Shown here piece after piece: positions 1-36,362 of a stretch of DNA of 36,362 bases (its first letter is position 1; every line of letters starts with the position of its first letter). This stretch comes from Prevotella sp. (GTDB taxonomy: Bacteria; Bacteroidota; Bacteroidia; Bacteroidales; Bacteroidaceae). Below the pieces are notes generated by a model, which ran no database searches, was not told the origin of the DNA, and saw only the letters and a program-made list of their open reading frames with translations. The position numbers were made by a program, and so were the translations under genes. The stretch covers positions 1 through 36,362 of the forward strand of contig JAFZAH010000044.1 of assembly GCA_017548275.1 (NCBI GenBank), written 5' to 3'.

Positions 1-108
1 AAATTCCTCGTCCGGATCTAATATCTCTTCAGTTCCTGCCATCAGAGGTGACTCGTGCATCACAGAGAGGTATTTCATCTCCGGTTTGATATACTTTCTC
101 ATAATCAT
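1..108 (-). CDS. small acidic MRKYIKP-type peptide, partial (3' end outside window)
   Basis: An open frame of 36 codons runs from ATG at 108 to the window edge without a stop, so the 3' end is missing. A second ATG at 102 gives MRKYIKPEMK and may be the real start. An AAAGG stretch lies just upstream. The N-terminus resembles the 71-aa protein at 18959-19174 (MKKTYIQPDVK): basic start, YI-P, an acidic residue then a hydrophobic one and K, an E-x-L segment, a Gly, then an acidic tail. The gene begins 9 bp after the stop of the 1647-aa secreted protein, the same gap as in the other pair, so the two are probably cotranscribed and translationally linked. There is no signal peptide or hydrophobic segment. 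Function is unknown. The reading frame is seen directly; membership of one family with the 71-aa protein is inferred from one short alignment. Confidence 0.7.
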   Translation of the reverse strand, partial: MIMRKYIKPEMKYLSVMHESPLMAGTEEILDPDEEF

Positions 109-117
109 TAGCCTTTC

Positions 118-3100
118 TTATTTTTTGATGAATTTCTTACCATTCTGGATAACTACGCCCTTATAGGACTTCTGCACACGCTGGCCGGCAGTGTTGTACA
201 TCGGAGCGTTCTGGTCGAGCATGTCAGTGCTGACAGTGTCGATGCCAGTTGTCTCGCCATCCTCAAGGAAGGTGACGCCCAACAATGCGGCAGCATTTGC
301 CAAGTCGTCTGACAGACGGAGATAAGCCTTTCCGGCACCCACTGTCTGAGTCTGTTTCGTGACGAGTTGGAATCCGCACTTGCCACCAGCCTTACCGTAA
401 CGGTAGATGCTCTTGGATTCTATATCATCCTGTGTCGGCGTGTAACCGTCAATGGCCGCCACGATCAGGTTGTCATCAAAGAACTCGTTGTAGTCATCTT
501 CGACCACAGGAATCTGATAGGTTCCGGCAGGACCCTTGACAAGGATACCCTCCTCAGCGGGAACGATGCCTTCGGTCATTGCCTCTGTAGCGACATAGAC
601 AGTCTTGGTGCCGATGGTGCCAGTAGATTTATAAACGGTCAGACCAGAGTCTGAGAAGTCAAGCGCATACTGGCTGCCAATGGTTGTTCCGTCGAAGCCC
701 TCCTTGATGGTCACCTCGATGAACTCAGGTATATTCGTGAGTGTGAAATTAACGATCTGGTCACCCTCAGCGAAACTTACATTCTCTTCAGTAGCGTCGT
801 CATAACCCTCCTTAGACACGGTCACGTTGTAGGTGCGGCCCGACTGGATGACGTTGATAGTGTAAGCACCCTCGGCATCGGTCGTGCCCTCATACATCAC
901 ATTATCTCCGTCATCGCTTACCAAAGTCACGGTGGCGCCCTCGACAGGAGCCTCGCTCTCGTCAATTACAGTACCAGAGATAGTGGCTGTAGCGGATTCT
1001 AACTGCATGTGCAGTACGGGTAATACTGAACTGGTCCAACTATTGGACTCAAACGTACTCTGCGTATCATTATAATGATAATAGGCTAAGCCGCTTGTTG
1101 CTGATGTACCTTTTTCAAAGTTTACGGTTTTCCAAGCAGTAGAATTGGAACGGACTACAATACGCAAAGCCTTACCAGACTCATAGACGAGCGGCTCATC
1201 AAAATTCAATGTGATGAAGTCCTCTAAAGCGGTAGAAGAACCCTTCGTCTCCCATACCTTTGTCTCGTCAGTCACGATTTGAGTCATTCCTTCTGTATCA
1301 TACAGACCATTAGCGGGTTGCTGCTGGGTTGTTTCATCTACCCACTCATACCAGACATTTAATGTAGAAGAATGCTCTGCTGCGGTCTTATAGCCTTTAT
1401 AAGTAATGGACTTGATCTTTGCTCCATCAGTAAGTTTGTAAGAGCCTGACAACACATCAGAAGTATAAAGTGAAACGGATTCACTATTATAATACATCAG
1501 ATTGAGCGGAACATAAGTCGAGGTACCATCAGCATCAGCAGTGGCTTCGCTTTGTGCCTCTTCCTCGGCAAATGTCACTTCTACTCCCTCAATTGCAGCG
1601 AGGTATTCACCACTTTCATCGGTAATAGCGATAGTGACAGGATATGTACCTACTTTGGGGAACTGGAGTTGCACAGTTAACTGTGTGCCGGCATCGGTCA
1701 ACTTATGGTTCATAGGAATGACCTTCTCGCCAAACGCCGTTTCTGCTATCTGGGAGTCGGATGTCTCATCGCCGATAACCCAGAACACATTATAAGCACT
1801 TGGAGCCAGATCTTCCAAGCCGAAGTTCTTCACGTTGATGGTAGCGGTGAAGGGAACATTCTGCATTGCCTCTGCAGGGATGCTGTAGTCGCCCATCACG
1901 AGGTCGTAATCCACATCAGCGAGTGTCAAACCGTAAATCTCATCGACATACGGACGATTGCTGATTTCAAAGCCGAGATAGAAGTCGCCAGCCTCGGGCA
2001 TCTCCACTGTAAAGGTCTGGAAATCGGTGGTCATGCCCTCCGTGGTGAAGATAGGAGTCTTTTCAACCTCTGTGTCGATCAGTTCGTCGCGGGTAGCAGC
2101 GGCATAAACCTTCACCTGTCCGTCATCCCAATATGAATTGTACAGTTTTGCGTCGAAGGTAAGGGCCTCACCGGCAGTGGCTGTCAGTTTCGGAGTGATA
2201 AACATGTTGTTAGTCGTGCTCGACGATGTGATAGCATAATCGCCAGTAGCGACATACGTGGTGCTCACATTGTTCTGATAGACAGAACCTGCAGGCCACT
2301 GATTGCTCTCAGAACCAAAGTTGGCATACCACTTGTTCGGGTCGAGTTTCGTACCGCTGAGGGCGATAGAGAAGGTAGGATCTACTTCTGTGCCCATGGG
2401 CCAGGTAATCACCATGTCGCCGCCATATTCACCTGCCTCAGTAGCCGAGAAGGTAATCGTCACAGCCTGAGCGGATGCGCTGAGGTCGTTCTCATCAAAC
2501 GGAGCCACGTCGAACGGAGGCGTCACATCAACCGAGAAGCCCTCGGGCAGAGTGATGCCGTGGATGTGGAGCGGAGCAGAACCCCAGTTGTAGATATAGA
2601 AGGTCTGCGAGTCCTCGGTGTTGGTCTTGCCGAAGGTAATCGGAGTGGTATAGTCGGACGGCTCCCACTTGCTGGTAGGAATCGTCTTGACGAAGTGGAA
2701 CACCGGCTCGTTGGTCACTTTGAGATTGAAGGTCTCGGTCTCATAGGTAGTGCCGTCGGTGAACTCGAACACCACTTTCGTGTTCTCGAAGAGAGTGGTG
2801 TTCTCCACCTCCGGAGTATATGAGAATGAGAAGTTCGTGGTGCTGGTGGCACTGGCAGTCAGAGCCACGGGTGTGCCCTCAACCACGTTGTCGCCGTAGA
2901 TGTACTTCACGGTGTAAGCGTCGGCTGTTTCATTGGTCAGCGGGATAACAGTAACGGTCGGTTTGGTCTGCGACGTACCGCTCTTGATGGATCCGCCATC
3001 CTCATGCGGCCAACTTACGCTCTTTATATAGATGTCGTGGTCAACAGGAACGAGTGTGCCACCGATGATGTTATCAAGACCCATGCCGTAGATATCGAAT

Positions 3101-5061
3101 GCGAAATAGAAATCGCCGGACATCGGGGCGGTCATGGTCTGTGTCACACGGGTATTGGTTTCCGTGAGGTCGTTATTGCTGACAGTAAAGAAGGGCGAAC
3201 CCCATTCCATGCGATCGGAACATACATACACCGTAATGTTGTAATCACTGCCCGTTTGAAGTTTAATGGCATCGAAGGTCATCGTCTCACCTGCCTCGAA
3301 GTGAAGTTTCGGAGTGATGAACTTGTTGCCGTCGTGACGGTTGTATGAACGGAGATACTGGTCATAATTGTTGTAGGAACCGGTAGCGGCTGCATACAAC
3401 GTGCTGCTCTCCACCACTGAACCTGCTGGATAACTAGCAGTAGAACTGCTGGTCTTTGAACCGTTGAAGTCGCAGAACCATACGCCCTCGGCCAGCACAT
3501 TGCCCGTAAATGCCAAGGTATAAGTGACCTCGGTATTCGACGCATTCAGATATTTAACCTCGAGATTGCCCGAGAAAGCGCCCGTTGTGGTAACAGGCAG
3601 TGTGATATCAACAGCCTTGGCAGACTTAGCAGGCACACGAATTGCCCAGTGGCCTTCGAGTTTTTCATCGCCCCATCCGTCGATGACATAGATACTGCCA
3701 TTCTCCACATCAAGGTCAACTGTCTGGTTCCACTTGTTATCCCATGAGGGAGCACCGGTAGGATTCATTCTCACAAAGAGCACCTTGTCTCTCAAACCGG
3801 AGAACTTGCCATCGGTCTCAGCCACCCATGTTCCGTCTTGTCCTTCATACCAAGTCCAAGCGTACCATACGGCACCGTCAGCGTCATATCCTGCGTGCAT
3901 GAGATACACATCAGTGTCATCAGTCTCAGCCACGTTCATGGTGAAGCCCTCCGGAGCGGTGATGCTATTCACGATGAGCGGAGCAGTACCGTCGTTGTAA
4001 ATCTCATAGTTCTTGGTGGTTTCTGTAGAAATCATGCCGAAATCGACCGTTCCTGACAGGCTGGAGGTAGAGGTACTACCTGCCTCACGGAAAGCAAACT
4101 TCGGTTCGTAAGTTACAGACGTTGCGTAGCGCGGATTGGTCGTGGTCGTTCCAGTCACATTCTCCTTGATGAAGTAATACTTATAACCTGAAACGAAAGG
4201 TACGTTGAATGACACATCAAGTGTCTTTGTCTCACCAGCCGCCAAATCCTCAGTAATTGCCACATCTGCATCAGTGAAGAAGGTGGGGGTAGAACTTGAG
4301 GTACTGGCGTAACCCAATGTCAGGGTATAACCTTCGGTAGTACCTGCGATGAGATCCACATCACCGCTGTTGAGCAACTCCACTTTCAGGTTGGCAATCA
4401 TATTACCGTCGGGCTGCTGCTCGAAAACAGGGTTGGTGCCTGTCGAACCGGTCTGACCAGTGCTGTTCATCACCTTTGCGACAGTAAGACTCGTCTCAGC
4501 AACGATTTCAGCGCTACTAGCAGAGAAGTTGTCAAGATAGACATACTGTCCACGGATACCTATACGCTGAGGAGTATCCACTGTGATTGTCACAGCCGTC
4601 CATTCAGCACCACTGTTGGATGTCCATTCCTGTGACCCGAGTTTGGTGTCACGGGCAGTGCCATCACTGTTCAGACTCCAAAACTCCACAAAGCCTTTGG
4701 CAGAGGATGAAGCCGAAGAAGAAGGCAAAGCGTAGATTGTAACCGTACCCGATACAACAGGTGTGACAAGCAGGTCATAACTGACTACACCAGAACTGGT
4801 CTGTCCCCAGTCATACATCAATTGTCTGTTACACAGCAGTGTACCAGAGCCTTCCATACCTTGGTCTTCCTTGTACTGATAAGACATATTGTTGTCGTAG
4901 TAGGTATCTACATCAACAATATGCTTCCAGTTTGAGGCGACCTTAAAATCGCTGCTCGAGGTCGAGATGGTCGAATTGAAATCGACCGTGTACTCGGCCC
5001 ACGCTCCGCTATATCCTAACAGAGCGAGCAATGTTAATAGTAAAAATTTTGCTTTTTTCAT
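118..5061 (-). CDS. giant secreted multidomain protein (choice-of-anchor D/J, CARDB-like, carboxypeptidase-regulatory-like)
   Basis: A 1647-aa protein with a signal peptide (residues 1-22, MKKAKFLLL to AWA). It has a lectin-like jelly-roll segment (about 24-182), a CARDB-like segment (about 185-320), and a choice-of-anchor D domain (about 320-520) interrupted by an inserted module at about 383-472. Then come repeated anchor J, CARDB-like and anchor D blocks (GTKLDPNKW and GLTLADVDYD mark the joins), a carboxypeptidase-regulatory-like beta sandwich (about 1360-1444) and a C-terminal YNTAGQR signature ending in KKFIKK. This tail resembles the short C-terminal signatures common on Bacteroidales exported proteins, possibly type IX sorting signals. 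No catalytic domain is recognisable, so a surface adhesin or glycan-binding role is inference. Domain order matches the 1091-aa protein at 19184-22459. It has its own promoter at 5147-5177 and is followed by a small acidic peptide gene. Confidence 0.9.
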   Translation of the reverse strand: MKKAKFLLLTLLALLGYSGAWAEYTVDFNSTISTSSSDFKVASNWKHIVDVDTYYDNNMSYQYKEDQGMEGSGTLLCNRQLMYDWGQTSSGVVSYDLLVTPVVSGTVTIYALPSSSASSSAKGFVEFWSLNSDGTARDTKLGSQEWTSNSGAEWTAVTITVDTPQRIGIRGQYVYLDNFSASSAEIVAETSLTVAKVMNSTGQTGSTGTNPVFEQQPDGNMIANLKVELLNSGDVDLIAGTTEGYTLTLGYASTSSSTPTFFTDADVAITEDLAAGETKTLDVSFNVPFVSGYKYYFIKENVTGTTTTNPRYATSVTYEPKFAFREAGSTSTSSLSGTVDFGMISTETTKNYEIYNDGTAPLIVNSITAPEGFTMNVAETDDTDVYLMHAGYDADGAVWYAWTWYEGQDGTWVAETDGKFSGLRDKVLFVRMNPTGAPSWDNKWNQTVDLDVENGSIYVIDGWGDEKLEGHWAIRVPAKSAKAVDITLPVTTTGAFSGNLEVKYLNASNTEVTYTLAFTGNVLAEGVWFCDFNGSKTSSSTASYPAGSVVESSTLYAAATGSYNNYDQYLRSYNRHDGNKFITPKLHFEAGETMTFDAIKLQTGSDYNITVYVCSDRMEWGSPFFTVSNNDLTETNTRVTQTMTAPMSGDFYFAFDIYGMGLDNIIGGTLVPVDHDIYIKSVSWPHEDGGSIKSGTSQTKPTVTVIPLTNETADAYTVKYIYGDNVVEGTPVALTASATSTTNFSFSYTPEVENTTLFENTKVVFEFTDGTTYETETFNLKVTNEPVFHFVKTIPTSKWEPSDYTTPITFGKTNTEDSQTFYIYNWGSAPLHIHGITLPEGFSVDVTPPFDVAPFDENDLSASAQAVTITFSATEAGEYGGDMVITWPMGTEVDPTFSIALSGTKLDPNKWYANFGSESNQWPAGSVYQNNVSTTYVATGDYAITSSSTTNNMFITPKLTATAGEALTFDAKLYNSYWDDGQVKVYAAATRDELIDTEVEKTPIFTTEGMTTDFQTFTVEMPEAGDFYLGFEISNRPYVDEIYGLTLADVDYDLVMGDYSIPAEAMQNVPFTATINVKNFGLEDLAPSAYNVFWVIGDETSDSQIAETAFGEKVIPMNHKLTDAGTQLTVQLQFPKVGTYPVTIAITDESGEYLAAIEGVEVTFAEEEAQSEATADADGTSTYVPLNLMYYNSESVSLYTSDVLSGSYKLTDGAKIKSITYKGYKTAAEHSSTLNVWYEWVDETTQQQPANGLYDTEGMTQIVTDETKVWETKGSSTALEDFITLNFDEPLVYESGKALRIVVRSNSTAWKTVNFEKGTSATSGLAYYHYNDTQSTFESNSWTSSVLPVLHMQLESATATISGTVIDESEAPVEGATVTLVSDDGDNVMYEGTTDAEGAYTINVIQSGRTYNVTVSKEGYDDATEENVSFAEGDQIVNFTLTNIPEFIEVTIKEGFDGTTIGSQYALDFSDSGLTVYKSTGTIGTKTVYVATEAMTEGIVPAEEGILVKGPAGTYQIPVVEDDYNEFFDDNLIVAAIDGYTPTQDDIESKSIYRYGKAGGKCGFQLVTKQTQTVGAGKAYLRLSDDLANAAALLGVTFLEDGETTGIDTVSTDMLDQNAPMYNTAGQRVQKSYKGVVIQNGKKFIKK

Positions 5062-5146
5062 AAGCGTAGAATTAAAGTGAATATTAAGATGTTTTTCGTT
5101 TGATTAAACTTGATGTTTCTTAAATAGCAGATTCTGTATCAACATG

Positions 5147-5177
5147 CAAAGATATGAATATATTTTGAAATATCAAA
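5147..5177 (-). promoter_or_regulatory. Bacteroidetes-type promoter of the 1647-aa gene
   Basis: On the minus strand TTTG (5177-5174) is separated by 19 nt from TATCTTTG (5154-5147). This fits the known Bacteroidetes housekeeping sigma consensus TTTG-N19-21-TAnnTTTG. Transcription would start near 5141, leaving an AT-rich leader of about 80 nt before the ATG at 5061. Confidence 0.85.
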
Positions 5178-5241
5178 CTTTACGGGAACTTTTCTTCAAA
5201 AATCAAGAAAAAACGAACGAAAGACGAGCACGAATAGTGAT

Positions 5242-5356
5242 GTCTAAGGAATTTTAGGAATAAAAGAACGAACACGAATGACACGAATATTTTAGTCTAA
5301 GGAATTTAGGAATAAAGGAATCGGCTGACGCCGAAGAATATTTTCCTAAATTCCTT
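5242..5356. repeat. intergenic direct and inverted repeats (AAGGAATTTAGGA words)
   Basis: Within the 468-bp gap between the 643-aa and 1647-aa genes, a 22-23 bp word (starting GTCTAAGGAATTT) occurs at 5242-5264 and again at 5295-5316. Its core at 5299-5311 pairs perfectly over 13 bp with 5344-5356, giving a hairpin with a smaller GC-rich stem (CGGC/GCCG) in the loop. CACGAAT words are scattered between the copies. There is no coding frame. The hairpin could end transcription coming from the 643-aa gene, or be a dispersed extragenic element. Confidence 0.7.
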
Positions 5357-5450
5357 GATTCCTAAGAATAGAGAGGACACAAATTTGTAAAAAAATCGGT
5401 CGGAAAATAATATTGATGGATAATTCGTGGAAATTGATGTGAGGATAAAC

Positions 5451-5500
5451 AACACGAGTCTCACGAATAAGCCGAATGGCGGGTTCGTGAGACTCGTGTT
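5451..5500 (-). terminator. 17-bp perfect hairpin after the 643-aa gene
   Basis: Arms 5451-5467 and 5484-5500 are perfect 17-bp inverted repeats (AACACGAGTCTCACGAA) with a 16-nt loop, 30 bp downstream of the stop at 5530. The sequence after the hairpin (GTTTATCCT) is only a weak U-tract, so it may be a terminator or a 3'-end stabilising stem. The arms contain two imperfect 9-nt repeats (ACACGAGTC, TCACGAATA). Confidence 0.6.
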
Positions 5501-5529
5501 GATATAAAAAGTGCGGATAGGGAGGGTGA

Positions 5530-7461
5530 TTATCTTACCACATATTTCCGTCCTTTGCTGACAACAATACCGCGATAAGAATCGCTCACACGCTGTCCGG
5601 AGAGGTTATAACGAGGAGCGTCGGCGGCATCGGAGGCGCGCACCTCGGTGATGCCCGAAACGATGTCTTTCAGGGCTACGGACTCGGCATTGGTAATGTC
5701 CATCTCCTTGAGGTTGTCGGCCGTCACGCTCTCGGTGTAACGTGTGACGAACGCCACGAGCGTCAGGTTCTCCGGCACCCATGCGTCATCGAGGGTCGTG
5801 GTGAACTGCGCCTGATAGGTGTCGCCCGTGACAAGGGCTTTGCTGCCCATCGGCTCGCTCATGAAGCGCCGCAACACATTATTGTGACGGTAATTGTTGT
5901 TACGTACAGTGCGGTTGCTCGCATTGACATAATACTGATAAGACTTCACGTAGTCCTCGGTCAGCAGCACCGTGACACCCACATCGCCGTAGATGGGCAG
6001 CGCATCCTCGGAGAGGGTGCCGCTCACATCTACCGTCAACTGCTTGGTGGCCGGGTCGTAGGCAGGTGTTGCCTCGATGGTGGCAAAGGAGGCGAAATCA
6101 ATATCCTGCGCGATGATGTCGGCCACAATGCCTGTGACAAACGCCGGTCCCACCATTTGCACATAGTAGTTGACATCGTAGGCGATGTAATCCTCGGCAG
6201 GGAAGTAGGCGCGATTGCTCGTGAAGCACGGATAGGTGTAAGCGTATGCCTGTGTGAGGTATTCCGACTCTGGAATAGCGAGGGGGTTGCCCGGTTTATA
6301 GACATTGACCATGCACATGCGGTCAACGGTGTTTTTCACCTGTTCAAACACACTGTTTACCGCATCGGCCAAAGGTTCGTCCTGGTCGGTGTATTGCTCC
6401 ACATACACTTTATTGCGTGCCAATGGATGTGCATAAACATAGAAACGTGCCTCCTGCACCTTGTCGGGGTCGGGAGTGACTGCCTCGCCGTCGATAGAGA
6501 AGGCATAGACCTTGATAGTATGTTTGCCCACGCTGATATCGTTTGTGAGATGGAGCACAGGCAAGAGCGACGCCGTAGCACCCGCTTTGAGTTTCTTGTC
6601 GGAAGGTATTGTCACAGGGGTTTCATCATCGAGTTGGTAAGCCAGTTCGAACGCATTCATATCATCACGGCCCACATTCGTCGCTCCAATCATCATCTCC
6701 ACACTCTCGCCGGGCTGCTTGTAGCGGAAACCCGTGTCAAGATAGGTGATATCTATGGCTTTGGAGGGCAATGTGCTCACATCGACGATGAGTTGCACGC
6801 ACAAAATGCCCGAACTCGTGATGGGATACCACCCCTCGCCCTGTGAGAAATTGCCGTAGAGCAGAAATTCATTGCCGCTCAGATTGCTTTCCGTCTGACC
6901 TTCCTCCATGCCAACGGTACAGAGGGCACCCGTCTCAGCGGCTACCATCTCTTCGCTCTCTGTATAGTCGAATCCGACTATCAGGTTCTCGTCGCCTGTC
7001 AGTTCAAACTCATTGCCTGCATTGAAGAACACATTGTTCCACCCCGGATAGGTACGTTGGTTCTGGACCACGGGGTCTTCGGTGATGGCACCGTCTTGCA
7101 CTTTATAGATAAAAGCCCGTGTGCGTCCGATGCTCTCTCCCACGGCAAAACGCACACCCACCACCTTACAGCCGACATACGACCGCAACATGTTGTTGGT
7201 GATGTATGCGCCTACGGGATAAGTGTTCGCCGCACCGATGTACGCATGGTCAATGGTGATACTGTCATCGGGCCAGTAACCTATCGGGCGCTGCATCGAT
7301 GATAGACCCTCAGCACGATTGGTTGTCGCCAGTGCCTTAGGTGCCGCTATGACCTTACCGTTCAACGACGCGGGGCACTCACCGACCGTGACTATCCTCG
7401 ACTGTGCCATGACAGCCGATGTGGTCAGAAGTGCAAACAAGAGGATTATCGTCTTTTTCAT
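5530..7461 (-). CDS. secreted Omp28-like protein lacking the usual CxxC, with C-terminal YNLSGQR signature
   Basis: A 643-aa protein with a signal peptide (residues 1-19, ending VMAQ). The first half is beta-rich. The middle segment starting NKVYVEQYTDQDEP, followed by NVYKPGNPLAIPESEYL and a Y-P-x-F-x-SNRAYF stretch, resembles the thioredoxin-fold region of Omp28-related Bacteroidetes outer-membrane proteins. The position where a CxxC motif is usually found reads TDQDEP, so redox activity is unlikely. The protein ends YNLSGQRVSDSYRGIVVSKG plus a basic tail. Its ATG (7461-7459) overlaps the TGA of the upstream 831-aa gene by 4 bp, which suggests translational coupling and partnership of the two products. 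The Omp28 relation is my judgement from pattern and should be treated as tentative; secretion is well supported. Confidence 0.85.
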   Translation of the reverse strand: MKKTIILLFALLTTSAVMAQSRIVTVGECPASLNGKVIAAPKALATTNRAEGLSSMQRPIGYWPDDSITIDHAYIGAANTYPVGAYITNNMLRSYVGCKVVGVRFAVGESIGRTRAFIYKVQDGAITEDPVVQNQRTYPGWNNVFFNAGNEFELTGDENLIVGFDYTESEEMVAAETGALCTVGMEEGQTESNLSGNEFLLYGNFSQGEGWYPITSSGILCVQLIVDVSTLPSKAIDITYLDTGFRYKQPGESVEMMIGATNVGRDDMNAFELAYQLDDETPVTIPSDKKLKAGATASLLPVLHLTNDISVGKHTIKVYAFSIDGEAVTPDPDKVQEARFYVYAHPLARNKVYVEQYTDQDEPLADAVNSVFEQVKNTVDRMCMVNVYKPGNPLAIPESEYLTQAYAYTYPCFTSNRAYFPAEDYIAYDVNYYVQMVGPAFVTGIVADIIAQDIDFASFATIEATPAYDPATKQLTVDVSGTLSEDALPIYGDVGVTVLLTEDYVKSYQYYVNASNRTVRNNNYRHNNVLRRFMSEPMGSKALVTGDTYQAQFTTTLDDAWVPENLTLVAFVTRYTESVTADNLKEMDITNAESVALKDIVSGITEVRASDAADAPRYNLSGQRVSDSYRGIVVSKGRKYVVR

Positions 7462-9953
7462 CGTTTCTGAACTTTTTTGTATTCATTGCCTGATTTCACG
7501 AGATAGATGCCTGCGGGCAAATCAGAGAGGCGTGTGCCCAGTTTCTGACCAGAGAGGTTATACACCTCGCCGTCGGTTGTCATCGTGTCGAGACGGACGG
7601 TTGCAATGCCCGACACCACATCGATGACATACTCGCCCATCTCCGACTCGCCATTCTTATAGATAGCCTTAATACCCACGACATGTTGCCCTGGAGTAAG
7701 CGACTCAAAGGTGTAGGTGGGAGTGGTAGATTCGCCCACTTTCACACCGTCGAGATAGATTTCATAACGTATCACATTGCCGTAATCGACAAAGGGAGCC
7801 TCGCCCTCGCCCGGACCTACGGTGAAATCGTCGAGTTGGAGGATAAACGCGTCATAAGAGGTGTAACGCACAGCGAGACGCACCTGATTGCCGGCAAAGG
7901 GGGCCAAGTCGGTCTCGAAGATGTTCCACTCCTGGGCGGGCACACTTTCCACGGTGCTGATGACGGAGAAGTCATTGGGGTCGGCACTGCCGTCGGAGAT
8001 CAGGAACTCCACCGACTCAGGATACATGGCGTCGTAAGATTTCAAAGTGGCACGTAGGGTGTACCCCTCGCGGATATCGAGCAGCGGCGAGATAAGCCAT
8101 TTGTCAGCCGTTCCGCGCTGCGGGGAGAAGAATATGATGGTTTTGTCGCCCGTGGGAGCCATGATGGCGAGGTCGGTGGGCAACATCGGCGGGTTGGTAT
8201 TCCACGGATTAAACACCATGGGTGCTATGGGTGTGGGATTAGTGGCTGTGCCGGAACCCGGGAATGACACGATGTTGGAGGTAGAGCCCAGTCCGATGGG
8301 ATAGACGGGCAACTGGTCGAAATCATACGTGGTCCAGTCACCAAACGAACCAGTTGCGAAGTCGGGATAATCCTCGAAACTGTCGGAGAATATCAACTCC
8401 TGGTTCCACCGCAACACGGCAGTGCCCATATCACCCTCAACGGTCACGTCGGCGGTGATGTTATATGGCGTAAGCATCCGGTCGGTAAGCAAAATGTCGA
8501 ACGACTGTTCGCCCGTGACGCGGATGGTCTGCTGATACTCATTGAACGCGCCCTCTTCCACATTGACGACATAATCGCCCAAGGGCAGTGACGCCAGCGA
8601 CACCTTGCCGTCGGCCACGGTAAGGTGGTATGCCTCCGACGTGGTGGTGTTCACCAGATGGAGCACTTCGCCGTCGGCGCTGATCACACTGTTGGTGCTG
8701 ACATTGAACTGTACCGGTGCAAATCCAGCGGCGTCGATATTCACCTCGGTGGTGACCAACTCACTCTCGGCAGCCTGATACACGGCTTTCACGCCGAGGG
8801 TATGGGCACCGGGCAACACACGGGTCAGCGTGTAGTTGTAGGCATCGGTGACACCCTTCTCCTCGCCGTCGAGGAAGATATGGAACATCTCATAGGGGTT
8901 GGCCTCGGAGCGGTGTGCACGGCGGGCCTTCGTCATGGCAATCGCTTTTTCGTAAGCATTGGCCTGCCCCACAAACACATCATCGACCATGAGCATGAAC
9001 GACCCGTAACGGTTGTAATCGCTGATATATCGGATGGCGAACTTCACTTGTTGTCCGGCGTAGGCGCTCAAGTCATATTGATAGGTCTTCCATCCCTTGA
9101 GGTCGGCAGTCTCGTAGTTGCCGGCATCAAGACGCACAAAGTCGCCTTGCACGGGATTGTCGATTTTGGTGGTGACATACACCTGGAAACGCTCGTAGTA
9201 TTGGTCGGCGGCTTTAGCCTTGAACATGAGCATATTTTCCGTGCCTGGGGTGACAACAGGTGAGATGAGCCAGTCGTCATTGGCTCCGCCCGATTCCGTG
9301 CGCGTGAATCCCACATACTGCTTGCCGCTATAGGGACGCAGGATGGGATAGTCGTACCACCAGGTGGGCTCTACGGTCAAGGGGTTGATAATCTGCGCGT
9401 ATTGGAACACGCAGCGGTTGGGATAATTGCCCAACAGCGCAGCGGCAGCCAGTCCGTCGGCATCGATGCCGGTCCACTCGCCAAACTGTATAGCAAACGG
9501 CTCATAATCCTCAAAATCGTCGAAGAACACGGGCGGTTCGGTGTTCCACTCCATCTGAATCTCGTTATTGCCTGTCACGGCATCGTGCTCGACGCGCGCC
9601 TGTAGGGCATAGGGTGTGCGCACCTTCTCCACGAGGTCGAGCGTCACGGTCAGGCCGTCATTGGTGGCGTCTATGTTGAATTCTGTCTCGGCCGTCTGAT
9701 AACCCTCGCGGCTCACGCTCACCTGATGAGGGCCGGCATAGACCTTGACTGTGCATTTGCCCTCAGCATCGAGTTTCACGCCCGAATAAGTCAGGCCGTA
9801 ATCAGAATGCTGCAATGTGACGGGCTGACCCTCAAGCGACTCACCCGTTCCTATGTTGACCACGATGTTGACGGTTTTGTCGCGTGTTTGTCCGAAAACA
9901 ACCGCCGAACCGCAAATGAATAGTAATAACAGTAGATATTTTTTCATTGCCAT
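7458..9953 (-). CDS. secreted protein with two choice-of-anchor J (cleaved-adhesin-like) domains
   Basis: An 831-aa protein. The signal peptide covers residues 1-22 (ending VFGQ); ATGs at 9953 and 9947 are both possible starts. Order: an N-terminal carboxypeptidase-regulatory-like sandwich (about 26-108); choice-of-anchor J domain 1 (about 145-335, with DDWLISP and a VDDV end); a PEGA- or Fn3-like linker (LDGEEKGVTDAYNYTL); a second small sandwich; anchor J domain 2 (about 510-720, with DKWLISPLLD and LDDFTVG); another LDGVKVG linker; and a type-A-sorting-like C-terminus (YNLSGQKLG, then LPAGIYLVKSG). This jelly-roll family occurs in gingipain-type adhesins and many secreted Bacteroidetes proteins and binds proteins or glycans. 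No enzyme domain is seen. It is probably cotranscribed with the 1131-aa gene upstream and the overlapping 643-aa gene downstream. Confidence 0.9.
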   Translation of the reverse strand: MAMKKYLLLLLFICGSAVVFGQTRDKTVNIVVNIGTGESLEGQPVTLQHSDYGLTYSGVKLDAEGKCTVKVYAGPHQVSVSREGYQTAETEFNIDATNDGLTVTLDLVEKVRTPYALQARVEHDAVTGNNEIQMEWNTEPPVFFDDFEDYEPFAIQFGEWTGIDADGLAAAALLGNYPNRCVFQYAQIINPLTVEPTWWYDYPILRPYSGKQYVGFTRTESGGANDDWLISPVVTPGTENMLMFKAKAADQYYERFQVYVTTKIDNPVQGDFVRLDAGNYETADLKGWKTYQYDLSAYAGQQVKFAIRYISDYNRYGSFMLMVDDVFVGQANAYEKAIAMTKARRAHRSEANPYEMFHIFLDGEEKGVTDAYNYTLTRVLPGAHTLGVKAVYQAAESELVTTEVNIDAAGFAPVQFNVSTNSVISADGEVLHLVNTTTSEAYHLTVADGKVSLASLPLGDYVVNVEEGAFNEYQQTIRVTGEQSFDILLTDRMLTPYNITADVTVEGDMGTAVLRWNQELIFSDSFEDYPDFATGSFGDWTTYDFDQLPVYPIGLGSTSNIVSFPGSGTATNPTPIAPMVFNPWNTNPPMLPTDLAIMAPTGDKTIIFFSPQRGTADKWLISPLLDIREGYTLRATLKSYDAMYPESVEFLISDGSADPNDFSVISTVESVPAQEWNIFETDLAPFAGNQVRLAVRYTSYDAFILQLDDFTVGPGEGEAPFVDYGNVIRYEIYLDGVKVGESTTPTYTFESLTPGQHVVGIKAIYKNGESEMGEYVIDVVSGIATVRLDTMTTDGEVYNLSGQKLGTRLSDLPAGIYLVKSGNEYKKVQKR

Positions 9954-9980
9954 AAGATTTAAGGAGGGGAAAAGAAATGA

Positions 9981-10078
9981 AGGAGTTCAGAAGTTCAGGA
10001 ATTCAGGAGTTCAGACAATACTATCGCAATTGGAAAAACATCGTCTGAACTCCTGTACTTCTGCACTCCTGAACTCCT
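9981..10078. repeat. large intergenic inverted repeat made of 8-bp words
   Basis: Arms 9981-10016 and 10043-10078 are 36 nt each with 5 mismatches; the loop is 26 nt. Each arm is itself a run of near-identical octamers (read on the minus strand: GAGTTCAG, GAGTGCAG, AAGTACAG, GAGTTCAG). The element starts 6 nt after the stop of the 1131-aa gene and ends about 27 bp before the start of the 831-aa gene. It could attenuate or process the transcript between the two secreted-protein genes. A near-match to a -7 box (TAGTATTG, 10023-10016) lies at the loop but I do not call it a promoter. Confidence 0.85.
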
Positions 10079-10084
10079 AAAAAA

Positions 10085-13000
10085 CTACTTCCTCGTCACA
10101 CGGTAAGTCTTCACGCTGTCGCCGTCTTTCACCTTGACGATGTAGAGGCCGCGTTCGAGCGACTGCATGGTGTCGTTGCCGAAGCCTTGCTTGACGAGCA
10201 CACCATTAGCGTTATACACACTCACCTCGGCATTGCTGCGGATGTCGGCATTCACCTCTTGTATGCCATCAGGGATTTCCTGACTGATATGGGTGAAAGT
10301 GAAATCGTCGAACAATGCAAACCAGTTGGCAGAAACAGTGGTATGACGCAGAGCCACATAGATGGGTTTGCCCTCGTATGCAGAAAGGTCGACACCATAA
10401 TGGTTGTAGTTGTTACCATCGAGATAAGGCATCTCGGTCTCTCTCATCACCACGGTGAAGTTAGAGGTCTTGGTGTTGTCAGTCTCGCTCACGAGCACGG
10501 TAACGCTATGCAGGTCGTTGTCGCCGATAAAGACCGAACCGGTGGTACCGAGGTTACGGGCATAGAAGTCGAAGGTGGCACCAGCCTGAGGAACAATCCG
10601 TTTGCTGATGAGCCAGTCGTCAGCGGCCGAGTTGTTGTCGGGTGCACAAGCGGCGATGGTGTGTGTGCCGGAGTGTGCGGGCAGGTTGTCGATGTTGTTG
10701 TTGGTCACCTGTGTGAAGGCATAACGTCCGCCATCATCCTCGAGGATAGTCAGATAATAGTTGGACTTGTAGTTCACCTGTTTGTCCACGTCAATCATGG
10801 TGAAGTCGGTCTTCCAGTCATAATCGAGCGGATTCATCTCGAAACCGTAGTAGAGCACATCGGCAGCCAAGCCCTCGCCACGCACGAGGAAGGTGGCGGT
10901 CAGACCGCTCTCGAACTCGACGGCCATCACGTCTTCCACCACCTGAGCCGGTTTATTGGCTGTGAAGGTGATGTTGAAAGGAATGCCTTCGCCTGCCGCT
11001 AACTCCTGGCCGACAGGGATTGAACTGACAAAGTCGTTGGTGTTGAAGGTCACGCTCTTCACGGTCTCGGCCTGTTTGCCGTTGTTCTTGATGGTGAAGA
11101 TGTCGCCGGAATTGACAGCTTTCTGGTAGTTCACCTTCAAAGCGTCCCAACCGTCCTTGTTGAACTTCACACCACTCTCCACGGTTCCGTCGATGACGAC
11201 ATTGTCGAGGGCTCCATAGCCATAATATGTAACCAATGCGGTGGCAATCCAACGGAACTGCACAATCTTTCCAGCATATTCCTGAAGGTCAATGGTCTCA
11301 TTGCGCCAGTACTTTTTCCCGTCTTCGTCAGAGTTCTCCGAGAGATAGGATGCCTGGTGCCATTCGCCATCGCTAAATATTTCAAACACCAACTCGTCCT
11401 TACCGTTTCCACCGGGTACATTCTGTTTCTCCAATAGGCCAGACTCGTCGATAATAAGGTCACTTGGATGGGCATTACCCCAAACAAAGGAGATGCTCAT
11501 GCCCTGGCCATCTGCAGGCAGTTTGAACTCTGGCGTGGTAAGTGTAACACATTCATTGGCATTAAGCCATCCTGCAGCCAAACTTGTTCCTGTTCCTCCG
11601 TAAGGATAAAGTGAATTAGGACTCCACTTGGCAAAGGCATACTGACCATTAGTAACGCTCAACCATCCAGTGGGAACCGGCAAGTCTTTTGTGCACTCAT
11701 CGAAGTTCTCCTCATAGGGGAATTCCATGACGGAAGCGTCGGGCTGGGTGGTAAAACTCCATACAAGCACATCGTCTTCCTTGGCAGAACCTGCGGCATT
11801 GTAGGGCACAATCTTCCAGTAATAAGTGGTTTCATAACCGGCTCTGGGAACGGTATAGGTGAGTGCGTCAGCCACATCCACGCCATTGACGAGGTCGTCA
11901 GCGGCATCGTTGCTGCCCACATACACTTTATAGCCTTCGGCGAACTGTGCAGGTCCCCAATCGAGTTTGATGTCACGCGGATAGACGTTCTGCGCGCCGA
12001 GTTTGGGAGAAATCATGGTCACACCTTTTGGCACTCCACCGGCTCCGTAGACATTGGGAAGCAGCACGCGATCGAGATAGACATCGGCAAACGGGTCGAT
12101 ATCGCCGTCTTCCGATGTGACACCTGTCAGCACAAAGCGCACTTTGGAGTTGTTTGTACCTGTACCCAGGTCAAGGGTCTTCGTCTCGCCATAACTCATC
12201 AGTTCATAGTCGAAAGTCCAGAGGTTAATCCAAGATTGTCCACCGTCATAAGAAACCTCCACGCTGAAGTCATTCATCTGATAGGTGTCACCTTCTTCAC
12301 TCTCAAAGAAATTGTAATAGGTGAATGTAAGTTGTCCGCCATGACTCAGGTCGAGACGCGGAGAGGTGAGGTAAGAATTCGACAGCGAAGCGGTGGCGTA
12401 GGCCGACTGATCACCTTCGATGGCGGTGCTGCGTCCTGACCATCCGTTTTGGTTGCAGGTCCATCCTGCCGGCGGGAAATACCCTTCGAAACTCTCGAGC
12501 ATATATCCTTCGGGAACATCCTGCTTGGTAGTGGAGTAAGCGATGGTGACATCACCGCCATTGGTGTGTATCACGACATTGCCGTTGACGGGACTGGTGA
12601 GAGACGCGCTATAAGCGAGTTGGAACTGCACGCTCTCGTATTTCTTGAGGTTGACGCTAGCGGGGTCAAGTGTGCATGACAAGCCTGCGGGCAGGTCTAT
12701 ACCCGTGACCTGCAAGCCATTGAGTCCCATGTTGGTCATGGTGATGACCTCGCTATAGAATTTCTCGCCGATATACATGTCGGGGAAGATGTAACTGTTG
12801 GTGCTCATCACCGGACGCGGACCCGTCTCCTCGTTGACGCGATAGACTTTCACATCGTCCATCCATACAACATTGGCCACATCGGTCATCATCTTATAGA
12901 CAAACGCCAGACGCACTTTCTGACCCTTCCAGTCAGCCAAACTGACTTTCGGTGAGTATGGCGACCAATCGCTGATGGGGAACGTCATGACACCACTCTC

Positions 13001-13480
13001 GCGCAACATATTCTCATTTTGGATGGAGAAAATGGTTTCAGCCCCTGCCAGATTGTCATTCTCAACCACACGCACCTGAAGGTCGTATTTCGAGTTGTCA
13101 TAGGCATTCATCGGGCTGACACGGAAGATGAAATTCAACTCATAGAAATCGTTAAGGTCCAATTCGGGCGAGAGAAGGATTTCCTCACGGGGACCTTTTC
13201 CGTCTTCCGAATAAGAGATAGGAGCATCGCAGGAGGCACAATGCTTACCGTTGATTGTGGGATTGTCCTCGCTGTTGGTGTAATAGTTATGCCACACATA
13301 CGAGGCTTTGCTTCCTTTGTAACTGTTGACGGTTGTCCAACCCTCACCAGCGGCTACCGGCTGCGAGACGAGCGTAGTGCTCTCAGTCTCAAAGTCTTCA
13401 AACAGAATGGTCTGGGCCTGAGCCTTGGGAGCCCATAGCAACGCAGCGGCAGCAAGAATGAAGAAGTAGTGTTTTTTCAT
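10085..13480 (-). CDS. large secreted protein with four choice-of-anchor J domains
   Basis: A 1131-aa protein with a signal peptide (residues 1-22, ending AQAQ). Domain order: anchor J 1 (about 23-216, ending WMDDVKVY); an anchor D-like sandwich (about 217-318); anchor J 2 (about 320-485, LESFEGYFPPAGW); an Fn3 domain (about 490-585, YETTYYWKIVPYNAAG); anchor J 3 (about 586-770, ENFDE, ALDNVVID); a second anchor D-like sandwich (about 770-875); anchor J 4 (about 876-1062, DDWLISKRI, LFDDFTF); and a C-terminal sorting-like sandwich (VYNANGVLV, LERGLYIVKV, ending RVTRK). The cleaved-adhesin/anchor J modules suggest binding to host or dietary macromolecules at the cell surface; no peptidase domain is present. 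It is transcribed from the promoter at 13538-13568 and is likely the first gene of a three-gene secreted-protein unit with the 831- and 643-aa genes. Confidence 0.9.
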   Translation of the reverse strand: MKKHYFFILAAAALLWAPKAQAQTILFEDFETESTTLVSQPVAAGEGWTTVNSYKGSKASYVWHNYYTNSEDNPTINGKHCASCDAPISYSEDGKGPREEILLSPELDLNDFYELNFIFRVSPMNAYDNSKYDLQVRVVENDNLAGAETIFSIQNENMLRESGVMTFPISDWSPYSPKVSLADWKGQKVRLAFVYKMMTDVANVVWMDDVKVYRVNEETGPRPVMSTNSYIFPDMYIGEKFYSEVITMTNMGLNGLQVTGIDLPAGLSCTLDPASVNLKKYESVQFQLAYSASLTSPVNGNVVIHTNGGDVTIAYSTTKQDVPEGYMLESFEGYFPPAGWTCNQNGWSGRSTAIEGDQSAYATASLSNSYLTSPRLDLSHGGQLTFTYYNFFESEEGDTYQMNDFSVEVSYDGGQSWINLWTFDYELMSYGETKTLDLGTGTNNSKVRFVLTGVTSEDGDIDPFADVYLDRVLLPNVYGAGGVPKGVTMISPKLGAQNVYPRDIKLDWGPAQFAEGYKVYVGSNDAADDLVNGVDVADALTYTVPRAGYETTYYWKIVPYNAAGSAKEDDVLVWSFTTQPDASVMEFPYEENFDECTKDLPVPTGWLSVTNGQYAFAKWSPNSLYPYGGTGTSLAAGWLNANECVTLTTPEFKLPADGQGMSISFVWGNAHPSDLIIDESGLLEKQNVPGGNGKDELVFEIFSDGEWHQASYLSENSDEDGKKYWRNETIDLQEYAGKIVQFRWIATALVTYYGYGALDNVVIDGTVESGVKFNKDGWDALKVNYQKAVNSGDIFTIKNNGKQAETVKSVTFNTNDFVSSIPVGQELAAGEGIPFNITFTANKPAQVVEDVMAVEFESGLTATFLVRGEGLAADVLYYGFEMNPLDYDWKTDFTMIDVDKQVNYKSNYYLTILEDDGGRYAFTQVTNNNIDNLPAHSGTHTIAACAPDNNSAADDWLISKRIVPQAGATFDFYARNLGTTGSVFIGDNDLHSVTVLVSETDNTKTSNFTVVMRETEMPYLDGNNYNHYGVDLSAYEGKPIYVALRHTTVSANWFALFDDFTFTHISQEIPDGIQEVNADIRSNAEVSVYNANGVLVKQGFGNDTMQSLERGLYIVKVKDGDSVKTYRVTRK

Positions 13481-13537
13481 AAATTTAAAGTTTTATAATG
13501 ATAATATTCTTTGTGCTTTAATGAAACAATCAGTTTG

Positions 13538-13568
13538 CAAAGATACGATTATTTTTTGAATACGCAAG
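13538..13568 (-). promoter_or_regulatory. promoter of the 1131-aa secreted-protein gene
   Basis: Minus strand CTTG (13568-13565), 19-nt spacer, then TATCTTTG (13545-13538). The -7 box is perfect and the -33 box differs at one base from TTTG. It shares the ten bases TATCTTTGCA with the promoters at 5147 and 22508. The predicted leader is about 50 nt. Confidence 0.8.
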
Positions 13569-13651
13569 TAATTTGATGTTAAATTCATATAAGATGTAAC
13601 GAATTGCTCCAACAAACATTTGGTGTGCGGACACACTGTAAAAACATATTC

Positions 13652-13688
13652 AAAAAAACGAATGAGCCCACTAAAAGCAGACTCATTC
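13652..13688 (-). terminator. intrinsic terminator of asd
   Basis: On the minus strand GAATGAGTC pairs with GGCTCATTC (9 bp, one G-U), and is followed by GTTTTTTTG, a seven-T tract at 13658-13652. It lies about 60 bp past the asd stop, after the heptad repeat at 13720-13754, and separates asd from the promoter of the next gene. Confidence 0.85.
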
Positions 13689-13719
13689 ATCGATTCTATG
13701 GAAAGTAATTCTCCCTGAA

Positions 13720-13754
13720 GTTCAAACCTCAAATCTCAAACCTCAAATCTCAAA
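13720..13754 (-). repeat. 7-bp phased repeat overlapping the asd stop codon
   Basis: Read on the minus strand, five consecutive heptamers TTTGAGA, TTTGAGG, TTTGAGA, TTTGAGG, TTTGAAC. The asd stop TGA (13752-13750) lies inside the first unit. The array is followed by the asd terminator hairpin. It belongs with the TTGA-core heptads after lolD, the DUF3467 gene and tuf. Confidence 0.85.
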
Positions 13755-14748
13755 CCTTTATCAGGTATTCTGCTATCTGCACGGCGTTGAGGGCGGCGCC
13801 TTTGCGTATCTGGTCGCCACTGAGCCAATAGGTCAGTCCGCACTCGTTGGCCAAATCCTTACGTACACGGCCAACGAAGACATCGTCTTTGCCTGCGGTA
13901 TCCAACGGCATGGGATAAACCAGATGCGAGGGGTCGTCGAGCAAGGTCACGCCCGGTGCAGCGGCAAGTGCTGCCTGTGCCTCTTCCACACTGACAGGAC
14001 GCTCGGTCTCGACCCACACACTCTCAGAATGGGCACGAAGCGACGACACACGCACGCACATGGCCGAGCAGCATACATCGGAATGCATGATTTTACGCGT
14101 CTCATTGAACATCTTCATCTCCTCTTTCGTGTATCCGTTGTCTTGGAACACATCAATCTGAGGAATGACATTATAAGCCAACTGATAGGGGAATTTCTTG
14201 ACTGTGACAGGATTGCCCTCCACGATGTCCTGATATTGCTGCTGCAGTTCGGCCATGGCTGCAGCGCCGGCACCCGAAGCGCTCTGATATGATGACACAT
14301 GGATGCGGCGAATGTGTGAGATTTTCTCTATGGGTTGCAAGGTCACCACCATCATGATGGTCGTACAGTTGGGGTTGGCGATGATGCCGCGGGGGCGCAC
14401 CAATGCGTCAGCGGCGTTGCACTCCGGCACCACCAGGGGCACGTCCTCGTCCATGCGGAAGGCACTGGAGTTGTCTATCATCACAGCACCATATTTCGTG
14501 ATGGTCTCTGCAAACTCTTTCGATGTGCCGGCACCTGCCGATGTGAAGGCGATGTCAACACCTTTGAAATCATCATTGTGCTGAAGGAGTTTCACCTCTA
14601 TTTCCTTGCCACGGAATGTATATTTACTTCCGGCGCTTCTCGGCGAGCCGAAAAGAAGCAGTTCATCGATGGGAAACTCACGCTCAGCCAGCACACGGAG
14701 GAACTCTTGTCCTACGGCACCGCTTGCACCTACTATTGCTACTTTCAT
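13750..14748 (-). CDS. asd: aspartate-semialdehyde dehydrogenase
   Basis: A 332-aa cytoplasmic enzyme that reduces L-aspartyl-4-phosphate to L-aspartate-4-semialdehyde with NADPH, the branch point to lysine/diaminopimelate, threonine and methionine. It has an N-terminal Rossmann motif GASGAVGQ (7-14), the nucleophile Cys128 in ANPNCTT, a substrate-binding SYQSASGAG segment (153-161), and the likely catalytic His240 in SSLRAHSE. Length is normal for the bacterial family and all key residues are present. It is monocistronic: divergent from the antiporter gene, with a -7 box at 14790-14783 and a terminator at 13652-13688. Its stop codon is embedded in a heptad repeat. Confidence 0.97.
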
Positions 14749-14782
14749 ATCTTACAAAAATTACATATTGAATTTGCGGTTG

Positions 14783-14790
14783 CAAAAATA
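14783..14790 (-). promoter_or_regulatory. -7 box upstream of asd
   Basis: TATTTTTG followed by CA on the minus strand matches TAnnTTTG and sits 35 bp before the asd ATG. I see no TTTG at the expected -33 distance, so only the -7 element is claimed. Confidence 0.55.
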
Positions 14791-14875
14791 CGAAAAAAAA
14801 CAGTGTCACGGCATAAAAAAGTCAGCAAAACGAACTATTTTTTATCAAAACTGCAACAAATCCCGATTTTTTTCT

Positions 14876-14883
14876 TAATTTTG
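14876..14883 (+). promoter_or_regulatory. -7 box upstream of the antiporter operon
   Basis: TAATTTTG on the plus strand matches TAnnTTTG and lies 112 bp before the GTG start at 14995. No clear -33 TTTG is found. The rest of the 246-bp divergent region is AT-rich with no other recognised signal. Confidence 0.5.
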
Positions 14884-14994
14884 CCACATAATTGATAGTC
14901 TAATTGCATATTTTTTCATTATAAACACATAAACCTCATAAATATTTAATTTTTGAATCATATCATCCATTTCTTAATTGTATAATCCTCAAAA

Positions 14995-17133
14995 GTGCCC
15001 GACCTGTCCGCATATTTCCCCATCACCAACCCGACACTGATATTCTTTCTGGTGTTGTGCATCATCCTGTTTGCCCCCATCATCATGGGCAAACTCAGGA
15101 TTCCGCATATCATCGGAATGGTATTGGCGGGAATTCTGATTGGTGAATACGGGCTCAATATTCTCCAGCGCGACGAGTCGTTTGAACTCTTCGGGCGCGT
15201 GGGATTGCTCTATATTATGTTCCTCGCCGGTCTGGAGATGGACGTGGAGAACATCAAGAAAAACAAATACGAGATGCTGGTGTTCGGGCTATTGACGTTC
15301 ATCGTGCCCTTTTTCATCACCCTCTGTTTCTCGGGGCCCATATTACACTATTCTGTACCGGCATCCCTATTGTTGGGGTGCATCATGTCGTCAAACACGC
15401 TGGTGGCCTACCCCATCATCGGACGTTACGGATTGCAGCAGCACCGCAGCGTGCTGCTCAGTGTGGGCGGCACGATGATTGCCCTGTTCCTCTCACTGGT
15501 GTTCATCGCAGCCATCGCCAGTTCTTACACCAACGGCGGGGGAAGTGTCACCTATTGGTTGCTGTTCGTCGCTAAACTGATTGTCTATTGCGTGGCCATG
15601 GTGATGTTGTTGCCGCGGCTCACACGATGGTTCTTGCGCCGCTACTCTGACGCGGTGATGCAGTTCATCTTCATTTTGGCGGAGATGTTCATCAGTGCCG
15701 TGCTGGCCGAGGCCGTGGGACTGGAGGGTATCTTCGGCGCCTTCTTGTCAGGATTGATTCTCAGCCGCTATGTGCCGCGTCTGTCGCCGCTGATGAACCG
15801 CATCGAGTTTACCGGCAATGCGCTGTTCATTCCCTACTTCCTGATTGGTGTGGGCATGCTGATTGACATACGCCTGCTTTTCCAGGGAGGAGCCATTATC
15901 TGGGTGGTGATGTTGTTCGTGTTCATGGGTACCTTCGGTAAGGGTGTGGCCGCCTATCTGGCATGTATCATCGGACGGTTGCCGCTCTCATCAGGCCACA
16001 TGATGTTCGGTCTGACTTCAGCCCATGCCGCCGGCGCCATCGCAATGATTATGGTGGGAAGGCGGTTGGAAGTGGCTCCGGGCGAATACCTTGTGAGTGA
16101 CGACATGCTCAACGGGGTGATTATCATGATTCTGTTCACATGTATCATCTCGACCCTGGTGACCGAACAGACCGCCAAACAGTTAATCATCATCGACAAA
16201 CAACAGCATGAGGAAAACAAAGACGACGATGACGAGAAAATCCTCATTTGTGTGAAATATCCCGAGATAGCAAGCGGGTTGCTTTCCGTGGCGGCCATGA
16301 TGCGCAATACACAACTGAACCGTGGCATGGTGGCGCTCAACGTGGTGATTGACGGAGCCCACCGGCAGCAAGGACAGGAGACAGGACGACGGTTGCTCGA
16401 CAATCTGGTGAAAGCGGCCAGCGCATATAACGTGCGTATGCAGACACAGGTGCGCATAGCCGCGAACATCGCCAACGGCATCAAGCATGCGTTCAAAGAG
16501 TTCGACGCCTCGGAAATCGTCATGGGCATGCACATCCACAAAGAGCAGTCGCCCACATTCTGGGGAAATTTCGCCAAAAGCCTATACAACGGACTTGACC
16601 GGCAAATCACCTTCGTCAGGCTCAAACAACCGCTCAACACTCTGCGGTGCATACAAGTGGCGGTGCCTTCGAAGGCTCAGTTTGAACCGGGTTTCCACAG
16701 ATGGGTTGAACGATTGGCACGGTTGGCAGGAAATCTCGACTGCCGCATTATCTTCAACGGACGGGCCGACACGCTCAAACTCATCAAAAATTATGTGTCA
16801 ATACACCATAAAAGTATGAGGGTGGAATATCAAGAGATGGAGCATTGGAATGAGATGCCACGACTGGCGAACAGCATCCACGACGACCATTTGTTTGTGG
16901 TTGTCACCTCGCGTCATGGCACCATCTCCTATAAAAGTGCCCTCGACCAACTGCCCGATGAGTTGGAACGGAATTTCAGCGGAAAAAACCTGATGATTAT
17001 CTTCCCCGACCAGTATGGCGACCGTATGGACAACCTGACCTTCGCTGAACCGCAACACCATGAGGAGAAGAGCGCATACGAGGCTATCAGAGACATCTTT
17101 AGGGTGAAGAGGAAATCATCATCAACAGAATAA
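14995..17133 (+). CDS. CPA2-family cation/proton antiporter with C-terminal cytoplasmic domain
   Basis: A 712-aa inner-membrane protein. The N-terminal 390 residues form many hydrophobic segments of the Na_H_Exchanger (CPA2) fold, from LIFFLVLCIILFAPI through GMVLAGILIGEYGLN to MLNGVIIMILFTCIIST, with conserved-type stretches FLAGLEMDVENIKKN and GVGMLIDIRLLF. The C-terminal 300 residues are soluble and include a universal-stress-like region (EKILICVKYPEIASGLL; SEIVMGMHIH). It exchanges a monovalent cation (Na+ or K+) for protons; the ion cannot be told from sequence. The start is a GTG: an in-frame TAA lies 12 bp upstream and the first ATG would remove the first membrane segment. It is followed after 12 bp by the LolD-type gene, so the two are probably cotranscribed. 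Confidence 0.92.
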   Translation: MPDLSAYFPITNPTLIFFLVLCIILFAPIIMGKLRIPHIIGMVLAGILIGEYGLNILQRDESFELFGRVGLLYIMFLAGLEMDVENIKKNKYEMLVFGLLTFIVPFFITLCFSGPILHYSVPASLLLGCIMSSNTLVAYPIIGRYGLQQHRSVLLSVGGTMIALFLSLVFIAAIASSYTNGGGSVTYWLLFVAKLIVYCVAMVMLLPRLTRWFLRRYSDAVMQFIFILAEMFISAVLAEAVGLEGIFGAFLSGLILSRYVPRLSPLMNRIEFTGNALFIPYFLIGVGMLIDIRLLFQGGAIIWVVMLFVFMGTFGKGVAAYLACIIGRLPLSSGHMMFGLTSAHAAGAIAMIMVGRRLEVAPGEYLVSDDMLNGVIIMILFTCIISTLVTEQTAKQLIIIDKQQHEENKDDDDEKILICVKYPEIASGLLSVAAMMRNTQLNRGMVALNVVIDGAHRQQGQETGRRLLDNLVKAASAYNVRMQTQVRIAANIANGIKHAFKEFDASEIVMGMHIHKEQSPTFWGNFAKSLYNGLDRQITFVRLKQPLNTLRCIQVAVPSKAQFEPGFHRWVERLARLAGNLDCRIIFNGRADTLKLIKNYVSIHHKSMRVEYQEMEHWNEMPRLANSIHDDHLFVVVTSRHGTISYKSALDQLPDELERNFSGKNLMIIFPDQYGDRMDNLTFAEPQHHEEKSAYEAIRDIFRVKRKSSSTE

Positions 17134-17145
17134 CCGTATAAAAAA

Positions 17146-17898
17146 ATGAACGATATCAACAAAGACATTATGGACGAAACGGTAGAAAATGAAACTCCGC
17201 AAATGTCCACTCCTACGGAAGAAAACGCCGACAATGACAACTATATCATTGACATTCATGGCATCACGAAGAGTTTCGGCACCCTGCAAGTGCTGAAAGG
17301 CATCGACATGAAAATCAAGAAGGGCGAGGTGGTGAGCATCGTGGGCCCCAGCGGAGCCGGAAAGACCACATTGCTGCAAATCATCGGCACGCTCGACAAA
17401 CCCGACAGCGGCGAAATCGTCGTTGACGGTGTCAATGTGAGCAGAATGTCGTCGAATCAACTCTCTGAATTCCGCAACAAACATTTGGGATTCGTTTTCC
17501 AGTTCCATCAATTGCTGCCCGAGTTCACCGCCATCGAGAACATCATGATACCCGCCTATATCGCAGGCACGCCGACTCATGAGGCACGCCGTAGAGCCGA
17601 GGAACTGCTAGCATTCATGGGGTTGTCCGACCGTGCTTCACACAAGCCCAATGAGTTGTCGGGCGGTGAGAAGCAACGCGTGGCTGTGGCAAGGGCACTC
17701 ATCAACCGGCCGGCGGTTATTCTGGCCGACGAACCCTCAGGAAGTCTCGACAGCAAAAACAAGACGGAGTTGCACCAACTGTTCTTCGACCTGCGCGCAC
17801 AGTTCGGACAGACCTTCGTCATCGTCACACACGATGAGAGCCTCGCCACCATCACCGACCGCACCATCCATTTGAAAGACGGCAGCATTGTAGGTTGA
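17146..17898 (+). CDS. lolD: ABC transporter ATP-binding protein, LolD type
   Basis: A 250-aa ATPase. Walker [10 protein letters not shown] (67-75), Q-loop Gln119 in FVFQFHQ, signature LSGGEKQ (171-177), Walker B VILADEP (191-197), D-loop SGSLDS, H-loop His229 in IVTHD. The sequence fits the LolD/MacB-like class, where LolD energises the LolCE complex that releases lipoproteins from the inner membrane. No LolC/E permease gene is in the window, so LolD is the best name, not a proof. The protein has about 30 extra acidic N-terminal residues (rich in E, N, D, T) before the domain; ATGs at 17146 and 17170 are both possible. Its stop TGA is part of the first unit of a 56-bp heptad repeat. The likely operon also includes the antiporter and the CvfB-like gene. 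Confidence 0.85.
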
Positions 17899-17949
17899 AC
17901 ATGGAACATGGAACGTTGAACGTGGAACGTTGAACATGGAACGTTGAAC
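17894..17949 (+). repeat. eight tandem 7-bp units at the lolD stop codon
   Basis: Units in order: GTTGAAC, ATGGAAC, ATGGAAC, GTTGAAC, GTGGAAC, GTTGAAC, ATGGAAC, GTTGAAC, with no gaps. The lolD stop TGA (17896-17898) is inside unit one. There are no spacers, so it is not CRISPR. It is the same repeat type and sense orientation as the array after the DUF3467 gene. Confidence 0.95.
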
Positions 17950-17965
17950 ATTATGATTTGTTGGA

Positions 17966-17996
17966 CTAGATATTCTAGAAATTCTAGATCATCTAG
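17966..17996 (+). repeat. CTAGAT/TCTAGA hairpin after the lolD heptads
   Basis: CTAGAT pairs with ATCTAG (outer 6 bp) and TCTAGA with TCTAGA (inner 6 bp) around an AAT loop, with a 2-nt internal bulge on each side. There is no T-tract after it, so it may be an RNA processing or stability element between lolD and the CvfB-like gene and not a terminator. Confidence 0.65.
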
Positions 17997-18031
17997 ATTG
18001 GCTATTATATCGACAAAAACACTATAAAAAA

Positions 18032-18868
18032 ATGAATCTGGGAGCATACAACCGCTTAAAGATAGTCAAAAGCGTGGATTTCGGCGTCTATCTCGACGGA
18101 GGAAAGGACGGCGAGATACTGTTGCCTGCGCGCTATGTGCCGAAAGACGCGCATATAGGTGATGAAATAGAGGTGTTCATCTATCTCGACCAAGATGAGC
18201 GGCTCATCGCAACGACTGAACATCCCTTGGCTCAAGTGGGCGACTTCGCTTTCCTGAAGTGCTCTTGGGTCAACCAATACGGGGCATTTCTCGATTGGGG
18301 ACTGATGAAAGACCTTTTCTGCCCATTCCGCGAGCAAAAGATGCGGATGGAGCGTGACAAAGGCTATATCGTGTATGTGATGATTGACGAGGAGAGTTAC
18401 CGCATCATGGCCACGGCCAAGGTGGACCGCTACCTCAACGACGACATCCCACCCTATCGTCATGGCGATGAGGTGGAATTGTTAGTATGGCAAAAAACGG
18501 AACTGGGATTCAAGGTCATCGTCGATAACCAATACGCCGGACTGGTCTATCGCGACCAATTATTTTCCGACATCCACACCGGCGACCGTATCCGCGGTTT
18601 TGTGGACAACGTGCGCCCCGACGGTAAACTCGACATCACACTGCAACCCACCGGCCGCCGCGCCACCACCGATTTCTCCGAGGTATTGCTCGACTATCTG
18701 GAACAAAACGGCGGTATCTGCGATCTGGGCGATAAGAGCGACGCCGAAGACATCCGCGAGCGTTTCGGCGTAAGCAAAAAGACCTTCAAGCGCGCTGTCG
18801 GCGACCTTTACAAACGACGCCTCATCACCATCTCCGACACAGAAATCAGGCTCATCATCACCGACTGA
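18032..18868 (+). CDS. CvfB-like S1-domain RNA-binding protein
   Basis: A 278-aa cytoplasmic protein of the CvfB/YitL family: an N-terminal S1-type fold (NRLKIVKSVDFGVYLDGG, GEILLPARYVP), further S1-like modules (FLKCSWVNQYGAFLDWGLMKDLFCP; VDNQYAGLVYRDQLF; VRPDGKLDITLQP), and a C-terminal winged helix (ERFGVSKKTFKRAVGDLYKRRLI). Family members bind RNA and affect expression of virulence or stress genes in Firmicutes; the role in Bacteroidetes is not established. It starts 133 bp after the lolD stop, separated by the heptad repeat and a hairpin, and ends before a strong bidirectional terminator. Length is typical for the family. Confidence 0.9.
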   Translation: MNLGAYNRLKIVKSVDFGVYLDGGKDGEILLPARYVPKDAHIGDEIEVFIYLDQDERLIATTEHPLAQVGDFAFLKCSWVNQYGAFLDWGLMKDLFCPFREQKMRMERDKGYIVYVMIDEESYRIMATAKVDRYLNDDIPPYRHGDEVELLVWQKTELGFKVIVDNQYAGLVYRDQLFSDIHTGDRIRGFVDNVRPDGKLDITLQPTGRRATTDFSEVLLDYLEQNGGICDLGDKSDAEDIRERFGVSKKTFKRAVGDLYKRRLITISDTEIRLIITD

Positions 18869-18920
18869 CAAGACTGAATCAGGACAAAAGGCCCTATTAG
18901 CCCATTAAGGGTCAATAATG

Positions 18921-18958
18921 TAATAATCCCCCTGCCTCACATGACAGGGGGATTATTA
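18921..18958. terminator. bidirectional intrinsic terminator
   Basis: A perfect 14-bp stem TAATAATCCCCCTG (18921-18934) pairs with 18945-18958 around a 10-nt loop. The GC-rich core is flanked by A/T pairs, so both strands carry U-rich 3' flanks. It sits between the convergent CvfB-like gene and the 71-aa gene, whose stop codon begins at the next base. Confidence 0.9.
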
Positions 18959-19174
18959 TCAGTGTCTTTCCCACAGATTCGTGCGATAATAGATATCTTC
19001 CCATATATGGACTTCGTTGGTATGGAAAGCGCCATCGTAATCGTCTTCCTCCTCTTCATCTTCGGTATCTGAGGTGACGGTGTTGCCGTCGCTGCCGGTG
19101 ATAATCACTCCTAATAATTCCTCGGCATACACCTCAGCCGATTTCACGTCGGGTTGAATATAGGTTTTCTTCAT
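18959..19174 (-). CDS. 71-aa acidic MKKTYIQP-type peptide
   Basis: The short protein begins MKKTYIQPDVKSAEVYAEEL, continues with a small hydrophobic stretch LLGVIITGSDG, then has a strongly acidic segment (TSDTEDEEEEDDYDG) and a C-terminus with Trp, His and Tyr. There is no signal peptide. An AGGAG site overlapping the TAG stop of the upstream gene lies 6 nt before the ATG, an unusual good ribosome site for this phylum. It starts 9 bp after the 1091-aa secreted-protein gene, so the two are probably cotranscribed and coupled. It resembles the truncated frame at 1-108, which has the same position behind the paralogous 1647-aa gene. Function is unknown: a chaperone-like partner, a regulator or a modified-peptide precursor are all possible, none proven. 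Confidence 0.8.
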   Translation of the reverse strand: MKKTYIQPDVKSAEVYAEELLGVIITGSDGNTVTSDTEDEEEEDDYDGAFHTNEVHIWEDIYYRTNLWERH

Positions 19175-19183
19175 GGCACACTC

Positions 19184-22100
19184 CTATTTAACCAACACTT
19201 TCTTGCCGTTCGTCACATAGACACCCGGTTGCAATGACTTCGTGTCACTTACCTTTCGACCGCCAAGATCATACACGTCACTGCCGAAGGGATTGTTTTC
19301 GACATTGCGGATACCCGTCACCTCGGCACCTTCAATCATGATTCCATATTCATTGGATGTGGCGTCGGCAGACATCTCAAAATAGCCGCGCAAGCCTAAG
19401 AGATGCGCACCACTGCCACCACGACGGATGGAACCCTCATCGGTCACCCCATACATGCCTTCCATGGCTGGGGCTTCCATCGGCTCGTAGGAACCGTGGA
19501 ACGTGACACCGTCCTTGGTCTCAGACTGAGGCGTGGTGGTGAAACTGAAAATGACCACATTACGGAAGGTGATGGTCTCTGCCACTGCGGGGATTTTCAG
19601 CAGATAGGGATAACCTGCCTCCATTCTCTCCACAGGCGAGAACTGCAACACACCTGCGCTGAAGCCTTTCAACTCGTATGCCGTGGTGCCTTCGCCAAAG
19701 ACGGAGAAGTCATCCACCGCGAAGGGCAGGCAAATGGTGTTCCACTCGCTTGTCACGGTGTAAATCAGGTTGACCACGGGTTGATTGCCTTCCTCAATGG
19801 TGTTGCCGCCGTTTTCGCTCAGCGTGTAAGCGGGGGCGATGGTCAGAGACGCCACATCGGTTTTCAGTGTGCCGCCTTCATAGGTCACTTCTATATATAC
19901 AGGCAGGTCTTCTCCGGGTACTTCGGGCAAATATGTGAAGGTGAACGTTTTTGTGCTGTTGGCGGTCACGGATGCATCGTCTATGACAGCCACCGGTTCG
20001 CCATTGACGTATAGTACCGCCGAAATAGCCTCGTCCTTGCCGGTGAGTTCCTGCAGGGTCACAGTGGCGGTGTATTCCACATACGCTTTTCCTTCAGCAG
20101 GGATGTCGCTGGCAATGATAGCCATGTCATGCTCTTTGACTGCAAGTTTGAGACCGAGGAAGTTGTCGAGCATGGCGAAGGTGGCGGTGAAGCGCAGATA
20201 ATAGTATCCGTCGGCGGGAGCGGTGAAGGTTACGGTTCCCGACTCGGTGTAACTTTCGACATTGGCATCTATCTTGGTCCATGTCTCACGCTCGTCGTTG
20301 GAGTATTCTATCACCAGCGGCTCATCGTTATACTGCATACCGATATAGAACTGCAGTTCGTCGCCAGCCTTTGCCTGCAAGCGAGGTGTGGTCAGTGCCT
20401 TCGGCGCGTTCAACGAGCGGATAGAGGCCATGTAAGTGCCGTTGCTGCCCTCGTATGTCGGTGTAGTCACTTCCCAATTGCCCTCACTGATCCAGTACTG
20501 TGGCATCACGCCTCCTTCGAAATCCTCATCCCAGAGGTTCGGGTCTTTGGTCATCGCTTTCACGTTGATGCTGACAGCCGACAGGCCTGTATTGGCAGGG
20601 GTGACGGTGATGACACCGGTCTTCTCGCCAAATGTCTCTTCAGGGAAGTGGAATGTCACATCGAAGGTTGCCGATTCTCCGCCTGCCACTTCGAGTGTTT
20701 CGGGACTGACAGTGAAGTCCGTGCCGTCAGAAGCGATGTTCACGCTCAACGTGCCCGTTCCGACATTGGCGACGGTATAAGTGTGGGTAGCGTCGGCGGT
20801 CAACAGGCCGAAGTCATCCTCAGTCACAGTATTTCCGTCATACGTCACTTCCATCTTCGGTGCATTGTCATTGTAATTGAATCCGGCGATATCGTCGATG
20901 GCAAAGCGCATACCCTCGAAAAGCAGAGCGTTGACTGAGGCGGGGATGTCGGTCAGTTCGACGGTAGTATATGTGTCAGCCCCAAACTCTCCGCCATCGG
21001 CATTGAAGGTCTTGGTGTAGGCCGTCCAGGTATCACCGGCATCAGAAGAGCCTTTCACGGTGAGTTCACCCATTGACGAAAGCAACTTACCCCTGATGGC
21101 GAGCGCGTAACCTTCCTTTATAAGAATGGCTGGCGATGTCAGTGTATTGGTGCCATATTCAGCCGTAGCCGTCCCGTCGGTAATAGTGAAGCCCATGGCC
21201 GTCCATGCCGGTGGCAACGAAGTGAAGTCAAGGTGCTCGGCATCTGCAGGATAGACATAGCCGCTGACGGGTATCTCAAACGATTTGACATCCACGGCAT
21301 CGGTAGTCAGTACCACGGTGCCGCTCTTGATGCCATGCGCTCCGGTAAACAACCCTACGGCGAAGTCGGCTGAAGCACCTGCTGCCACAGTGAGCGTGGC
21401 TGGCACATTCAATGACTTGGGAACACTGAAAGTGATGTTCATGTCTGCTGTGCCGTCGTTGGTCACGGTAAATGTCTTCTCAGCCGTTTCGCCCGTAGCC
21501 ACAAAACCGAGGTCTTGCAGCGTGCCGTCAGTATCAATAGCGAAACGTGCGCCGGCTAAACGAACAGTGATGACAGCGGGCGTGGCAAACACTTTATCGG
21601 TGAGGTCCTCTTTCACGTAGAACGCCACCTCGCCGTCTTTCGTGGCTGTTCCGTTATAAGTGAGAGAAACGTCCTGAGTGGCTCCCTGAGCGATAGCCAC
21701 GGGTTCGGATATGGCGATGACGTTTTTCGACGCATCGAGCAGACTCACCGTCACATTGTCAGCAGCGGTAATATCCACATTTCCTTTATTCTCTACAGTG
21801 GCGGTGAATGTGGCGGTGTAATTGCCTGCGGCATCGGTAATGACAGTCGTCTCATCAGCTTCGAACGCATTCACGGCGACGGCTTTTACCTCCGAGCCTT
21901 CTTCATAGATTGTGGCGGAGAAATCGTCGATGGCGGCGCAAATCATGAAAAAGGCCACCATTTTGCCTTCAGAGCCCAAATCAATGGAGAATGAAGACCA
22001 GGACGATGTGGTCGGCTTCACTGTTCCTATCTTATTGCCGATGGTGTAAGAACCGCCGTCCTCATTCACCTCATAAAGGCTGACCTCCACGGAAGAAAGA

Positions 22101-22459
22101 TAAGAACTGGATGTGCGTGTGGCCTTGGCTTTGAACGTCACTTCACCTGTCAGTTTCTCCGGGACGGCGAGATAGGCAGTGTTGGTTTTTCCGTAACTAT
22201 AAGCGATGCACTTGCCCTCATTGCCGTCGGAAATGAGGCCGTAATAACCGGTGTAATAATCCGCATCGGTATAGATTCCGCCGTTGCCGACGATGAACCA
22301 GCCGTTGCTCAGACTATTGCCTGTGCTCCAACCCGACACAGGGGCTCCGTCTTTCAGGATGGTCACGTTGTCGAAATTCTCTGTCAGGGTCTCAGCCTTG
22401 GACTGTGTCCATCCCAGGACAAACATCATCAACGCGATAAGTAGTTTTAATTTGCTCAT
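19184..22459 (-). CDS. 1091-aa secreted multidomain protein, paralogue of the 1647-aa protein
   Basis: The start chosen is ATG at 22459 (MSKLKLLIALMMFVLGW). A frame-open TTG at 22510 would lie inside the promoter -7 box and so cannot be the start. The signal peptide ends near KAE. Order: a lectin-like jelly roll (LTENFDNV, about 25-190); a CARDB-like sandwich (AVAVNAFEAD); anchor D (GTLQDLGFVATGETAEKTF); an anchor J-like segment; a second anchor D (DFGLLTADATHTYTV); the junction DPNLWDEDFEGG; an anchor J domain; the GLKLAVKEHDMAI junction; a second CARDB-like sandwich; a beta-rich C-terminal region; and the tail YDLGGRKVSD, LQPGVYV, KKVLVK. The module order matches the 1647-aa protein. No catalytic site is seen. 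A surface-binding role is inferred. Confidence 0.9.
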   Translation of the reverse strand: MSKLKLLIALMMFVLGWTQSKAETLTENFDNVTILKDGAPVSGWSTGNSLSNGWFIVGNGGIYTDADYYTGYYGLISDGNEGKCIAYSYGKTNTAYLAVPEKLTGEVTFKAKATRTSSSYLSSVEVSLYEVNEDGGSYTIGNKIGTVKPTTSSWSSFSIDLGSEGKMVAFFMICAAIDDFSATIYEEGSEVKAVAVNAFEADETTVITDAAGNYTATFTATVENKGNVDITAADNVTVSLLDASKNVIAISEPVAIAQGATQDVSLTYNGTATKDGEVAFYVKEDLTDKVFATPAVITVRLAGARFAIDTDGTLQDLGFVATGETAEKTFTVTNDGTADMNITFSVPKSLNVPATLTVAAGASADFAVGLFTGAHGIKSGTVVLTTDAVDVKSFEIPVSGYVYPADAEHLDFTSLPPAWTAMGFTITDGTATAEYGTNTLTSPAILIKEGYALAIRGKLLSSMGELTVKGSSDAGDTWTAYTKTFNADGGEFGADTYTTVELTDIPASVNALLFEGMRFAIDDIAGFNYNDNAPKMEVTYDGNTVTEDDFGLLTADATHTYTVANVGTGTLSVNIASDGTDFTVSPETLEVAGGESATFDVTFHFPEETFGEKTGVITVTPANTGLSAVSINVKAMTKDPNLWDEDFEGGVMPQYWISEGNWEVTTPTYEGSNGTYMASIRSLNAPKALTTPRLQAKAGDELQFYIGMQYNDEPLVIEYSNDERETWTKIDANVESYTESGTVTFTAPADGYYYLRFTATFAMLDNFLGLKLAVKEHDMAIIASDIPAEGKAYVEYTATVTLQELTGKDEAISAVLYVNGEPVAVIDDASVTANSTKTFTFTYLPEVPGEDLPVYIEVTYEGGTLKTDVASLTIAPAYTLSENGGNTIEEGNQPVVNLIYTVTSEWNTICLPFAVDDFSVFGEGTTAYELKGFSAGVLQFSPVERMEAGYPYLLKIPAVAETITFRNVVIFSFTTTPQSETKDGVTFHGSYEPMEAPAMEGMYGVTDEGSIRRGGSGAHLLGLRGYFEMSADATSNEYGIMIEGAEVTGIRNVENNPFGSDVYDLGGRKVSDTKSLQPGVYVTNGKKVLVK

Positions 22460-22507
22460 AAAGGTAATAGGTTTTGTTATTATTTCCGGTTTTTCATTTA
22501 TTATGTG

Positions 22508-22515
22508 CAAAGATA
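22508..22515 (-). promoter_or_regulatory. -7 box of the 1091-aa gene
   Basis: TATCTTTG followed by CA on the minus strand is a perfect TAnnTTTG box, 48 bp before the ATG at 22459. The expected -33 position reads TTCC; a TTTG occurs closer, at 22533-22530, with only 14 nt spacing. The box overlaps the upstream TTG codon and so decides the translation start of the gene. Confidence 0.75.
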
Positions 22516-22613
22516 TGAGAAAAAGTCAACAAAACGGAATTTCGCCATTTCAATTTTGACAATTTGCCATATTTATAAGTAATACCCTCGCAACTTGAAA
22601 TACCACTAGCCAT

Positions 22614-22657
22614 AAAACGTAAAGGCCGTTAAAGTCCGAAACCTTAACGACCTTTAC
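22614..22657 (-). terminator. terminator of the DUF3467 gene
   Basis: Arms 22643-22657 and 22618-22632 pair over 15 bp with one mismatch (CGTAAAGG core), followed on the minus strand by TTTTATGG. It lies after the heptad array that begins 3 bp past the DUF3467 stop. Confidence 0.75.
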
Positions 22658-22668
22658 GAACAATAAAT

Positions 22669-22738
22669 GTTCAACGTTCAATGTTCAATGTTCAATGTCA
22701 AACGTTCAACGTTCAATGTTCAACGTTCAATGTTCAAC
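22669..22738 (-). repeat. ten tandem 7-bp units after the DUF3467 gene
   Basis: Seventy bp of ungapped heptamers. On the minus (sense) strand they read GTTGAAC or ATTGAAC, with one variant GTTTGAC. The array starts 3 bp after the TAA at 22744-22742 and is followed by the terminator hairpin. Because 7 is not a multiple of 3, translated frames show a 7-residue period (MFNVQCS-like), which is an artefact. Confidence 0.95.
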
Positions 22739-22741
22739 GTC

Positions 22742-23053
22742 TTACGCTTCTCCCTTTCCGAAGGGGTTGATGGTGCGCGGCTGACGGGTGGGCAGTTCGA
22801 TGCGTCCGAACTCCTGCTCGTATTTCACGATATTCTCCTGCAATGCCATGGCGAGGCGCTTGGCATGCTCCGGAGCCAATATGACGCGACTGCGAACCAC
22901 TGCTTTCGGCACACCCGGCATCATCTGTGCACAATCGACGATAAACTCTGAACTGGTATGTGATATGATGGCGAAATTGGAATAAACGCCTTGTGCCATA
23001 TCGGGCGTCACTTCTATCTGGAGTTGATTGCCCTGGGGTTTCTTTTCTTCCAT
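22742..23053 (-). CDS. DUF3467 family protein
   Basis: A 103-aa protein, with QLQIEVTPDMAQGVYSNFA near the N-terminus, then HTSSEFIVDCAQMMPG and a VVRSRVILAPEHAKRLAMAL stretch, typical of DUF3467. The family is widespread in Bacteroidetes, small and cytoplasmic, with no established biochemical role; placement directly after rpoC is common as far as I know. It lies 132 bp past rpoC, behind a strong terminator, so it either has its own unrecognised promoter or depends on readthrough. Confidence 0.9.
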   Translation of the reverse strand: MEEKKPQGNQLQIEVTPDMAQGVYSNFAIISHTSSEFIVDCAQMMPGVPKAVVRSRVILAPEHAKRLAMALQENIVKYEQEFGRIELPTRQPRTINPFGKGEA

Positions 23054-23074
23054 AGTTGATTATTCTTATTATTT

Positions 23075-23137
23075 TAAGGATTTTAAGGACTTGGTCCTTT
23101 ACGGCCTTTTGACCTTATAACCTTATGACAGACCTTA
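23075..23137 (-). repeat. AAGG-word octamers and small hairpin between rpoC and the DUF3467 gene
   Basis: On the minus strand TAAGGTTA, TAAGGTCA and AAAGGCCG (23125-23102) form three 8-bp steps, preceded by another TAAGG. A short hairpin AAGGAC-CAA-GTCCTT (23099-23085) and a repeated 9-mer TCCTTAAAA follow. It begins right after the rpoC terminator T-tract. Confidence 0.55.
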
Positions 23138-23138
23138 G

Positions 23139-23174
23139 AAAAAAATTCATCATGGGGCGTCGCCCCATGATGAA
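23139..23174 (-). terminator. strong intrinsic terminator of rpoBC
   Basis: A perfect 12-bp stem TTCATCATGGGG/CCCCATGATGAA around the loop CGACG (minus strand), followed immediately by seven T. It lies 12 bp past the rpoC stop at 23186. Confidence 0.95.
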
Positions 23175-23185
23175 TTAAAGATTGA

Positions 23186-26100
23186 TTAGTCTTGCTCTTC
23201 CTGATCGTAATCAGTGATATTGTTACGATTGGCTTGTTTGCGCTCGTACTCCTCTTTGGAGTAAACAACCAGGTTCTCCCACTGACGCAGACCTGTACCG
23301 GCAGGGATGAGGTGACCGCAAATCACGTTCTCCTTCATACCTTCGAGATGGTCTTCCTTGCCACGGATGGCAGCCTCGTTGAGCACCTTCGTTGTTTCCT
23401 GGAAGGATGCAGCCGACATGAAACTCTTGGTCTGCAAGGCGGCACGAGTGATACCCTGCAAAATCTGTGTAGAAGTGGCGGGTACCACGTCACGCACCTG
23501 CACCAGACGCAAGTCACGGCGTTTGAGCGAAGAATTCTCGTCACGCAATTTGCGTGCAGAGATAATCTGATCCTTGCGGATAATCTCACTGTCGCCGGCG
23601 TCGATGACATACTTCTTGCCCCAGATGCGGTCATTCTCCTCAGCGAAATCGAGTTTGTCGACCACTTCCTGCTCGAGGAAGTTGGTGTCACCCGGTTCGA
23701 TAATTTGCACCTTGCGCATCATCTGACGGACGATAATCTCGAAGTGCTTGTCATTGATTTTCACACCCTGCAAGCGATACACATCCTGCACCTCGTTGAC
23801 GATATACTCCTGAACAGCGGTCGGGCCCTTGATGGCCAGAATGTCGCTGGGAGTGATGAGACCGTCGGAGAGCGGTGTACCGGCACGTACAGCGTCATCC
23901 TGCTGAACAAGAAGCATTCTCGACAGCGGAATGAGATATTTACGCTCTTCGCCAGACTTCGAGGTGACGGTTATCTCGCGGTTACCACGTTTCAATTTAC
24001 CCAGAGACACCACACCGTCGATTTCGCTTACCACAGCGGGGTTAGACGGATTGCGTGCCTCGAAGAGTTCGGTCACACGAGGCAGACCACCGGTGATATC
24101 ACCACCCTTGGCCATACTACGCGGAATCTTGACGAGGGTATGACCTGTCTTAACGGTTTGTCCGTCTTCGACAACCACGTGACCGCCTACAGGGAAGTTG
24201 TATGTACCCACCACATCGCCATTGGAATCAACGATTTCGCATGTGGGCACGCGGTTCCTGTCTTTCGACTCGATGATAATTTTCTCAGTCAGACCTGTGG
24301 TTTCATCGGCCTCAGCCTTGAAGGTAACGTTCTCAATCACATCGCGGAAACGCAGTGTACCGGCATATTCGGTGACGATGACAGCATTAAACGGGTCCCA
24401 CTTGGCTACCAGGTCGCCCTTCTTCACCACATCGCCCGTCTTGAAGTAGAGCGACGAACCGTAAGGCACACTCAAGGTTGAGAGCACGATGTTGGTATTA
24501 GGCTCGATGAAACGCACCTCGGAGAGACGGCTCACCACCATTTGGCATTCCTTCTCACCATCACCGTCGTCTTTGACGAACGGCACCGTACGCAACTCAT
24601 CGAATTCAAGGCGAGCGTCGTTCTTTGCCACAATAGAGGCATTGGCGGCTGCGTTACCAGCCACACCACCAGCATGGAACGTACGGAGAGTCAACTGTGT
24701 ACCCGGCTCACCGATTGCCTGTGCTGCGATGACACCGACAGCCTCTCCCTTCTGCACCATGCGCGAAGTAGCCAGATTGCGGCCATAACACTTCGCACAG
24801 ACACCCTTGCGGCTTTCGCAAGTAAGCACCGAACGAATATCGACGGACTCGATGCCTGCATCTTCAATGGCTCTTGCCAATGGCTCGGTGATTTCCTCAC
24901 CGGCAGCCACGATTACCTCACCAGTATGGGGATTGGTAACCTCATGTACAGACACACGTCCCAGGATGCGCTCATAAAGCGAGGAGATAATTTCATCGCC
25001 GTTTTTAAGGGCGGAGCAGGAAAGTCCGCGAAGCGTACCGCAGTCTTCCTCGGTGATAATCACATCGTGAGACACATCGACAAGACGACGGGTCAGATAA
25101 CCTGCGTCGGCAGTCTTCATGGCGGTATCAGCCAGACCCTTACGTGCACCGTGAGAGGCGATAAAGTACTCGAGCACGGACATACCTTCCTTGAAGTTCG
25201 ATAGAATCGGGTTCTCAATGATTTGCTGAGTCTCGGCACCGGCTTTCTGAGGCTTAGCCATCAGACCACGGATACCAGACAACTGCTTAATCTGGTCTTT
25301 CGAACCACGGGCACCTGAGTCAAGCATCATGAACACGGCGTTGAAGCCCTGATCTGCCTCGGTCATCTCCTTCAAGAGAATGTTGGAAATATCGTTGTTG
25401 ACGTGTGTCCAAGTATCAATCACCTGGTTGTAACGCTCTGTATCGGTGATGAAACCCATGTTGTAATCATCTAAGATGCGACGCACCTCGGCGTTACCTT
25501 TCTCTATGAGAGCAGCCTTTTCTGGCGGGATGATGATGTCGTCAAGGTTGAACGACAGACCAGCCTTGTAAGCCATACGGTAACCGAGGTTCTTGATACC
25601 ATCGAGGAATTCGCATGCCTCGGCAAAACCTACCGACTTGATAACATCGGCGATGATGTCACGAAGGCTCTTTTTAGAAATGACCTTATTGACATATCCC
25701 ACCTCTTTAGGAACGATGCCATTGACGATGACACGTCCGACAGAGGTCTCGACGATGTGACGGATAGGGTTGTGATTCTCATCGAAATCATCAACGAGCA
25801 CTTTCACCTGCGCATGGAGGTCGCAGCGGCCGTTGTTATAGGCGATAATTGCCTCTTCAGGACCATAGAAGGTCAGACCTTCACCCTTGGCTCCCATACG
25901 TATCTTGGTGATATAATAGAGACCGAGCACCATATCCTGTGAGGGAACGGTGATGGGGGCTCCATTGGCGGGATTGAGGATGTTATGGCTCTGAAGCATA
26001 AGGATTTGTGCCTCAAGGATGGCCTCGTTGCTCAACGGGAGGTGAACAGCCATCTGGTCGCCGTCGAAGTCAGCGTTGAACGCGGTACATGCCAGCGGAT

Positions 26101-27514
26101 GGAGTTGGATGGCCTTACCCTCAATCAGTTTGGGCTGGAAGGCCTGAATACCCAGACGGTGCAGTGTCGGAGCACGGTTGAGCAGCACCGGGTGTCCCTT
26201 CATCACGTTCTCCAGGATGTCCCAGATGACGGGTTCGCGGCGGTCAACGATTTTCTTCGCACTCTTCACGGTCTTGACGATACCGCGCTCGATGAGTTTG
26301 CGGATGATGAACGGCTTGTAGAGTTCGGCAGCCATGAGAGTAGGCAGACCGCACTCACCCATCTTCAGTTCAGGACCGACGACGATAACCGAACGTGCAG
26401 AGTAGTCAACACGCTTACCTAGCAGGTTCTGACGGAAGCGTCCCTGCTTACCTTTCAGCGAGTCAGAGAGAGACTTCAGCGGACGGTTGGACTCGCTCTT
26501 CACGGCTGAGCCTTTACGAGAGTTGTCGAACAGTGAATCGACAGCCTCCTGAAGCATACGTTTCTCGTTGCGGAGAATCACTTCAGGCGCCTTTATCTCC
26601 ATCAGTCTCTTCAGACGGGTATTACGGATAATGACACGACGATAGAGGTCATTGAGGTCGGAAGTGGCAAAACGACCACCATCCAGCGGCACCAACGGGC
26701 GCAACTCTGGCGGTGTGACAGGGATAATCTTCATAATCATCCACTCCGGACGGTTGACCTCGCGGCTGTTGCGGAATGCCTCGACCACCTGCAAGCGTTT
26801 CAGGGCTTCCGTCTTACGCTGCTGCGACGAGTCGGTATTGGCGCGTCCGCGCAACTCCTCAGCCAGTTTGTCCAGGTCGAGCGACTCGAGCAGGTCTTTC
26901 ACGGCCTCAGCACCCATCTTGGCGATGAATTTATTGGGGTCGCTGTTGTCCAGACGCTCATTGCCGGGCAATCTGTTCTCAATAATCTCGAAATACTCTT
27001 CTTCAGAGAGCAGGTCAAACTTGTTCGAACCTACAGATTCTGAACCGTCGGCTTCGGTGTGTTTCTCGTATGCACCCGGCTGTATCACCACATACTTTTC
27101 ATAGTAGATGATGGCGTCGAGTTTCTTGGTGGGCAATCCGAGCAGATAGCCAATTTTATTGGGCAATGAGCGGAAATACCAGATATGAGCCACGGGAACG
27201 ACGAGTTCGATATGGCCACTGCGCTCACGGCGCACTTTCTTCTCCGTCACCTCGACACCACACCTGTCGCACACGATGCCTCTGTAACGGATGCGCTTGT
27301 ATTTACCGCAACCGCACTCATAGTCGCGTGTGGGGCCGAAGATACGCTCACAGAAAAGACCGTCGCGCTCGGGCTTATATGTACGATAGTTTATCGTTTC
27401 GGGTTTGGTCACCTCGCCGCAACTCTCTTGCTGAATTTCTTCAGGGGAAGCCAGGCTGATGGTGATCTTCTTAAAATCTGTCTGGATTTTATTATCTTTC
27501 TTGAAAGGGGACAT
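23186..27514 (-). CDS. rpoC: DNA-directed RNA polymerase subunit beta'
   Basis: The start chosen is ATG at 27514 ([11 protein letters not shown]), 7 bp after the rpoB stop; an open GTG at 27541 would overlap rpoB by 20 bp and is less likely. This gives 1442 aa. It has zinc site 1 (Cys 67, 69, 82, 85 in YECGCGK and VCDRCG), the catalytic Mg-binding NADFDGDQM (480-488), a second zinc site (DCGTLRG, then [13 protein letters not shown]), and trigger-loop/bridge-helix segments ([16 protein letters not shown]). It forms the active centre of RNA polymerase with the beta subunit. It ends at a strong intrinsic terminator. Confidence 0.98.
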
Positions 27515-27521
27515 GTGTGTA

Positions 27522-30500
27522 TTATTTTTCGAGTTTGACACTTAAACCGAGTCCACGCAATTCGTGGATAAGCACATTCAGAGATTCGGGGATGCCCGGT
27601 GTAGGCATTTCCGTGCCTTTGACAATTGCCTCATAGGTCTTGGAGCGGCCCACCACATCGTCAGACTTGACGGTGAGGATTTCCTGCAGCACATGCGAAG
27701 CGCCGAAGGCTTCGAGAGCCCATACCTCCATCTCACCGAAACGCTGACCACCAAACTGTGCTTTACCACCGAGAGGCTGCTGAGTGATGAGAGAGTACGG
27801 ACCGATGCTGCGTGCGTGCATCTTGTCTTCAACCATGTGACCAAGTTTGAGGAAGTAGGTGATACCCACTGTTGCGGGTTGGTCGAACTTCTCGCCCGTC
27901 TCACCGTCATAGAGGTGTGTAGAGCAGAGGCGGGGCAGTCCAGCCTTGTCGGTCCACTCGGAGAGGTCTTCGAGTTTTGCACCGTCGAAGATAGGTGTGG
28001 CAAACTTCACCCCGAGACGTTTTCCGGCAGCACCGAGGATGGCCTCGAATATCTGACCGAGGTTCATACGTGAAGGCACACCGAGCGGGTTGAGCACGAG
28101 GTCCACAGGACGTCCGTCCGAGAGGAACGGCATGTCTTCCTGTCTGACGACCTTCGACACGATACCCTTGTTACCATGACGGCCTGCGAGTTTGTCACCC
28201 ACGCCAATCTTACGTTTCTTGGCCACATACACCTTAGCCATCTGGAGGATGCCTGAGGGCAGATCGTCACCGATAGAGATGACAAACTTGCGGCGTTTGT
28301 GTTCTGCGTCGAGCAGTTTGTATTTGCGCAGGTAGTTGACGATAAGCACCGAGATGAGTTTGTTGGTGTGTTCATCTTCGGTCCAGCCACCGGTCTGAAT
28401 GCCCTCGTAATCGAGGTTTTTCAGGTTGAGGGCGGTAAACTTGGCACCCTTGTAGATAATCTCAGTGCCGGAATAGTCCTTGACACCCAGACAGTTGCGT
28501 CCTTCGGTGAGAGTGAGCAGTTTGTCGACCAGAATGTCCTTCAGGTCGTTGTACTTTGCTTCGTACTCATCCTCAATCTTGGCAAGGAGTATCTTGTCTT
28601 GTTTCTTCGACTCACGGGTCTTGACGGCACGCGAGAAGAGTTTCTTGTCGATGATGACACCGCTGAGCGAGGGATTGGCCTTGAGTGAGGAGTCTTTCAC
28701 ATCACCTGCCTTGTCGCCGAAGATGGCGCGCAGCAGTTTCTCCTCGGGTGAGGGATCGCTCTCTCCCTTCGGTGAAATCTTACCGATAAGGATGTCGCCC
28801 GGCTCCACGCGTGCACCGACTCGGATGATACCGTTCTCGTCGAGGTCTTTGGTTGCCTCTTCGCTCACGTTGGGGATATCGGAGGTGAATTCCTCCATAC
28901 CGCGCTTGGTCTCGCGCACATCGAGAGAATACTCATCGACATGGACTGATGTAAGAATGTCCTCGCGCACCAGACGCTCTGAGAGCACGATAGCATCCTC
29001 GTAGTTGTAACCCTTCCAAGGCATGTAAGCCACGAGCAGGTTGCGACCCAGTGCCAACTCTCCGTTTTCGGTGGCGTAACCCTCGGTCAGAATCTGACCG
29101 TTGTGCACACGCTCGCCTTTCTTACAGATAGGACGCAAGTCGATGGTCATATTCTGGTTGGTACGGCGGAACTTGGGTATGCGGTACTCCTTCAGGGCGG
29201 GCTCGAAACTGACGAACTCCTCCTCGTCGGTGCGGTCGTAGAGGATGCGGATGGTGGTAGCATCGACATATTCGATAACACCCTCGCCCTCGGCCACAAT
29301 CATCGTGCGGGAATCCTCGCAGACCTGTTTCTCCAGACCGGTACCCACGATGGGGGCGTCGTTGTGGAGCAGAGGCACTGCCTGACGCATCATGTTACAA
29401 CCCATGAGGGCGCGGTGACCGTCGTCGTGCTCGAGGAACGGGATGAGTGCTGCCGAGACAGAGGCAATCTGCTGGGGCGATACGTCCATCAAACCTACAC
29501 GTGAGGGCTCCACCACGGGGAAGTCGGCGTCGAGACGACATTTCACCACGTCGCGGATGAAGGTGCCATCCTCGCGCAAGGGTGCATTACCCTGACCGAT
29601 GATGACATTCTGTTCCTCCTCGGCTGTGAGATACACCACCTGGTCGTTGTCAAGGTTGACCTTGCTGTCGCTCACCTTGCGGTATGGTGTCTCAACAAAT
29701 CCGAGTTCATTGATGGTTGCATAGACACAAAGCGACGAAATCAGACCGATGTTCGGGCCCTCAGGGCTCTCAATCGGGCAGAGACGGCCGTAGTGTGTGT
29801 AGTGAACGTCACGCACCTCGAATCCGGCGCGCTCACGCGACAGACCGCCAGGACCCAGTGCGGAGAGACGGCGCTTGTGCGTGACCTCTGCCAACGGGTT
29901 GGTCTGGTCCATGAACTGCGAGAGCGGGTTGGTGCCGAAGAACGAGTTGATGACACTCGAAATAGTCTTGGCATTAATCAGGTCTGTCGGAGTGAACACC
30001 TCGTTGTCGCGCACGTTCATACGCTCGCGGATGGTGCGGCTCATACGTGCCAGACCGATGGAGAACTGGTTAGCCAACTGCTCGCCCACGGTGCGCACAC
30101 GACGGTTGGAGAGGTGGTCGATATCATCGACGGTAGCGTTGGAGTTGACCAGTTGTATGAGGTATTTGATAATCTCAATGATGTCTTCCTGTGTGAGGAT
30201 GCGCTTGTCGGGGTCGATGTCGAGATTCAACTTCTTGTTGATACGATAACGTCCCACCTCGCCCAGGTCATAACGCTTGTCTGAGAAGAACAGGTTCTGG
30301 ATGACCTCGCGTGCGGACGCGTCGTCGGCAGGCTCTGCGTTGCGCAACTGACGGTAGATGTAAGCCACGGCGTCACGCTCATTGTTGCTGGTGTCCTTGG
30401 CAAGGGTATTGAAGATAATTTGATAGCGGCTGGCTTTCTCGTCATCCTTATGCACAAAGATGGTGGAAGCACCACTTTCGAGTATGTCCTCAATATTCTC

Positions 30501-31337
30501 CTTGGTAATTTCCTGCTCGCGCTCGAGAATGGTCTCATTGCGGACGATAGAAACCATCTCGCCGGTATCCTCATCGCTGAAGTCCTCAGTCCAACTCTTC
30601 AGCACACGGGCTGCGAGTTTGCGGCCGATCATCTCTTTGAGGTTCTTCTTGGTCACCTTCACTTCCTCGGCCAAATCGAAGATGTTGAGGATGTCCTTGT
30701 CACTCTCGAAACCGATGGCTCTCAAAAGCGTGGTGACAGGCAACTTCTTCTTACGGTCGATGTAAGCGTACATCACATTGTTGATGTCGGTGGCAAACTC
30801 AATCCACGAACCCTTGAAAGGAATGATACGCGCTGAATAAAGCGGTGTTCCGTTTGAGTGGATGCCCTGTCCGAAGAACACGCCCGGTGAACGGTGCAAC
30901 TGCGACACCACGACACGCTCGGCACCGTTGATGATAAACGTGCCGTTCGAGGTCATATAAGGAATGGTGCCGAGGAACACATCGGTAGTGACCGGCTGGA
31001 AATCCTCATGGTCAGGGTCGGTGCAATAGAGTCTCATCTTCGCCTTGAGAGGCACACTGTAGGTGAGCCCGCGCTCGAGGCACTCCTCGATGGAGTAGCG
31101 CGGCGGGTCGATGTAATAGTCATGGAATTCGAGCACGAAATTGTTCCTCGTGTCAGTGATGGGGAAGTTCTCGGCGAACACCTTGTACAATCCGTCATTC
31201 TTTCTCAACTCTGGCGGTGTGTCCAGTTGCAGGAAGTCTTTGAACGACTTCAGTTGCACATCAAGGAAATCCGGTGTGGGCATCGGATTCTTGACGGTAG
31301 AGAAGTTAATTCTGTTGTCAACGATTTTAGAAGCCAT
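27522..31337 (-). CDS. rpoB: DNA-directed RNA polymerase subunit beta
   Basis: 1271 aa, somewhat shorter than the E. coli protein. The rifampicin pocket (about 466-496) reads [11 protein letters not shown] and [13 protein letters not shown], with Asp477, His487 and Ser492 at the positions equivalent to E. coli 516, 526 and 531, so no common resistance change is present. The conserved block [13 protein letters not shown] follows. The C-terminal part has the [12 protein letters not shown] motif and the [23 protein letters not shown] signature region near the end. It follows rplL across a 302-bp gap holding an attenuator and a structured leader, so its level can be set separately from the ribosomal proteins. 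Confidence 0.98.
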
Positions 31338-31387
31338 TTATTATGATGAATAATTTAAGTTTCTGAAATGAAAGCGGTAAGAACACT

Positions 31388-31516
31388 CCGGCACTGCGGC
31401 CGGCGGCCTTAAAGGACAATATTCTGCGCCATGTAGAGCGTCCGGGGTATTGTCCCTTAATGCCCTTGTCGGTATGGCTTTCTCACCCGCGTCACTTCGG
31501 CGACCTGATGACAGGT
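31388..31516 (-). ncRNA. candidate structured 5' leader of rpoB
   Basis: Between the attenuator and the rpoB ATG, several stems can form on the minus strand: ACCTG-TCAT-CAGGT (31516-31503); GTCGC-CGAA-GTGAC (31504-31491), which shares two bases with the first and so may alternate with it; a long 12-bp stem with one mismatch between 31459-31448 and 31421-31410; and CCGGC-CGCAGT-GCCGG (31403-31388). This is much more structure than a plain spacer. I do not recognise an Rfam family. An open frame in the region starts with TTG and looks non-coding. Confidence 0.5.
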
Positions 31517-31539
31517 ATATGGTTTTCTGTTTGAGACAC

Positions 31540-31577
31540 AAAAAGGTTAAGAATCTCAGACTGTGAGATCCTTAACC
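31540..31577 (-). terminator. rplL-rpoB transcription attenuator
   Basis: On the minus strand GGTTAAGGATCTCA pairs with TGAGATTCTTAACC (14 bp, one mismatch) around a 5-nt loop, directly followed by TTTTTGTG. A partial terminator at the same place is well known in E. coli, where it lowers rpoBC transcription relative to the ribosomal protein genes; the same role is inferred here. Confidence 0.9.
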
Positions 31578-31595
31578 GTAATTATCAAGTTGTTA

Positions 31596-31622
31596 CGTGG
31601 AGGGCGCATACGCGCCCTCACG
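31596..31622 (-). repeat. GC-rich hairpin just after rplL
   Basis: GAGGGCGC pairs with GCGCCCTC around ATAC-type loop bases, extended by CGT/ACG with a one-base bulge. It lies 17 bp past the rplL stop with no T-tract, so it is more likely an RNA processing or 3'-protection stem than a terminator. Confidence 0.7.
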
Positions 31623-31639
31623 CAGTAGCGTCAGCAATA

Positions 31640-32020
31640 TTATTTCAGTTCCACCTTGGCGCCTTCAGCCTCGATAGCCTTCTGCAGGTTCTCAGCCTCT
31701 GCCTTGGACATACCCTCTTTCAGAGTTGAGGGAGCGCCGTCAACGAGGTCTTTAGCCTCTTTCAGTCCGAGACCGCAAGCCTCTTTCACAGCCTTCACGA
31801 CCTTCAGTTTGTTGGGACCAACCTCAGCGAGCACCACATTGAACTCGGTCTTCTCTTCGGCAGCAGCCTCAGCGCCACCAGCAGCGGGACCAGCAGCAAC
31901 AGCAACGGCTGCAGCAGCGGGCTCGATTCCATACTCCTCCTTGAGGACATTTGCCAACTCATTAACTTCTTTTACTGTCAAATTTACCAATTCTTCAGCA
32001 AGTTTCTTGATATCTGCCAT
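31640..32020 (-). CDS. rplL: 50S ribosomal protein L7/L12
   Basis: 126 aa. An N-terminal dimerisation helix region ([22 protein letters not shown]) that binds L10, an Ala/Gly-rich flexible hinge (about 34-55), and the C-terminal factor-binding domain ([35 protein letters not shown]). It forms the multimeric ribosomal stalk that recruits EF-Tu, EF-G and other GTPases. It is the last ribosomal protein gene before the attenuator; 54 bp follow rplJ. Confidence 0.98.
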
Positions 32021-32074
32021 TTTATTTGAAAAATTTAATTGATTTTTAATGTGAATGTTTTTGACTTTGATGTA

Positions 32075-32593
32075 TTACTCAGCACGCTCGCCTAAAGTCT
32101 TCAGCACACCATGAATAGTGTTCGCGCCTGACTGCAGAGCAGAAACAACGTTCTTGACCGGCGACTGCAGCAATGCCACGATGTCGGCGATAACCTCGTT
32201 CTTGCTCTTGAGAGATGCAAGTTCTTCCAGTTTGTCAGCACCCACGAAGAATCCTTCCTCAGCGTATGCGGCTTTCAGTGCGGGGATACCTTCCTTGGTG
32301 TATTCCTTGAGCAGTCTTGCAGGGTTATTGGCTGTCTCGGTGAAGAGCACAGCGGTATTGCCTTTGAGGGCGTCATATAACGGTGAGAAGTCAACGTCGG
32401 AAGCCTCGAATGCCTTGTGGAGCAAGGTGTTCTTAACAACCACCATCTTAATCTCACTCTTGAAGCACTTGCGGCGCAGTTTCGAAGTGTTCTCTGCATT
32501 CAGACCGGTCACGTCGACCAGATAGAAATGCGGATACTGCTTCAGTTTCTCGCCCAGTTCAACAATGATAGTATCTTTTACTTCTTTCTTCAT
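32075..32593 (-). CDS. rplJ: 50S ribosomal protein L10
   Basis: 172 aa. The L10 N-terminal domain binds 23S rRNA (KYPHFYLVDVTGLNAENTSKLRRK-like region, KMVVVKNTLL), and the C-terminal helix anchors L7/L12 dimers. Normal length. It starts 20 bp after rplA. In many bacteria the L10-L12 complex represses its own mRNA; the 20-bp gap is too short for a classical L10 leader, so such control would have to act elsewhere in this transcript. Confidence 0.97.
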   Translation of the reverse strand: MKKEVKDTIIVELGEKLKQYPHFYLVDVTGLNAENTSKLRRKCFKSEIKMVVVKNTLLHKAFEASDVDFSPLYDALKGNTAVLFTETANNPARLLKEYTKEGIPALKAAYAEEGFFVGADKLEELASLKSKNEVIADIVALLQSPVKNVVSALQSGANTIHGVLKTLGERAE

Positions 32594-32613
32594 TTTTCTT
32601 TAGCGCATTAGCA

Positions 32614-33306
32614 TTATTCAACAGATTTCGGGTCAACTTTGATACCCAGGCTCATTGTGCTCGAAAGATAGATACTCTTGATATATGTGCCCTTAGCGGC
32701 AGCGGGTTTGAGTTTAATCACAGTGGCGATAAACTCTTTCGCATTCTGGTACATCTGTTCCGGAGTGAACGTAACTTTACCTATGGAAGTGTGAATGATA
32801 CCGGTCTTGTCGACTTTGAAGTCGATTTTACCCTGTTTCACTTCTTTCACTGCCTTGGCGACATCCATCGTCACAGTACCGCTCTTGGGGTTAGGCATCA
32901 ATCCGCGGGGACCGAGCACACGGCCCAGAGGACCCACCTTGCCCATGCAAGAAGGCATCGTGATAATCACGTCTACATCCGTCCATCCACCTTTAATCTT
33001 CTCGATATACTCATCGAGACCAACATAATCAGCACCAGCCTCTTTAGCAGCGGCTTCAGCATCGGGTGTGCAGAGCACCAACACACGTGTGACCTTACCT
33101 GTACCATTGGGCAGTGACACAACGCCACGTACCATCTGGTTGGCCTTACGCGGGTCAACACCCAAGCGCACGTCGATATCTACGGAAGCCTCAAACTTGG
33201 TCGTGGTAATCTCCTTGACCAGTTCGCAAGCCTCACGCAAAGTATAAGCCTTCCCTGCTTCAATCTTATCAGCCACTGATTTTTGGTTCTTTGTCAGTTT
33301 ACTCAT
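32614..33306 (-). CDS. rplA: 50S ribosomal protein L1
   Basis: 230 aa, normal length. It has the L1 signature region [24 protein letters not shown] and the RNA-binding segment [24 protein letters not shown]1 forms the mobile stalk at the tRNA exit side of the large subunit and usually autoregulates the rplKA mRNA. It lies 24 bp after rplK. Confidence 0.98.
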
Positions 33307-33330
33307 TTCTTAATTGAAGTTTATGATTAT

Positions 33331-33768
33331 TTAACCGGGGAAGTCACCTTTGACAGTGATACCCATACTTCTCGCTGTACCGGCTATAAGTTTCATCGCA
33401 GACTCTACGGTGAAGCAGTTGAGGTCGGTCATCTTGTCCTCTGCGATAGCACGCACCTGATCCCAAGTCACCGAGGCGACCTTTTTACGGTTGGGTTCGG
33501 GGCTTCCGCCCTTCACCTTTGCCGCTTCCATCAGTTGTACGGCAGCAGGAGGTGTCTTGATGACGAAGGTGAAAGACTTGTCGTTGTAATATGTAATCAC
33601 GACGGGCAGAATCTTTCCAGCCTTGTCCTGCGTTCTGGCGTTGAACTCTTTGCAGAATCCCATGATGTTGATACCCTTCGAGCCGAGAGCCGGTCCTACG
33701 GGAGGAGAGGGATTCGCAGCGCCACCTTTAATCTGTAATTTGATTAATCCAGCAACTTCTTTAGCCAT
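33331..33768 (-). CDS. rplK: 50S ribosomal protein L11
   Basis: 145 aa, normal length. It has the N-terminal [21 protein letters not shown] and the C-terminal rRNA-binding domain ending in the [10 protein letters not shown] signature. L11 binds the GTPase-associated centre of 23S rRNA. It starts 62 bp after nusG; that gap holds AT-rich sequence without a recognised promoter and could carry the L1 mRNA-binding site. Confidence 0.98.
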
Positions 33769-33830
33769 TGTTAATAAAAAATTAATTGATTTTTGATATA
33801 AAAAGAACTCACACTTTCGTAACCAAGCGC

Positions 33831-34373
33831 TTATTCTTTTTCAACTTGCATAAAACCGAGTTCGAGCGGAGTTTTCCGTCCGAAAATCTTGACCATCACT
33901 TTGAGTTTACGCTTCTCAGCGTTCACCTCTTCGATGACGCCGCTGAAACCGCTGAAAGGACCATCGGTCACTTTCACCGTCTCATTGACGATGTAGGGGA
34001 TTGCGACATCGTCAGCAATCTCCGACTCCTCAGCGTTACCCAACATACGGTTGATGTCAGCCTGCTTGACTGGTGAAGGATTGTCCATGCCTCCAAGAAA
34101 ACCCAGAACGTTGGGAGTGAAACGCAACATGTGAGCCACGTCGCCGACCATTTCAGCCTCAACGAATACATAGCCAGGGAGAGACACTTTCTCCTTGACT
34201 ATCCGTTTGCCGTTTCGCTGGGAAGCGAACTTCTCCATAGGGATCAGTATCTGCGAAACGTGCTTAGCCAAAAAATCGTTGTGCTTAAGTTCGGCTTCAA
34301 TGTATTCTTTCACCTTAGCCTCTTTGCCGCTGACGGCCTTAAGCACATACCAGTTTTTCCCTGTCTGAGCCAT
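33831..34373 (-). CDS. nusG: transcription termination/antitermination factor NusG
   Basis: 180 aa. The N-terminal NGN domain ([32 protein letters not shown]) binds RNA polymerase, and the C-terminal KOW domain ([23 protein letters not shown], about 127-150) contacts Rho or ribosomal protein S10. It is 5 bp from secE, the usual bacterial pair. Confidence 0.97.
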
Positions 34374-34378
34374 TTCTT

Positions 34379-34576
34379 TTACGCGAACAATTTATAAATC
34401 AAGTCCATGACATTCCTGAACACCAAATCCATGCCAGCGACCACAAGAGCAATGATAAGGGAAGCAGATAAAACAACCATTGCACTGTGAGCCAGTTCTG
34501 ACTTTGTGGGCCAAGTAGTCTTATGCGCAAGTTCTTCGTAACAAACTTTGCAGTAATTAATAAATTTCTTAAACAT
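34379..34576 (-). CDS. secE: preprotein translocase subunit SecE
   Basis: 65 aa, the short one-span form. An amphipathic N-terminal helix ([17 protein letters not shown], with the conserved TWP) is followed by one membrane helix ([19 protein letters not shown]-like). It stabilises SecY in the inner-membrane translocon used by the signal peptides of the secreted proteins in this window. Confidence 0.95.
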
Positions 34577-34594
34577 AATCGTTTATACAATTTG

Positions 34595-34667
34595 CACGGG
34601 AAGGAGGACTCGAACCCACGACCCTCGGTTTTGGAGACCGATGCTCTACCAACTGAGCTATTCCCGT
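34595..34667 (-). tRNA. tRNA-Trp (CCA)
   Basis: 73 nt. Acceptor stem ACGGGAA/TTCCCGT is fully paired; D-stem GCTC/GAGC; anticodon loop CTCCAAA gives CCA; T-loop TTCGAGT; discriminator G73 as expected for Trp. The 3' CCA is not encoded. The T-stem has one mismatch at position 50-64. It lies between tuf and secE. Confidence 0.97.
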
Positions 34668-34673
34668 GTGTGA

Positions 34674-34769
34674 GGTTGAGGGTTTAGAGTTTAATGTTCA
34701 GTGTGCTATGCGGGCCACGTAAGCGGATTTCCACACAAAACACTCAACGTTAAACCCTCAACCCTCAGC
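34674..34769 (-). repeat. facing heptad arrays between tuf and tRNA-Trp
   Basis: After tuf the minus strand reads GCTGAGG, GTTGAGG, GTTTAAC, GTTGAGT, GTTTTGT (34769-34735). On the plus strand the other side reads GGTTGAG, GGTTTAG, AGTTTAA, TGTTCAG (34674-34701). The two arrays can pair into an imperfect long hairpin around 34702-34734. No T-tract follows, so it may mark processing between the tuf mRNA and tRNA-Trp. Confidence 0.8.
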
Positions 34770-34781
34770 CTTCGTTTCGAA

Positions 34782-35975
34782 TTAGTCTTCGTAAACCTCT
34801 GTGATCTGGCCAGAGCCCACGGTGCGACCACCCTCACGGATAGCGAAACGCAAACCTTGGTTCAGAGCAACAGCGTAGATCAACTCGACAGTAATCTCCA
34901 CGTTATCACCAGGCATCACCATCTCAGTGCCTTCGGGCAAAGTGATCTCACCCGTGCAGTCCATGGTGCGGAGGTAGAACTGGGGACGATACTTGTTGCC
35001 GAACGGAGTGTGACGGCCACCCTCTTCCTTCTTCAGCACGTAGATAGATGCCTTGAATTTCTTGAAGGGTTTGATCTGACCCGGATGGCAGAGCACCATA
35101 CCGCGCTTGATCTCGTTCTTGTCAACACCACGGAGCAGCAGACCGACGTTATCACCAGCCTCACCCTCGTCGAGGATCTTGCGGAACATTTCAACACCAG
35201 TCACCACAGAGGTGCGGTCCTCACCAAGGCCGAGCAACTCAACCTGGTCACCGACCTTCACGCGGCCAGTCTCGATACGACCGGTAGCAACGGTACCACG
35301 ACCAGTGATTGAGAACACGTCCTCAACAGGCATCAGGAACGGTTTGTCGAGATCGCGAGGAGGCTCCTGAATCCACTCGTCACAAGTGTTCATCAACTCC
35401 ATCACTTTGTCTTCCCACTGAGCAACGCCGTTCAGAGCGCCGAGAGCAGAACCACGGATAATCGGGGTGTCCTCTTCGAACTCATACTGAGCGAGAATCT
35501 CTTGCACTTCCATCTCAACGAGGTCGAGCATCTCTTCGTCGTCGACCATGTCGCATTTGTTCAGGAACACAACGAGACGGGGAACGTTTACCTGACGGGC
35601 GAGCAGCACGTGCTCACGGGTCTGAGGCATAGGACCGTCAGTAGCAGCCACCACGAGGATAGCACCGTCCATCTGGGCAGCACCAGTAACCATGTTCTTC
35701 ACATAGTCAGCGTGTCCCGGGCAGTCAACGTGTGCATAGTGACGTTTTTCAGTCTCATACTCCACGTGTGCAGTGTTGATAGTGATACCACGCTCTTTCT
35801 CCTCAGGAGCGTTATCAATAGCGTCGAAGGACTTCACCTTGTCGGCGTTGCCGGCCACGCGCTTCGAAAGAACGAGCGTGATAGCGGCGGTCAAAGTGGT
35901 CTTACCATGGTCAACGTGACCGATAGTACCGATGTTCACGTGCGGTTTAGTACGCACAAAATTCTCTTTAGCCAT
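34782..35975 (-). CDS. tuf: elongation factor Tu
   Basis: 397 aa. GTP-binding motifs: GHVDHGKTT (19-27), GITI (63-66, switch I), DCPGH (84-88, switch II with catalytic His88) and NKCD (139-142). Domains 2 and 3 follow with the GRGTVATGR and [20 protein letters not shown] segments. It carries aminoacyl-tRNA to the ribosome. It is preceded by three tRNA genes and followed by tRNA-Trp, an arrangement close to the E. coli tRNA-tufB operon, so it is probably part of one long transcript. No promoter box is visible in the 72 bp before it. Confidence 0.98.
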
Positions 35976-36047
35976 AGCGTTTTATTACTTTGTATTTATT
36001 GAATGAATAATCGTAGATTTCTCTGCTTCTTCTACATAAAAAAATAG

Positions 36048-36119
<72 letters not shown>

Positions 36120-36128
36120 ATGCCTTAG

Positions 36129-36201
36129 AGCGGAAAACGGGACTCAAACCCGCGACCCCCAGCTTGGAAGGCTAGTGCTCTATCAACTGAGCTATTTCCG
36201 C
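36129..36201 (-). tRNA. tRNA-Gly (TCC)
   Basis: 73 nt. Acceptor GCGGAAA/TTTCCGC; D-arm GCTC-GAGC; anticodon loop CTTCCAA (TCC); T-loop TTTGAGT; discriminator T; no encoded CCA. It is 9 bp from tRNA-Thr. Confidence 0.96.
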
Positions 36202-36222
36202 AAAAACAACTTCCCTTGAGAG

Positions 36223-36305
36223 TGGGAGGTGATGGATTCGAACCACCGAAGTCGAAAGACAGCAGATTTACAGTCTGCCCCATTTGGCCACTCTGGAAAA
36301 CACCC
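36223..36305 (-). tRNA. tRNA-Tyr (GTA), acceptor stem with two apparent mismatches
   Basis: 83 nt, class II. Anticodon stem GCAGA/TCTGC with loop CTGTAAA (GTA); a variable arm GTC-TTTC-GAC; T-arm GGTGG-TTCGAAT-CCATC; discriminator A. By my alignment the acceptor strands are GGGTGTT and ACCTCCC, which leaves mismatches at pairs 4-69 and 6-67. All other parts are standard, so it is probably functional, but the stem is worth checking. Confidence 0.88.
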
Positions 36306-36362
36306 GTGTTTCAACAGCCCTGTCTCGCTTGTCGCTTGTTTTGAGTCCCTTATTAAGTCTCG
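36306..36362. other. right edge, upstream of tRNA-Tyr
   Basis: 57 bp upstream of the tRNA cluster. I see no clear -7 box (TAnnTTTG) on the minus strand, so the promoter of the tRNA-tuf transcript, or another tRNA, probably lies outside the window. Confidence 0.4.

Follow-up and report, generated by a model that had tools for sequence, protein, structure and literature searches.

Small YIxP peptides behind type IX secretion cargo genes in Prevotella as probable precursors of an LPP-like RiPP pathway

Hypothetical frames beginning MKKxYIxP recur in the Prevotella-type genomes that we searched and match no curated family. One of them, of 71 residues, lies 9 bp behind the gene for a 1091-aa secreted protein in the stretch of Prevotella sp. 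DNA analysed here (contig JAFZAH010000044.1, 36,362 nucleotides, hereafter the window), which raises the question of what a small acidic peptide does behind the gene for a large exported protein. A sequence-only reading had described the two genes as a cassette, which is real and belongs to a large family, and had offered a chaperone, a regulator or a precursor peptide as the role of the small product; the evidence favours the precursor peptide. The question bears on type IX secretion (T9SS), a route that places large proteins on the surface of these bacteria. The results connect the YIxP frames with a likely maturation pathway, in which a single set of enzymes apparently handles many dispersed precursors. 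This pathway would extend the LPP type of RiPP beyond the Bacillota.

Table 1. Features of the two peptide-cargo pairs in the window.
Feature	Position	Strand	Basis
71-aa acidic YIxP peptide P0001 (MKKTYIQPDVK...), putative RiPP-like precursor	18959..19174	-	ORF and family members
1091-aa secreted cargo protein	19184..22459	-	signal-peptide-like N-terminus by eye
Short T9SS CTD of the 1091-aa cargo (C-terminal 43 aa)	19187..19315	-	tail profile A3
Strong terminator-like hairpin at the peptide stop codon, end of the two-gene unit	18919..18961	-	folding energy versus shuffles
Second YIxP peptide P0002, first 36 codons only (contig end cuts the rest)	1..108	-	ORF and profiles; start at 108 or 102
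1647-aa secreted cargo, upstream of the second peptide	118..5061	-	domain and local-match searches
Short T9SS CTD of the 1647-aa cargo, TT/GI ... GVVIQNGKKFIKK	121..246	-	tail profile

The 1091-aa protein carries a HYDIN/VesB-like Ig domain (choice-of-anchor D stays below its cut-off), and its short C-terminal signal (CTD) combines a T/GI cleavage-like motif, a Gly/Tyr motif B, a GxY motif D and a GKKxxxK end, with no TIGR04183 match. The hairpin behind the peptide reaches -34.1 kcal/mol for a 76-nt stretch (z -4.25; 0/200 shuffles were as stable). At the left edge, the third codon of the cut frame (MRKYIKPE) is the start in 2/3 profiles; the spacing of exactly 9 bp reported earlier for both pairs thus holds for the first, and for the second with the first ATG, the gap being 15 bp from the third-codon start. 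Calling the large proteins paralogous is loosely true: their best local match has 27% identity (E 3e-13), and the short secretion tail is the common feature. The window contig (C44) and another contig of this genome, C40, begin with the same 141 bases, so a single assembly overlap at a repeat appears to account for both of their left-edge frames. Some 600 bp are 83% identical over the 600 bases searched; this stretch holds the start of the peptide, the CTD and a further part of the cargo gene. An ungapped comparison was used over the first ~200 bp only, register being lost beyond. The suggestion that the cassette was copied as a unit fits this stretch, whereas the cargo proteins further upstream differ by eye.

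The cassette had been thought to be present twice, an undercount, given that a profile search found 19 peptide matches in this Prevotella-like genome. Outside it there were 119 matches, 88 of which were read (28 loci chosen by the search tool, 60 mostly by rank order). The peptides share the YIxP motif, a Ser mostly 19-20 residues past its Tyr and a run of acidic residues, and they frequently contain a Trp. Both Tyr and Pro of YxxP are present in 86/88 peptides, and a hydrophobic residue occupies position +16 in 93% of the 88; Ser stands at Tyr+19 in 31% and at +20 in 44%, compared with 0-14% at other offsets from 0 to 39. Outside the leader the family is hypervariable, with a mean column identity of 12%. 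It is nevertheless under purifying selection, the pooled pN/pS being 0.36 for 25 close pairs taken from relatives. For 85 family members, Pfam and NCBIfam gave no match at E<=0.01, and a search of this genome with a DNA pattern modelled on the start of the peptide was negative.

The genes upstream of the peptides are of a distinct kind. A tabulation of upstream genes, the check that the sequence-only reading had proposed together with a profile search, showed that 65/87 of them in 19 same-genus relatives end in a short T9SS tail, compared with 1/67 other genes at the same loci (Fisher p 6e-23, profile count; one of the 88 peptides had no upstream gene in the available DNA). The remaining 22/87 have no tail by profile. 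This count supersedes an earlier regex count of 65/88 that held at least one false tail (L064). A T[GA]I motif lies 28-56 residues from the end in 43/65 tails versus 29/507 control windows. In profile-profile comparison the tails matched TIGR04183-type tails with p 7.7e-5 (probability 62%), where two unrelated profiles gave 0.15 and 0.16; the set of 67 used here included the false tail L064. TIGR04183 itself matched 1/10 partner C-termini, below its cut-off, and the short-CTD test was therefore used instead; the shorter tails may explain the non-match. A GxN tail subgroup is also present (L111, L119). T9SS is present in this genome, with SprA (TIGR04189) on contig C43 at 2678.7 bits, and by their sequences the upstream partners look like exported T9SS cargo with a short CTD. 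The partner class proposed earlier, anchor J/D proteins, is too narrow and was rejected: the partners share the tail, and one resembles an alpha-amylase (named by eye). The gap between tail gene and peptide ranges from -4 to 389 bp in 65 tail partners of relatives (median 24), so the equal 9-bp spacing carries little weight and was dropped as evidence.

Coupling is incomplete in both directions. This genome has 61 tail matches, 50 of which were examined (three of the 11 left out are in the window); 16/50 are followed by a YIxP peptide and 34/50 are not. Two own-genome peptides follow non-tail genes, and the upstream gene was covered for all but two of the 19 (C4:13794 and C17:21318). Elsewhere, in G075 and G305, peptides lie ~250 bp downstream of Rpn-like proteins (named by eye).

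The candidate maturation enzymes lie outside the window, on contig C56, as a trio of genes for a PqqD-like RRE protein, an HprK-like kinase and a signal-peptidase-like (SpI) protein. Among the best 80 Prevotella-type loci the three occur together in 77, in the same order and strand in 75, with no peptide by profile within 6 kb. PF05402 (PqqD) matched P0006 of this genome at 45.9 bits, the only match over cut-off, and P0009 of G143 at 55.4 bits; searched by sequence against solved structures, the RRE gave weak hits alone (E 0.19 and worse). The kinase is annotated as HPr-kinase-related by family profiles. The own-genome kinase and SpI-like protein each match their respective family weakly. The kinase profile matched an ABC ATPase best among solved structures and HPr kinase 1ko7 second (E 3.3e-5). 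Residues H144, G162, G164, K165 and D185 are invariant in 13 kinases, and GxGK[ST]..DD is found in 80/80 of the best Prevotella-type loci and in 26/29 loci outside this genome.

The SpI assignment is archaeal in type: sigpep_I_arch (TIGR02228) is over its cut-off in P0008, L357 and L363 and below it in L365 (47.3 of 51.85), and P0008 also hits SEC11A (E 0.003), while the own-genome protein gives a weak TIGR02227 match only. A Ser..His..Asp/Glu pattern is present in 80/80 of the best loci and in 24/24 SpI proteins found among the 29. In L345, L357, L362 and L368 SpI continues in the same frame into an ABC membrane domain, one of these just under the Pfam cut-off, and in G143 an MsbA-like transporter, P0010, lies next to SpI; no exporter was noticed in the gene list within 20 kb around this genome's trio. 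Nucleotidyltransferase-like genes were recognized by eye in 5/29 loci (L348, L349, L351, L353, L358). None was noticed in the gene list of this genome's trio locus, and two such proteins gave no hit against solved structures.

Peptides and trio meet directly in other families. With loci covered for 30 of 47 HprK-positive genomes, our own included, a peptide adjoins the HprK-like kinase and the signal-peptidase-like gene in 6/29 loci outside this genome, and additionally in L257; five of the six have a PqqD-like RRE and four a T9SS cargo gene. In 5/29 loci the gene immediately preceding the RRE gene encodes a TIGR04183 tail. The kinase occurs in 11/11 peptide-positive genomes versus 47/295 overall (p 5.7e-10), and in 8/8 when G000, G143 and G306 are left out (p 1.5e-7), these eight representing seven families and thus not eight independent cases. 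Within the genus, peptides occur in 15/15 genomes with a full-length kinase and 5/9 without (p ~0.012 by hand). G001 (79% complete) and G023 (56% complete) hold 10 and 7 peptides, respectively, and no kinase hit; in G013 and G018 the trio is divergent and the profile finds no peptide at E<=0.01. The trio is independent of T9SS: the kinase is found in 6/16 genomes lacking SprA versus 41/279 with SprA, and one of the six, G248, holds a peptide as well. This argues against strict T9SS dependence. As a discriminator of trio-bearing genomes SprA proved useless, because 279/295 genomes have it.

The closest known parallel is the RiPP pathway of the linear polyphosphorylated peptides (LPPs; Popov et al. 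2026, PMC13381572), restricted to the Bacillota according to the discussion of that paper. Shared with it are a discrete RRE, an HprK-like kinase, an archaeal-type SpI, and a precursor with a YxxP leader, a Ser ~18-20 residues past Tyr and a hypervariable core (PMC13381572). Some loci may share more: the MsbA-like exporter, which adjoins SpI in G143 and is fused with it in four others, and the nucleotidyltransferase-like genes recognized by eye. The published leader motif is YxxPxVLxHQxIxFETxxS, from which we count its Ser at Tyr+18. HQxIxFET is absent from the YIxP leaders, so that by sequence the family is LPP-like and not LPP. It also differs (PMC13381572) in its Bacteroidales host, in precursors that in Prevotella are scattered, so that the enzymes would act in trans, and in having a T9SS cargo partner, an acidic end and often a Trp. 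The two window peptides are themselves atypical, which counts against an LPP-like reading: the post-leader Ser of P0001 is at Tyr+23 and P0002 has a Thr at +20 (counted by hand). LppK rejected an S3T substitution (PMC13381572). The paeninodin-like and Bsf phosphorylated lasso peptides likewise have an RRE, an HprK-like kinase, a [Y/W]xxP leader and Ser phosphorylation (PMC10368454). They differ in that the peptidase of the trio loci is SpI-like, and no macrolactam cyclase or B2 protease was noticed by eye in the trio-locus gene lists, with flanks of mostly 1.5 kb.

We therefore consider it probable that the 71-aa peptide is an LPP-like RiPP precursor, matured in trans and co-expressed with T9SS cargo. 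By analogy with the published LPP work we infer that the small PqqD-like RRE protein would bind the N-terminal YxxP leader, that the HprK-like kinase would phosphorylate the Ser just past it, and that the archaeal-type signal-peptidase-like enzyme would cut off the leader beside the conserved hydrophobic residue (an L/AGS-like site). The acidic core might then be exported; this step, like any role of the mature peptide with the cargo at the surface, is a guess. In Prevotella, one conserved three-enzyme operon would act in trans on ~20 precursors and, as most of these are encoded directly behind short-CTD cargo genes, we propose that each is made together with its cargo. The stronger version, that each T9SS cargo has its own enzyme-matured phosphopeptide acting with it or attached to it at the surface, is tentative and on balance doubtful. 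If true, a RiPP pathway would have become a secretion accessory, with one stationary operon servicing ~20 scattered precursors.

Other readings account for parts of these data. An unmodified cytoplasmic helper that keeps the cargo export-competent, for example as a chaperone or by regulating translation or secretion, would explain why the peptide is acidic, lacks a signal sequence (by eye, as noted before), follows the cargo gene at mostly short gaps and is closed off by a terminator-like hairpin. Such a helper would not be expected beside RRE, kinase and SpI genes, with a YxxP leader known from RRE substrates (PMC13381572, PMC12710340), with hypervariability everywhere else, or missing behind 34/50 own-genome tail proteins, and we regard this role as improbable. 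It is also rather unlikely that the peptide is a RiPP precursor to which the cargo is a mere neighbour, either because the tail-peptide modules spread by recombination between the 3' ends of cargo genes or because the product, a bacteriocin or a signal, has nothing to do with the cargo. The C44/C40 similarity, the SprA-lacking genomes with a kinase and the Rpn-like contexts point that way, yet the coupling to tails is seen again in several families whose cargo differs, and in five loci the RRE gene itself immediately follows the cargo gene. Least of all can the frames be chance or 3'-end by-products without protein function, which is very hard to credit: they are short, variable and outside Pfam and NCBIfam, but the start, YxxP and the Ser placement are conserved, and the 19 matches, the pN/pS and the Fisher test likewise disfavour a chance pairing.

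Compared with systems known from Bacteroidales, the LPP-like precursors proposed here share a leader-core organization with the GG-leader/PCAT RiPPs and differ in having a YxxP instead of a double-glycine leader (PMC10352776); P0010, the one exporter scanned whole, has no C39 peptidase domain in Pfam. For the short-CTD cargo of Prevotella intermedia, the available part of the published account mentions no downstream peptide partner, and the words 'downstream' and 'operon' have 0 occurrences in the paper. That cargo resembles the partners found here in its 43-55 aa signals, its T/GI cleavage motif, its motifs B, D and E, and the GxN subgroup common to both (PMC11969387).

The 71-residue peptide frame and the 1091-residue protein are both present as the sequence-only reading had claimed, with 9 bp between them, and the hairpin at the stop codon of the peptide (−34.1 kcal/mol, z −4.25) looks like the end of a two-gene unit. 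The second peptide frame, placed at the left edge by the same reading, is also there, but its end is not visible, the contig stopping inside the frame. Exactly 141 bases (window 1–141) are identical to the start of contig C40 of the same genome, so the frame appears to be cut there because the assembly broke at a repeat, and the sharing is probably an assembly-graph overlap. C40 and the left end of the window are 83% identical over the 600 bases searched, and by eye their cargo proteins differ further upstream; in an own-genome search with window 1–600, no further contig carried the rest of the peptide. The assembly comprises 3.22 Mb in 56 contigs, the window spanning contig C44 entirely, and, judged by the kinase gene, its nearest relatives among the best 80 related loci come from Prevotellaceae.

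Coordinates of the two-gene cassette in the window
Feature	Position	Strand	Basis
71-aa peptide frame	19174-18959	(-)	seen in sequence
1091-aa protein	22459-19184	(-)	seen in sequence

A copied cassette fits the similarity of C44 and C40, but "present twice" is too low a number, as an 85-member peptide profile matches 19 times in this genome, where relatives of the 71-residue peptide sit behind other large proteins. The family has no match in Pfam or NCBIfam, and close pairs are under purifying selection (pN/pS 0.36). Peptides were found in 20 of 40 genomes (own included), every one belonging to the window's genus, of which 24 were sampled. As the earlier reading had proposed, the gene upstream of each peptide was tabulated in relatives: 88 of the 119 matches outside this genome were read, from 19 genomes, 87 of them with an upstream gene, and that gene matched the C-terminal tail profile of the large partners in 65 of 87 cases versus 1 of 67 other genes at these loci (p 6e-23), with a median gap of 24 bp. 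The corresponding count in this genome, where a peptide follows 16 of 50 examined tail proteins (61 matches in all), is partly circular, since the profile was built from its own partners, a caveat that does not apply to the relatives. Of the 22 upstream genes lacking a match, some are tail-like by eye (L081, L111, L119), others not. Certain peptides instead follow a different ending, NGxxYxxxG or FNVAGQQVK-like, which is possibly another secretion tail (loci L063, L079, L082, L096, L110, L128 and, in genome G240, L200, L213, L217).

The type IX secretion model TIGR04183 matched only one of ten partner C-termini, and weakly. Prevotella intermedia is described as having 48 predicted cargo proteins with short C-terminal signals (CTDs) of 43–55 residues, in which PT/GI is the preferred cleavage site, motifs B and D contain an invariant Gly, and either GxY or GxN occurs (PMC11969387). 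In the present set, T[GA]I occurs 28–56 residues ahead of the C-terminus in 43 of the 65 tails versus 29 of 507 control windows, profile alignment to TIGR04183-type tails gives p 7.7e-5 (controls 0.15 and 0.16), and the T9SS marker gene sprA is on contig C43. On these sequence features, we regard the partners as short-CTD T9SS cargo.

Of 88 non-redundant peptides, 86 keep both the Tyr and the Pro of a YxxP motif; across the set, hydrophobic residues stand at +5, +7, +8, +10 and +16 from the Tyr and Ser at +19 (31%) or +20 (44%), followed by an acidic stretch, often with a Trp. The gene set of linear polyphosphorylated peptides (LPPs) comprises a signal-peptidase-I-like peptidase (SpI), an RRE, an HprK-like kinase, an NTP transferase and an MsbA-like exporter, with a YxxP leader; Ser3 is phosphorylated by LppK, and LppS cleaves with the aid of the RRE (Popov et al. 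2026, PMC13381572). The same source states that LPPs are restricted to Bacillota. The only PqqD match above cut-off in this genome, an RRE candidate, is on contig C56, preceded by SpI-like and HprK-like genes. This trio is together in 77 of the best 80 related loci, in the same order and strand in 75; no peptide or tail match was found within up to 6 kb on each side. An rpoD-like gene, by eye, lies ahead of it in eight of the ten loci listed. At the ten listed related loci, the gene directly ahead of the kinase encodes ~130–190 residues and is possibly a fourth operon member; in L231, a 197-residue gene with a signal-peptide-like start (7621-8214) lies between the rpoD-like and HprK-like genes.

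Among 295 Bacteroidales genomes the kinase occurs in 47 (five weakly) and in all 11 that are peptide-positive by profile (p 5.7e-10), or in 8 of 8 when G000, G143 and G306 are left out (p 1.5e-7); the profile is insensitive, missing G041, G096, G108, G193 and G194 though their loci contain a peptide. Six of 16 SprA-lacking genomes have the kinase, and the T9SS link is therefore a specialisation at best. Direct adjacency is seen in G143, from another family, in an operon-like row of TIGR04183-tailed cargo, PqqD-like RRE, peptide, HprK-like kinase, archaeal-type SpI and MsbA-like exporter. Across the 29 kinase loci outside this genome, a peptide adjoins kinase and SpI in six (L343, L353, L361, L363, L365 and L366, the last with no RRE gene found at the locus), and T9SS cargo lies directly upstream of the RRE gene in five (L343, L361, L362, L363, L365). 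In L257, from the window's genus, a peptide precedes the trio. At four loci (L345, L357, L362, L368) the SpI frame runs on without a break as the membrane domain of an ABC exporter, a possible single-protein cleave-and-export enzyme.

Machinery and Tyr–Ser spacing thus agree with LPPs, whereas the HQxIxFET part of their leader is not matched, so that we claim no identity; that the peptides would work like an LPP is nevertheless well supported. By analogy, the leader would be cut two residues before the Ser (L/AGS, compare T/AQS of LPP). Several observations count against this reading: the window copies are poor at the Ser position (Ser at +23 in the 71-residue peptide, Thr in the left-edge copy), G001 and G023, both incomplete, have peptides but no kinase match, G013 and G018 have divergent trios but no peptide by profile, and no exporter was noticed in the 20 kb around the trio of this genome. 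No title or abstract opening found in the open-access literature joins T9SS cargo with an RRE-type peptide.

Some minor observations may be added. In G248 (L228, L355), a genome without a SprA match, a peptide and an HprK-like gene lie ~3.6 kb apart with polysaccharide-export-looking genes between; Bacillota LPPs are also reported close to capsule loci. G075 and G305 (L206, L210, L212, L214, L216) carry KKYxKPDFEVI(E/N)L... peptides, several copies per genome, ~250–275 bp behind proteins that by eye are Rpn/transposase-like. Window 118-13480(-) encodes four consecutive large proteins of 1647, 643 (Omp28-like), 831 and 1131 residues (Cleaved-adhesin/Por_Secre_tail), all matching the tail profile, some weakly, on a contig that also encodes rpoB, rpoC, ribosomal L1 and L10, and EF-Tu. 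A run of near-repeats of 'CAATGTTCAACGTT' (22667-22735) adjoins a DUF3467 gene (22742-23053) and rpoC.
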